Source: Verrucomicrobiota bacterium (GTDB lineage Bacteria > Verrucomicrobiota > Verrucomicrobiia > Methylacidiphilales > UBA1321). From it: 64,000 bases of DNA. Position numbers and translations under genes: made by a program. Below the pieces are notes generated by a model. That model was given only the letters and a program-made list of their open reading frames with translations, was not told the origin of the DNA and did not search any database. How positions within the stretch are numbered: position 1 is the first letter of the stretch; each line of letters starts with the position of its first letter. The DNA lies in contig JABDHJ010000009.1 in NCBI GenBank assembly GCA_013285645.1, positions 1 through 64,000 on the forward strand, written 5' to 3'. Of the stretch, positions 1 to 64,000 are shown one piece after another.

Positions 1-459
1 GAGGCCTACGACATGACCGTTCTCCGCTTGAGCGTCATCATTTTCCTCGTGGTCGTCGCGGCTGGTTACGCGCTCCTCACAATCAAAATCATTCAAGAAA
101 GATCACTTGCCTGGTTGATCGGTGGCTGTGTGCTGGCGATCTTCGCCACTTTCTACATCACTCAGTTCCTTAATCTCGGGGGATGGTCGGCCAACTACAA
201 TGTGGCGCGATGGGAAAAGGACCGGACCCGGACTCTGGATACGGGTTATCTCTATTCGCTCGGTGCCGAGGCCTGCCCTGCCCTGGATCGTCTGCACGAG
301 ATCAACCCCGTCATACCAGTGGTGAACGATGAGGAAAACCGTGGCGCGCTAAATACCGCGAGTGTGGATGAAGACAAGTTCGATACGGTCCACTGGCGTG
401 AGTTTAGCCTGCGCGCTTGGATGAACCGCGGGGCGTTGGAAGATAAGCCCCATAACTAA
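1..459 (+). CDS. C-terminal part of a DUF4173/DUF4153-like membrane protein (5' end outside window)
   Basis: The reading frame is open back to base 1, before the first ATG at 13, and begins E-A-Y-D-M-T-V-L-R-L. This resembles the short link before the last membrane helix in DUF4173/DUF4153 proteins, so the gene is probably cut by the window edge. Two hydrophobic segments follow (residues about 8-27 and 36-53 counted from the ATG). A polar tail then contains N-x-x-R-W, the Y-L-x-x-L-G-x-E-A-C-P-A-L-D segment and a closing W-R-E-F-S-L-R-A-W, all typical of the C-terminus of that family. The family is membrane-bound and its biochemical role is unknown. The assignment rests on pattern memory. A GTG-started small gene follows 8 bases later on the same strand. 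Confidence 0.6.
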   Translation, partial: EAYDMTVLRLSVIIFLVVVAAGYALLTIKIIQERSLAWLIGGCVLAIFATFYITQFLNLGGWSANYNVARWEKDRTRTLDTGYLYSLGAEACPALDRLHEINPVIPVVNDEENRGALNTASVDEDKFDTVHWREFSLRAWMNRGALEDKPHN

Positions 460-467
460 AGGGAAAA

Positions 468-1007
468 GTGAAATACCTAAAACATGTTTTATCACTCGTC
501 ATTGTTTCCGTCGGAGTAATCCAGGGAGTCATTCTTCAAAACGACCTATTCGGTGATTATTTGTGGACGCTGGAAGGTCTGGCGATCTTTGTGCCACTTT
601 CATTACTAATCGGCCTTGTAGCCTTAGGCTTCGTATTGGCCAGGCGCCGAATCGGCAAAATTCTTAGTTATAGTTTGGTCATTAGTTGCTCGTGCGTTGC
701 CTCACTAGTCGTCTTTGAAATGACCGGCGGCTTGATTGACAGATGGAAGGTAGATGCAGTTGAAAATTATGTCGCTCGTGCTGTTCCTCTATTGGATCAG
801 ATAAAGCAGAAAGAAGGAGCATATCCTCCAGAACTTCCCGTCGATCGCCTGGGAGAACCACCTGAACTTCTACGCAATTATGGAAGTTACGACGCAAATG
901 GATCCACGTTTAAATTTGAATACCTGAACGAGCCCGCAGAGTGGGCCGGTGGTGAAGGGCTAATAGAATTCGATAGCGCAACTCGAAAATGGATGGATGA
1001 CCGATAA
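468..1007 (+). CDS. Small membrane protein with a pseudopilin-like soluble tail, unknown function
   Basis: This is a 179-residue protein starting at GTG 468, just after a GGGAAAA purine stretch. Three hydrophobic helices are visible at about residues 4-24, 30-55 and 62-88. A soluble domain follows, containing A-V-P-L-L-D-Q-I-K-Q-K-E-G-A-Y-P-P-E-L-P. The 'x-x-G-x-Y-P-x-x-L' layout and the later F-x-F-E-Y segment resemble the soluble domains of GspG-like proteins, but there is no prepilin N-terminus. The gene is more A+T-rich than its neighbours. It lies 8 bases after the DUF4173-like gene and may be co-transcribed with it. I do not recognise a specific family. Confidence 0.6.
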   Translation: MKYLKHVLSLVIVSVGVIQGVILQNDLFGDYLWTLEGLAIFVPLSLLIGLVALGFVLARRRIGKILSYSLVISCSCVASLVVFEMTGGLIDRWKVDAVENYVARAVPLLDQIKQKEGAYPPELPVDRLGEPPELLRNYGSYDANGSTFKFEYLNEPAEWAGGEGLIEFDSATRKWMDDR

Positions 1008-1082
1008 GCATCGGACAAAGGTCTCAGTTGATGAAATAATTGAAGCTCGTCCTGTTTGCAGTTGCGCTACATTATTTGCTTT

Positions 1083-2486
1083 ATGGAAGACATTCTTCTG
1101 GGCGTAGTGATCGGGGCAATTCTAGCGAGCACCGGCACGTGGCTCGTACTGCGAGCTGGTTCGGCCACATTGAAGGAAAGGTTGGTGGCGCGGGACGCGA
1201 AGATTGTCGAGCTGGAAATACGATTAGCGGAGGAAGGTCGGCTGGCTCTTGCTGCGCAGGCTGAGCTTGCCATCCTGCGCCAAGAGGCGGCCACATTGGA
1301 AACGCGGTTGGTTGAAGAGCGCAAGTCGGCGGCGGAAAAGCTGGCGCTGCTGGGCGAAGCGCAGGCGAAATTATCGGACGCGTTTAAAGCCCTCTCGTCC
1401 GAAGCGCTCAAGAGTAACAACGCGGCGTTTCTTAATCTTGCCCACGCCACGCTCGAGAAATTCCAGGAAGGCGCTCGGAGCGATCTCGATAAACGCCAGA
1501 TCGCGATCGACCAACTGGTCAAGCCGGTGCAGGAGACGTTGAGCAAATTTGACCTGAAGATCGGCGAGATTGAGAAATCGCGAATTGAGGCGTATGGGGG
1601 GCTGACCCAGCAGGTACGAGGATTGGCGGACTCGCACGTCACGCTGCAGAGGGAAACCTCCAATCTCGTCAAGGCGCTCGGCTCGCCGCGGGTGAGGGGA
1701 CGCTGGGGTGAAGTGCAACTCCGGCGCGTGGTCGAAATCGCAGGGATGCTGGAACATTGCGACTTCGAGCAGCAGGTGCATGTCGAGGGAGACAATGGGA
1801 TACTCAGGCCGGACTTGGTCGTGAAATTGCCGGGTGGAAAAAGCGTCGTGGTCGATGCGAAGACGCCGATGGCTGCCTATCTCGAGGCGATCGAAGCTCC
1901 GGACGAACTGACGCGCAAGGCGAAGCTGGTCGAACACGCGCGGAGCATTCGTGAGCACATGATTTCCCTCGGGAAAAAGGCTTATTGGGAACAGTTCCAA
2001 CCCGCGCCTGAATTCGTCGTCCTCTTTCTTCCCGGCGAAAATTTCTATAGCGCCGCGCTGGAACAAGAGCCGACCCTGCTGGAGGAACAGATGGCCAAGA
2101 ACCGAGTCATCCTCGCCACGCCAACGACTCTCATCGCGCTATTGCACGCCTTCGCCTACGGCTGGAGGCAGGAGGCACTCGCGGAAAATGCGCAGGCCAT
2201 CAGTGAACTGGGGCGCGAGCTCTATGACCGAATCAGCACGATGAACAATCACATGGCCAAGGTCGGTTCCGGCCTGAAGCGAGCAGTGGAAAGTTATAAC
2301 GACGCGGTCGCTTCGCTGGAAAGACGCGTTCTCGTCAGTGCCCGAAAATTCCGGGATCTCAAGGCCAGCAACACGGCCGAGATCGAAGGAGCCGATACCG
2401 TGGACGTGACGCCACGCGCACTCGCAGAACCACCCAGTGAGACGAACGACGAATTGCATGTACTGCCCAAACCCGAAACAAAATGA
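1083..2486 (+). CDS. rmuC: DNA recombination protein RmuC
   Basis: RmuC-family proteins are membrane-anchored and carry a nuclease-like fold. In E. coli, rmuC affects the rate of inversions at short inverted repeats. The 467-residue product from ATG 1083 has one N-terminal membrane helix (about residues 4-24). A long charged coiled coil rich in Glu, Ala, Leu and Lys runs over about residues 28-130. The conserved RmuC core follows and includes the [16 protein letters not shown] segment, the V-V-D-A-K-T-P segment and P-G-E-N-F-Y-S-A-A. An in-frame TTG at 1056 would add nine residues, but ATG 1083 puts the membrane helix at the very N-terminus and is preferred. The stop overlaps the nfo start in an ATGA, so the two genes are translationally coupled. 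Confidence 0.92.
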
Positions 2487-3454
2487 AATCCAAACCAGAG
2501 GCATCCAAAGTTAAAGTGGCGTCCCCCAAAAAAGCCAAAGCCAAGCCTGCGTCCCCCTCGGTCAAGAAAGACGAGGCGGATAAAGTACCCGCGCTGCATC
2601 TTCCGGCGGGCGTACTGTTGGGTGCGCATACATCGATCAGTGGCGGAGTTTCGCAATCCGTTCCGCGCGCTCAGGCGCTTGGTTTTACCGCCGCCCAGAT
2701 CTTCGTGAAGAATAATAAGCAGTGGTTCGCGCCAGCTTTGGCTGAGGAAGAAATCAAACAATTCCGCTCAGAGCAGAAGGCCTCAGGTATTTATTTCTTC
2801 GCGCATAATTCCTATTTGGTCAACCTGGCCAGCCAGGATGCGCAGATGTTCGCGACTTCCATCAAAGCGATGACCGCCGAATTGGAGCGGGCCGAGGCTC
2901 TCGGACTTCCGTTTATCGTCATGCATCCGGGCAGCCACGGTGGGGCGGGTGAAGAAGCAGGCTTGCAACGGATTGCAAAGGGCCTCGATGAAATCGTAAA
3001 AGGGACTGCAGGTTTTCGTTGTCGCATGGCGCTGGAGATCACCGCTGGGCAGGGGAACGCGTTGGGTTACCGCCTTGAACACTTGGCTTGGCTGTTGGAA
3101 AATGTGTCCGATGAAAAGCGGTTCGGCACATGTCTGGATACCGCACACTTATACGCTGCCGGTTACAACGTAAAGACCCGCGAAGGCTACGACGAAACGA
3201 TGGATCAGGTGGATAAATTATTTGGAAGCCGCCGCGTTCTCGGCCTGCATTTAAACGATTCGAAAGTCCCGCTAGGCAAACGTGTGGATCGCCATGAGCA
3301 TCTGGGTCTTGGTGAAATCGGGATTGATTGCTTCAAGTGGATCGTGCAGGACGCACGGTGGGCATCGACGCCAAAAGTGCTCGAGACGCCGAAAAGCGAA
3401 GACATGCACGAGGATGTCGAAAACCTGACAAAGCTGGCATCCTACTTGCGTTAA
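2483..3454 (+). CDS. nfo: Endonuclease IV (AP endonuclease) with a basic N-terminal tail
   Basis: Endonuclease IV cuts DNA 5' to abasic sites and some oxidised bases with a tri-zinc centre in a TIM barrel. The 323-residue protein shows the family motifs [26 protein letters not shown], the E-I-T-A-G-Q-G segment, [11 protein letters not shown] and H-L-N-D-S-K. The [16 protein letters not shown] signature is near the C-terminus. About 45 residues rich in Lys, Ala, Ser and Pro precede the catalytic domain, which makes it longer than the usual roughly 280 residues. The ATG overlaps the rmuC stop by 4 bases. The pairing with rmuC suggests a DNA-repair operon. Confidence 0.95.
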
Positions 3455-3494
3455 GTCTAGTTGCGGCGGAGACAACAACGCTGTAAACTGAGCC

Positions 3495-3836
3495 ATGGAA
3501 AAACCGAAAATTATCGCTTATTTGAAACCGCACTGCGGTTGGAGTCAGGGTGTCCGCGCCGTGTTGCGCAAATACGATCTGCCTTTTGAAGATCGCGACA
3601 TCTGGAACGATCCCCGTCAGCGGATGGAGATGATCCAAAAAAGCGGACAGGAACTTTCCCCCTGCGTCGAGGTCGGTGACAAAATGCTCCCCGACATTAG
3701 CGGCGAGGAACTGGAAGCGTGGCTGATCAAAAATAATGTCACAGCCAAGGACCATGCGCCGGTTGATGTTCCGATCAACGCGCCGTGCGCCGATCATGGC
3801 GAGGTAACTTCAACCCCGATTACGTTGAAGAGATAA
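3495..3836 (+). CDS. Glutaredoxin-like thiol protein
   Basis: This is a 113-residue protein with a thioredoxin-fold start (K-I-I-A-Y-L-K-P-H) and the active-site motif C-G-W-S, a monothiol C-x-x-S form. It also has S-P-C-V-E-V-G in the position of the cis-proline loop, and the D-I-S-G-E-E-L-E-A-W-L helix usual for glutaredoxins. Glutaredoxins carry out glutathione-linked disulfide exchange or, in monothiol types, handle Fe-S clusters. The tail after about residue 82 is an added stretch ending in D-H-G-E-V-T-S-T-P-I-T-L-K-R. The gene lies 40 bases after nfo and 8 bases before the next gene, on the same strand. Which redox job it does cannot be told from sequence. Confidence 0.85.
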   Translation: MEKPKIIAYLKPHCGWSQGVRAVLRKYDLPFEDRDIWNDPRQRMEMIQKSGQELSPCVEVGDKMLPDISGEELEAWLIKNNVTAKDHAPVDVPINAPCADHGEVTSTPITLKR

Positions 3837-3844
3837 GGACGATT

Positions 3845-4672
3845 ATGATGACGGCATCCCAGCAACAGGCTTTAGTCTCGCTTCTGCAGGATGGCGATGC
3901 CGTCACCGTCGACCTTGTCAAAGGAAAGCTCATCGAGGGTGGCCACGCGCGCCTCCCGGAATATATCGAGCTTCTCCAGGTTGCCGAAGGTCCGGCACAG
4001 GAAAACCTGAACGATGTCATCCGGCAGATTGAGGCCTCGAAGACATTGGGAGATATTTCCCGCGGTCTCGCGAAACTAAGGACTCTGGGGCAGTTGGAGG
4101 AGCTTTGCTGGGAGTTTGCCCGGACCGAGCAACCCGGCTTCAAGGGAGGTCCCTACGAGCGTCAGCTCGATCAATGGGCCGCAGGAGCAGGAAAGTTGAT
4201 CCTTTCCGGGGCCACGACTCGCGAGAAGATTGGCTGTCTGGTTCGCTATCTGCACCGGGAGCAGGGGTTGGCGGGCGCCAGCAATGATTATTATCATCCC
4301 CGCAACGCCTACCTGCCTTGGGTGATGGAGTTCCGCAATGGTTTGCCGATCACACTCACCTTGATTTACATGTTGGTGGGCTTGCGCCTGAATATTCCGG
4401 TCGAGGGCATCGCGGCACCCGGTCACTTTCTCGCGCGCCTCAATGGTATTCTTTTCGATCCCTACCACGGGGGCCGCATCATTTCAGATGCAGAATGGGA
4501 AATGATTGCTTCGGAGGTTCCGCAAAACCAGAGGTCGCTTCTGGTCAAAGCCTGCACTCCGCAACAGATGATGCATCGCCTCTTGATCAATTTGCGCAAC
4601 TGCTATGTGAAGCGCAACGATAGTGAACACCGTCTGATGGTGGATCACTATCTGGCTGTTCTGCAGCGTTAA
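3845..4672 (+). CDS. SirB1 / transglutaminase-like family protein
   Basis: This is a 275-residue protein with the SirB1 (Transglut_core2) layout. A helical N-terminal half is followed by D-Y-Y-H-P-R-N-A-Y-L-P-W-V-M-E-F-R-N-G-L-P-I-T-L, then A-A-P-G-H-F-L-A-R-L and D-P-Y-H-G-G-R-I-I. In the family these segments hold the remains of the Cys-His-Asp triad. No Cys sits at the usual nucleophile place before P-I-T-L, so enzymatic activity is doubtful. An upstream in-frame ATG at 3785 lies inside the glutaredoxin gene. ATG 3845 (or 3848) has an AAGGA ribosome-binding site at about 3835-3839 and is preferred. The family's role is poorly known. Confidence 0.85.
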   Translation: MMTASQQQALVSLLQDGDAVTVDLVKGKLIEGGHARLPEYIELLQVAEGPAQENLNDVIRQIEASKTLGDISRGLAKLRTLGQLEELCWEFARTEQPGFKGGPYERQLDQWAAGAGKLILSGATTREKIGCLVRYLHREQGLAGASNDYYHPRNAYLPWVMEFRNGLPITLTLIYMLVGLRLNIPVEGIAAPGHFLARLNGILFDPYHGGRIISDAEWEMIASEVPQNQRSLLVKACTPQQMMHRLLINLRNCYVKRNDSEHRLMVDHYLAVLQR

Positions 4673-4681
4673 GGCTCGCGG

Positions 4682-5668
4682 CTAGAACGAGCCGCTGATA
4701 CCGACTTCGCCGTAGGGGGCGCCACTGCCAATGTCGTTGTGGAAACTGGTGTAATGGGTGTCGAAGCCGATTTCGCCGGAGTGCATTTCGAACTCGCGAT
4801 AGGGAATATAGCCGCCGGAAACGTCGAGGCTCATGTTGGGCGTAAACTTCCAGGTCACGCCGGCACCCACGCGAACTTCGGCGAAGTCCACCACGTTGTT
4901 ATTGAGCTGGCTGTTGCCCGAATTGGGACCATGGCCGTGGTCTGATCCGAAGGTGTTGTTAAGCTGATAAGTTCCGCCGATGATCTCGGCGCCGGTATAA
5001 AGGGTCAGGCTGTTGTTGAGCAGGTACTGGAGCTGGGGTTTCGGGGGAATCGCGGAAAGCACCCACTGATCGGCAAACTGCCAGCGAAAGCCGGGCAGAC
5101 CGATCACGGGGAGATTCGATTTCAGGTCAACCTGAAGGCCGAGAATGATCTGAAAATCCTTGCTGTAAAGATAGGTGCCACCGATTTGCACGGGCATGTC
5201 AAAATCATTCCAGGTAAAACCGGTCCCGTCGTTGAAAATGCCGGGATGCCCCTCAACACGCATGATGATCTTATCGCTCAGAGTGAAGTCGACGCCGATA
5301 ATGGCATTTTCCGACTGAAGCGTATTGGGCAGTGGAGCGTTGGGAAAGAGGCCAAAGGAATTGCGCTCCCAGTCCACACCGAGGCGGAGAAGAATTCCAT
5401 CCTTGATTTGGGGAGAAACGACGTAATTAGCATGGGTGTGAATGTCTGTGACGCTCCCAAGCGTGGCGTTGCCCTGCTTCGTGCTCACATCGCCCGCATA
5501 GCTTCCAACCAGTGAAAACTCCTGCGAGACAGGAACGTTGTCCGCTGGAGGTGGGGCTACGACTGGCGTAATGGAATCCTTCGCATCCGTGGTGTCTGCC
5601 TGGATGCAGGTGGCGGTCAGCAAGCCCAGTCCTGCGATCAGGAGGGCAGTCGTAAAGTTCTGTTTCAT
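4682..5668 (-). CDS. Predicted outer-membrane beta-barrel protein
   Basis: This is a 328-residue protein with a Sec signal peptide (about residues 1-24, ending in C-I-Q-A). A short acidic and proline-rich linker is followed by alternating hydrophobic/polar strands of about 8-12 residues, such as D-G-I-L-L-R-L-G-V-D-W and D-F-A-E-V-R-V-G-A-G-V-T-W. The C-terminus is G-E-V-G-I-S-G-S-F. A terminal Phe after alternating residues is the usual signature of outer-membrane barrels handled by the BAM complex. Similar DUF6268-like barrels occur in Verrucomicrobiota, but I am unsure of the family name. It is convergent with the SirB1 gene, with 9 bases between the stops. No substrate can be inferred. 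Confidence 0.65.
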   Translation of the reverse strand: MKQNFTTALLIAGLGLLTATCIQADTTDAKDSITPVVAPPPADNVPVSQEFSLVGSYAGDVSTKQGNATLGSVTDIHTHANYVVSPQIKDGILLRLGVDWERNSFGLFPNAPLPNTLQSENAIIGVDFTLSDKIIMRVEGHPGIFNDGTGFTWNDFDMPVQIGGTYLYSKDFQIILGLQVDLKSNLPVIGLPGFRWQFADQWVLSAIPPKPQLQYLLNNSLTLYTGAEIIGGTYQLNNTFGSDHGHGPNSGNSQLNNNVVDFAEVRVGAGVTWKFTPNMSLDVSGGYIPYREFEMHSGEIGFDTHYTSFHNDIGSGAPYGEVGISGSF

Positions 5669-5743
5669 AAATTCTCCGCGCTCAATAAAAGGCAGAATAG
5701 GGCAAATGACAAACTAAAGTTTGGGTGACGAATAATTAAGGGG

Positions 5744-6769
5744 CTATTTAAACTCGGACTTGAAGGCATCAATATTCTGTTTCACATCCTGTAGCATGAT
5801 CATCCCGGAAGCCAGTCGCTCCGTGCCGTGAAGGTAGGCGATGCTCGGTGCGGAGACCAAATCGTCGCGCCAGACAAGCGTCTCCGCTTTCCCGTTGACG
5901 GTGACCGGCCACATTTGCTCCAGCTCGATGGTAGCGTAAACCCCGGAGTTGACGTAAAAATCGATGTCGGCCGACTGGATGGAAGTTCCACTGGCGGCCT
6001 GGTACATTGCGCCGTCAACCAGCGTCGCTTCTCCCTGGATGTCGAAGCTTTGGTAATAAAGGTTGCCGGGCAGCCCCTTTGCGGATGAGGTACCGGCCCT
6101 GATGGGGGTCTGATTGAAGAGACGCTGGAACTCGATATAGACGTTAGGGTCGGAGTGAATCAGGCTTCTGATGTCGCTTGCAGGCTGGACAGTGCCGCTG
6201 CTTGAGACGTAAGAATCGGAAGCAAGGCGTCCACTGAGGAAGCTGGCGAAGCGTCCGGCCAAAATCTGACTCCACACGTCGATGAAATGCGTCTTGGCGT
6301 CCTGACCCTGTGCGGCGGGTGTCGCGAGCAATTGCGCCTCTTCCTTGCTGACTTGCAAGGAGGGATTATTGGCATCGAATTTGGCTGTCGCATCAAACAG
6401 GTATTTGATGGAGCTGTTATCCGGAAGAGCGCTCAGATTGGAGAAATCAGCCGGTTTGGGGTTGGCAGATATACTCTGATGGAACCAGACCTTTAATTCG
6501 GGATGGCTGGCTGGATTCCAGCGAACCAACTTGGCCGCGACTTCCGCGGGAGTGGCTTCGACCATGTAAAGCGATTGCGTGATGATGCCGCGCTGGAAAA
6601 AGACCAAGCCGCCTCGCACCTGGAGGACGGTGCCTCCGGCCAGGGCGTTGAGATCGAAGTTAGGGAAGTTAGAGAAAGCCAGGTCGCTGGTGGTATCGGC
6701 CTGGAGTGGCGCTGTAAAAAGAAAACAGAGGCCAAGGACCGGAAGAATCGATTTATGGAGGAGGTTCAT
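5744..6769 (-). CDS. Exported protein of unknown function
   Basis: This is a 341-residue protein with a clear signal peptide (M-N-L-L-H-K-S, then a hydrophobic core ending A-P-L-Q-A-D, about residues 1-24). The mature part is soluble and mixed alpha/beta. It has no Cys pairs, no further membrane segment and no motif that I recognise. It contains an N-F-P-N-F-D-L-N-A-L segment early and an E-L-E-Q-M-W-P-V-T-V-N-G-K segment late. It lies in a minus-strand run with the barrel protein downstream and the pterin dehydratase 15 bases upstream, so it may share their transcript. A periplasmic location is inferred from the signal peptide only. Confidence 0.6.
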   Translation of the reverse strand: MNLLHKSILPVLGLCFLFTAPLQADTTSDLAFSNFPNFDLNALAGGTVLQVRGGLVFFQRGIITQSLYMVEATPAEVAAKLVRWNPASHPELKVWFHQSISANPKPADFSNLSALPDNSSIKYLFDATAKFDANNPSLQVSKEEAQLLATPAAQGQDAKTHFIDVWSQILAGRFASFLSGRLASDSYVSSSGTVQPASDIRSLIHSDPNVYIEFQRLFNQTPIRAGTSSAKGLPGNLYYQSFDIQGEATLVDGAMYQAASGTSIQSADIDFYVNSGVYATIELEQMWPVTVNGKAETLVWRDDLVSAPSIAYLHGTERLASGMIMLQDVKQNIDAFKSEFK

Positions 6770-6784
6770 GAGAAATTAAAAGGG

Positions 6785-7087
6785 TCAGGCTTTGAAACGG
6801 CGGTGCAGTTCGTCACAGGTAAGACGGATGGCATCTTCTTTCAGGTCGTTTATTTTTTGAGCGAGGTCGTAATCCTTCTCTGTCACGGTGCTGCCGGCAG
6901 AATGGGTGGAAAGACTGAGATTGAGCGTTCGATAGCGAATGTCGATGTCCGGATGATGATTGGCGATTTCGGCCAGTCGACCAATTTCCACGACGAGAGC
7001 CAGTGCTTCGACAAAGTCGGCGCGCTGAATCGTGCGAGTCAGCGAGTTGTCCGTCTGGGTCCAACCTTCGGGCACGGCTTGGGGCAT
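6785..7087 (-). CDS. phhB: Pterin-4a-carbinolamine dehydratase
   Basis: This enzyme dehydrates 4a-hydroxytetrahydropterin so that the cofactor of aromatic amino acid hydroxylases can be recycled. The 100-residue product has the right length and the family signature A-E-I-A-N-H-H-P-D-I-D-I-R-Y, including the catalytic His pair and downstream Asp. This is followed by N-L-S-L-S-T-H-S-A-G-S-T-V-T-E-K-D-Y-D-L-A. It also has the F-V-E-A-L-A-L-V-V-E-I-G-R-L-A-E helix. No phenylalanine hydroxylase gene is seen nearby, so its partner lies elsewhere or it serves another pterin role. The exported-protein gene begins 15 bases downstream. Confidence 0.92.
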   Translation of the reverse strand: MPQAVPEGWTQTDNSLTRTIQRADFVEALALVVEIGRLAEIANHHPDIDIRYRTLNLSLSTHSAGSTVTEKDYDLAQKINDLKEDAIRLTCDELHRRFKA

Positions 7088-7246
7088 AGGCGAATGCTAG
7101 GGCGTACCCTTCATAGGGCAAGGCTGCGTTATAGGGACGTCGATAGGCGAGTCTGCCTCGCGTGTGTTTCTCCGAAAAACTTTCAATTTAAAAATGCTGT
7201 CATCCTTGCGGATACGAGCCCGGGCATGTTGTTTAATCCAAAATGA

Positions 7247-7975
7247 TTAGCTGTGGGTGATGACGAGATTGCCGATGCCTGCTGTGAAGGTGGCGCCCTT
7301 ATTTCCGCCAAGAGCGGTGCCGTCCCGGATCGTGAATCCAAGAAAGCTGCTAAATTTTGCGTCGTCATGCTCAGCCTCGGCCATGGGCACATCGTCAAGA
7401 AAAGCCTGGAAGGTATGTTGGTTCAAATCCAAGACAGCTTTCACATGCGCGATTTTCCCGGCGGAGAAAGCGGCAGGCGCGGAACCTTTTTTCAAGCCGG
7501 CGCCTCCAAGCGTCAACTCGTTCGCTCCCGAATTGGCGATCACGAGAATGTAGGTCGATCCTCCATCACCATTGATAAAAGGCATCGCCATCAAGACTTC
7601 GACTGGGTTCGCCGCAGAAGGGATGATTTTATCGAAAACAACATCCAGGTTCACCGTGATGATTCCTGTCGTAAAAGGGGAAGTCGCTTTTAGCGTCAGC
7701 GCGGGCGCGTAATGGGTGCCGCTTTCCTTGTCGAAAAGCAACGCGGGAGCAAGCTGTCCCACGGCTGCTGCTCCCACGAGCGTATTTTGAGCATCCGTGG
7801 TCACCTTTTGTGGACCGGAACAGGGCGCCGCATAGGGAACCTCTGCGAGGGCTTGACCCGGCTTGAGATCCTTAAACGTAAGATTCCACAGGACGTCTTC
7901 CGCGCGTGCGAAAGGAGTCGTGAAATTAAAGAACAATAGAGCGGCGAGACAGGTGAGGAATGTTTGGGTTTTCAT
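7247..7975 (-). CDS. Exported protein, possible concanavalin-like beta-sandwich
   Basis: This is a 242-residue protein with a signal peptide (about residues 1-26, ending F-A-R-A). The mature part contains many beta-type segments, for example Y-A-P-A-L-T-L-K-A, G-I-I-T-V-N-L-D-V-V-F, H-V-K-A-V-L-D-L-N-Q-H-T-F-Q-A-F-L-D-D-V-P. The last of these resembles the strand-turn-strand 'x-V-D-x-x-x-x-x-x-x-x-x-D-G-x-x' of LamG/concanavalin-like domains common in Verrucomicrobiota. I can support only a fold suggestion. It is divergent from the PEP-CTERM gene at 8303 and shares the 327-base intergenic region with it. Confidence 0.55.
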   Translation of the reverse strand: MKTQTFLTCLAALLFFNFTTPFARAEDVLWNLTFKDLKPGQALAEVPYAAPCSGPQKVTTDAQNTLVGAAAVGQLAPALLFDKESGTHYAPALTLKATSPFTTGIITVNLDVVFDKIIPSAANPVEVLMAMPFINGDGGSTYILVIANSGANELTLGGAGLKKGSAPAAFSAGKIAHVKAVLDLNQHTFQAFLDDVPMAEAEHDDAKFSSFLGFTIRDGTALGGNKGATFTAGIGNLVITHS

Positions 7976-8073
7976 AGGTGAAAATAAAATAGCGATTGCC
8001 TCTATTGGGTTATAAGCAATAGTTCAGAAAGACATATAAATTAACGCGGTCGGGTACTTCGCTTTTGCGATGG

Positions 8074-8085
8074 TGCTTTGAAGCA
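8074..8085. promoter_or_regulatory. Candidate operator, copy 1 of module 1 palindrome
   Basis: TGCTTTGAAGCA is a palindrome with one central mismatch. It differs by one base from the perfect TGCTTCGAAGCA at 20571. It lies 229 bases before the PEP-CTERM gene and 99 bases before the divergent gene at 7975. The site is seen in sequence; a regulator is only inferred. Confidence 0.4.
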
Positions 8086-8180
8086 AGATTATAGATAGCC
8101 TGCCAAGCGAGTCGCGACAAGCGCAATTTATGGTCTTTTAGGCCTAATCCTAAGAAGTTCAGCTCTTGATTAAAAAACAG

Positions 8181-8209
8181 TTGCACTTAATGACCGTTTT
8201 GGATACTCT
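8181..8209 (+). promoter_or_regulatory. Possible sigma-70-type promoter for PEP-CTERM giant 1
   Basis: TTGCAC at 8181-8186 and TACTCT at 8204-8209 are separated by 17 bases. Transcription would start near 8216, giving a leader of about 87 bases. The candidate operator 8209-8220 would cover the start site, which would suit repression. The -10 element is weak. Confidence 0.3.
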
Positions 8210-8220
8210 GCTTCGAAGTA
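8209..8220. promoter_or_regulatory. Candidate operator, copy 2 of module 1 palindrome
   Basis: TGCTTCGAAGTA differs by one base from the perfect palindrome at 20571. It overlaps the expected transcription start of the PEP-CTERM gene and is 135 bases from copy 1. AraR-like regulator 1 (11582-12670) is the nearest candidate to bind it. Confidence 0.4.
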
Positions 8221-8302
8221 GATGTTGCCTTCTGGTGGCTCCTAAACTATAAACAAGTGGAATCCGATAGAAACTAGTCCGTTCCCGGTACAGCAAAAAT
8301 CT

Positions 8303-11300
8303 ATGAAAACATTATTTATCCTCGGCGCCGCCTTCATTGCATTGCTTGCCGCCCAGTCCGCGCAAGCGCAATCGACATGGCTTCCGACTACTGGAAATAA
8401 TTCCTGGTCGGTTTCTGGTAACTGGTCGGGGGGAGTTCCAAACAGCGCGGGCGCCGTTGCCAATATCACCGCCCTCAACACCGCTACCGAAGGTATTAGT
8501 GTAATTGCGGATACCGTGGGAATTATCAACCTCGGTGCAGCCAGCAACGCTCATGCGTACAATATTACGGGGGGCACGCTGACGTTCGATAACAGTGGAA
8601 GCGGTGCGCAGATCAATGAATTGTCCACCGCCAACACCGATAGCATTGGCTCCGCTATCAGCATGGCGGACACGAATACCACGACGGCTTTGACGATCAG
8701 CAACGCCTCAGCCCATACCTTCACCCTTACGGGCGGAATCACGAGCACGATCTCGGGGGGGAATTTGGTTATTGATGCGAACGGCGCCGGAGCAATCACC
8801 TTATCGACCAATGCCATTAACAATCAGGGCACGATTACCAATGGCGGTATTGGTGCCGGGACGGTGACGATCGGCTCTGTCGGTGGCGCGGGCGTGGGCT
8901 CTAATGTCACAGCCATTACGGAGAGCGGCTCGACTTCGGCCCTGACCATTATTGGCACTCTCACCACTGCAACTAGCGGAACTACCACTCTGAACAGCAC
9001 TGCGACTGGCACGGCGCAGTTTCAAGTTAACGGCGGTATCACCGGTTCGGGTAATCTTGTTCTTAATAACACCGGATCGGAGTCCAGCGCAACCGGCGCT
9101 ATCCTGATCCAGACGGTCGCCGTCACTACCACGGGTACGATTACCAATCAGGGCAGCGGTACTGGTGTTGAAATCAGTTCAGCCATCACTGCTGCTTCGG
9201 GGGTGGTTCAAAATGGTGCTTCAACACTCGATCTCGCGGGCGCTAATACCTACGCGGGCACCACGACCCTGCAATCGGGCACAATTTTCGTTAACAGCAC
9301 AACGGCTTTTGGCACGGGAACTCTGCTCATCAACGGGGGAACGCTCGATTCTTCCACTAGCGGCGTCACCATGACCAATAACAATGCTCAAATCTGGAAT
9401 TCCAATTTCGCTTGGGCGGGTACCAAATTTCTGACCTTCGGCACCGGGACTATCACTTTGGGTGGCAACGTCACCCTCACTGCGGCCTCGCGTGCCTCTA
9501 CGCTCACAGAAAACGGTGCTATCTCTGGCACGGGGAGTCTTACGCTCGTTAGTAACATATCGGGCACGGTTGTTGTTTTCGCCTTTAACGGTGCGGTCGA
9601 TAATAATGGCGCGATCACGAACTCGGGCAGCGGCGACGGGACCGTTATTAGCGGTAACATTGGTTCCAATGTCGGGCTAATCACTCAAAGCGGTGCGGCT
9701 TCATTCCTGACTCTGAGCGGTACGAACACCAACATCAATGGCGTGGCCCTGGCAGCGGGTACACTGAAGCTCGGAAGTACCACGGCGCTCGGCGCCACGG
9801 CCAGTACGTTGACTATTACGGGTGGGACTTTGGACAACAGCTCGGGTGGGACGCTCACTTTTGCCAATAATAATGCGCAGAACTGGAATGGCAGCTTTAC
9901 CTTTGCTGGTACGAATAGTCTCGATCTCGGCACGGGCGCCGTGACCTTGGGCGGCACCGCCACCCCGACCGTGACAGTCACCGCAAACACGCTGACAGAG
10001 GATGGTGTGATTGGCGGGGCCTTTGGCATCACCAAGACAGGCACAGGTACGCTGGTTCTAACCGGCTTGAATACCTATACCGGGGTGACGACGGTCACCC
10101 AAGGTATACTTTCCATCAACAGCATCGGGAATGTTGGCGGCGGCGCCAGTGCTTTGGGTGCGCCCACCACGGCCCCCAACGGCACCATCGCCCTTGGCGG
10201 CGGTACCTTGCAGTACACCGGCAGCAGTTCCGGTAGCAGCAATCGCGTCGTGAATCTGACCAACGCGAGTACGCTCGACGCTTCCGGGGCGGCCACCTTT
10301 GCCCTCAGCGGTGGCATCACGGGAAATAAAAATCTCACTTTGCAGGGCTCGGGCCTCGGCACGGAGAGCGGCAACATCGCGGCTACGACAGCGAACTTAA
10401 CCAAATCCGGCGCGGGTACCTGGATCCTCTCCGGCACGAATAGCTATACGACAGGCATAACTACGGTGTCGCAAGGCACGCTCGAATTCGCCAACGCGGG
10501 AGCTCTTTATGCGAGCACAACGGGAAGCTGGACGGCTGCCCATCTCATTACGCAAACCGGCGCAACACTGGCCTTGGGCGTTGGCGGAAGTGGCTTCTCC
10601 GCCGCACAGGTCGATACGTTGAATACCAACCTCATTACCAATGCGACCGCGACTTCCGGTTTCGAAAACGGTTCTTCCATCGGTTTCGATACCACGGGCG
10701 GCAACTTTACCTACAACACGACGATCGCCAATGCTTTCGGCGGCGCCAATACCCTGGGCGTGACCAAGCTCGGCACCAACGCCCTGACTCTCACTGGCAG
10801 TAACACCTACAGCGGCGGAACGTTGATTTCGTCCGGCGCATTGCTGGCCAACAATACCAGCGGCTCAGCAACGGGTTCCGGGACCTTGACCTTGGTTAAC
10901 GGAGCGACCCTGGGCGGCACAGGCGCGGTCAACAGCACGACCAACCTGATTAACGGGAATGTCTTGGTCGGTCAGGCCACCATAACGGGTACGAGTACAA
11001 CGACCAGCCTGACGCTGACCTCCACGGGCACCACGACGTTCAGCGGCGCGAACCTGACCTTCAACCTGAATGCGGCGAACACCAATAGTAGTGTGCTCAA
11101 TGTGGGTGGTTCCAGTGTTTTGTTTAGCGGAGCCGCCACGACTTTGACGTTGAACCTGCTCAACACCGGCACCAACAACATCGCGGACGGGACCGATTAC
11201 ATCCTCTTCTCCGGGTTGTCATCAAGCCAGTACGCCGGAATTACCGTCGCATCGGGCACCAACATCATTTCAGGTTTGACCCTGACGTTGACTGGTACGG

Positions 11301-11470
11301 CCAGCAACGGTGAGGCGAATTCAATCTACTATGCCGGCTCGTTCCTGTTCATGAACGGAGGCGACATTGAAGTGCAGGTAGTGCCGGAACCGGGCACATG
11401 GGCCCTCATGCTCAGCGGCTTTGTTCTTCTGGTCGTTTACCAACGCGCCAGACGGTCGAAGGATGTTTAA
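8303..11470 (+). CDS. PEP-CTERM giant 1: autotransporter-associated beta-strand-repeat surface protein
   Basis: This is a 1055-residue exported protein with a signal peptide (about residues 1-22, ending Q-S-A-Q-A). The body is a long beta-solenoid of repeats rich in Gly, Thr, Ser and Asn. They carry the autotransporter-associated motif of the type L-x-G-x-N-T-Y-x-G-x-T-x-x-x-x-G-x-L, as in L-T-G-L-N-T-Y-T-G-V-T-T-V-T-Q-G-I-L. The C-terminus has the sorting signal V-P-E-P-G-T-W-A-L-M-L (from residue 1027), a hydrophobic helix and a basic end (Q-R-A-R-R-S-K). In known PEP-CTERM systems this tail is processed by an exosortase; none is in the window. There is no autotransporter barrel. A role in adhesion or polysaccharide binding is inferred. 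Its last third resembles PEP-CTERM giant 2 at 41405. Confidence 0.88.
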   Translation: MKTLFILGAAFIALLAAQSAQAQSTWLPTTGNNSWSVSGNWSGGVPNSAGAVANITALNTATEGISVIADTVGIINLGAASNAHAYNITGGTLTFDNSGSGAQINELSTANTDSIGSAISMADTNTTTALTISNASAHTFTLTGGITSTISGGNLVIDANGAGAITLSTNAINNQGTITNGGIGAGTVTIGSVGGAGVGSNVTAITESGSTSALTIIGTLTTATSGTTTLNSTATGTAQFQVNGGITGSGNLVLNNTGSESSATGAILIQTVAVTTTGTITNQGSGTGVEISSAITAASGVVQNGASTLDLAGANTYAGTTTLQSGTIFVNSTTAFGTGTLLINGGTLDSSTSGVTMTNNNAQIWNSNFAWAGTKFLTFGTGTITLGGNVTLTAASRASTLTENGAISGTGSLTLVSNISGTVVVFAFNGAVDNNGAITNSGSGDGTVISGNIGSNVGLITQSGAASFLTLSGTNTNINGVALAAGTLKLGSTTALGATASTLTITGGTLDNSSGGTLTFANNNAQNWNGSFTFAGTNSLDLGTGAVTLGGTATPTVTVTANTLTEDGVIGGAFGITKTGTGTLVLTGLNTYTGVTTVTQGILSINSIGNVGGGASALGAPTTAPNGTIALGGGTLQYTGSSSGSSNRVVNLTNASTLDASGAATFALSGGITGNKNLTLQGSGLGTESGNIAATTANLTKSGAGTWILSGTNSYTTGITTVSQGTLEFANAGALYASTTGSWTAAHLITQTGATLALGVGGSGFSAAQVDTLNTNLITNATATSGFENGSSIGFDTTGGNFTYNTTIANAFGGANTLGVTKLGTNALTLTGSNTYSGGTLISSGALLANNTSGSATGSGTLTLVNGATLGGTGAVNSTTNLINGNVLVGQATITGTSTTTSLTLTSTGTTTFSGANLTFNLNAANTNSSVLNVGGSSVLFSGAATTLTLNLLNTGTNNIADGTDYILFSGLSSSQYAGITVASGTNIISGLTLTLTGTASNGEANSIYYAGSFLFMNGGDIEVQVVPEPGTWALMLSGFVLLVVYQRARRSKDV

Positions 11471-11493
11471 CTCCAAACTGGCCGAGCTTAAAA

Positions 11494-11526
11494 GGGAGGT
11501 TCAACGAAATAACCTCGCCTCCTTGA
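11494..11526 (+). terminator. Weak stem-loop after PEP-CTERM giant 1
   Basis: GAGGTT (11496-11501) pairs with AACCTC (11511-11516) around a 9-base loop, 25 bases after the stop codon. A second outer pairing of GGGAGG with CCTCC is possible. No T-run follows, so a rho-independent terminator is doubtful. Confidence 0.2.
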
Positions 11527-11581
11527 AATAAAAGGGCAACATTTTCTCAAACTCGGGACTTTCGACGAATGTCATCCTTCC

Positions 11582-12670
11582 ATGGTATCGACGCAAGACA
11601 TCAAATTAACCTTGGCCGCGACCGGGCTTAAGCAGCCTCTTCACGTCAAAGTCCGGCAAATACTGCGGGACCAGATTCTCAACGACTTTAAGCACGGTCA
11701 GCGTTTTTATACGGAACGCGAGCTCATGCAAAAGTTGGCTGTTTCCCAGGCGACCGTCCGACGCGCGGTGCAGGATCTGGTGGGCGAAGGATACTTGCTG
11801 ACAGATCCGCGCAAGGGCTTTTTTGTGCAACGACATCAAGAGGTGCGTTATGTCGGATTGGTCACCCCCGTCCGGAAGGACCATTTGGAGACAGAGTATA
11901 TTGAGATTTGCCGCCGGCATAACTACGTCCTGAATGTCCATGCTTTCCACGAGAGCGAGACGGCTGACGACATCATGCGCCTGATCAAGTGCAAACCAAG
12001 TGAAGAGCGCATTATCATGACCGGACTCACGGTCGAGTTGACCCTGGAACTGGGCAGCCGGATGCAGTCCGCAGGTTATCAGCACATCGTGGTCGGGGCA
12101 AAACTGGCAGGCTTTACCGGAGGATCCTTATCGCTGGATCACGAGGGCGAGGTTGATCAAATATTGGACTATTTGACCGGGCTGGGGCATGAGCGCATTT
12201 GCTTTATAGTCAATGAGCCCAGGAATTTGATGATCACAAGTCTGCGCGCTGAGACAGTTAAGGAAAAACTCAGGCAAAGAAACTTGAGCAAGTCGCAGCT
12301 GATTTATTGCGATACCCGCAACTGGGGGAATTCGTTTGAGGCCGCGTACAAAAAGGCCCACGAAGTTATGCAGATGAAACCTGCCCCAACGGCGATTGTG
12401 CCCCTTTCGGGTATCGGTGCATGGGCGGTATTGCGCTATGCCATCGAGCATGACATTAAAATTCCGCAGCAACTTTCGGTCATCTGTTTTGATCCCATGG
12501 TTAACACCGATATTTTGCCCATACCCTTGACTGAGTTGATGTTTTTAAAGGAAGAAATGAGCGAAAGAGCCATCAAGCTGCTTTGGTCGGACGAAGCTTC
12601 GTCAGCCAACGAGTTATTTACTCCGCAGTTATTAGTCCGCGAAAGCACCGCTGCTCCTTCATCCAAGTAA
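11582..12670 (+). CDS. AraR-like transcription regulator 1 (GntR-type HTH plus LacI-type sensor)
   Basis: This is a 362-residue regulator. Residues about 18-88 form a GntR winged helix-turn-helix with V-R-Q-I-L-R-D-Q-I-L, the T-E-R-E-L-M-Q-K-L-A-V-S-Q-A-T-V-R-R-A-V segment and G-Y-L-L-T-D-P-R-K-G-F-F-V-Q. From about residue 95 a LacI/GalR-type periplasmic-binding-like domain follows (Y-V-G-L-V-T-P, then a D-Y-L-T-G-L-G-H-E-R-I-C-F-I segment, and A-P-T-A-I-V-P-L-S near residue 270). This combination is the AraR architecture, a sugar-released repressor in Bacillus. The effector is unknown. It lies between PEP-CTERM giant 1 and a convergent heparinase-like gene (9 bases between stops). The TGCTTCGAAGCA-type palindromes are candidate targets (inference). 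Confidence 0.88.
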   Translation: MVSTQDIKLTLAATGLKQPLHVKVRQILRDQILNDFKHGQRFYTERELMQKLAVSQATVRRAVQDLVGEGYLLTDPRKGFFVQRHQEVRYVGLVTPVRKDHLETEYIEICRRHNYVLNVHAFHESETADDIMRLIKCKPSEERIIMTGLTVELTLELGSRMQSAGYQHIVVGAKLAGFTGGSLSLDHEGEVDQILDYLTGLGHERICFIVNEPRNLMITSLRAETVKEKLRQRNLSKSQLIYCDTRNWGNSFEAAYKKAHEVMQMKPAPTAIVPLSGIGAWAVLRYAIEHDIKIPQQLSVICFDPMVNTDILPIPLTELMFLKEEMSERAIKLLWSDEASSANELFTPQLLVRESTAAPSSK

Positions 12671-12679
12671 GGACCTTCA

Positions 12680-15600
12680 CTAGGATTTCGTCGTATTATA
12701 CAATGAAATCGTTGACCGATGGCCTGTTTGGGAATCGAGAAGATTGATCTTTTCAGGATTGCTGATGTCAATTTCAGCAGAGAATCCGGGGTGATGGATG
12801 GAAATACGGTCGCCTGCTCGCTGAGTGGACGACATGGAAGCCACGTCTGCAGTTTCGACCGTTACCAGCAGCGCCGTCAGCGAACACTCATTCCAAGCGT
12901 AACAAATTTCCCGCGTGGTAAAACGGTCGCCAGCTTGAGTCGGATGGTCCGTCTCTTTTATTTGCGCCGGATTCAGGCCGAGAAGCGGATTGATCCGAAG
13001 ATAGGAGCCTTTTTCAAGGGGCAGGGGAGTCGCATCATCGATTAGGATAGGCGCATCGTTGGGGACATGAAAGCGGGTCACTTGGGGAATGGAAATATTC
13101 GAACGATCCAAAATGAGAAAAGCAAATGGAGCCAACTGCACGATGCAACGCCAATGCAGAATGGGACAACGAAGAGGTACATACTGCTGAACACTGGTTT
13201 CAGCCATATAGATGGGAGTAAACGCCACAGCATAAGGGAAGGGGCCGTCGCCTTGATGACTGGCGATCCATCCGCGATTGAATTGCCACAAATAATTCAG
13301 AGGATCCAGGTCGCGGGGAGCCCATCGGCTATGGCCATCCGAGCGGAACTTCCTAAGCGTAGTCACTTGTGGGTAACTAAAGGCCGAGTCAACTATCCAC
13401 GAGCGGCCGGCATAGATGAATTGCAAGCTGCCTTCGTCATTATGGTGATGAGCCCAGGCATTGCCGCATCGCAAAACCATGAGAGATTCACCCCGATCAT
13501 CCTTGGTGCGAAAAAAATATCCAAGTCCCTGGACATATTCATTCTGCCACGGCACGGATTTTGACTCGATGCCCAGGGGCTGGTCTCCTCCCATCTCCAA
13601 ATGGGCCCAACCAAGTTGTGAAGCTAAATCCGGATTCGATGCCGAGATGTGGTGGGCGAGACGGCGATAAAGCGGGCGATAAAGATTATTGAGATCAACC
13701 CCGTGATCTCCCAGCGCAACAACGTGTCTTTTCCCGCCAAAATAGTCGTCTTTGGGAGTCAGCATCTTGAGCAAAGATGCGACCAGATGCTGAAAGGCGG
13801 GCTCGGCAAAACCATCATCCACACCGTCATCACGGCGTCGTTCCAAAGTGGGAATGATCGTCTGAAGAACGTGGTGAAAATAGGTGTGACTCTCCTCCCA
13901 TGCCCCGCTTTGGGGATAGACGTGATAATCAAGCTGACGACGCCACATTTGGGTGAAACGTTCCCGCCATTCGGCTGCGTTCGGGTGCAAATGAAACACC
14001 TGCGCTGCCACTCCAGGCATGTTGAAAATATCCGTGAAAAAATTTTGGTTCGCCATGCCGGCAATCGTCGGTTCAAGTCGCTTGCTTGGATCTCCGAGGT
14101 TCATGGAGGCCGCTCCTGGATAATAGTGATCGGATGAAAACAGGTGACACAGGAAGACAAACCACGCACGGCTTTGGCTGCATTGTTCTGGAGTAAAATG
14201 ACCCCGAGTTGCCAGCCACTCCCACTCGACCAGATCGTGTGCCAGTCGGCGACTTACGACCGCATTGGTGTAAGCGGAACCAGATCCTTCCCAGAAACCA
14301 AAAATCCGGGCCGCGAGGAATTCCAACATTTGTGTCACTCGTTGCGGAATGGAAATAGACTGCTCTTGCGAGGAGTTGGAGTGATCCGTGTTGTCCCAGG
14401 GAGGGCTGGCATCGGTTATCCTCACCGGTGCTTTTTCCTGGGGCCATGACCAACAAAGCGTCAACTGGTCTGCCAGTGGAAACATGCCGTGCTGCGTGTG
14501 AATTCGGCGTAAGAGACTTTGTTGTTGCCGATAAAGCGGACGATTGGGCTTGGTTTCAAAATGGCCAAGCGAAGGTGCCGCATCCCATTCGGCAGATCGG
14601 AGGGAAGGACTGGAAGTAAGGACAAGCGCAAAAAGGCGCCTGCCGTGATGAAGCCAGCCCTCAAGAGAGAAATGAGGCTCGCACCCATTCACCGGTCGCG
14701 CGACGATCTTTTCTGGAGATGATGCGGCATCGGCCTTGATCTCGGGTGGAAGTCGACGGCTCGTGGGATCTCCCGGAAACCAGCGACGGGCCCAAGCCTC
14801 GAGAAAATTATGGGAGTTGCCATCCCAATCGCCGCCTTTAAGAGCGACACAGCCAATGACATCATCGCTTTGTGAAAAGGTCAGGGCATAGCCGTCCGAA
14901 AAATCATGGAGCTGCGAATATTGGTTCCAGCAAGCCAACCGGGCGAGGCGACGGTCAAAAAAATAGTGCAGTGATTGCGTGGTGAAACCTGCGGTCGAGT
15001 CGAGTAGATGAATTTGCTCCGGCAAATCCTCCCCGAAGAAATCCCAAACGATTTGATCTCCCGAATCGCAGTCGAAGACTTCATCAAAGACAATGTAATC
15101 AGCTCCAGCGTCAAAGGTGAGACGCGCGACATAAGAATGCGTGGGACCGATCCTGGCCTGAAAAAGCGTCGTGACGCGTAGAGGGCCGGATTCCAGTACT
15201 GTACTCGAGACATACTGAACGGGGTGACGTGTGTCGAAAAAGGAGCTTCCACGCCAGGGGCCATTCCCAAGCCGAAGCCGACGAATGGGGGTTGGGGCAT
15301 GAAAAGAAGGCAAAGTATTTTCCGCTTTCCACTCGCCCAGAAATGAATCGGCTGACCACTTCCCGTTTGAGATTGTGCCTTGGTTGTCGCTAAGGGAGAG
15401 AGTGGTCGCGTGGATAACGTCGGACGAATGATTCTGTGCGACGAGCCGAAGTTCCTCTCCTGCGCGCAGTTCGAGTTGAATAAAAGCCTGCTCGGGATTT
15501 TGCAGGGAACGTTGGGCAGGAAATTCAACGCCCGTCTTGAGATCGCGGAAGCTGAAGACTTTGACATCTTGAGGAACGTCCGCGGGACAGGCGACGGTCA

Positions 15601-15706
15601 GGATTTGCCGTGCGTGGTTAAGTCCGCATGATTCTTGGATAACCAGCAGACCGGTATCCGGATCAGTCCCTAGAGTGGGCCTTGAGGGAAAGTAAGCATT
15701 GGCCAT
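12680..15706 (-). CDS. Heparinase II/III-like polysaccharide lyase-type protein without signal peptide
   Basis: This is a 1008-residue protein. The clearest family mark is the heparinase II/III-type segment A-W-A-H-H-H-N-D-E-G-S-L-Q-F-I-Y-A-G-R-S-W-I-V-D-S-A-F, near residue 735, at the start of the beta-sandwich domain. Before it is a long helical region (about residues 470-700, with Trp/Tyr-rich helices) that fits an (alpha/alpha) toroid. About 400 beta-rich residues come first. Members cleave uronate-containing polysaccharides by beta-elimination. No Sec signal is seen (the start is M-A-N-A-Y-F-P-S-R-P), so a cytoplasmic location on imported oligosaccharides is inferred. The substrate is unknown. 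Some members of the fold are not lyases. Confidence 0.75.
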   Translation of the reverse strand: MANAYFPSRPTLGTDPDTGLLVIQESCGLNHARQILTVACPADVPQDVKVFSFRDLKTGVEFPAQRSLQNPEQAFIQLELRAGEELRLVAQNHSSDVIHATTLSLSDNQGTISNGKWSADSFLGEWKAENTLPSFHAPTPIRRLRLGNGPWRGSSFFDTRHPVQYVSSTVLESGPLRVTTLFQARIGPTHSYVARLTFDAGADYIVFDEVFDCDSGDQIVWDFFGEDLPEQIHLLDSTAGFTTQSLHYFFDRRLARLACWNQYSQLHDFSDGYALTFSQSDDVIGCVALKGGDWDGNSHNFLEAWARRWFPGDPTSRRLPPEIKADAASSPEKIVARPVNGCEPHFSLEGWLHHGRRLFALVLTSSPSLRSAEWDAAPSLGHFETKPNRPLYRQQQSLLRRIHTQHGMFPLADQLTLCWSWPQEKAPVRITDASPPWDNTDHSNSSQEQSISIPQRVTQMLEFLAARIFGFWEGSGSAYTNAVVSRRLAHDLVEWEWLATRGHFTPEQCSQSRAWFVFLCHLFSSDHYYPGAASMNLGDPSKRLEPTIAGMANQNFFTDIFNMPGVAAQVFHLHPNAAEWRERFTQMWRRQLDYHVYPQSGAWEESHTYFHHVLQTIIPTLERRRDDGVDDGFAEPAFQHLVASLLKMLTPKDDYFGGKRHVVALGDHGVDLNNLYRPLYRRLAHHISASNPDLASQLGWAHLEMGGDQPLGIESKSVPWQNEYVQGLGYFFRTKDDRGESLMVLRCGNAWAHHHNDEGSLQFIYAGRSWIVDSAFSYPQVTTLRKFRSDGHSRWAPRDLDPLNYLWQFNRGWIASHQGDGPFPYAVAFTPIYMAETSVQQYVPLRCPILHWRCIVQLAPFAFLILDRSNISIPQVTRFHVPNDAPILIDDATPLPLEKGSYLRINPLLGLNPAQIKETDHPTQAGDRFTTREICYAWNECSLTALLVTVETADVASMSSTQRAGDRISIHHPGFSAEIDISNPEKINLLDSQTGHRSTISLYNTTKS

Positions 15707-15744
15707 CTAACGAAAATCGGTTGGATAGTAGATATGCCGAGATT

Positions 15745-16431
15745 TTAATTTGGAAGGCCCGACCAAGACCGCTTCATTTGTTGAAGCTTTTGGGCGCAAA
15801 TCGTGGGCAACTGCAAGGGTGCATCCGGAGTTCCATAAGTATAGGTAATGTGTACTGATTCCGAATCAAAAAAGAGAGGTAAAAGAGTCGATTTGTCAAT
15901 CCACGCCGTTTCGGTTCCCTTTTTATAAACATAATATGTTTTGTCGTTGAGGGCTTGCTCGCCCTGAAAAGAACTGGCACCAAGCCATTCTAATTCCTTA
16001 AACTCGGCAGGGTCGACATAGTAAGACAACATTTGTGATGCCACTAAAACGGTCCCTGGGTTTGCCGACTGAAGGATGAATCGAAGAGCGCCTGATCTCC
16101 ATATCTCACAACTCGTGCCATCGACAAAGACTTGCTTGTCTTTTCGTAAAGCACCCGTCTGAACCGAGTCAAATTCGGCTAAATCCGGAGGGCCGGAAGG
16201 AGGAGGGGGAGTCGCTGTTTGTGAATCTGCCGAATTGGACGCTGGCGGCTTCGATTTATACGCGAGTTTCTCAACAAAAGTAAAATCACCTTTCAAAGTT
16301 CCCACATAGGGTCGCGGAGGCGGAGAGGTCGTGGGCGAGTTAGTATCCTGGGAGCGTCCCGGCAGGCAGCAGCAAAAAGAAATCAAACACGAGAGAATGA
16401 AGAATAAAGATCGAGTAAATTTCGTTGGCAT
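15745..16431 (-). CDS. Small exported protein next to the orphan cassette A gene
   Basis: The 228-residue product starts at ATG 16431. It has a hydrophobic, Cys-rich signal (about residues 4-22: F-T-R-S-L-F-F-I-L-S-C-L-I-S-F-C-C-C-L-P). A Pro/Ser-rich linker follows, then a soluble domain with Y-Y-V-D-P-A-E-F-K-E-L-E-W-L-G and Y-Y-V-Y-K-K-G-T-E-T-A-W-I-D-K-S-T-L-L-P-L-F-F-D. This last segment resembles LolA/LolB- or DUF2092-type beta-sheets in which a lipid-binding protein is interrogated by strand (weak). A longer reading from 16494 would overlap the upstream gene and lacks a signal at its start. The stop of the cassette A gene lies 53 bases upstream, so the two are probably co-transcribed. 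Confidence 0.6.
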   Translation of the reverse strand: MPTKFTRSLFFILSCLISFCCCLPGRSQDTNSPTTSPPPRPYVGTLKGDFTFVEKLAYKSKPPASNSADSQTATPPPPSGPPDLAEFDSVQTGALRKDKQVFVDGTSCEIWRSGALRFILQSANPGTVLVASQMLSYYVDPAEFKELEWLGASSFQGEQALNDKTYYVYKKGTETAWIDKSTLLPLFFDSESVHITYTYGTPDAPLQLPTICAQKLQQMKRSWSGLPN

Positions 16432-16484
16432 AAGTAAGGAGAGGTATTGCTTTCTTGAGATTAAACTCCCTTCGATAGTGAAAT

Positions 16485-19400
16485 TTATTCCCACACGGGT
16501 TCGAGTTGTTGGTCCACGATTTCGCCGGTGAAGCGGTCAATGGCCACATGCAGCCAATAATGTTTTTCTCCCTCAACGGTGAAATTATTCAAGCTCGTCG
16601 CCGTGGAGGTGAGTTTGCCTGACTGCGCAACTACATCGATCATCAGGCTCCAAGTGCGGGTGTCAGAACTATCCGCCAAGGCTCGGATTAGGGCTTCCCG
16701 TTGTCCTTTTAGGCCTGGATTGGCAGAGCTGACAGTGATGTCTTGAGGAAAAAGCGAAGGCAGATCACCAATATTAATCAATGGGCCGTTGGCTTTTACA
16801 TAGGTGACAATACTGGATGCCAATGTCGCGGCGTCGGCAACTGAAATGCTGGTGTTAATTGTAGTGGGATCTGTCAGCAAATAATCGCGTAAACCTGCGG
16901 AAAGAAGAGTCTGCAAAGGGGGGGATACTGTGCTATTAGCGGAAGCGCTGTTCAGGGCGGCACTATTGATATTCATTTTCCCGGCAATCATATCCGGAGG
17001 AGGCAGATTCTTTGAGGTGGTGTCCGGACGGGCACCAATATAGAAGACGTCTAATAAACCGGAATCGGCGCTATTGGCCGAAATCATATTGAGGGACTTC
17101 CAGGCATCATCTCGAAAAATATAGCCGAGTTCCGCCACGCTTCGGAAAGGGCGATCCAAATGAATAGGTCGTTCCGCTTGAGCACCGGTCGCCAAAGGGG
17201 ATGCACCGGCCCAGCCAGCCGCGTCTCCGACCCTTCGAATGAAATCCCGGTCAAGGTAGAAAGAGGGATCGGTGCCTAGATTATTTGCCCAGGTATTAGG
17301 CGAATCCTTGTTAGATTTACCAATCGTAGATTTGGGAAAATGCCCGTAAGGAGGATTTCCGGCGTCGGCGCCCGGATTAATCTGGGTACTCGATCCAAGG
17401 TTTACCCCCAATTGTTGCCCTGCTGTTGCCGGAGTATGAATGACCTGCATGTTGAGGCGGGGCGTGCGAGGATCTAAGAAATTGTTCACCCAATATTCCT
17501 GATTTGCCTGCAAGGGGCCGGGGCCCGTAATCAACCCAGTGACGGAAAGGGCGGAGGGGTTTTGATATCCGCTTGGATTGGTTGTCGCGTTATAATTATT
17601 TGGAGGTACAGCCGTCCAACTGTTCCAAGCCGGATCATTAGGTTCCATGAAGGCATCCCCACTCCCGGATTCTCGGCTAGGGACCGCACCGCGAAAAACC
17701 TGGTAGGTGTGCCAGTGGGAGGGGCCAGGGGATGCCGGATCTTCGTACTGCAACTCGATGATGAAGGGATTAATCGTAGCTAGCCCGGGGAGATCGGTTC
17801 CAAGTGCCGGAATGCCTAGTTGGCTCGTTGCCCAATTCGAATAACCGGGTAAACTGGCGCATAAGGGGACTTTGTATGGATTATCGGGGCTTTTTGACCA
17901 ACCCATGTAGATGCCGGCACGCTGCCAGCCACGAGAGCTCGAGATTATACCGAAAGTATCGTTCATATTCGAAGTCGATTGGTTATCGTTATCCTTTGTG
18001 AATGAACGGGTGGGATCAGGATCAATAGCCGTCGGCTCAGAAAAGTGATTCGCGTAATTATTAAGGTTGATGCCGATCCAGGCGGGACCATCGACGCTGG
18101 TTGGGGTGGCATGGGTTATCGTGGGAGTGACAGAGCCGGAAGTGATCTCTGGCTCAAAGATGCGACCCTTATACGCGCCTGTGGATGAGTAAGCGTTGAG
18201 ATGATTGTTATTGGGATATTCCTCTCCACTGGTGATGGCGATGCGTATCTTGGTTGGTCCGGTCGATGGAGGAAGTGTGGCGTTCTGGTGGGGATTCCAT
18301 AGGGAGAACGTGAGCCAATGTTGAAGGTATTGCTGGTTTGGATCATTAAACGTCGCATCTGGCGGCGAACTGATAGTTCCAGGAGCCGGGCGCAACACAG
18401 TGTCCCCGATGGCATTCATGTAAGGCAAATTTTCGACACCATACATATGCTCACCATTCAGTATGATATCGGTTGGGAAGTTATCGGTATCGTATTGGTC
18501 GATGATATTGGCTCCAATTTGGATGACCTGATATTTTTCCAGCGCATAGACAAGCGAGAGATGAGTAGAACTCGAATCGATATCTCCACGAGCTAAGGGT
18601 GCTTCATACGGAAAACTAGCGGCAACGCCCTCGCAGACTCGGTAGAACTCACCTCCGCTGCCGCTGGAGGTATTGTCAGCTGCATGGGTTGGATCTCCAG
18701 AGGCCAATCCCATGCTGCCTTGTAGGATAACAGCTTGAAGGAGCTCAAAGAAATCGGGTTCGCGACCTGTGACGGTGCCTGATGCGTTGATGGCATTGGC
18801 GACCTGATCCAAGGTCATGATTTGCTTGGCATCCGTAAACAGAGAGCCGTTGGCGGCAGGAGTGGGAGGCAGGAGAGAGGTGTGATTATAGGTCCAGCAT
18901 GAAAATGCCCCCGTTGACGAGTAGTTCGGGACCAGGCCGAAATAATTGTAAATGGCTTTTTGACTGGCAGTGTCCGTGGACAGCACACCCGCATAGGTAA
19001 TCAAGGCGAGCTTGTTTAAATCAAAACGATTCTTGACCAAGGGTTCGCCTACGACAGCTGTTTCACCGCTGAGACGAGAAAAGGAGGTTGTTGCCCGGAC
19101 GTTTGGTAAAAAGCGGTTATAGACGAGTTGGGTGGGAATACTTGCGACGTTGGTTGAATTTTGATTGTCGTGGTATGCGTAGGAAAGCGTCGCTGCAGCA
19201 GCAACAGGATTGTTGATGGGATCGATCGTCACGTTTGTTCCGCTCCAATAGGTCGGCGAAGCCGGGTCATTGGCGTTGTGTTCCGGGCCCCAACTGGGCG
19301 CGTTTTTTTCTCTGGAAAATGTGGTCAGATAAGGAAGGACGTTCTCGCTCACCCCGAGTTCCGTGGTCCAGTAATTGATCAAGTCCTGCCGACTGACAAA

Positions 19401-20459
19401 CGCCTGATCCCCCGGGGCGGCCTGAAGAAAGCCGGTTGAGGGGGCGTTGGTTAACGAAGGATAGTTCGTGCCCAGATAGCCGACGTAATTGGCGGTCGAG
19501 TTCCACGTGCTGGCGTTGCGCCAGGTAACGAATTGATCGACTTGCGTTGGGGTCAAGCCCAGTTGCGTAAGGTCGGCAAAGCCCTGATTTCCCTTGCGGC
19601 CCACATCGGTGGGATCGCCACTGAAGGTGGTGGGCGAATATCCCGCCGCCGCGACATCGAGCAGCCCGCCCTCGTCATAGACGGTGTACGCGTATCGTCC
19701 CACCACGTAATTGGAATTGGTTGAGGCGGAGTTCGCCAGGACTGACATGGCGATTGCCGGAGTGGCATTCGTCAAGGGGCCTTGTCGAGTCATGTAAACC
19801 CATTGGGGTAGAGCGGCCACGGGTAAAGTGGTGTTGGTACCAAAGTCTGGTTTTGTCCAAAGGCTGTTCGCGATGAAGTGTCCGTTGAATGATGGTTGAG
19901 TCGTGGGAATCGATGTGCCCGAGCTGGGATCAATAGAGGCTCGGCTCGGGCCTTGGGTGGAATTGTAAGCGGTGGTTGCAGGCCAGAGGGGAGTGGTGCC
20001 TGAACTCCACTTGACCAGATTGGGAGGAAAAGAACCTGTGGTCAGGGAACCACTTGTCGTCATCCGGTAAGGCAACATGGTGCTATTGGTTGTGGGCTGG
20101 TAAATGGGCACGCTTGACCCCGTAGGATCGGGTAGCTGTGTCGATCCGTTTTGAATTTCCGCGATGAAATCGCCTTTGACATAATCAAGCGCACTCAGGG
20201 CAAGGATGTTGGCCCGTGCCTGCCCGGCGCTGGAATACGAGATGTTCCGGTTGACCATGGCCATGTTGAAGTAGGCCAGGACGATAATACTGACAAGAGC
20301 AACCGCGAAAAGTACTACAATCAAGGCAACGCCATCAGCGCCGTTTTTACGCTTGGTGTTAATGGAAAATAGGGAGGGAGGTAACATGACTCTCATCACG
20401 GGGCGGGGAAATAAACCGGAGGGGAGCATCCCTTTAGCCTTGTGATAATAAATCTGCAT
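16485..20459 (-). CDS. Verru_Chthon cassette protein A, stand-alone copy (GspK/PilX-like)
   Basis: This is a 1324-residue protein whose N-terminal hydrophobic helix (about residues 43-63, G-V-A-L-I-V-V-L-F-A-V-A-L) resembles the pseudopilin GspK and lacks Glu at position 5, as GspK does. It shares many blocks with the cassette A protein at 35662-39144: V-Y-D-E-G-G-L, R-K-G-x-x-G, A-P-G-D-x-A-F-x-S-R-Q-D-L, G-A-N-I-I-D-Q-Y, R-P-F-R-S-V-x-E, N-S-A-D-x-G-L-L-D, R-T-W-x-L-x-I-D-V-V-A-Q and Y-W-L-H-V-x-I-D-R. Cassette genes D, B and C are missing here. ATGs at residues 11, 22 and 25 are alternative starts and would give a more usual short basic leader. Function is unknown; a pseudopilus tip role is inferred. 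Confidence 0.85.
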   Translation of the reverse strand: MQIYYHKAKGMLPSGLFPRPVMRVMLPPSLFSINTKRKNGADGVALIVVLFAVALVSIIVLAYFNMAMVNRNISYSSAGQARANILALSALDYVKGDFIAEIQNGSTQLPDPTGSSVPIYQPTTNSTMLPYRMTTSGSLTTGSFPPNLVKWSSGTTPLWPATTAYNSTQGPSRASIDPSSGTSIPTTQPSFNGHFIANSLWTKPDFGTNTTLPVAALPQWVYMTRQGPLTNATPAIAMSVLANSASTNSNYVVGRYAYTVYDEGGLLDVAAAGYSPTTFSGDPTDVGRKGNQGFADLTQLGLTPTQVDQFVTWRNASTWNSTANYVGYLGTNYPSLTNAPSTGFLQAAPGDQAFVSRQDLINYWTTELGVSENVLPYLTTFSREKNAPSWGPEHNANDPASPTYWSGTNVTIDPINNPVAAAATLSYAYHDNQNSTNVASIPTQLVYNRFLPNVRATTSFSRLSGETAVVGEPLVKNRFDLNKLALITYAGVLSTDTASQKAIYNYFGLVPNYSSTGAFSCWTYNHTSLLPPTPAANGSLFTDAKQIMTLDQVANAINASGTVTGREPDFFELLQAVILQGSMGLASGDPTHAADNTSSGSGGEFYRVCEGVAASFPYEAPLARGDIDSSSTHLSLVYALEKYQVIQIGANIIDQYDTDNFPTDIILNGEHMYGVENLPYMNAIGDTVLRPAPGTISSPPDATFNDPNQQYLQHWLTFSLWNPHQNATLPPSTGPTKIRIAITSGEEYPNNNHLNAYSSTGAYKGRIFEPEITSGSVTPTITHATPTSVDGPAWIGINLNNYANHFSEPTAIDPDPTRSFTKDNDNQSTSNMNDTFGIISSSRGWQRAGIYMGWSKSPDNPYKVPLCASLPGYSNWATSQLGIPALGTDLPGLATINPFIIELQYEDPASPGPSHWHTYQVFRGAVPSRESGSGDAFMEPNDPAWNSWTAVPPNNYNATTNPSGYQNPSALSVTGLITGPGPLQANQEYWVNNFLDPRTPRLNMQVIHTPATAGQQLGVNLGSSTQINPGADAGNPPYGHFPKSTIGKSNKDSPNTWANNLGTDPSFYLDRDFIRRVGDAAGWAGASPLATGAQAERPIHLDRPFRSVAELGYIFRDDAWKSLNMISANSADSGLLDVFYIGARPDTTSKNLPPPDMIAGKMNINSAALNSASANSTVSPPLQTLLSAGLRDYLLTDPTTINTSISVADAATLASSIVTYVKANGPLINIGDLPSLFPQDITVSSANPGLKGQREALIRALADSSDTRTWSLMIDVVAQSGKLTSTATSLNNFTVEGEKHYWLHVAIDRFTGEIVDQQLEPVWE

Positions 20460-20570
20460 ACTGCGCCGCTTGATTCGAACAGTTAATTATTATCACGTTT
20501 ATCGCCGCGTTGGAAATTCGATGGGTGGCTTGCGCCTTCGGGAGTCGCTGAATGAAAGTAAAGTAGCTAT

Positions 20571-20582
20571 TGCTTCGAAGCA
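20571..20582. promoter_or_regulatory. Candidate operator, perfect module 1 palindrome
   Basis: TGCTTCGAAGCA is a perfect 12-base palindrome in the 249-base region between the divergent orphan cassette A gene (start 20459) and the Gfo/Idh gene (start 20709). It matches 8209-8220 and 8074-8085 with one mismatch each. Nothing else notable is seen in 20460-20708. Confidence 0.45.
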
Positions 20583-20708
20583 CTGTATAGGATGAAATTT
20601 ATTTTGTAAAGGCATAGTTTTCAGAGCTGCATACGGTCATAATGCAGTGGGATAAGGAGAGTTAAAGCGTGACAAGTTTAAGAAATAAAGCATACTGCTT
20701 GGAATCAG

Positions 20709-21746
20709 ATGAACGCTTCACCGGTCAATCGCCCACTGGCACTGGCTATAGTCGGCTTGTCCTTTGGAAAGTACGTTCTCGGGTGCTTGCAATCTTCACC
20801 TGCATCAAATCTTTTTAAATTGGTTGCTGTTGGCGATTTGAGGGAAAAATTGGCCGAAGAAACCGCAGATGAATATGGCGTAAAGGCCTATTCGTCGATT
20901 CAAGAGGTGCTGGAGGATGACTCCATACAAGTTGTCGGGCTTTATACGCAACCGTATGGAAGGGCAAAATTATTGCGGGAGATCATTCGGTCGGGCAAGG
21001 ATGTCATGACCACCAAGCCTTTCGAATTGGATTCAGAAGAAGCCGAGGATGTCCTGCGTGAAGCTCAAAGCTTGGGCCGGGTCGTGCATTTAAATTCTCC
21101 CAGCCCTGAGTCGACTCTGGATCTCTTACAAATTCAGACATGGGTTGATGAATTTGACTTGGGGCGCCTGGTCTCTGCGCGCGGAGAAGTATGGGCACCC
21201 TACCGCGAAAAAGCGGATGGCAGTTGGATGGACGATCCCATGCTTTGTCCGGGGGGCGCCATGATGCGTTTGGGAATATATCTCATTAACGACATTATTC
21301 AGATGGCGGGGACCGTCGAGCAGGTGAATTTGATTTCATCACGCATCCGCACCGGGCGCCCGACACCGGACAATGCGTTGCTGACGATGTCCTGCGCTTC
21401 GGGTTGCGTGGCATCGGTCTATGCGTCTTTTTGTGTGGATGACGGAGATCGTTATTCCAATGGGTTAATTTTGAACTACGAGCAGGGAACCATTTACCGG
21501 AATATCGGGCCGACGGATACACTACCCAAGTCTGAGAACGCAAATCTTTCGTTGGTGATGCGCGATGGCGAAACACGACAAATTAGAGCGGGAAATACCT
21601 TCAGCGAATATTCTGGAATCTATCAATGGGATAAATTTTATCGGGCCATTGTTAAGAAGGAAATAATTAGCGATAGTTACATCCACAAGATCGTGGAGGG
21701 GGTAAAAGTCTTGGAGGCCATGCGGGGCCTGGTGGTATCCGCTTAG
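20709..21746 (+). CDS. Gfo/Idh/MocA-family NAD(P)-dependent oxidoreductase
   Basis: This is a 345-residue protein with an N-terminal Rossmann fold: A-L-A-I-V-G-L-S-F-G-K-Y, a variant of the usual G-x-G-x-x-G, then L-V-A-V-G-D-L. M-T-T-K-P-F-E stands at the place of the E-K-P motif that carries the catalytic Lys. The C-terminal alpha/beta sheet domain has G-G-A-M-M-R-L-G-I-Y-L-I-N-D-I-I-Q, close to the family's 'G-G-x-x-x-D-x-G-x-H' block, but without the usual His. Members oxidise or reduce sugars, inositols and glycosides. It starts a plus-strand run with the symporter (72 bases later) and GH18 gene, which suggests work on an imported sugar. Confidence 0.85.
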   Translation: MNASPVNRPLALAIVGLSFGKYVLGCLQSSPASNLFKLVAVGDLREKLAEETADEYGVKAYSSIQEVLEDDSIQVVGLYTQPYGRAKLLREIIRSGKDVMTTKPFELDSEEAEDVLREAQSLGRVVHLNSPSPESTLDLLQIQTWVDEFDLGRLVSARGEVWAPYREKADGSWMDDPMLCPGGAMMRLGIYLINDIIQMAGTVEQVNLISSRIRTGRPTPDNALLTMSCASGCVASVYASFCVDDGDRYSNGLILNYEQGTIYRNIGPTDTLPKSENANLSLVMRDGETRQIRAGNTFSEYSGIYQWDKFYRAIVKKEIISDSYIHKIVEGVKVLEAMRGLVVSA

Positions 21747-21818
21747 CTGAGGGAACCTGCACCTAGTCTTGCTTGTGTGCGGTAGGCTCTCCATCAAGTA
21801 GTACGCTGGATAATCATC

Positions 21819-23804
21819 ATGCAGGTTATCGATTGGATTTTTTTCGCCCTTCCGTTGCTCATTGTTTTGGGCTTGGGAATATATGCCAATCAATATGTAA
21901 AAAGCGTGGCGGACTTCCTGTCCGGTGGGCGTTTAGCCGGACGATATTTGCTTGCCGTGTCCCGGGGAGAATTGCAGGCCGGGGCGGTCACTTTTGTCGC
22001 GGCATTTGAGGTTATTTCCAAATCGGGCCTGACCTTGACTTGGTGGAGCTGGATCAACAATCCCCTCTGGGTGATCATTGGTATTTCCGGCTTTGTCATC
22101 TACCGCTATCGCGAAACCAGGGCGATGACCCTCGCCCAGTTTTTCGAAATTCGGTACAGCAAATCGTTCCGGCTTTTTGCCGGAATCCTGGGATTCCTCG
22201 CGGGTGTTGCCAATTTTGGAATTGTTCCGGCCATCGGCGCCCAATTCTTCGTCTATTACCTGGGATTACCTACCAGCGTCAGTGTCTTGTCCCTATCTGT
22301 GCCAACGTTTGTTTTACTCATGGGATTATTTTTGTCGATAACCCTGACGATGACGTTAATGGGGGGGATCATCACATTGATGATTGCGGATTGTGTCGAG
22401 GGAATCATATCGCAGATCTTTTATCTCGTGATTATCTTTGCGCTGCTTTCGATGTTCAGTTGGTCCCAGATCGATCACGTTTTGGCCAACCGACCGCCGG
22501 GCCAGTCGATGATCAATCCGTTTCATTCCATGGGGTTGAAGGATTTCAACCTGAGCTACGTCCTGATGGGTATGTTTCTGAATCTATACGGAACGATGGC
22601 GTGGCAATCTCAAAGCGCCTATAATTCGGCTGCACTTACGGCTCATGAATCGCGCATGGCGGGCATCCTCGCGAGTTGGCGCGGCGCAGGCAAATTGGCC
22701 GTGGTGGTTCTCCTCTGTCTCTGCGGCATGACCTACTTGCAGCATCCCGACTTTGCCGTTCAGGCAGCTTCGGCCCATGCGGAAATTGCGCGAATCCATG
22801 ACCCGCAGACCCAGGAACAAATGCAGATACCCATTGCCCTTTCGCATCTGTTGCCTGCGGGAGTGAAAGGGGCTCTGTGTGCCATTCTGTTGATGGGCCT
22901 TTTTGGCGGAGACTCCTCCCATCTTCATTCGTGGGGCAGCATTTTCGTTCAGGATATTCTTGTGCCATTGCGCAAGAAGCCTTTTGGCCCGCGCCAGCAT
23001 ATTTTTATTCTCAGGCTATCGATCATCGGCGTGGCCCTTTTCGCGTTTCTCTTCGGCAGTTTATTTCGCCAGACGGAATACATCTATATGTGGTGGAGCG
23101 TGACCATGGCGATATTTGTTGGCGGTGCAGGCGCGGCCATTATCGGAGGACTCTATTGGAAAAAAGGGACCACGGCTGGCGCTTGGGCCGCGCTATTGAC
23201 CGGCTCGACACTTTCAGCCGGAGGCATTGTGGTGCGTCAGATTTATGGAGATCGGTTCCCTCTCAACGGAATAGAGGTCTCTTTTTGTGCAAGCCTCATT
23301 GCGGTTTTTCTCTATGCGGCTGTTTCACTATTGACGGCCAAGGAAGATTTCAACATGGACCGCATGTTGCATCGCGGAAAGTACGCCGCCATTAGGCCCC
23401 TCGTTGGCGACCAGACAGAGCAACCTGCAAAGAGAAAAGTAACCTGGGGAAAGTTAATTGGTTTGGATGATAACTTTACCCAAGGGGACACGTGGATAGC
23501 CGGTAGTCTCTTTGCCTGGAACATGCTCTGGTTCGTCGTATTTGTCGTGGGCAGTGTGTGGAATCTGATCGCACCGTGGCCGGATTCGGCCTGGTCACTT
23601 TTTTGGCATGTCGCGGCGATCGGACTCCCGGTTTTTATCTCGGTCGTCACGGCCATTTGGTTCACATGGGGAGGAGTACGCGATATTCGCGCGCTCTTCA
23701 GTCATTTACGTCTTCAAAAAATCAATCACCTCGACGACGGCACCGTTGTTGGTCATCAGAACCTGGATGAACGCGGCGTCCTTGATTCGTCGGGCAAAAA
23801 TTAA
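21819..23804 (+). CDS. SSS-family sodium/solute symporter 1
   Basis: This is a 661-residue integral membrane protein with about 14-15 helices. It has the N-terminal SSS pattern Y-V-K-S-V-A-D-F-L-S-G-G-R-L-A-G-R-Y-L-L, then Y-R-x-R-E-T-R-A-M-T-L-A-Q-F-F-E-I-R-Y and, midway, G-L-F-G-G-D-S-S-H-L-H-S-W-G-S-I-F. SSS carriers use the Na+ gradient to import sugars, vitamins or organic acids. The same unusual blocks (G-G-D-x-x-H-L-H-S-W-G) recur in the paralogue at 30153-32198, so the two form a lineage-specific pair. The gene sits between Gfo/Idh and GH18 genes, and a mono- or oligosaccharide substrate is inferred. Confidence 0.93.
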   Translation: MQVIDWIFFALPLLIVLGLGIYANQYVKSVADFLSGGRLAGRYLLAVSRGELQAGAVTFVAAFEVISKSGLTLTWWSWINNPLWVIIGISGFVIYRYRETRAMTLAQFFEIRYSKSFRLFAGILGFLAGVANFGIVPAIGAQFFVYYLGLPTSVSVLSLSVPTFVLLMGLFLSITLTMTLMGGIITLMIADCVEGIISQIFYLVIIFALLSMFSWSQIDHVLANRPPGQSMINPFHSMGLKDFNLSYVLMGMFLNLYGTMAWQSQSAYNSAALTAHESRMAGILASWRGAGKLAVVVLLCLCGMTYLQHPDFAVQAASAHAEIARIHDPQTQEQMQIPIALSHLLPAGVKGALCAILLMGLFGGDSSHLHSWGSIFVQDILVPLRKKPFGPRQHIFILRLSIIGVALFAFLFGSLFRQTEYIYMWWSVTMAIFVGGAGAAIIGGLYWKKGTTAGAWAALLTGSTLSAGGIVVRQIYGDRFPLNGIEVSFCASLIAVFLYAAVSLLTAKEDFNMDRMLHRGKYAAIRPLVGDQTEQPAKRKVTWGKLIGLDDNFTQGDTWIAGSLFAWNMLWFVVFVVGSVWNLIAPWPDSAWSLFWHVAAIGLPVFISVVTAIWFTWGGVRDIRALFSHLRLQKINHLDDGTVVGHQNLDERGVLDSSGKN

Positions 23805-23834
23805 ATACGTCCGAGACGTTTACGGTCCGCCATT

Positions 23835-24971
23835 ATGAAATTTGTCCTATGTGTCTGGTTGCTTTTGCCATTCCTGCTCAACGACGTGGTAGCTTTGCCG
23901 GAAGAGAACAAAGCGGAGCCCTCGGTAGTTGTCGGCTACTATCCTTCCTGGACTAGCCAGCTGCCGGTCAGTCAGATCAATTTTGGTCAGTTTACCCATC
24001 TGATCCATGCGTTCGTCACCATCCAAAATAATACGCTGCACACGTCGGGAAATCTCCCCAGTCGCGCGCTCACTCAGGGTGCGCATGCCGCCGGCGTTAA
24101 AGTTCTACTCGGCTTTGGCGGCGCGGATAGCGGTCCGGAACTTTCCGCGATGACGCGAAATCCAGCGACGGAAGAAGCATGCGTTGATGGGGTGGCCAAG
24201 CTGGTTGCAGATAACGGCTACGATGGTATCGATATCGACTGGGAATTCCCAACGTCGGCAGACATGAAGAATGTCGTTTCGTTTGTCGAGCAGCTTGGGC
24301 AGGCCCTTCGAAAGACAAATCCAGCTGCACTTGTCACCATGCCGTTGCCGAACGACAACTACTACGGACAGTACTTCGATGGACCGCAGTTGGCTCGGGT
24401 GATCGATTTCGGCTTGATCATGACCTACAATGCGCACGGACCATGGAAGATAGATGGCCAGCATTATTGTCACGCAGGATTCGATTCGCCGCTCTATGAG
24501 ACCGATGCCGATCCGGTTGACGGCGGCCAATATTCTTATCAAAAATCGATCGATTACTGGCGAGGAAAAGGATTCGCGAACAAGCAACTGGTGGTCGGGA
24601 TTCATCTTTCCGGACATGGTTTCATGGTCAAGAAGTGGGGTGAAACTCCGCTTGAGGCATCGGTGCACGGGGATGTCGAGTACCGTTCCATCAAGACACT
24701 TATTGACGAGGGATGGCAACGGCAATGGGACAAGCAGGCAGAAGTGCCCTGGCTTGTAAGCCCGCCGGGTTTACCTTTGGAACTAATCACCTATGATGAT
24801 CCGGAATCCGTCGAGTTGAAAGGAGCATGGGCGCGAAACGCCGGTCTTCGTGGCATTTTCTTCTGGGAGATTTCCGAGGACTTTATCCAGGGACACAACG
24901 AATTGGTGGAAGCAGCCAGGAAAGACTTCGGACAGCCACTAAGCAGTGCGGCCTTGCAACGCCGCCGTTAA
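23835..24971 (+). CDS. Secreted glycoside hydrolase family 18 (chitinase-like)
   Basis: This is a 378-residue protein with a signal peptide (about residues 1-20) and the GH18 TIM-barrel layout. V-V-G-Y-Y-P-S-W forms strand 1, K-V-L-L-G-F-G-G forms the strand 3 motif, and Y-D-G-I-D-I-D-W-E-F-P holds the D-x-x-D-x-D-x-E catalytic motif (Asp130, Asp133, Asp135, acid Glu137). M-T-Y-N-A-H-G-P-W follows, and the C-terminus has F-W-E-I-S-E-D. GH18 enzymes use the substrate N-acetyl group as nucleophile, so chitin, chitooligosaccharides or another GlcNAc glycan is expected. No chitin-binding domain is present. The start is 30 bases after the symporter stop, which suggests co-transcription. Confidence 0.93.
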   Translation: MKFVLCVWLLLPFLLNDVVALPEENKAEPSVVVGYYPSWTSQLPVSQINFGQFTHLIHAFVTIQNNTLHTSGNLPSRALTQGAHAAGVKVLLGFGGADSGPELSAMTRNPATEEACVDGVAKLVADNGYDGIDIDWEFPTSADMKNVVSFVEQLGQALRKTNPAALVTMPLPNDNYYGQYFDGPQLARVIDFGLIMTYNAHGPWKIDGQHYCHAGFDSPLYETDADPVDGGQYSYQKSIDYWRGKGFANKQLVVGIHLSGHGFMVKKWGETPLEASVHGDVEYRSIKTLIDEGWQRQWDKQAEVPWLVSPPGLPLELITYDDPESVELKGAWARNAGLRGIFFWEISEDFIQGHNELVEAARKDFGQPLSSAALQRRR

Positions 24972-25046
24972 CGTATGCGGTCACGAGTTGAGAAGGTGCG
25001 CGCTTGCTTCCTCATCACAAAGTCTATCTCGTGCATGACAGGAAGA

Positions 25047-26147
25047 TCAGATTTTGGCTGGAAGCACTGGGACGAAAACATAAGTCGGGTCCTGCCGCTG
25101 TCGTCGCATGATGGGCAGCAGTTCTTTCCAAGTGGCGCGGAGACCGTGGGGAGCGGGAGGAAGGTCATGCTCGATCGCCTTACGCAATTGAGGAAGATTG
25201 TAAAAGGGGACGGCGGGAAACATGTGATGCTCCACATGATATTGCATGTTCCAGTAAAGGAATGCGGGGAGCCAACCACAGGTGTAGGTACGGCAGCAAA
25301 GACGAAAATCGGAGACATTCGGCGTGAGTCCGACATGCTGCGGCGCAGCGCATAGAAGCTGCAGCCATGAGCAGTACTGACAGCCGAAGGTGACAATAAC
25401 GATCAGAAACCAATGGCCCGTGACGATGAAAAGGGTGGCCAGGGCCAGATGGCCAAGCAGAACAATGATGGCCCAGTTGCGGTGGTTGCGACGAAGCTCT
25501 GTTTTGGTCTTAGGCAGGATTCTTTCCATCCAATCGGAGGTAAAGAACAGTGACTTGCTGCTGTCTCCGAAAGCGGCGTACACCCAGGTACGAAGGACTT
25601 TGAAGGGCATTAGCGGATCGACGGTGAGTGCCATCAGGACGAATTTGATTCCGTGCCAGTCCAGCCCCTGGGGCAAGACCACCTCTCCATCGTGCTCGGT
25701 GTGCACGGTGACTTGGTGGTGTTTCACATGGCTGACCCGATAGCTCACCGGGTCGAACCAAGCGAGGAAAGCATATATCGCCAGAAAAAAATCAGTCCAG
25801 AATTGAGTTTTAAACGGCGTCTTATGGCAAAGCTCATGGCCTGCGATACCGCCAAAAAAATTGGAGAAAGTCCCGTGGACAAATAACGCCAGCAGCAGCA
25901 ACGGAACGGCCCATGGCCAATTGGATGCATGAACGTTCAAGAAGGCCAGATAGGCGAGCGTTCCGGTGGCGGCAAAAAGCAGTAACTGTGGAATAACCTG
26001 GGCGAACGCCCGGGCGTCGCTCTTGCGCATAAGCGAACTCATGACCGCTTTATCGACTTTGGTCCGGTACCAGTTGATCTTGACGATCTCGTCCATGATG
26101 GAACTTTCATCAGCGGGATTTAGATCGACGCTTGAGGCTTTGTTCAT
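25047..26147 (-). CDS. Membrane fatty acid desaturase
   Basis: This is a 366-residue membrane enzyme with the three histidine boxes that bind the di-iron centre: H-E-L-C-H (104-108), H-x-x-H-H (140-144) and H-x-x-H-H (304-308, in Y-H-V-E-H-H-M-F-P). An extra Q-H-V-G-L precedes the third box. Hydrophobic helix pairs lie at about 50-70, 78-95, 115-135 and 225-260. Such enzymes introduce double bases into acyl chains, adjusting membrane fluidity, with O2 and ferredoxin or cytochrome b5. Some relatives are hydroxylases or act on carotenoids, so the exact substrate is open. It is convergent with the GH18 gene and divergent from the GH-A-like gene, with no sign of linkage to either module. Confidence 0.92.
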   Translation of the reverse strand: MNKASSVDLNPADESSIMDEIVKINWYRTKVDKAVMSSLMRKSDARAFAQVIPQLLLFAATGTLAYLAFLNVHASNWPWAVPLLLLALFVHGTFSNFFGGIAGHELCHKTPFKTQFWTDFFLAIYAFLAWFDPVSYRVSHVKHHQVTVHTEHDGEVVLPQGLDWHGIKFVLMALTVDPLMPFKVLRTWVYAAFGDSSKSLFFTSDWMERILPKTKTELRRNHRNWAIIVLLGHLALATLFIVTGHWFLIVIVTFGCQYCSWLQLLCAAPQHVGLTPNVSDFRLCCRTYTCGWLPAFLYWNMQYHVEHHMFPAVPFYNLPQLRKAIEHDLPPAPHGLRATWKELLPIMRRQRQDPTYVFVPVLPAKI

Positions 26148-26281
26148 GGGAATAGAGAAGTTTTATGTGTCAGTTGCCGTAAGATCGTTCAGGGACGAAG
26201 GTCTTGAAGCCGCACTGCCCCGACGTTGCGCCGTGTCCGGTTCTCAGTAGCAATACTTCGCGCAACTTTGAATCGCCTCAC

Positions 26282-26301
26282 GTGTTCATATGTTTTATAT
26301 G
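26282..26301 (-). promoter_or_regulatory. Candidate module 2 operator before the GH-A-like gene
   Basis: Read on the minus strand this is CATATAAAACATATGAACAC, matching the exact 20-base repeat of 32298-32317 at 16 of 20 positions. It keeps the internal direct repeat (CATATAAA, then CATATGAA, 9 bases apart). It ends 18 bases before the preferred ATG 26320. Confidence 0.4.
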
Positions 26302-26319
26302 TATTTGGAGCAACTTTCA

Positions 26320-29300
26320 ATGATTACCTTCTTTTTCTTCAAACGCACCTGCAATGCATTGTTTGGGAAGGAGTTTAATATCCTAATCCTGGCCGGTACA
26401 TTATGCGGATGCGCTCTGACGTCCGCTTTGTCTCAAACAAATTCTACTGCTGTGGTGGTGCCCCCTCCGCCGCCGGATGCGCCCGGAACCGCGAGCTTAA
26501 CGATAGGATGGTTGAAGGTGACGGGGGTGGATCAGGTTTTCCCGGTTGGTCAGACTGCGGTGAGCGTTACTTACAAATCGAACGGTACGGAAGCCACGGC
26601 TTCAATCCCGGTGGAGGCGGATACTTACCTGTGGAAGGATTCGGCCACGCCCATGGGAGAGGGGAAGGGGCTCCTTCTGCGCGACGACCGTTTTTCCGAA
26701 GCGCTGATCAAACTCGATTTGAGTGATATTCCCAAAGACGCACAGATCGAGAAAGCTTCGCTGCAATTCAAAGTCGGGGGAGTGGAGCGCAAGGGGGAGT
26801 CTGGTACTTTCAGCTGTTTCCTCGTCAAGACGCCTTGGGCGGAGGACGCAACCTGGGTGAAATCGCAAGCCGACGGAGAGAATTGGAATGGGCTGGCGTT
26901 GGGCAAGAATTTCGATCCGACTCCGTTCGCGACGCTGTCTGTTCCAATCCTGGACGATAAGCAAAAAGGCGGACAGATCATCGAGATTTCAGATTTCGAA
27001 ACGGTGCTCCAGAAATGGCTGAGCGGGGCTGCTCAGAATAATGGATTTTTACTCACCTTTAGTGGCAAAGCCGTGCAAGTGAACCTTCCCGCCCGCGAGG
27101 CGATGGATGTGACCCGGACGATCACCCTGGGAGGCGCAAAGAATGGAAAGATGTTGCTGACTCCCAACCTGCCACTATTTGATCGGGTCCTACTCAAGCC
27201 GGACGATCTGTTAGGTGCCCACTTGACGGTCTCCATCGCGAAAATGCCCAAGGCCATTCAAAGCTCTGCGGCTGAAATCAAAATTTATCAGGTTGAAGAA
27301 GGAGTTTCGGCTCCGGGGGAATTGGTGGGAAGTATTCCCGTCAAAAGTTTGCCTTTGACCGGTATAGTCGATCTTTTGGATCTGGCTCCGGCATTGAAAA
27401 AAAATCTGGCTGGAGCGCACGATACGAAGCAGGGATTTCTCCTGACAGTGGAGGGCGGTGAGGGGACGCAACCGGAAATCCAGATTTTCGGCGCGCAGGA
27501 TCGCAAGCAGGCCCCCGCGATCAATTTGGTGGTGCATGATTATCCCGCCGCCTATCTATATGGCGATGTGCCGGTCCGTCCTCAACCCGGGGTCTTCACC
27601 AAGGTGGTCGATGGACATCTTACCTACGCGGGAAAACGTCTGCGATTATGGGGAGTAGTCGGATTTCCCCATGTGGATCGGTTGATCAAAATGGGTTTCA
27701 ATGCGCAACGGGTATGGGAACCATCAGCCAGGGTTGAGGATGTGCCGGGTAAAGGAACCTATACGACGGAAAGCGCTAAAAAGGGCGAGTTCGTGCCTTA
27801 CCAAAAAGGAGACGGCTCCCGCTTCGATATTGACGACAAATATTTCGCTGACCTCAAGGCGCATAACTTTTTTGTGATGTGGGGTGCGCTGGCGGGAACG
27901 ATCCCCTATGCGCCTTTACTCGCGGACGATTCCTTTGTGGCGGGAGGAGATGACTGGGCGCAATGGAAAGAAGCGATGCAGATGAAAGGTGCCGGGGATC
28001 CCTTCCATTATTTGTTTGTCGATGAGCGACTACAAAAAATCAGAAAAGCACACGCCAAGGCCCTTCTGACCCATGTGAACCAATACACGGGGAAGACCTA
28101 CGCCGAAGAAGAAAATATCGCGATCTATGAGATATCCAATGAAAACGGATTTGTCACAAAAGTCCTGAGCGGTGAATTGCCTAAGTGGCCACCTTACTTC
28201 AAAAACAAACTGCAGAAAAAGTGGAACCAGTGGCTTTCCGATCATTATAAAGATGATGTCGATTTGAAGAAAGCGTGGGGCTCGCTCAAGGACGGAGAGT
28301 CATTGGCTGGGAGCACTGTCGCGCCTGCTCCAGATTTCGATGATCGCACGAATTATCCGGAACAAAGGGGCAACGATTTTGTCGATTTCATGATCGACCT
28401 GGATAATCAATGGAATCAGGACTTTCGCACCTATTGCCGTTCCTTCGCCCCTGCGGGAGTCGGTATCAACGTCGTACCTTTTTCTTTCGATACCTTCTAT
28501 CGACCCAGTCTGCAGTGGGCCTATGGACAGCACTTGGGAGATGTCCATTTGCAAGGGATGTACTTTTGGGATTTGAAATCGACGCTGGACAAACCGCCGT
28601 CGGCTTATGTGATCGATAGCTATACGCCTTCGGATCAGCCCACCGTCCTTTACGAAACCAATACGGCACGTCCTAACCCATTCCGGGCGGAATATCCTCT
28701 TAAACTGGCGGCACTCGCTTCCTATCAGGATTGGGACGGCGTTTTCTGGCATTACTGGGCACCGATGGAAAATGAGCACGACGTCGCTTATCTGGCAAAT
28801 GCCATGGCGCTTCCGGGGCCAGTCTATTATTGGACCGCCGTCATGCATGAAGTTGATCCGGTGATGTGCACCGCGATGGCCTTGGGTGGCCGTATTTTTC
28901 TCGGCAACCGAATTCCGCCGGCGAAGGATCCCGAAATCTTTAAGATTGGAAAACAGGCGTTGTTCTCCTACTCAGCATTTCGCGGCATCAATATGGCGGA
29001 TTCGACTTTCACCAAGGGAAGCAGACTTTTATACGAGCCCAAAGACGACAGTGCCGTGACCTTGAACGGCAAAACCGTTCCTTCCGCGGGTCGAATTGAG
29101 AAAGCCATTGCCTCCGGGGATTACATCACCTGGGACTGGCCGAACGGACGACTGATCATTGATGCGCCTACAGTGAAGGCCTACGTGGGAAAAGTTGACG
29201 GGTCGTTTCAATTTTCCGATGGTATCACCATCGGAAATATCAGCACGCCCTGGATTGTTTTTTCCATGTCGAGCGCAGATGACAAGCCTCTTACCGGGCC

Positions 29301-30156
29301 TGACGCGACCAAACACATTCTAATGGGCGGTGTGTTTGACGCCAAAAATTCCGGCTTCGAATTCGATTATAATATTCTGGGAGGTCCACTCGATCAGGGG
29401 AAAAGTATTCGTAATCCCGGACATGCGCCTACCCTGGTCGACAAAGTGGAGTACAAGGTGTGGTTTCCCAATCAATTCGAGGGGACCTTGAAAAGTTATG
29501 ATTTTGCCCTTCGTGAAACAAACTCCACGTCCGTCAACAAAGACAACGAGGTGAGTCAACAGGGAGCGACTCCCTACATGGATGTGCTGGAGATTAATCG
29601 ATGGGGTGACAAGGGGGCGTTGCCGGTGGCTTCCCCAACCGTTATTGCCAAACAGGATTATACCCGCAGCAGTCAACCTTTGGATACTATGGTTTCAAAC
29701 GATGCCTCTGTCCCACCGGGAGCGATCTACCCCATTGCAGGAATGGATTGGAGCATGCCATATCCCGTGTCTCAGCACTATCTGGAGAATTCACCGCTTC
29801 TTTTTACCAGCGTCTCCAGGCTGGATACTTCGGCGACCACGGATAAAACCATAACCGTGACCGGTGCGCAATTGCCGTCACTATGGAATAGTCTGGCTGA
29901 CATCGTGCTGACTTTTTCGAGCAATAAGATGACGAAGGTTGAAGTCACGTTCAAACAGCCTCCGCCCGTGAGCGACGTGGAAACAAAATTCACCGCCATC
30001 CTCGGACAACCGGTCGAAAAGAAGCTGGAAGCGCAATACGGAACCACGGAACTTCACTGGATGAGCAAGGGAGAATTGCCAGACGTCTTCGTGACCGAGA
30101 GTCAGGGTATCATGAAGATTATCTATCAGCCTCCCGCCTCGCAAAAAGCGCCTTAA
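26320..30156 (+). CDS. Large secreted clan-GH-A-like glycoside hydrolase with DNRLRE-type domain
   Basis: This is a 1278-residue protein from ATG 26320, preferred over 26290 because GGAG lies at 26307-26310 and the upstream start falls inside the candidate operator. A hydrophobic export signal lies at about residues 18-38. A DNRLRE-type beta-sandwich follows (about 75-250; D-T-Y-L-W-K, then A-L-I-K-L-D-L-S-D-I-P). A TIM-barrel-like region (about 430-840) comes next, with I-Y-E-I-S-N-E-N-G-F carrying the likely acid/base Glu608 and V-L-Y-E-T-N-T-A-R-P-N-P-F carrying the likely nucleophile Glu779. C-terminal beta domains end the protein. The paralogue at 47243-50413 has the same two Glu 172 residues apart, against 171 here. 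GH-A members cleave beta-linked glycans. I cannot name the GH family. Confidence 0.75.
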   Translation: MITFFFFKRTCNALFGKEFNILILAGTLCGCALTSALSQTNSTAVVVPPPPPDAPGTASLTIGWLKVTGVDQVFPVGQTAVSVTYKSNGTEATASIPVEADTYLWKDSATPMGEGKGLLLRDDRFSEALIKLDLSDIPKDAQIEKASLQFKVGGVERKGESGTFSCFLVKTPWAEDATWVKSQADGENWNGLALGKNFDPTPFATLSVPILDDKQKGGQIIEISDFETVLQKWLSGAAQNNGFLLTFSGKAVQVNLPAREAMDVTRTITLGGAKNGKMLLTPNLPLFDRVLLKPDDLLGAHLTVSIAKMPKAIQSSAAEIKIYQVEEGVSAPGELVGSIPVKSLPLTGIVDLLDLAPALKKNLAGAHDTKQGFLLTVEGGEGTQPEIQIFGAQDRKQAPAINLVVHDYPAAYLYGDVPVRPQPGVFTKVVDGHLTYAGKRLRLWGVVGFPHVDRLIKMGFNAQRVWEPSARVEDVPGKGTYTTESAKKGEFVPYQKGDGSRFDIDDKYFADLKAHNFFVMWGALAGTIPYAPLLADDSFVAGGDDWAQWKEAMQMKGAGDPFHYLFVDERLQKIRKAHAKALLTHVNQYTGKTYAEEENIAIYEISNENGFVTKVLSGELPKWPPYFKNKLQKKWNQWLSDHYKDDVDLKKAWGSLKDGESLAGSTVAPAPDFDDRTNYPEQRGNDFVDFMIDLDNQWNQDFRTYCRSFAPAGVGINVVPFSFDTFYRPSLQWAYGQHLGDVHLQGMYFWDLKSTLDKPPSAYVIDSYTPSDQPTVLYETNTARPNPFRAEYPLKLAALASYQDWDGVFWHYWAPMENEHDVAYLANAMALPGPVYYWTAVMHEVDPVMCTAMALGGRIFLGNRIPPAKDPEIFKIGKQALFSYSAFRGINMADSTFTKGSRLLYEPKDDSAVTLNGKTVPSAGRIEKAIASGDYITWDWPNGRLIIDAPTVKAYVGKVDGSFQFSDGITIGNISTPWIVFSMSSADDKPLTGPDATKHILMGGVFDAKNSGFEFDYNILGGPLDQGKSIRNPGHAPTLVDKVEYKVWFPNQFEGTLKSYDFALRETNSTSVNKDNEVSQQGATPYMDVLEINRWGDKGALPVASPTVIAKQDYTRSSQPLDTMVSNDASVPPGAIYPIAGMDWSMPYPVSQHYLENSPLLFTSVSRLDTSATTDKTITVTGAQLPSLWNSLADIVLTFSSNKMTKVEVTFKQPPPVSDVETKFTAILGQPVEKKLEAQYGTTELHWMSKGELPDVFVTESQGIMKIIYQPPASQKAP

Positions 30157-32198
30157 TGCGAAGGAGTCGTCTGCACAGAATCCCGATTTTTGTCTACGGT
30201 CCCGTCATCGTGGCTGTCGACTCGCTCCACTTTCAGGCGGCGGAAAAACAAGAAGAGGTCCTTCCAGCAACCGATGGTAAACCAAATCGTGGTGCCTATC
30301 GAAATTGCGAGCGGAAGGTAGATGGCCGTGACGAGCCAGTAATCGGCCCAGGCGCTGTCCGACCACGGGTGAATGAGATACCACGTGCTGCCTATCGCGC
30401 AGACGCCGAACCAAAAGAGGCTCCAATAGAAAATGCCGAGGGTGACCCACCGGTCGCCGCGCGTAAAATGTTCATCGATCCCGACGAGGTTGTAGACATG
30501 GAACCGACTCCTGGCGGGCTTTGTTACGATGGGTTCATTCGAGGCCTCTGGCTCGACCGCGTATTTGCCCCGGTGGAGCAGGCGATCCATGTTGTGAGGT
30601 GTGCGACAGGTCAAAAGAGAAGCGAGAATGTAACCAGCCAGAGCCGTTAGCGTGGCGAAAAAGCCGATCACCGTTCCGTTGAGAGGCAGGTTGGGGCCAA
30701 GATGATTCAACATGGATTGGACCCAGGGAACGGAGGACATTCCCAGTCGGTCGGTTACGCCTTGGAAAAAGCTGACGCATCCCGGTTGCCGGAGAAGAAT
30801 ACCGCCGGTTGAGAGCGTCGATCCCAAGATCAACCCGGTCCATGCGCCGGCGGTAGTGCCGTGGCTCCAGTAAAGACCGCCAATGATTGCCGCTCCCGCG
30901 CCGCCGACGAAAATTGCCATGGTGACGTTGAACCACATCGGAAGATATTCGGTTTGGGTAAAGAGCGCGCCAAAGAAAAAGGCGAATAAAGCCACGCCGA
31001 TAATGGAGGCGCGCAAAAGGATGATATGCGCACGCACGCTGAGCGGACGTTTGCAAAGGGGAAGGACCACGTCCTGGGCGAAAATGCTTCCCCACGAATG
31101 AAGATGCTGGCCGTCCCCACCTAAAATTCCCATGAGAACCACCGACACCAAAAGTCCCTTGATCCCAATCGGAAGAATCTCGGAAAGTCCGATGGGCAGC
31201 CGCATCTGTTCGCTCGTTTGCGGATCTGCGATCTGGGCGAGTCGTTGTTGAACCACGGCCTGGCCTTCGGGCTGATGGAGGTAAGTCATCGCGGAAACCG
31301 CGAGGAGGAGCATGGTCGTGCCGAGTGCAAAGCCACGCCATTTACCCAAAATATAACCCATGCGCGATTCATGAGGAGAAGCCGCCGCCGAGTTGAAGCC
31401 TTGGTTGTTTTGCCAGGCCATCGTTCCGTAAACACTTCCAAAGATTCCGATCAACACGTACCCGAGATTAAAATCCTTGGTGCTGAAACTCTCGAACGGA
31501 TTGACGGCCGAATGGCCCGGAGGATTGGAAAGAAGCATGGCGCGGGTCTGCGGCCAGCTGAAGATGAAGATCAAAAACAAACCGATGATCACGTAGAAGA
31601 TCTGTGAAATCATGCCTTGGATACAGTCGGCCATCATCACCGTGATCTGGCCGCCGGTGATGGTAATAAGCGTGGTGATCGTCAGGAAACCGCCCATCAG
31701 TACGAGGTAGGTGGGGACCGTGAACGAAAAGAGATCGATCGTTTGCGGAAGGTCCAAAAAATGGACCATGAATTTGCCGCCGATGACCGGGATGACACCG
31801 AAATTGAGAACGCCCGCGATAAACCCGAGAATACCGGTGGCAAGTCGAAAACTTCGTGTGTAACGCATCTCGAAAAACTGCGCCAGTGTTAGCGCGCGAG
31901 TCTGTCGATATCGGTAAATCACGAAACCTGTAATGGCCATGATCAAGCCGACAGGGCTCGCGATTTGTCCCCACCAAGTCACCGGAAAACCACCGTGGCT
32001 GAACCACTCGAACATCGCGACATAGCCAATGGCCCCGGCGCCCATTTCGCTGCGAGCGGTGGAAAGAAGATACCGTCCAGCCAGACGGCCCCCGGACATG
32101 AAATCGGCGACGCTCTTGAGGTAACGATTGGCGTAAATCGTCACAGCCGCGACGATAACAACCGGGAGGACAACGAACAGCCAGTCAATCAGGTGCAT
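30153..32198 (-). CDS. SSS-family sodium/solute symporter 2
   Basis: This is a 681-residue integral membrane protein, a clear paralogue of the symporter at 21819-23804. Both have S-V-A-D-F-(L/M)-S-G-G-R-L-A-G-R-Y-L-L, a T-R-A-x-T-L-A-Q-F-F-E-(I/M)-R-Y block, G-T-M-A-W-Q, a G-D-x-x-H-L-H-S-W-G-S-I-F block and N-M-D-R-(M/L)-L-H-R-G-K-Y-A. About 14-15 helices are visible. A longer loop around residue 490 is particular to this copy. It converges on the GH-A-like gene with shared stop-codon bases, and its upstream region (32199-32387) carries one exact copy of the 20-base repeat. Control by AraR-like regulator 2 is inferred. The substrate is unknown. Confidence 0.93.
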   Translation of the reverse strand: MHLIDWLFVVLPVVIVAAVTIYANRYLKSVADFMSGGRLAGRYLLSTARSEMGAGAIGYVAMFEWFSHGGFPVTWWGQIASPVGLIMAITGFVIYRYRQTRALTLAQFFEMRYTRSFRLATGILGFIAGVLNFGVIPVIGGKFMVHFLDLPQTIDLFSFTVPTYLVLMGGFLTITTLITITGGQITVMMADCIQGMISQIFYVIIGLFLIFIFSWPQTRAMLLSNPPGHSAVNPFESFSTKDFNLGYVLIGIFGSVYGTMAWQNNQGFNSAAASPHESRMGYILGKWRGFALGTTMLLLAVSAMTYLHQPEGQAVVQQRLAQIADPQTSEQMRLPIGLSEILPIGIKGLLVSVVLMGILGGDGQHLHSWGSIFAQDVVLPLCKRPLSVRAHIILLRASIIGVALFAFFFGALFTQTEYLPMWFNVTMAIFVGGAGAAIIGGLYWSHGTTAGAWTGLILGSTLSTGGILLRQPGCVSFFQGVTDRLGMSSVPWVQSMLNHLGPNLPLNGTVIGFFATLTALAGYILASLLTCRTPHNMDRLLHRGKYAVEPEASNEPIVTKPARSRFHVYNLVGIDEHFTRGDRWVTLGIFYWSLFWFGVCAIGSTWYLIHPWSDSAWADYWLVTAIYLPLAISIGTTIWFTIGCWKDLFLFFRRLKVERVDSHDDGTVDKNRDSVQTTPSH

Positions 32199-32297
32199 GG
32201 ACTGGTCTCAGGTAGGCTTTCGAAGCATCGCTCATCTACTGTTCCCATAATGCCAGTTGTTGGCGAAGATTGGTTTTTCGCGATAAGCTAAGGTCTA

Positions 32298-32317
32298 CAT
32301 ATAAAAAATATAAATTC
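32298..32317 (+). promoter_or_regulatory. Candidate module 2 operator, exact copy 1
   Basis: CATATAAAAAATATAAATTC recurs exactly, inverted, at 33663-33682 on the other side of the regulator gene. The match stops at 20 bases on both sides. It contains a direct repeat of ATATAAA with 9-base spacing. It lies 100 bases before the symporter start codon. Confidence 0.6.
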
Positions 32318-32387
32318 TAGCTTTTTCTCGATCGGTTTGGCACGACGGGAGAAATAATCGAATCGGGAAGAGATATTCCCTTTTGGC

Positions 32388-33545
32388 CTAACCTTCCAGG
32401 TTATTGGCCAGCGCAAACTTGGAAATCAAATCACGGCTGCTTCCCTTGATGAACTCGTGGTGAATTTCATAGTAATGCGGTTCGAGTCCGGCAAAGCGAT
32501 CTTTGATTTGCTGGATAAGCGCGTCGGCGATGTCCTTTTCCCGGGTAATAATCCAATCCGCAGGAAGGGGGCAGAGAAATTCAACGTGCTGGTTTTTGTG
32601 CAAAACGAGCTTTAATTCAGATGGGACTTTCACTCCTCTTTCCAATACGGCGATTACCACGCCGTGCGAAACATTTTCCGGATAAACGATCAACCCATCG
32701 GGCTTTTCCTTCAGGTCCCACAATTTGTGGAATTCCTGGTAACCAAATTTCTCCTGGGAGTCTTGATGGGATTTGGGAATCCTGATCCAGGACTTCTGGG
32801 TCTTCATGTTAAATGCTTTCAATTGGGCATTGAAGGCATTGGGGATGGTATCGTTTTCGTTTTTTCCCCAGTCCGGTTTGGACAATGGAGTGGGATGGAT
32901 TAATCCCACGGTCCGGCATCCCTGATTGCTAAGCGTCTGGCACGCCATGGTCATGATCTGGTTAAAATCAATGCATATCCTGCTATAATCCGAGCGCGCT
33001 GAACTGAAAAAGGAAGTCGGAAGGGGCATTTTGCTTAGCCATTCCTCCTTGGGATAGCCAATCAAGGGTACAATCAGCCCGTGTATCGCGTGAGAATTGA
33101 CCGACTCCAAAAGCTCCACGAGCGGCTCCTCCTGCAGTGCCGGTGGTCGGCTGTCGATAAAGACCTTGGCGGAGATGTTTTCCTTTTGTAAAGAATTCAA
33201 AAGTTGTCCGTGCAGGGAGCGATAAAAGGCCCGCTCATGCTTGATCAGGATTTCATCGCCATAGTAGATGCCGACGCTGCCCAACTGCTTGTTTTGTTTG
33301 CGGACGAAAGTTCCCAAGCGGGGTTTTCGTTCTAATAGCCCTTCGCGAACCAGTCGGGTAAGAGCGGTATGGACGGTGAAATAATTCGTGTTCCATTGCG
33401 CGGCAAGATCATGCATGCGCGACAATTTGGATCCGGCCGGGAGTTTGCCGCTGGAAATCAATGACCGGAAATGATTGGTGATTTGTCGATGAAGAGCTTC
33501 GCCTTTCTGAACTTTGAAAGGAGGGATGTCTGCAGACTCTGACAT
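32388..33545 (-). CDS. AraR-like transcription regulator 2 (GntR-type HTH plus LacI-type sensor)
   Basis: The 385-residue regulator starts at ATG 33545. A longer reading from 33617 adds 24 unlike residues. Residues about 14-80 form a GntR winged helix-turn-helix: A-L-H-R-Q-I-T-N-H-F-R-S-L-I, then K-L-S-R-M-H-D-L-A-A-Q-W-N-T-N-Y-F-T-V-H-T-A-L and L-E-R-K-P-R-L-G-T-F-V. A LacI-type sensor domain follows (S-V-G-I-Y-Y-G, D-F-N-Q-I-M-T-M-A-C-Q-T-L-S-N-Q-G-C-R-T-V-G-L-I, and P-D-G-L-I-V near residue 285). It is only distantly like regulator 1. Its gene is flanked on both sides by the same 20-base sequence, which suggests autoregulation and control of both neighbours. Confidence 0.87.
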   Translation of the reverse strand: MSESADIPPFKVQKGEALHRQITNHFRSLISSGKLPAGSKLSRMHDLAAQWNTNYFTVHTALTRLVREGLLERKPRLGTFVRKQNKQLGSVGIYYGDEILIKHERAFYRSLHGQLLNSLQKENISAKVFIDSRPPALQEEPLVELLESVNSHAIHGLIVPLIGYPKEEWLSKMPLPTSFFSSARSDYSRICIDFNQIMTMACQTLSNQGCRTVGLIHPTPLSKPDWGKNENDTIPNAFNAQLKAFNMKTQKSWIRIPKSHQDSQEKFGYQEFHKLWDLKEKPDGLIVYPENVSHGVVIAVLERGVKVPSELKLVLHKNQHVEFLCPLPADWIITREKDIADALIQQIKDRFAGLEPHYYEIHHEFIKGSSRDLISKFALANNLEG

Positions 33546-33662
33546 GGCACCACTATGGGATGGCAGATAATCACTGCAATCAGATTTATCGAAGATTCTC
33601 CTCCCCGCTACGGGCAATCGTGAACAAGTCCACTTTAGTGTCGTGGTCGCAGGAAAGAGATT

Positions 33663-33682
33663 GAATTTATATTTTTTATATG
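33663..33682 (-). promoter_or_regulatory. Candidate module 2 operator, exact copy 2
   Basis: On the minus strand this is the same 20 bases as 32298-32317 without any mismatch. It sits in the 250-base divergent region, 118 bases before the regulator gene and 114 bases before the gene at 33796. Read as a palindrome, GAATTTATAT and ATATGCATTC pair at 8 of 10 positions around five T. Confidence 0.6.
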
Positions 33683-33795
33683 CATTCTCGTTTTCGCGAA
33701 ATGAAAACCGTTAAGACGTACTTCCAGACTGCCGCTCGCTCTCTGGTGCCCCTTTTTCAAATCAATGACAAGCCGTCCTGGAGCATGCAATTTCC

Positions 33796-35538
33796 ATGAC
33801 CGCGTTGCCCTCCACTTACACCCTCACCGATTCTCAGCGCCTGCGTCTTCGCCGCGCATTGGAGCGCGAGGATCATTCCTACAATCCTGCCGAACGGATG
33901 TTGCGCGTCCCCTTCAGTTCTCCCGGTTATCACACCACGTTGAAAGGCGGTTGGGTCCATCCAACTCGTGAATCGTTTGTCTATGCCGTTGCGTTGCTCG
34001 ATTCCGGGGAGAAGGGTGAGAAAGAAAAAGCGCTCGGTATCCTGGACCGCCTTCTCGCCCTTCAGGATATCAACTCCTCGAGTTCGACTTACGGAATCTG
34101 GTCGTGGTTTATGGATGAACCGCTCGAGCAAATGGCGCCGCCCGACTGGAACTGGGCCGATTTCTGCGGTGCGCAATTGCTTGAGATCGCACTGACTCAC
34201 GGGCCTTATCTTCCCTTGGAAATGCAGGAGCGAATCAAGAGCGCTATCCTCCATGCGGCACGTTCGATTGAACGGCGCAATGTCGATCCCGGTTATACCA
34301 ATATCGCAATCATGGGGAGTTTCGTTTCTCTCACTGCTGCCGAGACCTACGATGTCCCGGATCTCCACACCTTCGCCATGGCCAAGCTGCGCCGTTTTCA
34401 CGCCTACACCCGCGAGCAGGGAGGCTTCACCGAATACAATAGCCCGACGTATACCCTGGTCGCGCTCGATGAATTGGTCCGCCTCCTCCGCTTTGCTCGC
34501 GATCCGGAAGCGCGTGTAATGGTTGAAGAACTCTATCATACGGCATGGAAGGAATTCGCCACCCACTTCCACGCCCCAACCATGCAATGGGCCGGTCCCC
34601 AGAGTCGTGCTTACAAAAATCTGCTGCCGCCGAGGGTCTATGGATTTCTTCATCGCGCCACCGACGGACGCTTTCCTGCCGACGATGTTGAGCCGGAACT
34701 AAACGAGCATCGCCTCGTTCACATCTGCCCGCCCGATCTGGAGCCGCTTTTCTTCTCCCTGGAATCCCCTCGCGAAGTTCGCCAGACCTTCATTCGTGCG
34801 GCAAATGACCGTCCGGATATTATTGGCACCACCTATCTTGCCCCTGCATTCACTTTGGGCAGCGTCAACGTTGGCAGCATGTGGAACCAGACACGCACGC
34901 TCCTCGCTTATTGGGGAACCGAGGAGAAGCCTTCCTCTCTTCGAACCCTATTTCTCCACGATGGCTACGATTTCGCCGCCGCCCACCTTTTGAGTATTCA
35001 GCGCGAGGGAGATATTCTCGCCGGAATCGGTTTCGCGGTCGACGGATACGACTCGCATCCTTTCTTTGACAAGATCAAGGATGGCACGATCCGGGCGCGC
35101 GATATGCGACTTCGTTTCGAGGTCGAGGGACCTGCCGCCGTCGGGCTCCCTCCGGCACCTGCGGAATTGCACGCTCCCTGGACATTCCACGATGGCGATT
35201 TCCACGTCGCTGTTACCGTCCCTCATGCCGCATGGGACGAGTTTGAAGGGCGTTGGGAACGGGGCGACGGTGAAGGAAAGGCCTGGCTCGATCTCGTTCT
35301 CTACGCGGGATCGGAACGGCAATTCTCCCTCGCGGAGATGGCTGATGCGTCGTGCGCTTTCGCTGTCCGCTGCTCGACTGGTTACGCGAAGCCGCCTGCT
35401 CCGGACGTCATGCGCAAAGACGGGCAACTGTTACTGACGTGGGACGGTTTGGAGATCGCGTGCGCTTCTGTGCCGCTTCCGACTGCAACGTTGATGAGCT
35501 CATTTTCCTCGGCAGCTAAAGAACCCTGCTGCAAATAG
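33796..35538 (+). CDS. Uncharacterised 580-aa protein, likely (alpha/alpha) toroid
   Basis: This is a 580-residue protein without signal peptide or membrane helices. Residues about 1-300 are helical and rich in aromatic residues (Y-G-I-W-S-W-F-M-D-E-P, P-P-D-W-N-W-A-D-F-C-G-A-Q-L-L-E-I-A, and G-G-F-T-E-Y-N-S-P-T-Y-T-L-V-A-L-D-E-L). The Y-N-S-P-T-Y block and helix pattern resemble the toroid half of heparinase/alginate-lyase-like proteins. The C-terminal 250 residues are beta-rich, as in the sandwich half of that fold. No H-x-H-N-D motif like that at 12680-15706 is present. It is divergent from AraR-like regulator 2 and likely under its control. The fold call is by pattern; no reaction can be given. 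Confidence 0.6.
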   Translation: MTALPSTYTLTDSQRLRLRRALEREDHSYNPAERMLRVPFSSPGYHTTLKGGWVHPTRESFVYAVALLDSGEKGEKEKALGILDRLLALQDINSSSSTYGIWSWFMDEPLEQMAPPDWNWADFCGAQLLEIALTHGPYLPLEMQERIKSAILHAARSIERRNVDPGYTNIAIMGSFVSLTAAETYDVPDLHTFAMAKLRRFHAYTREQGGFTEYNSPTYTLVALDELVRLLRFARDPEARVMVEELYHTAWKEFATHFHAPTMQWAGPQSRAYKNLLPPRVYGFLHRATDGRFPADDVEPELNEHRLVHICPPDLEPLFFSLESPREVRQTFIRAANDRPDIIGTTYLAPAFTLGSVNVGSMWNQTRTLLAYWGTEEKPSSLRTLFLHDGYDFAAAHLLSIQREGDILAGIGFAVDGYDSHPFFDKIKDGTIRARDMRLRFEVEGPAAVGLPPAPAELHAPWTFHDGDFHVAVTVPHAAWDEFEGRWERGDGEGKAWLDLVLYAGSERQFSLAEMADASCAFAVRCSTGYAKPPAPDVMRKDGQLLLTWDGLEIACASVPLPTATLMSSFSSAAKEPCCK

Positions 35539-35558
35539 CAGGCCTTGAGGAGATACAT

Positions 35559-35642
35559 CAGCCTGTAGCGGCGGTCTACGACCACCGATCTTCCATCACG
35601 CTCCGTGCATCATTGACAGTCATAGACCGCCGCTACAGGCTG
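35559..35642. repeat. REP-like inverted repeat (24-base arms)
   Basis: The left arm 35559-35582 and right arm 35619-35642 are reverse complements with one mismatch, separated by 36 bases. The arms begin CAGCCTGTAGCGGCGGTCTA. The element sits between two convergent genes, 20 bases after one stop and 19 before the other. This fits a REP/BIME-type element and could also act as a two-way terminator. No other copy was noticed in the window. Confidence 0.75.
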
Positions 35643-35661
35643 CAGGTCTAAGACGCCGGAA

Positions 35662-38600
35662 CTATTCGTTATAAAGTTCCAACTGTTCGTCGACAACCTG
35701 TCCTGTGACGCGGTCGATGGTCACATGCAACCAGTAGCGGCGTTCTCCTTCGACAATAAACTTGCTCAGGTCGCCGGGATTCGCGGTGGCCGCATTCGGG
35801 GGATAGTGGCCCACCTGGGCAACGACATCGATCAACAGATTCCAGGTGCGCGTTGTTCCTAGTTCGCCCAAGGCACGGACCACGGCTTCTCTGCGAGGTT
35901 TGATGGTCGCATCCGTGGTGGGCGAGAAATAGTTGATATAAGGTGTAGTTTGCCGGACAAGGTCCGCGCGGTTGATATACGAATTGGTCGATGTGAACGT
36001 TGTGATGGCGCTGGCGATATTGCTGCTTTCCGAGCTGGAAAGCGTCGAGAGGGGAGTCGACCCTATTTGCTCCGTTTTATAGGCGCCTTGAATTGCCGCC
36101 TGGATCGTGACCGGTTGGCGGGTATTGAGATTGATCTTTCCCGCCACCAGCGGAGCCGGATCATTGCCAAATATATCAAGTAATCCCATGTCGGCACTAT
36201 TGGTGCTGAAAAAGTTAATCGATTTCCAAGGGGCTTGACCCCGGAAAGCGAATCCCATTTCTCCGACGCTGCGGAAAGGGCGATTCAAAATGATAGGGCG
36301 CGCAGCAAAGCTGGTCGCGTTGGTGGCCAGATAGGGATTCGCGTTCGCTCCCAAATAACCGTCTCCGGGACGAAAAATTCCATCAGCGTCGGATTGATAG
36401 GTATTCGTTGTCCAGCCTGCGGCGCTGGCGAAAACATTGTTGCTGGCATTCTCATTAAACATGCCCTCGTAGGCATGGTAAGGGGTCCAGGTGTTTCCTC
36501 CGCCGGTGGAATAGGGGTATGAATAGCCTTCAGGATAGTTGCCATTGCGACCACGAACGACCCCGGCAGTCTTGGTGTCGGGGCGCACACTCATATTGGG
36601 AGAGGCCTGCTCAAAACTCATTCCCCATAGATAAGCTCGTGGATCCCCGAAGCCAGCCGACTGAACATAGTAATTAAAATTTTGGAAGCACGTTACAGCT
36701 CCTGAGACCGTGGGACCGTAGGGTGTCGCACCCGAATGGTCGCTATAACCCATTGCTCCCTGGGCGGTGCTGAAACTTATCGGTGTAATTTGCGAGCTTA
36801 CGGTGGTATTCCCCGCATAGCCCTGATAGGGATGCCAATTGCCGCTCGAATCTTGAAATTGGACCTGAAAGCCTATGTCTCCGGTACCCGAGGAAACCAA
36901 ACCTGAGTTTAGATATTCATAATCGGTGGCCGTGTTTGTATGCATGCTGGTGACAATCCGGGAATCGGGAAGGTTGGTGGCATAGCCGGCCAGGAAGCCT
37001 GAGATCGAATTGCCACTCTCCGTAAAATTCGTCCAATAATTGACCGCTCCACTTGAACTGGTGTTTCCCATGCCGTTGGTCAGGATGGAGGGCTCGCTGA
37101 AAGCGGTAGAGTTGGTAAAGGTTGCTCCGGGCTTGTTGGCATCGGCCGTACTATTGGGGAAATTGAAAGTAGCCGGGAAGGCATAGGTATTTGTTGGAGC
37201 GGTTCCGAGACTGACGTAGGGCGAAACGTTGTTGGTGTGACTTCCGGTGCTGCTAACTCCTTGCATGCTCCAATAATTGGTTACACCGTTATTGGTCGAG
37301 CCGACTGCCTCCATCAATACCCGTAAATTCGACGGGCCGGAGCCGGATGACGGAAGAGTGGATGAATTTTGATAGGGATTCCAAAATTCAACCGGGCAAA
37401 CCATCATGATATCGCTGCGATTGGTATCGCCTGCGGAATCGGTCAGCGGACGATAGGTCCATTGAAGGAATTCGTTGAGATAGGGGAGGCTCTTGTTGCC
37501 GGCATACGTCTCATGGTTGAAATTGATCACCGTGGGCCAGTTGTCGCTGGTGTATTGATCGATGATATTGGCCCCCATCTGCATGGTGACCTCGGACACA
37601 TAGGTGCCGGTGGCGCTGGCGGTCCAAGGGGTGACGAGAGGCGGCAGACTTCCCTGCAAGATTCCGGCCTGGAGCAATTCAAAAAAATTGGGGCTGCGCG
37701 GTGGCGAGAGGGTTGCGACTTGATAGAGCTGCGCGATCGCGGTCGTTGATGGCGTATAGTTCCAGCTATAACCATCAGGAGCATGCACCAATCCAAAATA
37801 ATTGCTGATCGCCGCCGCGTTGTTGACGGGATCGGCGAAAAGTGCCAGGCGGCTGAGCGGAAAACGTTGGGAGACGAGAGGCAAGCCATTGGCTTGGCGC
37901 ACCAGAGGGATATTGGGATTGAAGGTGTTGGTTGCGCTCGTATAGCCATTTAACGGAGGCAAGATGCCAGAATTACCACCAGCTGCGGGAGCTGCCAGGA
38001 TGGTCTTGAGTGCTTTCATTGCGGGCATATTGGTGCCCAACTGCGCGCCATACGGGAAAAAACTGGGGGCATTCACATCCCGGCTATAAGTCGTGACGTA
38101 AGGCAGAATATTTGTCAGCCCGTTGTCCTGGGCGTAAGCGATCAAATCCTGACGGCTTAAGAATGCGTTGTCGCCCGGCGCGACGTAAACGTAGTTGTTC
38201 GTTCTGCCGAAGCTGTTGGTCCCTTGCAATACCGTGCCAATGGGGCCATTGGTCGTGGTTAGGTTCGTGGAATATAAATAGTTTGTGTAGCTATTCGCAG
38301 TCGCTTCGGAGCCAGCATTACGCCAGGCGATCAGTGCCTGAATCTGGGGTGTGGTCAGTCCGGGGATTGCCGTTAAATCCATCATGCCGGGAGTTCCCTT
38401 GCGGGCCAGATCGGTGGCCGAGATGGAGGAACCATCTCCAAATGTTGCGGGATATCCCGCCAGGTTGATATTGATGAGACCGCCTTCATCATAAACCGCA
38501 TAGGCAAAGCGACCGATCGCGTAGTTATTCTGATCGGACACATTGGCAAAGTACGGAAGTTGCGTCGTGGCATTCGTCATCGAAGTGGGACCGGACCGGG

Positions 38601-39144
38601 TGACCATGATCCAGTAGGGATCTCCACTGTCATCGGTAGGAAATGTGCCGATGCAGGGTTCGCTCCACCGGGCGGCATCCACGTAGCGCCCGTTAAGCGA
38701 CGGAACCGAAGTGCGAATACTCGATGGCAGTACCCCGCCATTGGGAAAGGCCCCTCCCGGTATATAGGCACTGGTGCCGCTCATGCTGATTTTGAGCAGG
38801 CTGACCATATTCGCATTGGTGCCCACCGGTTCCGGCATGATGTTGGTGGAGGCAAGGTTGACGTAAATGGGATAGCCCCCGGTGATATCGGGAGGCGTTC
38901 CTGAATCCATCTCCTCCTGGAGTTCCTTCACCACCCACCATGCGCCTCCCTGGGCCATTTGATCGGCCTTGAAGGACTGCCCGTAACTGAGGCTCGCCGC
39001 GCGATGCAATTGCATCGTCACGACAAACGCGATCACCGTCACGCTGAGGACGGCAATCATCAGCAGGACCGTCACCAAAGCCATGCTGCGTCTATCGCGG
39101 CAATACTCGGTGGACTTTTTGCCGTGTCTAGGGAAGGGGGACAT
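35662..39144 (-). CDS. Verru_Chthon cassette protein A (GspK/PilX-like), complete cassette
   Basis: The 1160-residue protein starts at ATG 39144. A reading from 39345 adds 67 residues that are a shadow of the C gene. The leader M-S-P-F-P-R-H-G-K-K ends in a basic stretch, followed by a helix with S-M-A-L-V-T-V-L-L-M-I-A-V. There is no Glu5, as in GspK. It carries all the conserved blocks listed for the stand-alone copy, for example V-Y-D-E-G-G-L-I-N-I-N, G-A-N-I-I-D-Q-Y-T-S-D-N, K-I-N-L-N-T-R-Q-P, and a closing Y-W-L-H-V-T-I-D-R-V-T-G. The K-I-N-L-N-T block parallels the 'I-N-x-N-T-A' of GspK. It is much larger than GspK because of Asn/Thr-rich inserts. It overlaps the C gene by 17 bases. Confidence 0.9.
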   Translation of the reverse strand: MSPFPRHGKKSTEYCRDRRSMALVTVLLMIAVLSVTVIAFVVTMQLHRAASLSYGQSFKADQMAQGGAWWVVKELQEEMDSGTPPDITGGYPIYVNLASTNIMPEPVGTNANMVSLLKISMSGTSAYIPGGAFPNGGVLPSSIRTSVPSLNGRYVDAARWSEPCIGTFPTDDSGDPYWIMVTRSGPTSMTNATTQLPYFANVSDQNNYAIGRFAYAVYDEGGLININLAGYPATFGDGSSISATDLARKGTPGMMDLTAIPGLTTPQIQALIAWRNAGSEATANSYTNYLYSTNLTTTNGPIGTVLQGTNSFGRTNNYVYVAPGDNAFLSRQDLIAYAQDNGLTNILPYVTTYSRDVNAPSFFPYGAQLGTNMPAMKALKTILAAPAAGGNSGILPPLNGYTSATNTFNPNIPLVRQANGLPLVSQRFPLSRLALFADPVNNAAAISNYFGLVHAPDGYSWNYTPSTTAIAQLYQVATLSPPRSPNFFELLQAGILQGSLPPLVTPWTASATGTYVSEVTMQMGANIIDQYTSDNWPTVINFNHETYAGNKSLPYLNEFLQWTYRPLTDSAGDTNRSDIMMVCPVEFWNPYQNSSTLPSSGSGPSNLRVLMEAVGSTNNGVTNYWSMQGVSSTGSHTNNVSPYVSLGTAPTNTYAFPATFNFPNSTADANKPGATFTNSTAFSEPSILTNGMGNTSSSGAVNYWTNFTESGNSISGFLAGYATNLPDSRIVTSMHTNTATDYEYLNSGLVSSGTGDIGFQVQFQDSSGNWHPYQGYAGNTTVSSQITPISFSTAQGAMGYSDHSGATPYGPTVSGAVTCFQNFNYYVQSAGFGDPRAYLWGMSFEQASPNMSVRPDTKTAGVVRGRNGNYPEGYSYPYSTGGGNTWTPYHAYEGMFNENASNNVFASAAGWTTNTYQSDADGIFRPGDGYLGANANPYLATNATSFAARPIILNRPFRSVGEMGFAFRGQAPWKSINFFSTNSADMGLLDIFGNDPAPLVAGKINLNTRQPVTIQAAIQGAYKTEQIGSTPLSTLSSSESSNIASAITTFTSTNSYINRADLVRQTTPYINYFSPTTDATIKPRREAVVRALGELGTTRTWNLLIDVVAQVGHYPPNAATANPGDLSKFIVEGERRYWLHVTIDRVTGQVVDEQLELYNE

Positions 39145-39907
39145 ATCGTTCGAAAAATTGGACGCCGTGTTTGATATTGCCGGGATAATTGGCGTAATTA
39201 ATGGGATTGGCCGCGCCCGTCGTATGACTGAAGTTGGCCTGCCAGATTTGATAAGGGCTCTGGCCGGAAGCAACGGTAAAAGCGGGATCGGCGCTGAGAG
39301 TGGCGAGCTTGCCGCTCGACACCAGGACGGAGAGGGTCGCGTCATCGACGATGGCCAGGTCGATTCCCACCGCCAGGTCGCCTGTTGCGTAATTGGTGGA
39401 GGTAGTGCCAGTCGGAGTCACAAAAGTGAGTTGCATCTTCAACACGCCATTGACCATGTTCAGGAAATTGGTCGCGGCGGGAATGGTCGTCTGGGTAAAC
39501 GGAATCGTGGCCACGGTATTGGCCGCCCTTTGCAGAACGGAATTGGTCGTGCTCGATTCGATTTGATAGCAAATGAGTGAGCGCGGAGAATCTCCCACCG
39601 TGCTGCTGCTTTGACGAAGCGTATAGAAGGTATTGGAGCCGTTCACAAACGCGGGGACATCGGGCCGGAAGATCCCCAATTGATAATCGAGCGTCATGAT
39701 GTCGAGCGAACTCCGGGCTTTGGTGAAATTATTGATCGTGCTTTTACCCATGAGCCACGTGGAATTGATCGTGATGAAAAAACTCGAAAGTATGGCCAAA
39801 AGAAGAGTTAAAACCGCCATCGAGACCAGAAGTTCGACCAGGCTAAAACTGGCGACCGGTCGACCTCGTGAAACTCTACGGCAACGGAATGCAGGTAAAG
39901 ACTTCAT
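39128..39907 (-). CDS. Verru_Chthon cassette protein C (GspJ/PilW-like pseudopilin)
   Basis: This is a 259-residue protein with a basic leader (C-R-R-V-S-R-G-R-P) and a type IV prepilin helix S-F-S-L-V-E-L-L-V-S-M-A-V-L-T-L-L-L-A-I-L, Glu5 included. The usual Gly before the cut site is replaced by Ser. After the helix come N-S-T-W and K-A-R-S-S-L-D-I-M-T-L-D-Y-Q-L, a pattern seen in GspJ/PilW ('x-x-x-x-R-x-x-L-x-x-L-x-x-D-L'). The soluble part is a beta-rich domain. The start overlaps the B gene stop by 32 bases, so B, C and A are tightly coupled. Confidence 0.88.
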   Translation of the reverse strand: MKSLPAFRCRRVSRGRPVASFSLVELLVSMAVLTLLLAILSSFFITINSTWLMGKSTINNFTKARSSLDIMTLDYQLGIFRPDVPAFVNGSNTFYTLRQSSSTVGDSPRSLICYQIESSTTNSVLQRAANTVATIPFTQTTIPAATNFLNMVNGVLKMQLTFVTPTGTTSTNYATGDLAVGIDLAIVDDATLSVLVSSGKLATLSADPAFTVASGQSPYQIWQANFSHTTGAANPINYANYPGNIKHGVQFFERYVPLP

Positions 39908-40325
39908 AGCGACCTTTCACTTCACTGGGATTGATCGTGGGGTCAATGGAGGGAGGCCACGACAGGCAAAAATAGAGCGAGGCGGTTTTGTTGGCATTTG
40001 AGGTGACCTTATAAGCCAGGCGATACACAGGGAGGTTCGTTTGCGATGAGGAAAGCATGGTGCAGTCTGCTGCGACATAAACGCTGCTTGGATTCATCGT
40101 ATTCGTTAAAGGAAGGATCGGAAAGGTCGAGCTGATCGTGTTGGTTGGCGCCGCGCGGCGTTCTGAAATAAGGAGAGAAGCCATGGTTGCGGCCTGGACT
40201 GTTTCCGACGAATCGTAGCCGGCTTGCGCCCCCACAGACAGGAGGCCTAAAAGCGCAAATAAGCAGAAGGAAACGACGGCAATCGCGATGACCACTTCCA
40301 CCAGTGAGAAGGCCCTGCGCTTCAT
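39876..40325 (-). CDS. Verru_Chthon cassette protein B (GspI/PilV-like pseudopilin)
   Basis: The 149-residue protein from ATG 40325 starts M-K-R-R-A-F-S-L-V-E-V-V-I-A-I-A-V-V-S-F, a standard short basic prepilin leader and helix with Glu5. The cut-site Gly is replaced by Ala. A reading from 40364 adds 13 residues and overlaps the D stop by 4 bases. Translation may begin there, but the shorter form fits prepilin leaders better. The helix continues to L-L-S-V-G-A-Q-A-G, then E-T-V-Q-A-A-T-M-A-S-L-L, as in PilV/GspI proteins. The soluble domain of about 100 residues ends in the tail T-C-I-P-L-P, very like the tail V-P-L-P of protein C. Confidence 0.87.
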   Translation of the reverse strand: MKRRAFSLVEVVIAIAVVSFCLFALLGLLSVGAQAGYDSSETVQAATMASLLISERRAAPTNTISSTFPILPLTNTMNPSSVYVAADCTMLSSSQTNLPVYRLAYKVTSNANKTASLYFCLSWPPSIDPTINPSEVKGRYEVFTCIPLP

Positions 40326-40360
40326 GACAACGGCGAGGGGAGCCACCGCGCGCCTCCTCA

Positions 40361-41095
40361 TCACGGTTGGTAGACTTGGGCCTCGCCCGTAAAACCATTG
40401 ACCCGGATGACTGCATACATCGTGCTGGACTGCGCGGTGCCGTGAAACTGGCAGAGATCGAGTTCAACGGCCTGGGTCGTCGCCGCCTGCACTTTGGCCT
40501 CTCCAGATGGAGTAAATTCGATGCTTTGGGTGAAGGTCTGACTGCCAATCCCGGGGACATTGATCATAAAGGAAGGCGTCGACAATGCCATGCTCGAAAC
40601 TTGGCTGACCGCAGGCACATTGGAAAGAGAATAGGTGCCGCTATTGTAGAGGCCTATCTGGGGGAAGGAGGCCACTTTATCCAGAAGCTGATATTTGGTC
40701 GGATCAGTCGCGTTGGTGGACCACGTCGTCGTCGATCCCAGAGAGCCGCCACCGGTCAGGATTTGCGCCGTGCCGTCCACCGAAGCCACGAGCGCAACAT
40801 AGACCGTTGACGGCTGGGTTGGCGTCGCCGCACTGGTATAAAACGTGGCCCACGTGTAGGTGTTGTTGGCCACGGCGTACTGCCGCGCCCTCTCGAGCAT
40901 GTCTGCGATCGTTGAGCTTTGCGTACTGAAGTTACGCGCTCCTGTCACAGAAAACCCCGAAATCGCCACACTGGTGAGGATTCCTATAATGGTGATGACA
41001 GTCAGCAGCTCGATCAGGGTGAACCCCTGCCGGTTTCTTCTTAGGGACTGATCAGTCGGGCAGTTCGTCGGATGGTAGAATTCGGGCGAGCGCAT
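40361..41095 (-). CDS. Verru_Chthon cassette protein D (GspH/FimT-like pseudopilin)
   Basis: This is a 244-residue protein with leader N-R-Q-G and prepilin helix F-T-L-I-E-L-L-T-V-I-T-I-I-G-I-L. It has the proper Gly-Phe cut site and Glu5, so it should be processed by a PilD-type peptidase. After the helix, T-I-A-D-M-L-E-R-A-R-Q-Y-A-V-A-N-N-T matches the GspH/FimT pattern ('L-x-x-A-R-x-x-A-x-x-x-x-x'). It is the first gene of the minus-strand D-B-C-A run. It is divergent from PEP-CTERM giant 2 across 309 bases. The order D-B-C-A equals H-I-J-K in type II secretion operons. Confidence 0.88.
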   Translation of the reverse strand: MRSPEFYHPTNCPTDQSLRRNRQGFTLIELLTVITIIGILTSVAISGFSVTGARNFSTQSSTIADMLERARQYAVANNTYTWATFYTSAATPTQPSTVYVALVASVDGTAQILTGGGSLGSTTTWSTNATDPTKYQLLDKVASFPQIGLYNSGTYSLSNVPAVSQVSSMALSTPSFMINVPGIGSQTFTQSIEFTPSGEAKVQAATTQAVELDLCQFHGTAQSSTMYAVIRVNGFTGEAQVYQP

Positions 41096-41404
41096 ACAAA
41101 AACCTTGTCGTTACGATAAAACATATATATCAATGCCGTCAAATGCTTTTATCGCCCTGCGGTCAAATAAGTGTGATTTGAAGAAATACCCATGCGAATC
41201 AGAGGCAAACGGAGAAAAGAAAAAGAAATATTTTCAATCGATTCGTTGACGGCAAGTAGCTTCACGGCCCCATACATTATTTTATTGCAATCTTAGGGGC
41301 ATAAGATATAAAAGATATAAATGGCGATTCCATCTATCGCCATCTTGCCGGAAATAGTGATCTACCTTCTTTAAATCTAAGCTGAAAAATTGGAATTAAA
41401 AACC
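41096..41404. other. Divergent intergenic region before the cassette and PEP-CTERM giant 2
   Basis: This is a 309-base, very A+T-rich stretch without a convincing small gene. It contains a 16/20 copy of the module 2 repeat (41305-41324, listed separately) and a weaker A+T-rich match (about 13/20) at 41113-41132, close to the start of the D gene. Shared control of the cassette and PEP-CTERM giant 2 is possible. Confidence 0.6.
41305..41324 (+). promoter_or_regulatory. Candidate module 2 operator before PEP-CTERM giant 2
   Basis: GATATAAAAGATATAAATGG matches the exact 20-base repeat at 16 of 20 positions. It shows the direct repeat most clearly (GATATAAA twice, 9 bases apart). It ends 80 bases before the preferred ATG 41405. 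Confidence 0.45.
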
Positions 41405-44400
41405 ATGAATCCTCCCCGCTCAACGGTCGGTGCGTCCAACCTGGCAAAATTTTTTGGTTTCAAGCGACGGGCTCTTCTCCTTGCCGCTTCCCTCGCGCTC
41501 TTCGCGGGGCAGTCCGCACAGGCGGCGACCACCACCCAGACATGGACTGGCGCCGTTAATGGTACTTGGCAAACACCTGGAAATTGGTCGGGCTCTCCAA
41601 CACCGATTATTCCTGCAGGCACCGTTATCCTGGAATTCAATACACCATACACCAACGCTCCCACAACAAATGGGGCTACTGCTGGGGGAGGAGCGATCTG
41701 GGTGACGAGTGGAATTGGCCAGAACGTTGTGATTGGTGGAACAGGAACTCTTACACTTGCGGGTAACTTGACTGTAAACGGAAATGCCCTCGAGGGGATT
41801 TTACTCGATGACTCTGGAAATGATAATCTAACCATCAACGCCCCACTAGCCCTCACCAATACTAGCACCTTTACCGTCAATAACGCGGGTACCTTGACGC
41901 TTCAGGGGGGCACATTCGCCATCACTGCCGGTAAGACTTTGACATTCAACGGGTCCAATTCCTCAGGCAATATCATTATCAATAGTGCAATGACTGGCAC
42001 GACCGCTGCCATCGTCGTTAATACGGCTGGCACCGTGACGCTCGGGGGCGCCAACTTGAATACGGGGGGGACGACTCTCACCTCCGGTACGCTGGTGCTA
42101 AGCAGTGGGGCCACTTTGGGCGCTTCAGGTGGATTACTGGCGGTTAATGGCGGTGTACTTAATCTCAACGGAACCAGCCAAAACGTCGCCTCTCTCTCCA
42201 GCACAGCTACTGGAACGTCCGGCTTCATTCTCAATAATGGATCCGGTATCTCAACGCTGACCATGAGCGGTACTAACTCTACCAGCTATGTTGGCTCAAT
42301 CATTGATAATAATAACGCAGGTTCGGGCAAGGTCGCTCTGGTTTATGCCGGCACCGGCACCCTGACTCTTGCTGGTACCAATACCGATAGCTACAGCGGC
42401 GGCTTTAGCCTCAATTCCGGCACGGTGATTCTGAACAACGGAACCGCGACGGGTACCGGCCTGCTGACTATTGGCAGTGGAGCGACTATCAGTACTTCCC
42501 TTGCCGGAGGCGTCACCCTGGCTAACAGTGCGCAAGTCTGGAATGGCAGCTTCACTTCCAATATCGCGTCCACGAGTCCTACGAGCTCCTTGAATCTAGG
42601 TTCTGGGAATGTCTCCATGAGCGGCCCGCTCACCATTACGGTGAACGGTACTGCCACTCTGAGTGTGGGCGGTAACATCACAGACTCCACCAATCCCAGT
42701 AATCTCTATAATGCCTCTCTCGATATCACCAAGTCGGGTACGGGTACGTTGGCGTTGGGGGAAAACGTGACTTTGCCGACGACGGTAGTCCAGTCAAACG
42801 TCTCGGCGGGAACCTTGGCCTACGCCGGTAATATCACCTTGGGGGGCACGGCCAATACCATTACCTCGATTACGAATACCGGCTCCGGTACATTGGCTTT
42901 CACGGGCGCAATTGACGCTGGTACGACGAACCACGGCATTGCCATCAATGGCGGCACGGTGCTGATTTCCAACAGCAACAATAGTTACCAAGGTGGCACC
43001 ACCTTGAATTCCGGTGTCTTGGAAACGGGCACCAACGGCCTCAATAACAATGGCGGTACAATCACTTTGAATGGCGGGGAATTTAGTGCGATCGGCTCCA
43101 CAGCCTTTAGTGTGATTGGTGTTACCGTGTCGAATGGAGCCAGCGTTGCCTTTGGCGATACCACGAACACGGGATCGATTACACTTATTACGCCCGCGCT
43201 GGGCACAGGATCAACCTTGAGTTCCAACGTCGGTTTAACTTTCAGCGGAGCAGCAACACTCGATAACTCTACCGGCACAATCACATTCGCGCCCGCGAGC
43301 GGCAAAACGATAGCCCTGAACGGGATCACTGAGGGCTCAGTCAGTGGCAATCACAGCATTGTGATCAATGGTCCTGGAACCGTCTATACGGGTGCTACGA
43401 CCGCTACCTACAATTACGCTGGTTCAACGACCGTCGAAGGCGGAGCCACGCTTCATATTGGGACCCCAGCGCCCCTGCCTTCGACTAGCATGATCATTAT
43501 CAACGGTGTCGGTACGTTGCAACCGGACAATGGCGGCGGCACCGCGACCGTGACCAACAATATCACCGTCAATGCCAATAGCACCCTTAACACCCAGAAT
43601 TCCAGTTCAGGCGGCGACGGTTATACAGGTAGCCTCACCCTCGGTGCAAATTCGGTCGTTAACGTAACCACCGGCTCATCGAAAGGGCCCACCTTTTCCG
43701 GCACCATTACGCTGGGTGGTAACGTCACGTTCTCGGATTCTTCCTTGGCCAATGGTGTTGGCGGCACCCAGGCGCCCTTGAAGTTCTCGGGGCCGATCGG
43801 CGATGGGGGGAACAATTTTGGAATCACTATTGTCGGGACTGAAAGCAACCTCAATTTTGTCAACCTTACAGGCACTAATACGTTTACGGGTGGCGTGAAT
43901 ATCGCCAGTGGCGAACTTGTTTTGGGAAGCACCACAGCCTTGAACAGCACGACCCCCAATATCGTTACCATCAGTGGTTCGAACACCGTAGGTGGTTCGC
44001 TTGACATCCATGGCTTCAATACGGCTGTTGCGGGCCTGAATGGTGCCAGTGGAACCTTCAACGGCATTGTCACGAACGGCGGCACCATTGCCGCCTTAAC
44101 GATCAAAAACTCGACTGCGCAAACGTATAATGGCGTCATTACCAATGGCACCAACGCCTTAAGCCTGGTCGAAAACGGCTCTGCCAATCAGACCCTGACA
44201 GGCGCCAATAGTTACACCGGCGGTACAACCATTACTTCAGGTACGCTCACAGTGACCGGTGGCGCTGGCGTCGCATCCAGTCAGGGCTCGGTAACCGGCA
44301 CCACCACCACCACGATCACGGGGCTTACTTCTACTGGCACTCTAGTGGTTGGCGAGAGCGTCTCGGGTACCGGTGTTGCGGCCGGATCTTACATTACCTC

Positions 44401-46174
44401 CATTACGAATGGTACCACTATTACGATCAACGCGCCCACCACGGCGGCGGGAACCCCGACTCTTAGCTTCGGCGCGTATGGTGCCCTGGGTACGGGTAAC
44501 GTTGCCGTCAATGGCGGTTCGCTTTTCGTTAATGGCACCACCTCCTCTACCAGTGCATTTACTGTCGGCAACAACACGGCTGTCGCTACTTTGGGGGGTA
44601 ACGGCACAATCACCGGTTCGGTCACCACGGCCACGGCGTCAACCGGCAGCAACGTGGCACATCTCGCGCCCGGGGCCGCTGCGGGAACGATCGGGACGCT
44701 CACCATCGCAGGCACGAGTTTCACCGTCGGCAACGGCACCGACTTCGATTACGACCTCACCAACAGCACCCTCGCAGGTGGGATCAGCAATGACTTGATC
44801 GCGATGACCGGCGGTGTGCTGACCTTTAGCGGTACCAGTACCACCTTTAACTTCAACGCCCTGAGCACGCTCGTCACCGGCACTGCCTACACCCTCATCG
44901 ATGGCGCCAGTTCGATCGTCGGCTTCACCGCCGCCAACTTCAGCGCAACCGGCCTGGGTGGTGACACCGCCACCTTTAGCGTCGTCGGCGGCAACCTCGA
45001 CGTCACCTTCTCTCCCGCTGGCAGCGGTCCCGCCTCCGCCTACTTCACCGGTGGCACGAGTTCCGATGCCACCTCCGCCGCCAACTACGTCTCCAGCCCG
45101 ACCGGAGGCACGATCAGTGGCGCACCGGCCGCGAACACGGACGTCTTCTTCACCGCAAACACCAGCGTGACCGGGACCAGCGTCTTGACTCCTAATACCA
45201 ACTCCGGAGCCTTGGACATCAACAGCCTGACCTTCACCGGCACGGGCACTCCTGCCACCGGCAGCGTCGTCCTCAGCGGCACCAACGCCGTTACCATCAA
45301 CGCGGCCAGCGGCGTAGGCATCACGGTCCAAACCGGCGCGGGCAACGACACCATCAGCGCACCCGTGGTCTTGGGTGCCTCCCAAACCTGGTCGGTTGCA
45401 GACGCAAGCAACACGTTGACGGTTTCCGGCCCCGTCAGCGGTAGTGGCTTCGCCATCACCAAAACGGGATCGGGCACCTTGGCCCTCACCGGAGCCAACA
45501 CCTACAGCGGCGGAACGACCGTATCGACAGGTACCTTGCTGGCGAACAACACCAGCGGCTCGGCCACCGGTACCGGCGCGTTGACCGTGAATAGCGGCGC
45601 GACGTTGGGAGGCAAGGGCATCATCAACAGCACGACTAACACGATTAGCAGTGGGGCCAAAGTGCAGGTCGGCAGCGGAGGGAGCAACACGACCGATGTG
45701 CTGACCATGACGGCCTCCAGTTCGACGACCTTTAGCGGGGCGAGCCTGACGTTCAACCTGAACAGCGCCAATAACCAGAGCAACACACTGGCCCTAGGGG
45801 CGACCCCCAGCGTCTTGTTGAGCGGCGCATCGTTGACGTTGAACATCGTGGGTAGCTCCATCATCCCGAATACCACCGCCTACACGCTCTTCACGAGCAC
45901 GATCGGCGGCAGCAGCAGCGGCTTCAGCGGAAGCGCGTTCGGCGATCTCACGATTGACGGAACGGGCAAGATATCGAACGTGAGCCTCAACTTCCTCAAC
46001 GCACCGACACCGGGTTATTATGCAGCGTCCTACCTCCAACTCGTGAACAACGGACCAGGAGATGGCTTTAGCATCGATGTGGAAGTAGTACCGGAACCCG
46101 GCACTTGGGCACTGATGCTCGGGGGGGTGGCGTTGCTGGTGTTTTTCCAGCGCTCCCGCCGCAAGAATAACTAA
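41405..46174 (+). CDS. PEP-CTERM giant 2: autotransporter-associated beta-strand-repeat surface protein
   Basis: This is a 1589-residue protein from ATG 41405; a TTG at 41390 is the alternative start. The long signal peptide (about residues 1-42) has a basic region F-K-R-R and ends Q-S-A-Q-A. The body is a Gly/Thr/Ser/Asn-rich beta-solenoid with repeats such as L-T-G-A-N-S-Y-T-G-G-T-T-I-T-S-G-T-L. It ends in V-P-E-P-G-T-W-A-L-M-L (from residue 1562), a hydrophobic helix and the basic Q-R-S-R-R-K-N-N. The signal and tail match those of PEP-CTERM giant 1. The stretch after about 44,600 uses mostly C-ending codons, unlike the first two thirds, so the gene may be a mosaic. A surface adhesive or glycan-binding role is inferred. 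A strong terminator follows. Confidence 0.88.
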   Translation: MNPPRSTVGASNLAKFFGFKRRALLLAASLALFAGQSAQAATTTQTWTGAVNGTWQTPGNWSGSPTPIIPAGTVILEFNTPYTNAPTTNGATAGGGAIWVTSGIGQNVVIGGTGTLTLAGNLTVNGNALEGILLDDSGNDNLTINAPLALTNTSTFTVNNAGTLTLQGGTFAITAGKTLTFNGSNSSGNIIINSAMTGTTAAIVVNTAGTVTLGGANLNTGGTTLTSGTLVLSSGATLGASGGLLAVNGGVLNLNGTSQNVASLSSTATGTSGFILNNGSGISTLTMSGTNSTSYVGSIIDNNNAGSGKVALVYAGTGTLTLAGTNTDSYSGGFSLNSGTVILNNGTATGTGLLTIGSGATISTSLAGGVTLANSAQVWNGSFTSNIASTSPTSSLNLGSGNVSMSGPLTITVNGTATLSVGGNITDSTNPSNLYNASLDITKSGTGTLALGENVTLPTTVVQSNVSAGTLAYAGNITLGGTANTITSITNTGSGTLAFTGAIDAGTTNHGIAINGGTVLISNSNNSYQGGTTLNSGVLETGTNGLNNNGGTITLNGGEFSAIGSTAFSVIGVTVSNGASVAFGDTTNTGSITLITPALGTGSTLSSNVGLTFSGAATLDNSTGTITFAPASGKTIALNGITEGSVSGNHSIVINGPGTVYTGATTATYNYAGSTTVEGGATLHIGTPAPLPSTSMIIINGVGTLQPDNGGGTATVTNNITVNANSTLNTQNSSSGGDGYTGSLTLGANSVVNVTTGSSKGPTFSGTITLGGNVTFSDSSLANGVGGTQAPLKFSGPIGDGGNNFGITIVGTESNLNFVNLTGTNTFTGGVNIASGELVLGSTTALNSTTPNIVTISGSNTVGGSLDIHGFNTAVAGLNGASGTFNGIVTNGGTIAALTIKNSTAQTYNGVITNGTNALSLVENGSANQTLTGANSYTGGTTITSGTLTVTGGAGVASSQGSVTGTTTTTITGLTSTGTLVVGESVSGTGVAAGSYITSITNGTTITINAPTTAAGTPTLSFGAYGALGTGNVAVNGGSLFVNGTTSSTSAFTVGNNTAVATLGGNGTITGSVTTATASTGSNVAHLAPGAAAGTIGTLTIAGTSFTVGNGTDFDYDLTNSTLAGGISNDLIAMTGGVLTFSGTSTTFNFNALSTLVTGTAYTLIDGASSIVGFTAANFSATGLGGDTATFSVVGGNLDVTFSPAGSGPASAYFTGGTSSDATSAANYVSSPTGGTISGAPAANTDVFFTANTSVTGTSVLTPNTNSGALDINSLTFTGTGTPATGSVVLSGTNAVTINAASGVGITVQTGAGNDTISAPVVLGASQTWSVADASNTLTVSGPVSGSGFAITKTGSGTLALTGANTYSGGTTVSTGTLLANNTSGSATGTGALTVNSGATLGGKGIINSTTNTISSGAKVQVGSGGSNTTDVLTMTASSSTTFSGASLTFNLNSANNQSNTLALGATPSVLLSGASLTLNIVGSSIIPNTTAYTLFTSTIGGSSSGFSGSAFGDLTIDGTGKISNVSLNFLNAPTPGYYAASYLQLVNNGPGDGFSIDVEVVPEPGTWALMLGGVALLVFFQRSRRKNN

Positions 46175-46197
46175 CCGCCAAAAAATCCGCACAGCTT

Positions 46198-46228
46198 AAA
46201 AAGGGAGGCTTTTTCAGCCTCCCTTTTT
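46198..46228 (+). terminator. Rho-independent terminator after PEP-CTERM giant 2
   Basis: AAAAAGGGAGGCT (46198-46210) pairs with AGCCTCCCTTTTT (46216-46228) around a 5-base loop, 23 bases after the stop codon. The stem is perfect and is followed by T-rich sequence. Confidence 0.9.
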
Positions 46229-46271
46229 GTTGGCCCTTCACAAAATTTCAATCTCACTTTAATCGAATGCC

Positions 46272-47234
46272 ATGCGCAAGAGACGTATGACGCCATGGCT
46301 CGGGAATAGGGTGATTGGAGCCTTCGGACTAATGACGTGTTGCTTTTTGCCTCTTGCATGCGCGGCGGAAACATCTGAATCGAATATGAAATTAGAAACC
46401 ATCACTCTAAGTAATCCCGCTTGCGAGGCCATCATCTCCGTCAAACCGTTTGTTCACTTGATCAGCTTTCGATGGGTTGGAGGTAAAAATCATCTCATCC
46501 ACGCTGAGTCGCCCAATCCTCTTCAAAACGGAAAACCCATGCGTCCCTTTTTTCTTTTGGGAGCGAAATTATGGTACGCTCCCGAGGTTCCCGGCTCCCA
46601 TCTATTCGGGCTCCTCTCCGGAAAAGTGACGCACAAAGGAAGAGACGTGGATGCGCAGTTGGACCCTGATCCCGTTTCCGGTTTACAGGGCCGGATTCAC
46701 TTTCATCTGGACCCGGTTCAACCCCTGATAACGATCACCAGTGCTTTGCGAAATGCCGGATCGGTTGATAAGGAAACGAGTTGCTGGTGGCCGGTCTCTT
46801 TCGAGCCGGGTGGACGCATGGAAGCGGAGCCAATCAAGCTTCCCGATGATCCGACCTTTGATTTTCACTTTTGGTCCTATGGCGGCCCTGCTTCCGACCC
46901 GGCCTGTCAGATTGGAAAGGACTTTGTCGTGCTTGATTTGGACCGTCCTCTTCAAGAGTCTGTTTATAAAATCGGTTTTTTCGGCAGGGAAATTTCGGTG
47001 ATCAAGCCCGATTGCACCTACCGCCTCACCGCTCTGAATCCGGTGCCCAGTTCACAATTGAATTATCCTCACGGTGGCAGTCCGGTGATGCTTTTTCGCG
47101 ACCAAAAGACCTGGTTTTGCGAGGCGGAACTTTCCGGTCCCTTGACGAAGCTGCATCCGGGTGACGAAACGGCCTTTACCTTTTCCATCGCGTTGGAAGC
47201 GCCTCAAAAGGAACGATCTGGAAATTCTCCATAG
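46272..47234 (+). CDS. Exported DUF4380-like protein
   Basis: This is a 320-residue protein with an export signal (hydrophobic segment about residues 13-33: V-I-G-A-F-G-L-M-T-C-C-F-L-P-L-A-C-A-A). A signal-peptidase II site at L-A-C would make it a lipoprotein, and this is possible. The mature part is beta-rich, with L-I-S-F-R-W-V-G-G-K-N-H-L, L-W-Y-A-P-E-V-P-G, and I-T-I-T-S-A-L-R-N-A-G. This layout resembles DUF4380, a galactose-mutarotase-like fold seen next to carbohydrate enzymes. The name is from pattern memory. It converges on the GH-A-like gene with 8 bases between stops. Confidence 0.6.
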   Translation: MRKRRMTPWLGNRVIGAFGLMTCCFLPLACAAETSESNMKLETITLSNPACEAIISVKPFVHLISFRWVGGKNHLIHAESPNPLQNGKPMRPFFLLGAKLWYAPEVPGSHLFGLLSGKVTHKGRDVDAQLDPDPVSGLQGRIHFHLDPVQPLITITSALRNAGSVDKETSCWWPVSFEPGGRMEAEPIKLPDDPTFDFHFWSYGGPASDPACQIGKDFVVLDLDRPLQESVYKIGFFGREISVIKPDCTYRLTALNPVPSSQLNYPHGGSPVMLFRDQKTWFCEAELSGPLTKLHPGDETAFTFSIALEAPQKERSGNSP

Positions 47235-47242
47235 GCTGTTGA

Positions 47243-50200
47243 TTACTGGCCGATCGCGTAAACGACGCTTAGCGTTCCTTGTGTTTCCGTCGCGGTGACC
47301 GTTATGGTAATCGCCTCCTTCTTGACCACCCACTTCACGGTCGAGACTTTGTCTTCGCTGCGGGCAATCGTTTTGGCGACTGCTGGTCCCAGTTGTTTAT
47401 CGTAAGCGGCCACGAAGTCGGTAAGCACCGGCGGTTGGGTGAAGGTCACGTTGATGGACTCCATCCGGTCATCCTGAAAGACGACATCGGCATCGGAGGC
47501 GCTGTGGAAGACGCCGTCGGTGTTGGACAGATGAATGCGGTTTCCCGTAACGGTTGCGCCATCGAAATGCACGGCGGCAGCGCGGAGATGAGGATCGATA
47601 TCCTGCATGGAGTCAGACCACTTGACGCCGGGGAGGGGATTCCAAACTTCATCCAATCCCGGAATTGCCGGAGCAGCAGGGGACGCTGTGATCGCAGTTG
47701 ATGCGGTCGTATTCGCTCCAGCGGTGTCGGACTGCGGCGTCTCAACGGTTTTGGTGCCGGGATTGTCGATGGACAGGGAGGCGAGATAAAACTCGCTGCC
47801 ATCATGCTCCACTTGACCACCCGAGACAGGCTTATCGAGGCGCTGACGCCGTGCCAGATCATAGCCGGTAAAATGTCCGCTCAGATCGGTTGGGAACCAA
47901 ATCTGATAGGGGATATGATCGACCACCGTAGGCGTCGTTCCATTGTTATCGATCAATTTTCCAATTCCCAGCGGACCGCCCGTCGGTGGAGGATCAGTGG
48001 CCTCGTCGTACTTGATGTGAAAGCCGGTATTTTTCGCGTCATTAACTGCCGTGATGTAGATTTTTTTTGTCGCATCCGCGCCGGTCAGCGGCTTGCCGTC
48101 GGCGCTGATCATTCCGAAGCTAACAAATTTTCCGTCGAAACCGTCGACAACGATGCCGTCCTTGAAGCGGTATTTTCCGTGAGGAGTGCCGACGTAGGCC
48201 TTGGCCGTCGGCGTGTCGATGATGAGACGTCCATTCGGCCAATCCCACAAGACTTGGTCACCCATGGCGATGGCTCCTGTGGGCGGCGTGTCGAGTAATC
48301 CTTCAGGTCCGCCTTCTAGCGTCGAGCCAGTATTGGAATCCGGCTCGAAACGGATACGAGCGCCTTCCGAGTAAGTGGCACGGGTGAGGCTGGGGCCTCC
48401 CAGTCCACCCATGCTGAAAATCGATTGCGCTCCGATATGATAAACCAGTGGATGAGGCGCGGGGGCAATGGCACCGGTCATAAACATGTGTCCGGCAATC
48501 GCCATGGGCGAGAGAAGGGCCGGATCTTTTTCATAATAGACTGCTGTCCAGTAATGGGTCGGGGAGATGTAGGAGAGAGCCCCGGCAAGATAAGCTTCAT
48601 CGGGAAACACCCGTCCTTTTTCGTGAAATCCGTCCCAATAATGGAAGAAAATGGCGTCCCAATCTTCCCACCCGGCGAGAGCGGCCAGCCGATAGGGATA
48701 GCCCGAGCGATATGGATCGGGCCGACCATCCATCGTTTCGTAGATGGCGGTGATCTTTCCCTCCACGGTGTTGGAATCCATGACATACATGCCGGGTGGC
48801 TTGGTGAGGGGATCCTGAAGCGACCAGAAATACATGCCGAAATTTGCGACTTCGCCATTTTGCGTGTTATCAAAAAGCCAGGAACTGCTGGGCATATACT
48901 GAGTGTCGTAGGAAAAAGGAATGACCGCGACGCCGGTTCCTTTCGGGGCAAAGGTGCGCGCATAAGCCTCAAGCCGTTTGTTCAAGTCACTGTCGATTTC
49001 AATCAGGAAGCGAATGAAATCGGACGCCCGCTTGTCCGAATAAGCGGTGTGATGAATCACCACCGGTTCGAGTTTAACCGTCCCTGAGCCCAGCGACTCG
49101 TTCGGATCGAGTTTCGTCCAGGCTTGTGCCAGACCCGCGTCGTCGTGATAACGGTCGGTGAGCCATTTGTTCCAATGCTGCTGAAGTTCGGAAACAAAAA
49201 AAGGCGGCCATTTATCGAAGCCTTTTTCCAGGGTCCGTTTGACGTGGGCATTTTCATTGGCCAACTCATAGATCGCGATGGCCTCGTCCTGCGCGTAATT
49301 TTTTCCAGTGTAGGGATTGACGTGAGTCAGGTAATTCTTCATTTGCTGCTGGCGCGCCTGATAAATCCGGTCATCGGCCGCAGCCATAAAGTTTACGATC
49401 CATCCATCCGGTTTGGCCGACATGGCCTTGCCCCAATCATCCCAATTTTGTCCATCACCCTTGAGCCACTCGCTTTTGGCGGAGAGGTGGGGCGTCTCCA
49501 TCAACCCTGTTGCCATGATGAAGAGGCCTTTGGATTTCGCCTCTGCAAAGAAATGATCGTACTCATCCAAAGGGGAACCGTCGCCCTTGGTGGTGGGCAG
49601 GAACTCGCCGGTATTGTCGTCGAAGAGGGTGCTGGGGCCATTTGGCAGATCATTTGGACGCGGGCCCCACATCCGGATGGCGTTGAAACCCATGTCGGCG
49701 ATGCGATCAGCCGTCTCGACATTTGCCACCTGCGGACGCACGCATCCCCAGATTCGCAGGCGCTGATCACCGTAATAAAGATGACCGTTACGGTCTTCGG
49801 CATAAGCGCCATCGCGGGGTTGAATGGGAGGAGTAAAAAGTTGAACCTTTGGGTGGGAAACAATTTTCACATTCAGCGTCGTGCCTCCGATGGCAAAGTT
49901 AAAAGAGCCATTCGGCTGAGCGCCGTCGGTGACGAGAAGCAGTGGCTGCCCTGCAGGAGAGTCCGTCAGGGCCTTGCGGACCAGATCGCCAAGGCCCGTC
50001 ATCTCCGCCGTTTTTGCGCCCGGTGGAAGAGCAGAATTGGTGATGAACTGGCTCATCGACAAGGTGGCCAGGGGCTGGGAATCGTAATCGGTACCCGCCA
50101 CGGGCGATGCTGCATCGGGATGGATGGCCCGATAGACGACGAGCGATCCGGCTGGAGGAGGATTGAAGAGCGTGATCTTGAGTGAAGCATCCAAGATGTC

Positions 50201-50413
50201 TTCTGGAGCGAGGACGACGCGCTGCACGGTGGGTATGTTCAACATCAGGACCAACTGGCCCGCGCCATGGATAGTGGCTGGCTTTCCTGCGGGATAGACG
50301 GACGTGGAAATATCCACATCGATGGGAGCAGCCGTTGTCTCCACAGCCCGAGCGGCACCAATTAAGAAAAAAGTGGCGATGACGACACTAAGAGTTGAGG
50401 CAAGAGTTTTCAT
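47243..50413 (-). CDS. Second large secreted clan-GH-A-like glycoside hydrolase
   Basis: This is a 1056-residue protein with a signal peptide (about residues 1-23, ending A-R-A). It lacks the DNRLRE-type domain of the paralogue at 26320. A beta domain of about 190 residues is followed by a TIM-barrel-like region. This contains G-F-N-A-I-R-M-W-G-P, I-Y-E-L-A-N-E-N-A-H (likely acid/base Glu387) and A-I-Y-E-T-M-D-G-R-P-D-P-Y (likely nucleophile Glu559), and then I-F-F-H-Y-W-D-G. C-terminal beta domains end it. It is the last gene of the minus-strand run with the AraC regulator, reductase, dehydrogenase, GHL6-like and mutarotase genes. A beta-linked glycan or glycoside substrate is inferred. Confidence 0.75.
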   Translation of the reverse strand: MKTLASTLSVVIATFFLIGAARAVETTAAPIDVDISTSVYPAGKPATIHGAGQLVLMLNIPTVQRVVLAPEDILDASLKITLFNPPPAGSLVVYRAIHPDAASPVAGTDYDSQPLATLSMSQFITNSALPPGAKTAEMTGLGDLVRKALTDSPAGQPLLLVTDGAQPNGSFNFAIGGTTLNVKIVSHPKVQLFTPPIQPRDGAYAEDRNGHLYYGDQRLRIWGCVRPQVANVETADRIADMGFNAIRMWGPRPNDLPNGPSTLFDDNTGEFLPTTKGDGSPLDEYDHFFAEAKSKGLFIMATGLMETPHLSAKSEWLKGDGQNWDDWGKAMSAKPDGWIVNFMAAADDRIYQARQQQMKNYLTHVNPYTGKNYAQDEAIAIYELANENAHVKRTLEKGFDKWPPFFVSELQQHWNKWLTDRYHDDAGLAQAWTKLDPNESLGSGTVKLEPVVIHHTAYSDKRASDFIRFLIEIDSDLNKRLEAYARTFAPKGTGVAVIPFSYDTQYMPSSSWLFDNTQNGEVANFGMYFWSLQDPLTKPPGMYVMDSNTVEGKITAIYETMDGRPDPYRSGYPYRLAALAGWEDWDAIFFHYWDGFHEKGRVFPDEAYLAGALSYISPTHYWTAVYYEKDPALLSPMAIAGHMFMTGAIAPAPHPLVYHIGAQSIFSMGGLGGPSLTRATYSEGARIRFEPDSNTGSTLEGGPEGLLDTPPTGAIAMGDQVLWDWPNGRLIIDTPTAKAYVGTPHGKYRFKDGIVVDGFDGKFVSFGMISADGKPLTGADATKKIYITAVNDAKNTGFHIKYDEATDPPPTGGPLGIGKLIDNNGTTPTVVDHIPYQIWFPTDLSGHFTGYDLARRQRLDKPVSGGQVEHDGSEFYLASLSIDNPGTKTVETPQSDTAGANTTASTAITASPAAPAIPGLDEVWNPLPGVKWSDSMQDIDPHLRAAAVHFDGATVTGNRIHLSNTDGVFHSASDADVVFQDDRMESINVTFTQPPVLTDFVAAYDKQLGPAVAKTIARSEDKVSTVKWVVKKEAITITVTATETQGTLSVVYAIGQ

Positions 50414-50453
50414 GAGACGCCTTGGACTTACTTGAAATGTTACCGCCTGGGAG

Positions 50454-50936
50454 CTAGGTGCCGCGAAGACGTGCTTCGGCCTCGCTACTCCAGTATCCGC
50501 AATCGAGTTGCACGAAGACGGAGGTATAAGGAAGCGTCAGGGTCGACTTTAAGATGAGGACACGGAAGGTTTTTCCGGCTTCGTTCAACATCGAGATGAT
50601 CTCTTCGTGCAGCACGGCCTGAACGGCACCGTGGGGTAAAAGTTTGTTGAGTTTTTTTTGGTACGTCATCACGCCCGGCGCGTCCTTTTCGGGCAAAGCG
50701 GACAACTCGGCGTCGAGGTAAACAAGGGGGCGGACGTGTTGGGCTTTCTTTACAGCCTTGAGGACGAAATCCACCACTTCAAGTTGCGGGGCTCCGGTGG
50801 CAATGGTTTCAATGCCGGGAGCAGTTTGCCAGGGATAAGCCGAATCGACGATGGCAATCCAATTGCGATGGCCTAGTAAAGGCAACTGTTGTTGTAACCG
50901 TTGCCGCCATGAATTTGCCAGGACTCGTTTCTTCAT
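50454..50936 (-). CDS. RbsD/FucU-family sugar mutarotase-like protein
   Basis: This is a 160-residue cytoplasmic protein. L-P-L-L-G-H-R-N-W-I-A-I-V-D-S-A-Y-P matches the RbsD/FucU signature, with the active-site His followed by the V-x-D-A-x-x-P strand. The C-terminus T-L-T-L-P-Y-T-S-V-F-V-Q-L-D-C-G-Y-W resembles the tail that closes the subunit interface of these decamers. RbsD and FucU interconvert pyranose/furanose or alpha/beta forms of ribose and fucose. The stop of the upstream GHL6-like gene lies 3 bases before its start, so the two are translated from one transcript. With AKR and ADH neighbours, an L-fucose-like or other deoxysugar route is a fair inference. Confidence 0.8.
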   Translation of the reverse strand: MKKRVLANSWRQRLQQQLPLLGHRNWIAIVDSAYPWQTAPGIETIATGAPQLEVVDFVLKAVKKAQHVRPLVYLDAELSALPEKDAPGVMTYQKKLNKLLPHGAVQAVLHEEIISMLNEAGKTFRVLILKSTLTLPYTSVFVQLDCGYWSSEAEARLRGT

Positions 50937-50939
50937 AAG

Positions 50940-52934
50940 CTAGGATTTAAAGAAACCAGGGACTTCGAGAAGAAGGCGTCCGGGCGAGATAGGAAGTTGA
51001 TAACCGCCGGACGACGCGACGGGCAGAGGTTCGTTCTGGCCAAAGACACGCACTTGTTTGGCAGCGGACGGTAAATGGAGAACCTGACCGGCGAAATTCA
51101 TCCGTTCTTCGATGACATCGATGTCCAGTGCCTTGCGCAGGGGAATGTAATGCAGGAGTGTCAGAATGAGATCCGTTCCGCGACGGCGGGGCGTGCACAG
51201 TACTGTGGTTGGCAATTCTGCGCCATAGGGAGGAAGGTCGATCAGTCGTTCCATGGCGCTTTTCCAGCCATCGCGGGCGGCGATATTTCCCGTTTGGCGA
51301 TATTCCCGGAAGATGGGATCGGCAAAATAGATGAAACGATCGCCAGCCACAACGGCGGGGTGGTGATCGGGATCGGTCACCGGGGGAGTTTGGTAATGGG
51401 ACGAGAAATGGAGATCGGTGCGATTGAAGTAGGGAAGGACTCGGTCGACGAGGACTTCGGTTCCTTTGCCCGGAACGACGTTGAGACCCTGCTCATAAAA
51501 AACGCGATCACTGATGGATAGCGCGGAATTAAAAGCCTCGCGCGTGCGCCAGTAGGTCGGAAATTTTTCCCCTGCGCCTGCAAAACTCAGAGGCAGGAAA
51601 TCGAGCGCCCATTTTCCTTCCGCATCGAAACCCGATCGATGAGAGAGAATCAGCCGTCCGCCTTTTTGATAATAATTTGCGAGTGTCGCTTTGAGCTTTG
51701 GGGTAACGACGACAGTGTCGGGAAGAATAACCAAATCAAGATTTTCGACGCTGCCAGCGTCGTCCAGAATTACGCTTTCGTAGTGCGTTTCCTCGCACAT
51801 CTGCACGACGCCTTCTTCACTCTTGCCGCTTACGAGTTCATCCCGTCCGGGATAGTGAGGGCAGATAATTCCGACCTGAGGCAGAGCTTTCGATTCCTGA
51901 TAAAAAGGTTCCGCCGCCGCGCATTGGGCATAGACGGCGCCGATGAGTCGATAGGCGGCCTGATCGAGTTGTCCGCGTGGAGGAAGTTGATCTCCAACGC
52001 AGTTGCTACCGCCGAGCGTCTGCGAGCGGAAGCATTCATATTCAAGTGCTGCCTGGGGTTTGATCCCGCCAAAATCGCCCCACATTTTTTGAAAACGGCC
52101 GGTTTGTCCGGTCCAAGGGAGACCCCAGGTTGAGACGAGACGGGCGAGCCGTGGAAAGTGTTGATAACCCCAAAAACCGGAGGGCAACGATTCAACTTCG
52201 AAATGAGAATAGGCGGGAAGCCGCTGGCGCACGCCATATGCGCTGTCCACAAAGGACCGGTTGGTCGAATTATAGAAGATGCTGGCCCGGGGATTGATCC
52301 CGCGAATGAGCGTCGAAAAGCGATTCGTGAAAGCGACCTGCGCGGTGCTCTCGAATTTCGCCTGGGTCTCCGGATCCGAATTCAGGAAGCCGTGTTTTTC
52401 GCGGAATGCCACGGACGAATCGCTCCAGCAGGCGTCATCGTCGAAGAAGACGATATCAAAAAACAGGCCATCAACTTCGTAACCGGAAAGAATTTCGCGA
52501 ACATGGGCTTCGATATAATCCTGATAATCGGGATGGAGAAAATTAAGGAATTTCCAGGCCCCGGGAGCCTTTGCTCCGGCATTTCGCGTCAGAAACGTTC
52601 CATCTTTTCGGATCTGGCGCCAAGCGGGAAACCTATGTGCCGCGTCTTCCTCCCATCCGACCGTAGTGTAAATGGGACAACGAATTCCTTCCTGATGGAG
52701 GGCCTCGATCATCTCGCCCATCAGGTCACGGCCCTTGAGGGCCGGGTGCATCGTGCCCACTTTTGTGGGATAGTAATTCATGCCGTGATGACACTTGGCA
52801 AAAATCGTTACGCTATTGACCTGGGCCTCACGAAAGGTGCGTGCGAATTCTTTCGCATTAAATTCTGAACCGACATCGGGAATCCACGGTGAGGTATGAA
52901 AATCGAGATGGACCTGACGTTGGGGTAAATTCAT
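50940..52934 (-). CDS. GHL6-like (alpha-L-fucosidase-like) hydrolase with trimerisation domain
   Basis: This is a 664-residue protein without signal peptide. The N-terminal TIM-barrel half (to about residue 330) shows H-L-D-F-H-T-S-P-W-I, V-T-I-F-A-K-C-H-H-G, P-I-Y-T-T-V-G-W-E-E-D and V-D-G-L-F-F-D-I-V-F-F-D-D, as in hypothetical glycosyl hydrolase 6 and GH29-like enzymes. The Asp of L-F-F-D-I is the likely nucleophile position. The middle domain (about 350-490, V-G-I-I-C-P-H-Y-P, L-D-L-V-I-L-P-D-T-V) resembles the beta-galactosidase trimerisation domain. A C-terminal beta domain ends it. The surrounding mutarotase and dehydrogenases support a deoxyhexose substrate such as L-fucose or L-rhamnose. 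This is inference. Confidence 0.75.
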   Translation of the reverse strand: MNLPQRQVHLDFHTSPWIPDVGSEFNAKEFARTFREAQVNSVTIFAKCHHGMNYYPTKVGTMHPALKGRDLMGEMIEALHQEGIRCPIYTTVGWEEDAAHRFPAWRQIRKDGTFLTRNAGAKAPGAWKFLNFLHPDYQDYIEAHVREILSGYEVDGLFFDIVFFDDDACWSDSSVAFREKHGFLNSDPETQAKFESTAQVAFTNRFSTLIRGINPRASIFYNSTNRSFVDSAYGVRQRLPAYSHFEVESLPSGFWGYQHFPRLARLVSTWGLPWTGQTGRFQKMWGDFGGIKPQAALEYECFRSQTLGGSNCVGDQLPPRGQLDQAAYRLIGAVYAQCAAAEPFYQESKALPQVGIICPHYPGRDELVSGKSEEGVVQMCEETHYESVILDDAGSVENLDLVILPDTVVVTPKLKATLANYYQKGGRLILSHRSGFDAEGKWALDFLPLSFAGAGEKFPTYWRTREAFNSALSISDRVFYEQGLNVVPGKGTEVLVDRVLPYFNRTDLHFSSHYQTPPVTDPDHHPAVVAGDRFIYFADPIFREYRQTGNIAARDGWKSAMERLIDLPPYGAELPTTVLCTPRRRGTDLILTLLHYIPLRKALDIDVIEERMNFAGQVLHLPSAAKQVRVFGQNEPLPVASSGGYQLPISPGRLLLEVPGFFKS

Positions 52935-52956
52935 AGAGATGGGTGTAGCCGGACGA

Positions 52957-54018
52957 TTACGCGAAGACGATGGCCACTTTGCCTGACTGGCCCTCGTCGG
53001 CGATCCGATAGGCCTCGGCCGCTTTTTCGAGCGGAAAACGATGCGTTACTGTCACGTCTGGATGCAAGTCCAAGCGAGAAAGACGTTCCGTCAATTCGGC
53101 CATGTGGCCAAGGCTGGTGACCCAGGAACCATAGAGCGTAATTTGAGGATGAATGAGATGAGGTGAGACGTCGAATTTGACGTCATTACCTTCGCCGACG
53201 AAACCGCAGCGACCCCATTGCCGCGTGCCTTTCAAGGCGAGCAGTCGGGCCGGGGCAGCGCCTGAACAATCGATGCTGACCTCGCAGCCTTTGCCGTTGG
53301 TCACGGTGAGAATTTTATCGAGCGCTTCGTCGTTGCTAAGTACGGCGTGGTCAATCAAGTTGAGCTTTTTCCCGAGAGCCAGTCGGTCCGCGCTGGTATC
53401 CACGGCCAAAATTTCGCGCGCGCCCAAGGCACGGCCCAGCATCGCAGCAGCCAGTCCCACCGGACCCAGCCCGACGACAAGCAGTCGATCCTGACCATTG
53501 ACTCGCATGCGGGTCAATGCCTCCCATGCAGTGCCAAAACCACAAGCCACGAGAGCTCCGTCGAGGTAGGTCAAATTATCCGGCAAATGAACGCAGGTAT
53601 TTTCTTCCGCCAGGAGATAAGGTGCATGGCCACCGTTGCGTTGCCAGCCGTAAGCGGCACGGACCTCATTGTGACAGGAAATCATGTAGCCCGATTTGCA
53701 ATCCTCGCAGCAACCGCAGCCGCTGATGTGATAAAGAATCACCCGGTCGCCAACTTTGAATTCCTTGCAACCAGCTCCGACTTCCACAATTTGTCCGCAC
53801 GGCTCATGGCCTGCGATCGTTCCAGGTTGATAACCTTCCGGTCCCTTTCCGAGATGGGCCCGGTAGATGGCCCGTATATCACTGCCGCAAATCGAACTGG
53901 CTTTCATTTGGATCAACACCTGGCCGTGGCCGGGCTTGGGAACGGGGAAATCGCGGAATTCCACGGTGCTGTTACCGGGAAGTACAACTCCGGTCATGGT
54001 GGTGGGTAGAGTAGTCAT
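52957..54018 (-). CDS. Zinc-dependent medium-chain alcohol dehydrogenase
   Basis: The 353-residue protein starts at ATG 54018. A longer reading from 54123 overlaps the AKR gene and adds 35 unlike residues. The catalytic Zn ligands are C44 (S-I-C-G-S-D) and H71-E72 (G-H-E). The structural Zn Cys set is C101, C104, C107 and C115. The NAD-binding V-V-G-L-G-P-V-G-L motif is followed by A-V-D-T-S, where the Asp points to NAD(H). The family oxidises alcohols, polyols or sugars. The gene starts 11 bases after the AKR stop and is 22 bases before the GHL6-like gene. In a deoxysugar route it may handle lactaldehyde/propanediol or the sugar itself. Confidence 0.92.
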
Positions 54019-54029
54019 AAAATATAGTC

Positions 54030-55070
54030 TTAAGCAGGGGTGATTTTTCCGTCCAAGTCCCACAAGGCTTCCCAGGTCTGGTCCTCTTTCCAGAGAAAGA
54101 CCTGGCCTTTGATGAGACGGCAATTGCGGTCGATTTTGGCAATCGCCTGCATGTCCTGGGGAGTCAAAGGCTCGCTGATCACGGCCTTCAAGTTACTCAG
54201 GTAATTCTTGCAATTCACTGAAAAAGGAATCGGTAATTGTCCGCGCTGGATCGCCCATTTCAAGCAGACCGATGCAGGATGAACGTTGAGCCGCTGTGCG
54301 ATTTTGACGATTACGGGATCCTCGACATCGACCGTATCCTCCGTCGTGCGATCACGTTCCGGGCGTCCCGGCGAACCAATCGGGCTGTAACCGATGGGGA
54401 CGATGTCATGATCAGCCACGTATTGAAATAACTCAGGCTGTTGGAAATGGGGATGAAGTTCCATTTCATTGCAAGCAGGTTTGATCTTCGCGTCGCGCAG
54501 GAGCAGATCGAGCTTGGGTATCGTCATGTTGGAAGTACCGATGTGCCGCACCAAGCCCATTGCATGGAGCTTTTCCATCTGGCGCCACGTTTTCATGTAG
54601 CTCTCATGGACGTAGGAGGTAGCATCCGGATTGTGATAGTCGGGAGCGCACCCGGGAGGATGATAATTGGGAAAGGGCCAATGGATCAAATAGAGATCCA
54701 GATAGTCCAATTGTAAATCTTCCAGCGACTTCTTGCAGGAAGCGATCACGTCCTTTTCCGCATGTTTGTCATTCCAGAGTTTGGAAGTGATCCAGAGGTC
54801 TTCCCGGGGAACGCCTCCATCGATCATCTTGCGGAACGAATGCCCGATCAGGTGCTCGTTGCCGTAGACGGAAGCGCAGTCGAAATGGCGATAGCCCAGC
54901 CTTGCCGCATCCAGGACGGCATCGGCGATTTGCTGGCCGGTGACATGATCGGAACCGAAGGTGCCCAGGCCAATAACGGGTATTTTCGCCCCTGAAGCCA
55001 ATGTCTTGAACGGAACTTGCCGGGGATCGATGCCGTCTGAGGCTGGAGTAAAGGAAGGAGAGGTGGTCAT
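54030..55070 (-). CDS. Aldo/keto reductase
   Basis: This is a 346-residue NAD(P)-dependent enzyme with the complete catalytic tetrad: D64 (H-F-D), Y69 (S-V-Y-G-N-E), K97 (T-S-K-L-W) and H130 (L-I-H-W). The cofactor-end block [11 protein letters not shown] stands where 'P-K-S' usually does, so the NADP phosphate site is altered. The family reduces aldoses or oxidises sugars to lactones. It is the first enzyme gene of the operon downstream of the AraC regulator. Its promoter region carries two copies of the AGAATAGTCAT motif. A sugar dehydrogenase or reductase role in the same pathway as the ADH is inferred. Confidence 0.92.
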
Positions 55071-55179
55071 TTGATTGATGGAGCCTTTTCCGGAAGTTCC
55101 AGAATCAAGAAGGTCGGGTTAATTTATTCGACGCTTCTCCGGCTCGGGGTTGGGAAAGAGTACCCGTCAGATCATGTCT

Positions 55180-55194
55180 CTAGAATAGTCATTC
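55180..55194 (+). promoter_or_regulatory. Candidate AraC-regulator site, copy 1
   Basis: CTAGAATAGTCATTC matches the copy before the AraC gene (56121-56135) at 12 of 15 positions. It shares an exact 11-base core AGAATAGTCAT. It lies 110 bases before the aldo/keto reductase gene and forms an inverted pair with 55204-55218 around a short gap. Confidence 0.45.
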
Positions 55195-55203
55195 TTGCGC
55201 TTT

Positions 55204-55218
55204 ACATGACGATTCTTG
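55204..55218 (-). promoter_or_regulatory. Candidate AraC-regulator site, copy 2 (inverted)
   Basis: On the minus strand this is CAAGAATCGTCATGT, 14 of 15 positions identical to 56121-56135. It lies 134 bases before the aldo/keto reductase start and 8 bases beyond the end of the AraC gene. Confidence 0.45.
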
Positions 55219-55225
55219 ACTTGAG

Positions 55226-56107
55226 CTATTTTGAAACCCGTCCGCGCAGACGTCTGAAATTACTGGGAGAGGTTCCCTGCAACCGCTTGAAAACGCGGGA
55301 AAAATGAAAGGGGTCGCTGAAGCCCAGGCGGTAGCCGACTTCCTTGGTCAGCAGTTCCGTTCCCAAGAGGAGATCGACGGCGCGATTGATCTTAAGCCGG
55401 AGGAGATGCTGATAAGGAGTCGTGTTGGCAAAACGCTGAAAGACGCGACACAATGTTTCGGGAGTGATTCCCAGATTTTTGGCCGCAGCTTCCGAGGTGG
55501 GGAGAGTTTCGTAATTCTTGTCGAAAAACGCCCTGGCTTTTAAATAGAACTCCAGCGCCATGGAGGTTCCGTGATGAGAAGTATACTCGACGCATTCGGG
55601 AAGCTTTTGGAAAAGGAGCCGAAGATAATTCAGGGCGATGGCCTCGGAGAATTTTGAATGCCGATTTCCTTCCGTGATCATGTGATCGAGAATTTCCTGC
55701 AGTTCCAAGGGATAAAGCGCATGACGGACCTGGCCGGAACGCAAAGGGACGGATGATAAAAGGTGGTGCGCCTCCCGACCGGCGAAATCGACGAAATACT
55801 TCACCAGGGGGCGTTCGGAATCGGTGGTGATTTCATGGGACACATCCGGCCCATAGCTAAACAACGTGCCTACGTTCAGCCGAAACCGCTGTCCTTTGAG
55901 TATCAACCAGCCTTCTCCCTGGACGACCAATTCAACGGCCAGCCATGGAAAGGTGCTCCGGGTGACCGCATAATCGGGTCGGCAGTTTTCGCGTCCCACG
56001 CACATGACCTCCAGCGCTGACGACTTCCTTCGCCGCTCCGGGCAGTAGTAGGAGGCCTCGGTTATCTGGGTTGAAAGCAGACTGGGAGCAAAGGATCGGG
56101 TTGCCAT
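55226..56107 (-). CDS. AraC-family transcription regulator
   Basis: This is a 293-residue regulator. The N-terminal domain (about 40-150) is cupin-like, with V-V-Q-G-E-G-W-L-I-L-K-G, F-R-L-N-V-G-T-L-F-S-Y-G-P and Y-F-V-D-F-A-G. The C-terminal double helix-turn-helix (about 190-290) has T-S-E-A-A-A-K-N-L-G-I-T-P-E-T-L-C-R-V-F-Q-R and V-G-Y-R-L-G-F-S-D-P-F-H-F-S-R-V-F-K, the standard AraC signature. Such proteins usually activate sugar operons when their ligand binds. It lies upstream of, and in the same direction as, the aldo/keto reductase operon. One candidate site lies just before its own start, so autoregulation is likely. Confidence 0.92.
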   Translation of the reverse strand: MATRSFAPSLLSTQITEASYYCPERRRKSSALEVMCVGRENCRPDYAVTRSTFPWLAVELVVQGEGWLILKGQRFRLNVGTLFSYGPDVSHEITTDSERPLVKYFVDFAGREAHHLLSSVPLRSGQVRHALYPLELQEILDHMITEGNRHSKFSEAIALNYLRLLFQKLPECVEYTSHHGTSMALEFYLKARAFFDKNYETLPTSEAAAKNLGITPETLCRVFQRFANTTPYQHLLRLKINRAVDLLLGTELLTKEVGYRLGFSDPFHFSRVFKRLQGTSPSNFRRLRGRVSK

Positions 56108-56421
56108 ACGATGTCAAGATCAAGAATAGTCATGTCCAGTGGCAAACGCCTATCTGATTTACAACCTGCCAGGAAGAGGAATCGTGGGCGTGCTATCCCT
56201 TGGACCTTTGTTTCCGCCCTCTTTTCCCTAGTAGCTTGCCATGGCGCCGAGGGCGGTGGTTCTTAATTCAACTTCCACTGGGGATTCCTCGATGCCTCTT
56301 TTTACGGCTTCATTGAGAATCGCTTCCGTGGCGGTTAAGCGGGAAAGACTTGATGTCTCTTTCAGCGGGCAGACTGCGCGACCTCCATGAGGTAGCGTGC
56401 AAAATGTAGGGCGAATAATCT
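56108..56421. other. Intergenic region between nucleosidase and AraC genes
   Basis: This is a 314-base stretch. It carries a candidate AraC-regulator site at 56121-56135. A minus-strand frame stays open from about 56424 to a stop at 56228, but it has no start codon outside the nucleosidase gene and no recognisable product. I see no convincing gene, terminator or repeat. Confidence 0.5.
56121..56135 (+). promoter_or_regulatory. Candidate AraC-regulator site, copy 3
   Basis: CAAGAATAGTCATGT lies 13 bases before the AraC-family start codon (56107, minus strand). It shares 14 of 15 positions with the inverted copy at 55204-55218. The position would suit negative autoregulation. Confidence 0.45.
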
Positions 56422-57336
56422 CTACGGAGATGTTGCTTTGGGAAGTTCCAGCAATGTCTTGGCGGTGACGATGGCCGCATTCTTCGCCGCGAGTTCCAGG
56501 TATTTTCTCGTCTCGACAGGGCCAGCCTGGCCACCCGCGAGATCACAGAGGCCTCGGACGATCAAGACAGGAACGTGATTGACCCAGCAGACTTGGGCGA
56601 TGGCGGTCGATTCCATGTCGTGGCCGTTGACGTGCCAGGTCTCATAGGCGAAGGAGCGGAACTTGGCGTTATCGAGGAAGACAGGACCGCTCATGCCGCC
56701 GCCGCCAACGATGACTTGCGCGGCTCCGCCGTTGCCGCCCTCAATCTTGACTATCGTTGCCGCGCGAGAGGCGGCGTCGAGCAAGCCGGGATCAGCCGGG
56801 AACGCGTGCAAATCCTCGGGTTCCGACATTCCCTCCCGGACGACGGAGACGTCGTTGGGATAAATCTCGTAATAGTGCCCATACTTCGGCGTCCACCAAG
56901 TCGGAAGGATATGCTTGTCGGGATGCTCGGGATCCGGGTTCGCCCAGATCGATTCCATTTGGTGGATCCACTCGGCGGGAATGATGACGTCGCCGGGATG
57001 CAGGTTCGGATTGATTCCCCCCGCGATGCCGCAGAAGACAACGGCGTCGGCATGGAAGCGGTCGATGATGAGTTGCGTGTTCATCGCGGCGTTGACCATG
57101 CTCTGCCCGGTGAGACCGAAGATAAAGTGGTGGCCATGGATATCGACCTCATCGAAATGAGTCCCATTGATCGTCGAGGTCTTGAGCGCCGATCCCTCTG
57201 GGACCATTTGCGCCTCGATCGCCTTCAACTCGGGTTTGAACGCGGAGAGGACGGCGATGCGTTGTGGCTCCGCGGCAAGAGCGGGAACGACGGCTAGAAC
57301 AAGACAGAGCAGGAGAGGGGATAATAGAGATTTCAC
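56422..57336 (-). CDS. Exported 5'-methylthioadenosine/S-adenosylhomocysteine nucleosidase-like protein
   Basis: This is a 304-residue protein with a signal peptide (about residues 1-22, ending L-A-A). It is followed by a PNP/UDP phosphorylase-type fold: I-A-V-L-S-A-F-K-P-E (Glu36 near the usual first catalytic Glu), V-V-F-C-G-I-A-G-G-I-N, G-D-V-I-I-P, D-M-E-S-T-A (Glu at the ribose-binding site) and R-G-L-C-D-L-A-G-G, with Asp at the purine N7 site. The cytoplasmic nucleosidases (Pfs/MTAN) release adenine from MTA or SAH. A periplasmic version would act on nucleosides in that compartment, and the base and substrate are not proven. It is alone on its transcript. Confidence 0.8.
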   Translation of the reverse strand: MKSLLSPLLLCLVLAVVPALAAEPQRIAVLSAFKPELKAIEAQMVPEGSALKTSTINGTHFDEVDIHGHHFIFGLTGQSMVNAAMNTQLIIDRFHADAVVFCGIAGGINPNLHPGDVIIPAEWIHQMESIWANPDPEHPDKHILPTWWTPKYGHYYEIYPNDVSVVREGMSEPEDLHAFPADPGLLDAASRAATIVKIEGGNGGAAQVIVGGGGMSGPVFLDNAKFRSFAYETWHVNGHDMESTAIAQVCWVNHVPVLIVRGLCDLAGGQAGPVETRKYLELAAKNAAIVTAKTLLELPKATSP

Positions 57337-57479
57337 GAGCAGGGGGATGATGTAACCGGGAACGTTCCAAGTCGAATACTCTTACGCGCATTCACGGCCC
57401 GGATGATAGACGCGTCTGGCTCCGGGCCCCTGATGATGTCGTCAATTTACCTTGTTTTGTGGTCACGCCGATCTACTGA

Positions 57480-59042
57480 ATGAATTGGCGAATGAATTCT
57501 CACCTCATTGCAGGCGTGGTCTACATTCTCGGCGCAGTGGCGTTGGGCGCAACTCCGTTGGATGACAAGATCAAGACCTTCGAGGCCGCAGTGAAGGTTT
57601 CGCCACGGGTGAGCAGCAATTTATCCTACGGCCATATAACCATCTTGGGTCGAGATATGACTATCGAAGATTTGGACCTAGCGGTTCAGCACGGTGGCAA
57701 CACAGAGACTATTGAAGGAATCGTGACCCGGTTGATGGCAACTCATTCATCCGACAAGGTTCAGCAAACGGGCGATGATCTCGTGCAGGAACTGGAAGCG
57801 CAAAGGAAAACACAGGCAGACGCGTTCGAGGCCAAGGCCGATGCTGTTCTGGCCAAAGTGCAGGATGCGCTCACCCAGGCAAAAAAAACGACCGATCTCG
57901 ACCAGGCGTTAAAGGATTTACAAACCCTGCAGCCGACGCCCGGAGCGCCCGGTTATGAGGCATCTCCTGCATTGGCGGGAAAAATCAACGCGACGTTTCA
58001 ATTCGTGACGCAATGGCAGGACTACCTGTCAGCAATGAGCAGCGGAAACATGCAGCAGGCGCAAAATAATCTGCGCATGATTTTGGAAAACCGGCAGATT
58101 GATGCACCGATTTTTTTTCCACGATCTGAAATATTAGCACGACTGGTGGAGGCGAGCGGGGGGAATCCCAATCCGCCGAATGTGGCCTCGAGTCCCACGG
58201 CGACCGTAACAGATCCGGACATCATTTTGGCCAAGATCAAGCAGCCGGATGACTTCCAAAAGATGCTGCCCGAATTAGCCCGCGTTCCCGGGCCCAATCC
58301 CCAGACACCATGGGATTGGTCATGGCTGGCCTCCATGGATAAAACGCGATTGGATGCCGTCGCTGGCCTACCCGTGAGCTTAAACTTTCAGAGCTACCTG
58401 AATGGCCCCTATTGGGGAGACAACATCAGCAGGATTGTCGCCATGGAGCTCCTTGCTTCGTTACCTTATTATTTCGGGACCGATGTATCGGATCCACCCA
58501 AGCCAAATGAAACCGTAAGCGACTATCTCGAGCGACTAAGCGGGGATGCTGAGACTGCTGGTAACCTGGCCTTATTGCAGAGGGTCATTGCCGTCAAGGT
58601 GGCGCTGGTTAATCCGGGAAGAAATGTTATGTCAGGAGGAACTCCGCAATTTTTGGCGGGATTGAGCCAGGAGGCCGCAGGGCAATTCGCCCCAGCGGTC
58701 GTCTCTTACGAGAATGCCCTGAAAAACGTGGAGAATTCCCTGCCTGTTCATATCGTGGGAGAGCGGTTGGCAGCGATCCAGAAGGAGCACCCGGACGAAT
58801 TTGAAAAGGGGATGGCGAGTTTCACCGCGCCACCGCCACCGATCAATCTGTGGCCTGGCTACGGCATCCCTCCATGGAATCGGCCCGGCATTCCGGGCAT
58901 GCCCGGGTATCAGGGGCCCAATCCTGTCACCGTTTTACCGATTCCGATGGCGATTTCCATTCCGGCCCGGGCGACGGCATCGCCCGATTCGAAAACAGAT
59001 GCGAATCCCGTTAATCCAAGCCCCCAACCTGTCCCCAAATAA
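57480..59042 (+). CDS. Exported coiled-coil-containing protein, paralogue 1
   Basis: This is a 520-residue protein with a signal peptide (about residues 1-24, cut before T-P-L-D-D-K). An ATG at 57492 is an equal alternative start. It has a helical, Ala/Lys/Gln-rich segment at about 95-160, a Q-W-Q-D-Y-L-S-A-M-S-S-G-N-M-Q-Q-A block with P-R-S-E-I-L-A-R, then F-L-A-G-L-S-Q-E-A-A-G-Q-F-A-P-A-V-V-S-Y-E-N-A-L, a TPR-like helix. The proline-rich tail ends in N-P-S-P-Q-P-V-P-K. No known family is recognised. The next gene is a clear paralogue 15 bases downstream. Confidence 0.75.
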   Translation: MNWRMNSHLIAGVVYILGAVALGATPLDDKIKTFEAAVKVSPRVSSNLSYGHITILGRDMTIEDLDLAVQHGGNTETIEGIVTRLMATHSSDKVQQTGDDLVQELEAQRKTQADAFEAKADAVLAKVQDALTQAKKTTDLDQALKDLQTLQPTPGAPGYEASPALAGKINATFQFVTQWQDYLSAMSSGNMQQAQNNLRMILENRQIDAPIFFPRSEILARLVEASGGNPNPPNVASSPTATVTDPDIILAKIKQPDDFQKMLPELARVPGPNPQTPWDWSWLASMDKTRLDAVAGLPVSLNFQSYLNGPYWGDNISRIVAMELLASLPYYFGTDVSDPPKPNETVSDYLERLSGDAETAGNLALLQRVIAVKVALVNPGRNVMSGGTPQFLAGLSQEAAGQFAPAVVSYENALKNVENSLPVHIVGERLAAIQKEHPDEFEKGMASFTAPPPPINLWPGYGIPPWNRPGIPGMPGYQGPNPVTVLPIPMAISIPARATASPDSKTDANPVNPSPQPVPK

Positions 59043-59057
59043 AGTGAACCGATTCCC

Positions 59058-60554
59058 ATGAAAAATCTCTGGATACTCTGTCTTGCCGTTGCCCTTGGCT
59101 TCACTGCGCACGCGACTCCCTTGGACGATAAGATGAAAAATTTTGCCGATGCGCTCAACGCTTCGGCTGCCGCCAAACCGGATGCGAATCCCATGATGGC
59201 GGAGAGGATACCGGCCATGATGGCGCAATTGGATTCTTCCCTGGGAGCGCAGGGAGGCGAGGCGAATATGGAGGCGATGATCAAGCAGATCATGGCGACA
59301 AATCCCGCCCCCGCCGTGCAGGAAACTGGAAAAGCTTTGATCGCTGAGTTGGACGCGAGGCAGAAGGCCCGGGTGGATGAGTTGACGGCCAAGGTGAATG
59401 CGGTACTGACACCGATTCCTGAAGTCCTGATCAAGGCACAGAAGCCTCAAGACGTCGATGGAGTCCTTGGCGACTTGCAAAAAACACAAGCACCTCGAGG
59501 TGGGATGTATGGCGGCGATCAAGATTCGCAGGTGCAGATGAACCGGATAAACTCAGCCTATCAATTTGTGGCCCAATGGCAGGATTATTTGTCTGCCCGC
59601 AATAATGGCAATATTCAAGAGGCCCAAAATTCGCTGCGCAATCTTTTGAATTCTCGCCAGCCCGGTGATGTCATTCTGGTTCCCCGCTCGGAAATTCTGG
59701 CCCGGACGGCAGCGCTCGTCAGTCCGACAAAACCGGGGCCGGCTGGGACTCCTCCTGTCGCTGTTTCAAACCAGGACCAGTTAGTCTCGCTCCTGGATGG
59801 AATAAAAACCTTGGATGACATCGATGAAGCACTGAAAAAAATCAGGACACTTCCCAACATCAATTACGATGCCGGTGGACTGGCTCAGCTCGGTGGTCTT
59901 TATGCCAACGCAAAAAACGGGCTCCCCGTTACGTTCGACCTGGCGCCCGTCAACGGCTCGAATGCGAATTCCCTTCCGGAATTTGCGCGCATCCGGGCGA
60001 TGGTGATCATGTATCTTCTTCCACGTTATATCGGAAGCGGCGCTTTCCCGACCAACCCCAATGAGACCGTGAACGATTATCTGACACGGTCTATAGATGC
60101 ATTTGAAACCAAGCAAGACTGGGTTTCCCTCCAACGGCTTATTGAGGCTCAAACCAAGATCACAGGTGCCAATGCTTATTCTGCTGGAATCCGTAGTTTT
60201 CTCGCGGGATTGAATCAGGAAATGGCCGGACAATATACCCAGGCCGTTACTTCCTACCAAAGCGCATTAGCTAATCCGGATGATTATCTGCCGGCTAAAT
60301 TAATTGGGGATAAGCTGGCCGCCATCAAGAAGGATCATCCTGCCGAGTTTGAGGCAGGGATGAAAAACATTCTTAATCCCCCGACGCCGGTTTATATGAA
60401 TCCGTACTGGCCAAGGGTTGGTATTCCCGTTGGTTATCCCATGCCTGTCGCAGGTCCTGGAGGGACGAACGCTGCACCAGTTGTGCCAACTCCGCCGTCT
60501 CCTCCGGCGAGCACCAATGCGGTTCCGGTCGCTCCAGCACCTCCTCCGAAATAA
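59058..60554 (+). CDS. Exported coiled-coil-containing protein, paralogue 2
   Basis: This is a 498-residue protein with a signal peptide (about residues 1-20, cut before T-P-L-D-D-K). Shared blocks with paralogue 1 include T-P-L-D-D-K, Q-F-V-x-Q-W-Q-D-Y-L-S-A, P-R-S-E-I-L-A-R and F-L-A-G-L-x-Q-E, so a tandem duplication is clear. The divergent part is the middle. The tail is rich in Pro, Ala and Val. Export and a structural or scaffold role are inferred from composition; no enzyme motif is seen. A strong terminator follows 36 bases after the stop. Confidence 0.75.
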   Translation: MKNLWILCLAVALGFTAHATPLDDKMKNFADALNASAAAKPDANPMMAERIPAMMAQLDSSLGAQGGEANMEAMIKQIMATNPAPAVQETGKALIAELDARQKARVDELTAKVNAVLTPIPEVLIKAQKPQDVDGVLGDLQKTQAPRGGMYGGDQDSQVQMNRINSAYQFVAQWQDYLSARNNGNIQEAQNSLRNLLNSRQPGDVILVPRSEILARTAALVSPTKPGPAGTPPVAVSNQDQLVSLLDGIKTLDDIDEALKKIRTLPNINYDAGGLAQLGGLYANAKNGLPVTFDLAPVNGSNANSLPEFARIRAMVIMYLLPRYIGSGAFPTNPNETVNDYLTRSIDAFETKQDWVSLQRLIEAQTKITGANAYSAGIRSFLAGLNQEMAGQYTQAVTSYQSALANPDDYLPAKLIGDKLAAIKKDHPAEFEAGMKNILNPPTPVYMNPYWPRVGIPVGYPMPVAGPGGTNAAPVVPTPPSPPASTNAVPVAPAPPPK

Positions 60555-60590
60555 GACCGAATATCAGGCTCGACCAGGCCACTTAGACAT

Positions 60591-60626
60591 AAAAAAGCCG
60601 CCGATCATCTGATCGGCGGCTTTTTT
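60591..60626. terminator. Two-way rho-independent terminator
   Basis: GCCGCCGATCA (60597-60607) pairs perfectly with TGATCGGCGGC (60610-60620) around two bases. An A-run lies before and a T-run after. It sits between convergent genes and can end transcription from both sides. Confidence 0.93.
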
Positions 60627-60642
60627 GTTGAAGGTGAAAGAA

Positions 60643-61068
60643 TTAGTGGGTTGCAGGCGTGGCCGCAGGAGTCGTCGCGGTCTTCGTGGTGGGCTTTGCG
60701 CCTGTATTGAGCGTGACGGCTGCCATCTTGCCGGAAGCATCCACGATGAAGGAACCACCGACTTTGTCGCCGACCTTGAAATCAGCCAGGGTGGCGATCT
60801 TACCGTCCTTCTTGATCTTGGTCGCGGAGGTGATGGACAAGGTCTTGGGGGCTTCTGTCTTGTTCCCGATGGTGACCGTGTTGGCGGTCGCATCGACAGC
60901 CGTCAAGATACCAGAGTATTTGGTCTTCTTGGCAGCAGCCGGGGCCGCTGTCGACGCAGCCGTCGTGGTGGCAGCGGCGGGGGTTTGGGCCTGAACGGAA
61001 ACGGGAACGCCGGCCAGAGCAAGACCCAGGATGGCCGCGAGGGCCGTGATCGGTAGAGTAATTTTCAT
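60643..61068 (-). CDS. Small exported protein with OB-like (DUF5666-type) domain
   Basis: This is a 141-residue protein with a signal peptide (about residues 1-27, ending V-Q-A). A linker of mostly Ala and Thr (about 28-50) follows, and then one compact beta domain: Y-S-G-I-L-T-A-V-D-A-T-A-N-T-V-T-I-G-N, I-T-S-A-T-K-I-K-K-D-G-K, and A-T-L-A-D-F-K-V-G-D-K-V-G-G-S-F. The 'G-x-V/L-x-A-V-D-x-x-x-x-x-x-T-V' plus 'L-x-D-x-K-V-G-D-x-V' layout is that of DUF5666-type small beta barrels. The tail is Thr/Ala/Pro-rich. Its role is unknown; such proteins are often abundant periplasmic or envelope proteins. Confidence 0.7.
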   Translation of the reverse strand: MKITLPITALAAILGLALAGVPVSVQAQTPAAATTTAASTAAPAAAKKTKYSGILTAVDATANTVTIGNKTEAPKTLSITSATKIKKDGKIATLADFKVGDKVGGSFIVDASGKMAAVTLNTGAKPTTKTATTPAATPATH

Positions 61069-61226
61069 TAGGGACGTTTGACGTAAGACCTCATCACAAC
61101 CTTCAAACTTTTTGCAATTATTTATAGATTGTTATGTCCCAGAGGAGATATTGGTAAAGTCCTCCTCCAAGCTCAGGATGACGGAATTTCAAAAGCACAC
61201 CCCTTTTGCAGAGATCTCTTTAAGGA

Positions 61227-62468
61227 CTACGCCACTTTGCCGAAGACGACGGAGGCATTGATGCCGCCGAAGCCAAAGGAATTGCTCAGCACGTACTTGA
61301 GGGGCTGAGAGCGGCCCTTGAGCCGGACGAGATCGAAACCGGGCGTGATTTCCTCGCACGGCTCATGGCAGTTGAGCGTGGGAGGAATGTGGCTATTCTC
61401 AATGGCCAAGCAACAAATGGCGGCTTCAATGGCGCCGGACGCACCGAGCGGGTGACCGTAATAGGCCTTGGTGCCGCTGATGGCGGGGGTGTTCTTGCCG
61501 AAGAATTTGCTGACGGCCTTGGCTTCGGTGCCGTCGTTCATCGGGGTGCTGCTGGCGTGTGCGTTGATGTAATCGATCTGGTCGGGACGCAGTTTGGCCT
61601 CGTCGAGGGCGAAGCGCATCGCCTCAATGGCCGATTCACCTTCAGGCAGCGAAGAGGACATATGGAAGGCGTCATTGTTGAGTGTGTAACCGAGCACTTC
61701 GGCGTAGATATGCGCGCTGCGAGCTTGGGCATGTTCGAGTGATTCCATGATGAGGCTGCCGCCGCCTTCAGCCATGACGAAGCCGGAGCGGGTCATGTCG
61801 AAAGGACGAACGGCGCGGCTCGGGTCCTTGGTCTCCTTGGACATCGATTTGATCGTGTCGAACGCACCGAAGGTCAGGGCGGCGAGGGGAGCTTCAGCGG
61901 CGCCGGTGATCATCACGTTCGCGCGTCCTTCGCGGATAATTCGGAATGCTTCTCCGACGGCGACAGTGCCGGACGCGCAACTGTTGGAGTTGGTCGTGCT
62001 ATAACCGCGCGCACCGTAGGCGATGCTGATATTGCTATGGGCCGAGCCGCCAAAGACCTGGAGGGCGAGTGCGGCCGGGATAGCCTTCCCACCTTCGCGG
62101 ACAAACTTCTCGTGGGTTGTCTCCGCCGTCGTAATTCCACCCAGGGCGGTGCCGAAGCTGACGCCGACGTCGGTGCGGGGATTCTCCGGAGTCAGCTTGA
62201 GGCCAGCGTCGTCGATGGCCTGCTGGGAGAGGGCGAGGGCGAACTGGGCGAAACGGTCGATCCGTTTCAGTTTATGGGGAGGGAAATGATCGGCGGGGTT
62301 GAAGTCATTGATCTCACCGGCGCACTTGGCGTCGTAATGGGACGCGTCAAAACGCGTAATGAAACTAATCCCTGATTTTTCGCGGAGAATGCCCTGCCAG
62401 AGGCCCTGGCGGCCGTGGCCGACGCAGGTTAGTGCTCCAATTCCTGTAATAACGACGCGTGAACTCAT
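61227..62468 (-). CDS. fabF: Beta-ketoacyl-ACP synthase II-like condensing enzyme
   Basis: This is a 413-residue condensing enzyme with the full catalytic triad: C164 (N-S-C-A-S-G), H304 (N-A-H-A-S-S-T) and H339 (Y-Y-G-H-P-L-G-A). The N-terminus V-V-I-T-G-I-G-A-L-T and length fit FabF. FabF extends acyl-ACP with malonyl-ACP in fatty acid synthesis. Here the gene overlaps the SRPBCC gene by 4 bases (ATGA) and lies downstream of a methyltransferase gene, not next to acpP or fabG. A role in a dedicated polyketide or special-lipid pathway is therefore as likely as housekeeping fatty acid elongation. Confidence 0.9.
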   Translation of the reverse strand: MSSRVVITGIGALTCVGHGRQGLWQGILREKSGISFITRFDASHYDAKCAGEINDFNPADHFPPHKLKRIDRFAQFALALSQQAIDDAGLKLTPENPRTDVGVSFGTALGGITTAETTHEKFVREGGKAIPAALALQVFGGSAHSNISIAYGARGYSTTNSNSCASGTVAVGEAFRIIREGRANVMITGAAEAPLAALTFGAFDTIKSMSKETKDPSRAVRPFDMTRSGFVMAEGGGSLIMESLEHAQARSAHIYAEVLGYTLNNDAFHMSSSLPEGESAIEAMRFALDEAKLRPDQIDYINAHASSTPMNDGTEAKAVSKFFGKNTPAISGTKAYYGHPLGASGAIEAAICCLAIENSHIPPTLNCHEPCEEITPGFDLVRLKGRSQPLKYVLSNSFGFGGINASVVFGKVA

Positions 62469-62920
62469 GAATGCATACTTTCGACTTTACGCTTTAGACC
62501 CGCCAAGGTCAGGGTTGCGATGTGATGGATAAAAAAGAGGCCCACAATGTACTTGTTAACAAAGCCACCGATCAAGGGCCAATGCAATTCCGAATCGTGG
62601 GTAATCTCGACCCGGACGCCTTCGGGGGTCTCGGTAAAGGTCCAGACAACGATCATGCCTTTGGTGGCATTGAGAAAGGAACGGAGGTGTTCGAAGTGGA
62701 GTTGGCGCTTCACGGTATCGACCCGGTAGACGGAAACCCACGTCGTGGGAATGAAGGTGCGGACAGCCGACATCTTGACGATTCCACCCCAAGGCATGGG
62801 CGAAAGAAACCGGTTATAGCGGTAGTGGGGAAGGAAATCGGGCCAGCGGGTGAGATCGGACGCGACGCCGAAAATAGTTTCGGTCGAGGCCTTGATGGTG
62901 ATGACGTTGGAGGTTCTCAT
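62465..62920 (-). CDS. SRPBCC-family (polyketide cyclase/aromatase-like) protein
   Basis: The 151-residue protein from ATG 62920 has its start codon overlapping the methyltransferase stop as ATGA. A reading from 62986 would overlap much more. The START/Bet v 1-like pattern is seen in I-T-I-K-A-S-T-E-T-I-F-G-V-A-S-D-L-T-R-W-P-D-F-L-P-H-Y, typical of coenzyme Q-binding COQ10-like/polyketide cyclase families. A T-F-T-E-T-P-E-G-V-R-V-E-I-T-H strand follows, and the C-terminal helix is usual for the fold. The cavity binds hydrophobic ligands. With a ketosynthase and a methyltransferase in one operon, an aromatase/cyclase or product carrier role is inferred. Confidence 0.85.
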   Translation of the reverse strand: MRTSNVITIKASTETIFGVASDLTRWPDFLPHYRYNRFLSPMPWGGIVKMSAVRTFIPTTWVSVYRVDTVKRQLHFEHLRSFLNATKGMIVVWTFTETPEGVRVEITHDSELHWPLIGGFVNKYIVGLFFIHHIATLTLAGLKRKVESMHS

Positions 62921-63618
62921 GCTTCGAGTCGTGCAGTAACGGCCTGTTGGAACAACAGAAATTTGGATTGGTGTAGGTTGGGCCATCCGGCTTTTTGGGT
63001 GAGGTCTTTCATCTCACGGCCCGTAAAGGCGCGGCGGATGGATAGGCGCGCGTCATGCCGGACCATGGGATCGCGGATGATGAAGGCGGTGAGCATCCAG
63101 ATGCAGAAAGCGGCAATCCGGCTGCGGACGAGATCGATGACGGCGGTGCCGCGGCGTCCGGTGCGGGCCATCTCCTTAAGGAGAATCAGGGCGTCGGGTT
63201 CGGCAAAGTGATGAAGCGCGAGGCTGCAAAAGGCGAGATCGGCTGCCTTGTTGCGGAAAGGCAGCTTGCGGGCATCGGCTTGGACGAAGAACATTTTTTT
63301 GGAGCTGGGCGTGGCTTCCCGGGCGATCTTGAGCGTCTGGAACTGGAAGTCGAGGGCAACGATGGTCAACTCGCAGTTGCTTGCTTTGGCCTGCTCGATC
63401 AGGTTGCGGCCATGGTCACCGTATCCGCAGCACAGATCGAAGAGAAGGAGCTTGCGGGCCTTGTCGGCCAGCTTGTGAAAGACAGTCTCTACCGCTTTCC
63501 TGCCGCCAAAGGTACGGTTCAGGCTGGCGAGATGCTGGAGATCGACGCGGAGGGTCGACTCATCCACGTCGGGCAGATCCATTAACTCGGGTTCAGATTC
63601 GGAAAACTCACGCTGCAT
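62917..63618 (-). CDS. Class I SAM-dependent methyltransferase
   Basis: This is a 233-residue protein with the SAM-binding motif I, L-L-L-F-D-L-C-C-G-Y-G-D-H-G, the acidic end of strand 2 in V-A-L-D-F-Q, Q-A-D-A-R-K-L-P-F and L-A-F-C-S-L-A-L-H-H-F (motif post II to IV). It has a hydrophobic helix R-I-A-A-F-C-I-W-M-L-T-A-F-I-I-R that may contact a lipid-like substrate. The acceptor is unknown. It heads a minus-strand operon with the SRPBCC and ketosynthase genes by 4-base overlaps. A polyketide, lipid or quinone substrate is inferred from those partners. Confidence 0.88.
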   Translation of the reverse strand: MQREFSESEPELMDLPDVDESTLRVDLQHLASLNRTFGGRKAVETVFHKLADKARKLLLFDLCCGYGDHGRNLIEQAKASNCELTIVALDFQFQTLKIAREATPSSKKMFFVQADARKLPFRNKAADLAFCSLALHHFAEPDALILLKEMARTGRRGTAVIDLVRSRIAAFCIWMLTAFIIRDPMVRHDARLSIRRAFTGREMKDLTQKAGWPNLHQSKFLLFQQAVTARLEA

Positions 63619-63727
63619 TCGTGCGAGAATGCCGATACTTGAGCGTGCGTCACCGTTTTTTTACAAAAAAAATCGAAAAAGGCGTCATTTGGTTTGCACT
63701 TTTTATAAACCGGGTTAGCCATTATCC

Positions 63728-64000
63728 GTGCATCGCTTTCGTATCGGAGTCTTAACCAGCGGCGGGGATTGTCCCGGCCTTAACGCAGTAATTCGCGCCA
63801 CCGTGGCTTCGGCCCACACCTTGGGCTGGGAAGTTCTCGGCTTTATCGACGGCTACGAGGGCCTTCTCTCGCCGGTCAATTATAAGATTCTCACTCTGGA
63901 CAACACGCAGGGCATCGCCGCCACCGGGGGCACCATCATCGGGACGACGAATAAGGGACGCTTCGTGGCCAAGTCCGGTTTGGGCGAGAAGGCGATGATT
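63728..64000 (+). CDS. 6-phosphofructokinase, N-terminal part (3' end outside window)
   Basis: The first 91 codons, from GTG 63728, encode F-R-I-G-V-L-T-S-G-G-D-C-P-G-L-N-A-V-I-R, the phosphate-loop signature of PfkA-type enzymes. This is followed by G-F-I-D-G-Y-E-G-L and T-G-G-T-I-I-G-T-T-N-K-G-R. A stop codon (63716-63718) just upstream in frame rules out a longer form. The enzyme phosphorylates fructose 6-phosphate in glycolysis. Whether it uses ATP or pyrophosphate depends on residues beyond the window edge. It is divergent from the methyltransferase gene across 109 A+T-rich bases. Confidence 0.93.
   Translation, partial: MHRFRIGVLTSGGDCPGLNAVIRATVASAHTLGWEVLGFIDGYEGLLSPVNYKILTLDNTQGIAATGGTIIGTTNKGRFVAKSGLGEKAMI

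Follow-up and report, generated by a model that had tools for sequence, protein, structure and literature searches.

AraR of B. subtilis, a GntR-family protein of the AraR subfamily, combines a GntR winged helix with a LacI/periplasmic-binding-type sensor and acts on several operators over sugar genes, its own gene included (PMC4218819). The operator boxes bound by AraR are palindromic, At(T/A)tGTaCGTAcaa(A/T)T, and are read through Arg-G contacts. Arg41 touches an operator G and Arg45 is located on the same recognition helix (PMC4218819). Arg-G contacts are common in the GntR family, and departures from its NyGT-ACNy palindrome are described for NanR, NagQ and FarR, which use direct repeats, as well as for BioR with TTATMKATAA (PMC4494728). 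These proteins belong to the FadR or HutC subfamily and their sites have other sequences, whereas regulator 2, the protein considered here, has the AraR architecture with a LacI-type sensor.

The locus of regulator 2 lies in a window of 64,000 nucleotides (positions 1 to 64,000 of contig JABDHJ010000009.1, assembly GCA_013285645.1) from a member of the Methylacidiphilales family UBA1321, which comprises heterotrophs of peat, bog and forest soil with some plant-polysaccharide capacity (PMC8706344). It resembles the AraR system in domain architecture and in having several putative operators over sugar genes, including the regulator gene itself; it differs from it by a direct repeat with a 9-base lag and by Tyr/His in the recognition helix. 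As in LacI-regulated sugar loci, a private local operator would be found at regulator, transporter and hydrolase genes, but pseudopilin cassettes and PEP-CTERM giants are among the targets in the present case. The cassettes are in turn similar to the Verru_Chthon cassette (TIGR02600), namely, an A-like protein and prepilin-like B, C and D proteins beside a PATR/PEP-CTERM giant, although the A proteins of the window scored far below the curated cut-off or were undetected. A literature search yielded no paper on the Verru_Chthon cassette or explaining the roles of PEP-CTERM giants.

Table 1. Repeat sites, genes and repeat copies (window coordinates unless a contig is given).
Feature	Coordinates	Strand	Description
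Site 1	26282..26301	-	CATATAAAACATATGAACAC; 18 bases upstream of the GH-A-like ATG (26320)
Site 2	32298..32317	+	CATATAAAAAATATAAATTC; 99 bases upstream of the symporter
Site 3	33663..33682	-	Same 20-mer as site 2; between the divergent regulator 2 and 580-aa genes
Site 4	41305..41324	+	GATATAAAAGATATAAATGG; 80 bases upstream of giant 2, 209 upstream of cassette gene D
52-bp element, site 2 copy	32276..32327	-	Reads towards the symporter; ends approximate
Matching element, site 3 copy	33653..33701	+	Reads towards the 580-aa gene; ends approximate
GH-A-like secreted protein	26320..30156	+	NEN and YETN motifs conserved; weak GH5 mannanase and GH42 matches
Symporter	30153..32198	-	Sodium:solute symporter-like, 681 aa; weak SSF match; 62% identity to the L231 symporter
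Regulator 2	32388..33548	-	GntR winged helix and Peripla_BP_3; assumed start ATG 33548, with the frame open since TTG 33617
580-aa protein	33796..35538	+	Predicted helical toroid and beta sandwich, polysaccharide-lyase-like
Cassette gene A	35662..39345	-	Divergent Verru_Chthon-A-like; 30% identity to protein 16485-20459
Cassette gene C	39128..39907	-	Prepilin-like
Cassette gene B	39876..40364	-	Prepilin-like
Cassette gene D	40361..41095	-	Prepilin-like, N-methylation motif
Giant 2	41405..46174	+	PATR repeats and PEP-CTERM tail; PF07589 24.7 bits (cut-off 20.7)
TTATAAGCAAT copies	G000:C1:71403, 71539, 72732; window 8010-8020		The first three in L220; the window copy upstream of giant 1 beside regulator 1
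L123	G000:C2:20001-39900		TGTTAATGTAACA at 3396, 6482, 11308, 16285, 16354
L167	G009:C25:279001-298900		TCTACAATTAG with at most 1 mismatch at 293, 4997, 7166, 13421, 13710

The initial annotation had described sites 2 and 3 as an identical inverted pair around regulator 2 and sites 1 and 4 as weaker copies. Coordinates, orientations and identities (20/20 for the pair, 16/20 for sites 1 and 4) were all reproduced. The same holds for the position upstream of start codons, with distances of 18, 80, 99, 113 and 114 bases to the main targets (from site 3, 113 to the 580-aa gene and 114 to regulator 2), and for the direct repeat with a 9-base step, which was present in all four sites with 7-8 of 8 letters matching. 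The repeat unit is approximately [C/G/A]ATATRAA, in tandem at this step in each site. Both units start with C in site 1 and with G in site 4, which fits the repeat of one half-site. The best palindrome in any site reached 5/8 compared to 7-8/8 for the direct repeat, and the GT-AC core was absent from all four putative sites when these were inspected for an AraR-type palindromic operator. The proposed sites are nearly pure A/T. A fatty-acid desaturase starts 134 bases from site 1, which could also act on this divergent gene, and site 4 could serve either giant 2 or the D-B-C-A cassette, or the two together.

The four-site repeat is not due to chance. A 16-mer, ATATAAAAAATATAAA, was taken from the perfect pair alone, and with up to two mismatches the four sites were its sole matches in the 3.18-Mb assembly (100 contigs, 66% complete). 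The only exact matches of ATATAAAANATATRAA in the assembly were the four sites; there was no hit at one mismatch and there were five at two, and its reversed control gave ten; as ATATAAAANATATRAA was derived from all four sites, the non-circular 16-mer is the better test. In a scan of the window, more than 14/20 was reached at the four sites only, with one extra 14/20 site at 26150. When the intergenic DNA of the window was dinucleotide-shuffled 1000 times, exact repeats between segments reached 16 bases at most and never 20; 14 of the runs contained at least one 16/20 match and no run contained two. In a ranking of all intergenic pairs over 104 kb of contig sequence, the 20-mer pair shared first place with a hairpin that is a probable terminator. 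Chance similarity and A/T-rich background were ruled out by genome-wide scan, intergenic ranking and shuffles. The initial annotation had named many matches of the same quality in unrelated A+T-rich promoters as an outcome that would refute an operator; these were looked for genome-wide and did not appear.

A similarity of 52 bp, which encloses the perfect 20-mer, is common to the symporter and 580-aa promoters (promoter alignment; 0 of 1000 shuffles). Both copies run in the same direction relative to these genes, and the element includes TCGCGAAA downstream of the 20-mer. Sites 1 and 4 share the core only, without this wider similarity, and were individually at 1-6% in pairwise shuffles; their statistical weight comes from the genome-wide test.

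Regulator 2 contains an N-terminal GntR winged helix (PF00392, 45.2 bits; cut-off 27) and a C-terminal LacI/periplasmic-binding-type sensor (PF13377, 36.7 bits; cut-off 26.5), whose profile also matches CcpA and PurR. In an alignment with YvoA via the family profile, Tyr79 and His83 align with the two recognition-helix arginines of AraR, and the nearly G/C-free core of the putative operator is consistent with these residues in place of arginines. Regulator 1 and the regulator of locus L220 keep an arginine (VSQxTVRR) and share the GC-containing motif TTATAAGCAAT; the correlation between helix residues and operator sequence is drawn from very few cases. The name 'AraR-like', under which regulator 2 had been annotated, is appropriate for its domain architecture (PF00392 and PF13377) but not for the arginine contacts, with Tyr79/His83 at these positions, and for the operator symmetry, with a direct repeat. 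The target genes suggest an effector sugar other than L-arabinose.

No close orthologue of regulator 2 was found among the genomes searched, the best protein outside its own genome being 39% identical. At its start codon, this homologue (L043) carries four ATAGT/ACTAT units that follow each other at a step of exactly 9 bases (0 of 2000 shuffles in a lag-9 test designed after sequence inspection). Such lag-9 repeats were not found in the promoters of most other distant homologues of regulator 2, L043 being the only case. No 20-mer-like site was detected near a 59% identical paralogue on contig C59 (L040) that has nearly the same recognition helix. The paralogue (G000:C59:1-8767) adjoins a cassette, and two copies of TATCAWWTCGATATGA are located in intergenic DNA there.

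The products of the presumed target genes were characterised by profile searches and structure models. The AlphaFold model of the 580-aa protein (mean pLDDT 89.8) shows a lyase-type toroid and beta-sandwich fold with glycosaminoglycan lyases (GAGases), alginate lyases and heparinase III as top PDB matches (TM-score ∼0.4), and the protein is thus predicted to have a polysaccharide-lyase fold. For the 1288-aa secreted protein, the NEN and YETN motifs are those expected for a clan GH-A enzyme; its structure model was of low confidence and was set aside. A second GH-A-family protein with 35% identity to it (taken as 26290-30156) is encoded at 47243-50413 of the window, and the GH-A-like family has four members in the genome, some beside divergent cassette A genes. 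The cassette A protein was undetected in a TIGR02600 search (cut-off 332.3 bits), and protein 16485-20459 scored only 36.4 bits, far below this cut-off. The B, C and D proteins that adjoin A were assigned as prepilin-like by N_methyl matches and by similarity to other cassettes, and the PEP-CTERM giant is adjacent as well.

The strongest support for reading the repeat as an operator comes from four other loci of related gene content, L220 and L123 in the same genome as well as L231 and L167. They have the same design with different sequences, i.e. a local GntR- or LacI-type regulator together with a repeat that is private to the locus and located at the promoters of regulator, symporter, hydrolase and giant or cassette genes. 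The LacI type was assigned in three of the four (L231, L123 and L167), from N-terminal sequences and without a family search. L220 on contig C1 combines a D-B-C-A cassette and a giant with genes for a symporter, for a GntR-type regulator and for a protein homologous to the 580-aa protein (35%). TTATAAGCAAT has exactly four matches in the genome, three of which flank the L220 regulator on both sides in opposite orientations, and near matches are located upstream of the L220 cassette; it is a probable operator of a regulator 1-type protein. L231, from a genome of another family of the same order, combines a symporter, a GH-A protein 45% identical to that of the window, a cassette, a giant and a LacI regulator. 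With up to two mismatches, TWATCGAAACGTTTAC has four matches in this genome, all of them in L231, before the GH-A gene, the giant and two other genes, and weaker copies are present upstream of symporter and regulator.

In L123, which also has hydrolase-like genes, TGTTAATGTAACA is located before the LacI regulator and the PEP-CTERM giant, among other positions; one further copy with one mismatch lies outside the locus in the genome. In L167, with a LacI regulator and a Verru_Chthon cassette, the five copies of TCTACAATTAG, counted within the locus, include those before regulator and cassette. The parallel loci came out of a systematic search of cassette loci for repeats. Many of these loci had none, a repeat was also seen in 2 of 20 control loci, and some repeats in other cassette loci are probably unrelated. 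In the window, TGAAAATAAAATAGCGATTG (7979-7998, before giant 1) and TGAAAGTAAAGTAGCTATTG (20553-20572, beside the first A-like gene) match at 17/20 and possibly represent a second element belonging to locus 1.

The four sites are probably operators of regulator 2. The regulon proposed in the initial annotation is supported by the genome-wide exclusivity of these putative operators and by the recurring layout in L220, L231, L123 and L167. A dimer of regulator 2 would bind the two half-sites in 9-base step and, if repression rather than activation is assumed, would repress the GH-A, symporter, lyase-like/regulator and giant/cassette promoters, including that of its own gene. Binding of a sugar, probably a breakdown product of the encoded enzymes, to the sensor domain would lead to derepression. 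The C59 paralogue without a site, the absence of a lag-9 repeat from most distant homologues, the lack of enrichment of such regulators near canonical Verru_Chthon cassettes and the direct repeat, which is unusual for this regulator family, speak against the operator reading. The sites could instead belong to a different regulator, for example to regulator 1 (11582-12670), to the AraC-type protein encoded at 55226-56107 or to a protein outside the assembly. The window does encode other regulators and the genome is just 66% complete, but two perfect copies flank regulator 2, and regulator 1 keeps its helix arginine and has an L220 relative that is paired with TTATAAGCAAT, of which a copy precedes giant 1, so that this explanation seems unlikely.

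An origin of the repeats as A/T-rich promoter or UP-like elements that multiplied locally by duplication would agree with the composition of sites 2 and 3 and their location inside a duplicated-looking 52-bp element. A general promoter element would, however, be expected genome-wide and none was present in the assembly, the wider similarity does not extend to sites 1 and 4, and a sigma-70-like scan remained at background around sites 2 and 3; this origin is considered quite improbable. The perfect inverted copies, approx. 1.4 kb apart and enclosing one gene, also resemble the terminal repeats of a small mobile element with the regulator gene inside. Such an element is hardly credible given that neither a transposase gene between the copies nor an obvious target duplication at their ends was found and that two more copies precede other genes. 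A search against Rfam gave no match.

Judged from the sequences, Verru_Chthon-like pseudopilin cassettes and PEP-CTERM giants appear to be co-regulated with polysaccharide catabolism, which is new. Locus-specific switches in related clusters suggest that surface proteins are switched on together with polysaccharide digestion. Tentatively, and as a possibility somewhat short of probable, the cassettes and PEP-CTERM/PATR giants may serve Methylacidiphilales-type Verrucomicrobiota as a surface machinery that is induced by the substrate and captures polysaccharides. Each copy would be connected to the genes for symporter, lyase and hydrolase through a regulator and a private operator of its own, with regulator class and operator swapped between otherwise homologous loci. 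The private shared operators would place cassettes and giants in sugar-responsive regulons and thereby assign them a concrete, testable function. A regulator of the GntR/LacI type that lacks the usual arginines and has a direct-repeat operator of almost pure A/T would also be useful for studying the change of operator specificity between homologous loci.

Concerning the generality of this arrangement, a GntR/LacI-type regulator was detected near 7 of 40 canonical Verru_Chthon cassettes compared to 3 of 20 control stretches, i.e. without enrichment, using a regulator profile that is weak for LacI proteins, as it missed those of L123 and L167. Among the homologues of regulator 2, five of the ten closest are located near a cassette compared to roughly 5% expected, a rough comparison chosen post hoc. 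For the divergent A subfamily in the same genome, 6 of 11 cassettes have a regulator within 11 kb (rough binomial p 0.0006, likewise chosen post hoc). Other repeats were also observed. TGGGGTGAACACCCCATA represents a near-palindromic, intergenic repeat family at 74.6-91.5 kb of contig C9 (L041, L042), outside the window. Dispersed inverted repeats of the GTCATCCTGAGC type were observed at 61172 of the window, in L041 (C9:69513), L121 and L221, and are probably a REP-like element.

Follow-up and report, generated by a model that had tools for sequence, protein, structure and literature searches.

The closest described counterparts of the locus reported here are the minor pseudopilins of type II secretion systems, GspH, GspI, GspJ and GspK (XcpU-V-W-X), which form the tip of the pseudopilus and carry a glutamate at position 5 of the helix (Glu5) in H, I and J but not in K. 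In Thermus thermophilus, the GspK-like tip protein ComZ contains an inserted DNA-binding domain, as stated in the available sections of the report (PMC6561018). Myxococcus xanthus has, according to similarly partial texts, three minor-pilin/PilY1 clusters for its type IVa pili (PMC7541494), and the Kil pilus of Myxococcus has four interchangeable tips (PMC12075869). Within the Verrucomicrobiota, the accessible portion of a 2026 report assigns 67 PulG-like pseudopilin homologues to Verruconatronum alginivorum, including one within an alginate operon (PMC13274419). NCBIfam holds four models named Verru_Chthon A, B, C and D (TIGR02600, TIGR02598, TIGR02599 and TIGR02596), whose names and descriptions state no function; the name was absent from the literature searched (one full-text collection).

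We analysed a stretch of 64,000 nucleotides (hereafter the window) of a Verrucomicrobiota bacterium (GCA_013285645.1, contig JABDHJ010000009.1) that contains a four-gene cassette, D-B-C-A, most likely encoding one of many alternative tips of a pilus or secretion filament. The cassette resembles GspH-I-J-K in having four subunits in the same order, Glu5 in the counterparts of H, I and J and not of K, predicted J and K folds, and the K block 'PF-S..E...INLNT'. Unlike the type II set, its K-type subunit is enlarged from ~320 to 1160 aa by an insert, a fifth gene, E, belongs to this cassette type, and the cassettes are many, lie away from the type II operon and also occur in genomes in which no type II system was found. 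With Verru_Chthon A–D it shares the four-part logic, with D, B and C matching the N-terminal part of the respective models and classic and enlarged types occurring in one genome, but it scores below the cut-offs, its A lacks TIGR02600, and the order is D-B-C-A-E versus mostly B-C-A-D. ComZ, with TTHA1218/1219, is a comparable GspK-like pilin with a large insert and a GspJ-like partner (C versus TTHA1219, Z 11.0); however, ComZ is part of a competence pilus and its insert, a beta-solenoid, sits between the last two strands, whereas that of A would lie in the helical part. The FimU-PilV-PilW-PilX-PilY1 sets of M. xanthus and KilLMN of the Kil (Tad) pilus likewise comprise several minor-pilin clusters per filament with variable outer tip domains; the available text on them describes three and four clusters, in contrast to 18 in one relative of our organism, and the scan of cassette neighbours found no separate PilY1. 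The V. alginivorum genes are a further verrucomicrobial case of pseudopilin genes in, or induced with, a polysaccharide-degradation operon, but those described in the accessible portion of that report (PMC13274419) are single PulG-like proteins, with no H-I-J-K set among them.

All four genes are encoded on the minus strand (41095-35662) and nearly or actually overlap, as judged by ORF inspection (Table 1). The start of A was set to the ATG at 39144, which fits the helix; the listed ORF extends back to 39345. Overlaps amount to 32 bases for B/C, 17 for C/A and 1–4 for D/B depending on the start codon, and an alternative ATG at 40325 leaves no D/B overlap, so that the overlap of all genes asserted in the preliminary description holds for B/C and C/A and hinges on the choice of start for D/B. 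A gene for a giant PEP-CTERM protein diverges from D at a distance of ~295 bp. The protein encoded convergently with A has a homologue near the cassette of a related stretch (L018:17106-18770, phmmer E 4e-93). Gene E, the sugar-type regulators and the second A of the window had been overlooked in the preliminary description.

Table 1. Features of the window, with positions counted from its first nucleotide
Feature	Position	Strand	Characteristics
E, fifth cassette gene	15745..16494	-	Predicted secreted; directly after second A; phmmer/HMM family
Second enlarged A of the window	16485..20387	-	Full-length A-profile match; D-B-C not beside; chain 'AE'
Sugar-type regulator	32388..33617	-	PF00392 (GntR DNA-binding) and PF13377 (LacI-type sensor)
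Unknown-family protein	33796..35538	+	Convergent with A; no Pfam match
A	35662..39144	-	1160 aa; predicted enlarged GspK, without Glu5
Second GspK-like block of A (RPFRSVGEM ... GKINLNT)	36115..36288	-	Profile-profile match to GspK of type II secretion operons
Insert in A, ~residues 366-930	36355..38049	-	Absent from GspK; borders approximate
C	39128..39907	-	259 aa; prepilin with Glu5, predicted GspJ fold
B	39876..40364	-	162 aa; prepilin with Glu5, putatively GspI-like
D	40361..41095	-	244 aa; prepilin with Glu5, putatively GspH-like minor (pseudo)pilin
PEP-CTERM giant	41390..46174	+	Divergent; secreted, beta-strand repeats; PF12951 and PF07589 above cut-off

The helices of D (RNRQGFTLIELL, core GFTLIELL), B (MKRRAFSLVEVV, core AFSLVEVV) and C (SFSLVELL) all have Glu at +5; that of A (SMALVTVLL) has Thr at this position and, like GspK, no Glu5. 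The pattern had been noticed in the window proteins and extends to their relatives, with Glu5 in 67/67 D, 50/50 B and 60/60 C sequences, which were chosen by a motif allowing E or Q there, and in 0/65 A sequences (62 residues, three gaps), which were not chosen in this way. D matched the NCBIfam gspH model (E 6e-9) and, with 37 bits versus a cut-off of 70, TIGR02596. B matched TIGR02598 (28.9 bits, cut-off 51.4), PilV (25 bits, cut-off 52.2) and XpsI (23 bits), C matched TIGR02599 (35 bits, cut-off 256.5), and a search of A with the NCBIfam profiles gave no match to TIGR02600. The name Verru_Chthon, which had been applied to the whole cassette, is thus borne by D, B and C below the curated cut-offs and does not extend to A. 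Helix profiles of D, B and C were compared with those of G, H, I and J from the type II operons of relatives in 40 resamples; the best partner of D was H in 37/40, that of C was J in 40/40, and that of B was I in 26/40 and J in 14/40. The compared profiles extend slightly beyond the helix, and the row L179, a false G, was excluded. With the helix removed, the remaining globular portions of the three proteins matched none of the G, H, I and J profiles, and the D–H and B–I pairings are therefore drawn from the helix together with gene order; that of B with I is weak. The AlphaFold2 model of C (pLDDT 91; 46 aligned rows, one from the window) aligned to GspJ/XcpW/EpsJ and Thermus TTHA1219 with Z 9.4–11.3 (TTHA1219 itself as given above), followed by the next unrelated structure at 2.9 and GspH at 2.0, and its best Foldseek match had an E of 1.8e-5. 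A profile search with C returned pilin helices alone, plus one chance-level row.

The AlphaFold2 model of A (pTM 0.82), built from 65 related sequences (65 aligned rows, two from the window), aligned to four XcpX/GspK chains with Z 13.4, 13.2, 12.7 and 11.7 over 225–265 of their 259–295 residues, the next rows being a minor pilin (Z 5.7) and an unrelated fold (Z 3.1). Foldseek alone ranked GspK chains for this model, none of them significantly (best E 0.17). The match begins at residues 20–57 of A and reaches residue 1160, and the GspK fold therefore encloses an insert of ~570 residues; A is predicted to be an almost complete GspK fold opened by this insert. Two GspK-like blocks were recognised in A, ININL (residues 224–228) and RPFRSVGEM...GKINLNT (residues 955–1008). 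The second aligned to GspK of type II operons in profile-profile comparison with E 8e-7 (92%), compared with ≤1% for unrelated profiles, which bears out the N-L-N-T block previously likened to GspK. Profiles of the insert, of C and of E gave no alignment to the same GspK; A without its helix matched GspK in the C-terminal block alone, and the N-terminal part without helix reached 0.5%. Most A proteins are also matched in their helix by the GspK profile. Searching the PDB by sequence returned nothing up to E 10 for A alone and nothing up to E 1 for the 65-row profile, A had no Pfam match, and the insert was without a confident fold match. Among the 65 A proteins, insert residues 431–600 are as conserved as the core, and residues 601–930 vary in sequence and length (mean consensus 0.25 versus 0.42–0.63 in most core segments). 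In keeping with the preliminary view of the enlarged A protein as the cargo-specific subunit, the enlarged part is the most variable region of A, despite its conserved stretch 431–600. Paralogues are ~31–38% identical to the A of the window. D-B-C-A matches the minor pseudopilins GspH-I-J-K, with J and K assigned from predicted structures and H and I putatively from helix profiles, and the equivalence proposed in the preliminary description is upheld at this strength. Retention of most of the GspK fold in A would by itself point to type II secretion and not to a pilus.

The named loci contain 79 enlarged A genes; D, B or C were located upstream of 51 of them and downstream of eight (A-E-D-B-C), and none was seen for 20, some of which sit at contig ends. 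The order D-B-C-A, read earlier as that of H-I-J-K, is accordingly the order of the window and the commonest one, but not universal. E encodes ~240 residues with an apparent signal peptide and directly follows A on its 3' side in 51/79 named loci and, in the window's own genome, in 6/10 cases with room; it is missing after the A of the D-B-C-A cassette. Searches of E against Pfam and the PDB gave no convincing family, and a toxin family was rejected as an assignment, the weak Pfam match (E 0.0065) of one of 33 E proteins being judged a chance result. The cassette genes were inherited together (Mantel r 0.59–0.76 over 45 loci, null maximum 0.18); the related stretches used were the best 80 of 151.

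The window's own genome (G000; 3.18 Mb, 66% complete) has ~18 A-type genes, comprising ten complete enlarged ones, two fragments and ~six of the classic TIGR02600 type. Its type II secretion operon, with its own GspI, J, K, M, D and F, is on another contig, and it has a separate PilC locus. The relative G018, assembled as one contig of 3,763,444 bases (99% complete), has 18 cassettes (11 enlarged and seven classic), one prepilin peptidase, one type II operon with GspK and one PilC locus, in agreement with the preliminary view of many cassettes on a shared machine. The cassettes are therefore best described as extra tip sets. Any A match was found in 29 of 40 relatives and a T2SSF-family protein in 29/29 of these; the six genomes without a T2SSF-family protein among the matches listed all belong to one family and have no A. 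Prepilin peptidase was found in 30/40 genomes, and the A-bearing genomes without a match to it (G000, G006, G026 and G028) are all incomplete.

Partner machines were compared in the 21 genomes with a strong enlarged A (E below 1e-80), with F proteins scored by GspF and PilC profiles, which separate cleanly; the F-family matches listed were the largest ones. Among these matches, PilC was represented in 20/21 and GspF in 14/21 genomes. GspF was not found among the matches listed for G007, G023, G025, G026, G030, G033 and G039 (77–95% complete), in which GspK matches were likewise limited to the short helix hits produced by A proteins. Seven genomes without GspF compare with 2.5 expected from incompleteness (P 0.006 for seven or more), and four of the seven come from one genus, whose other member, G020, has GspF. 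G011 (79% complete) has GspF and no PilC among the matches listed. Both machines are present in 13/21 genomes, and co-occurrence therefore cannot assign the cassettes to one of them; in one family of relatives (f4), both machines are present and A is essentially absent. A type II core was not found in every genome with an enlarged A (GspF in 14/21), incomplete assemblies weakening this comparison, and an obligate type II partner is made less probable by the 7/21 genomes without GspF. With PilC the more constant of the two (20/21 versus 14/21), the cassettes are better explained as pilus tips than as tips reserved for type II secretion. The type IVa pilus is the likelier constant partner and motor, with a possible additional role for type II secretion in genomes that have it. 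Of the exchangeable tip on a shared secretion machine put forward in the preliminary description, the tip agrees with the likeness to H-I-J-K and the number of cassettes, but the machine need not be type II, given the seven genomes without GspF.

Genes for secreted proteins and regulators recur beside the cassettes. A PEP-CTERM gene lies ≤10 kb from 11/16 A genes in G018 (2.1 expected; 5 of 5000 rotations), where 16 A genes were tested versus the 18 cassettes counted overall, and from 10/15 in the window's own genome (3.7 expected; 22 of 5000 rotations), where 9/26 PEP-CTERM matches (on short contigs or contigs of unknown extent) and the A genes or fragments on contigs C52, C59 and C75 were left out. 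The PEP-CTERM association noticed in the window thus holds in these two genomes. The relative G008, with at least 19 A matches the richest in A, had zero PEP-CTERM protein matches, although another sorting tail would escape the PEP-CTERM model; conversely, G022 and G031 have 18–19 PEP-CTERM genes and no A. PEP-CTERM proteins are rejected as general cargo because G008 combines many cassettes with zero such matches. The G008 cassettes adjoin GH95, GH31, GH67-like, pectate-lyase-like and other glycan-acting proteins, and sugar transporters and heparinase-like, GH16, GH38 and fucosidase proteins are recurrent cassette neighbours. Genes with a LacI-type sensor were located ≤5 kb from A for 7/17 A genes in G008 (1.8 expected; ~12 of ~29 A-like genes, on contigs of unknown extent, left out and some gene ends estimated from helix matches), 5/16 in G018 (1.3 expected) and 4/15 in the window's own genome (1.2 expected). 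Over 111 loci, among them at least four loci of one organism counted twice, the commonest neighbour family was a LacI regulator (23 loci), followed by a GntR regulator that shares its sensor domain (12 loci). Together with a third regulator family (four loci, judged from N-terminal sequence alone), these lie ≤6 kb from the cassette in 38/111 loci and ≤500 bp in 25/111, and are absent within 6 kb in 73/111. Two candidates were discarded during this survey, namely L020:3846-7391 as an A, which is a heparinase-like protein, and one neighbour family as a regulator, which is a dehydrogenase.

The reading that we prefer, at a probability of roughly 0.55, is that D-B-C-A is a complete tip of the GspH-I-J-K kind, that many alternative, sugar-regulated tips draw on one prepilin peptidase and on one or two machines for type IV filaments, and that the insert of A is a receptor. 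D-B-C-A would assemble as H-I-J-K do, and each tip would start a filament and stay at its end. A would be the outermost subunit, its ~570-residue insert facing the target and deciding what the tip handles; the conserved part (431–600) and the variable part (601–930) of the insert are what would be expected if a scaffold carried a specific face. The choice of tip would fall to the sugar-responsive regulators. Because cassettes often lie beside LacI/GntR-type regulators and secreted glycan-acting or PEP-CTERM proteins, expression of each tip is probably coupled to a single substrate programme. One machine could thereby be refitted for different sugars or proteins. Such a device is plausible in view of ComZ of Thermus and the exchangeable Myxococcus tips.

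Narrower or different readings were weighed against this one. The cassettes may be pilus-based polysaccharide utilisation loci, in which one type IVa pilus would carry any of ~18 tips, each with its own sugar sensor, and the A insert would be a glycan receptor capturing one polysaccharide for the enzymes encoded next door, a filament counterpart of the SusCD strategy of Bacteroidota; we regard this elaboration as possible but tentative. The main rival, itself doubtful, holds that the cassettes are alternative tips of a single type II pseudopilus whose cargo, glycan-acting or PEP-CTERM, is encoded nearby and gripped in the periplasm by the A insert. The preserved GspK fold of A, the closeness of D to GspH, the separate and single type II operon of the window's own genome and the secreted glycoside hydrolases among the neighbours would suit it, as would the use of type II secretion by GlyGly-CTERM and MYXO-CTERM sorting systems described in the accessible part of PMC11980579. 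It is harder to reconcile with the 7/21 enlarged-A genomes that have no GspF and no GspK beyond helix matches, and with a native H-I-J-K set that is already present. The version of the preliminary description, in which the cassette handles the neighbouring PEP-CTERM giant as its cargo, draws on the divergent arrangement in the window, ~295 bp apart, and on the clustering in G018 (11/16) and the window's own genome (10/15); the partnership does not generalise, with cassettes but no PEP-CTERM match in G008 and the reverse in G022 and G031, and we consider this version improbable.

Two further explanations dispense with tip specificity or with the filament itself. Minor pilins are able to assemble among themselves in the absence of the major subunit, and the closeness of regulators would agree with a membrane-bound pilin complex that binds or senses glycans without any filament; the conserved prepilin sites and Glu5 and the T2SSF-family protein in 29/29 genomes with an A match speak against such a complex, which appears very unlikely. 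We give equally little credence to largely redundant duplicates without specificity: in M. xanthus two of the three minor-pilin clusters each suffice for pili, according to the available text (PMC7541494), but the A paralogues here share ~31–38% identity with the A of the window, their inserts vary and their neighbours differ.

No precedent for the enlarged GspK, its co-occurrence with type IVa pili or the link to regulators was found in the literature searched, as far as its available text extends. Where exchangeable tips have been shown so far, a machine has a few clusters (three or four in Myxococcus); 18 complete tip sets with one prepilin peptidase and a GspK-like subunit of ~3x the usual size would make tip specificity directly testable. 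If the preferred reading of alternative, sugar-regulated tips is true, it would provide a function for gene families that so far carry the Verru_Chthon name alone, and would tie pilus machines to the finding and digestion of polysaccharides by soil and freshwater Verrucomicrobiota. If type II secretion is involved, the cassettes would also bear on the passage of PEP-CTERM proteins across the outer membrane.

Two large paralogous proteins are encoded on either side of the D-B-C-A cassette, some distance away, and match each other with an E-value of about 1e-187. Because homologues of this family directly adjoin A in two loci (L017 and L059), it is a further candidate partner of the cassettes. 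Related repeat proteins adjoin cassettes or are encoded on the same contig as the window; the one in L029 has a C-terminal part that looks like an autotransporter barrel, not PEP-CTERM.

Apart from the studied cassette, the window contains a second unit with a PEP-CTERM repeat giant, a LacI-type sensor regulator and a 1008-aa protein, homologues of which immediately follow A-E in L113 and L102. Next come E and the second enlarged A of the window, which has no D-B-C set beside it. The mirror image of this A-E pair, a D-B-C set with no adjoining A, occurs on contig C3 of the same genome (L023). The single-contig relative G018 carries additional classic-type cassettes with different gene orders (L207, L208), the A of L208 being split into two open frames. 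Genome G023 has an additional, divergent E/F pair (L226) that belongs to the type IV filament family, scores neither GspF-like nor PilC-like and is possibly another filament system.

Phylum-wide matches include shorter A-like proteins of ~600–930 aa in which both GspK-like blocks are present, suggesting that A-like proteins form a graded series of insert sizes.

Locations of the features described
Feature	Location
Large paralogues	window 26290-30156; 47243-50413
Second unit	window 8303-20459
PEP-CTERM repeat giant	within window 8303-20459
LacI-type sensor regulator	window 11582-12670
1008-aa protein	window 15706-12680
D-B-C set	L023 (G000:C3) 8727-10897
Classic-type cassettes	L207 (G018 0.96 Mb); L208 (G018 1.23 Mb)
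E/F pair	L226 (G023:C1:233000-249900)
Repeat proteins	L029:1760-5254; L040:11053-14832; L019:16432-19899
Shorter A-like examples	G076:C40:6497-8524; G109:C34:80474-82237
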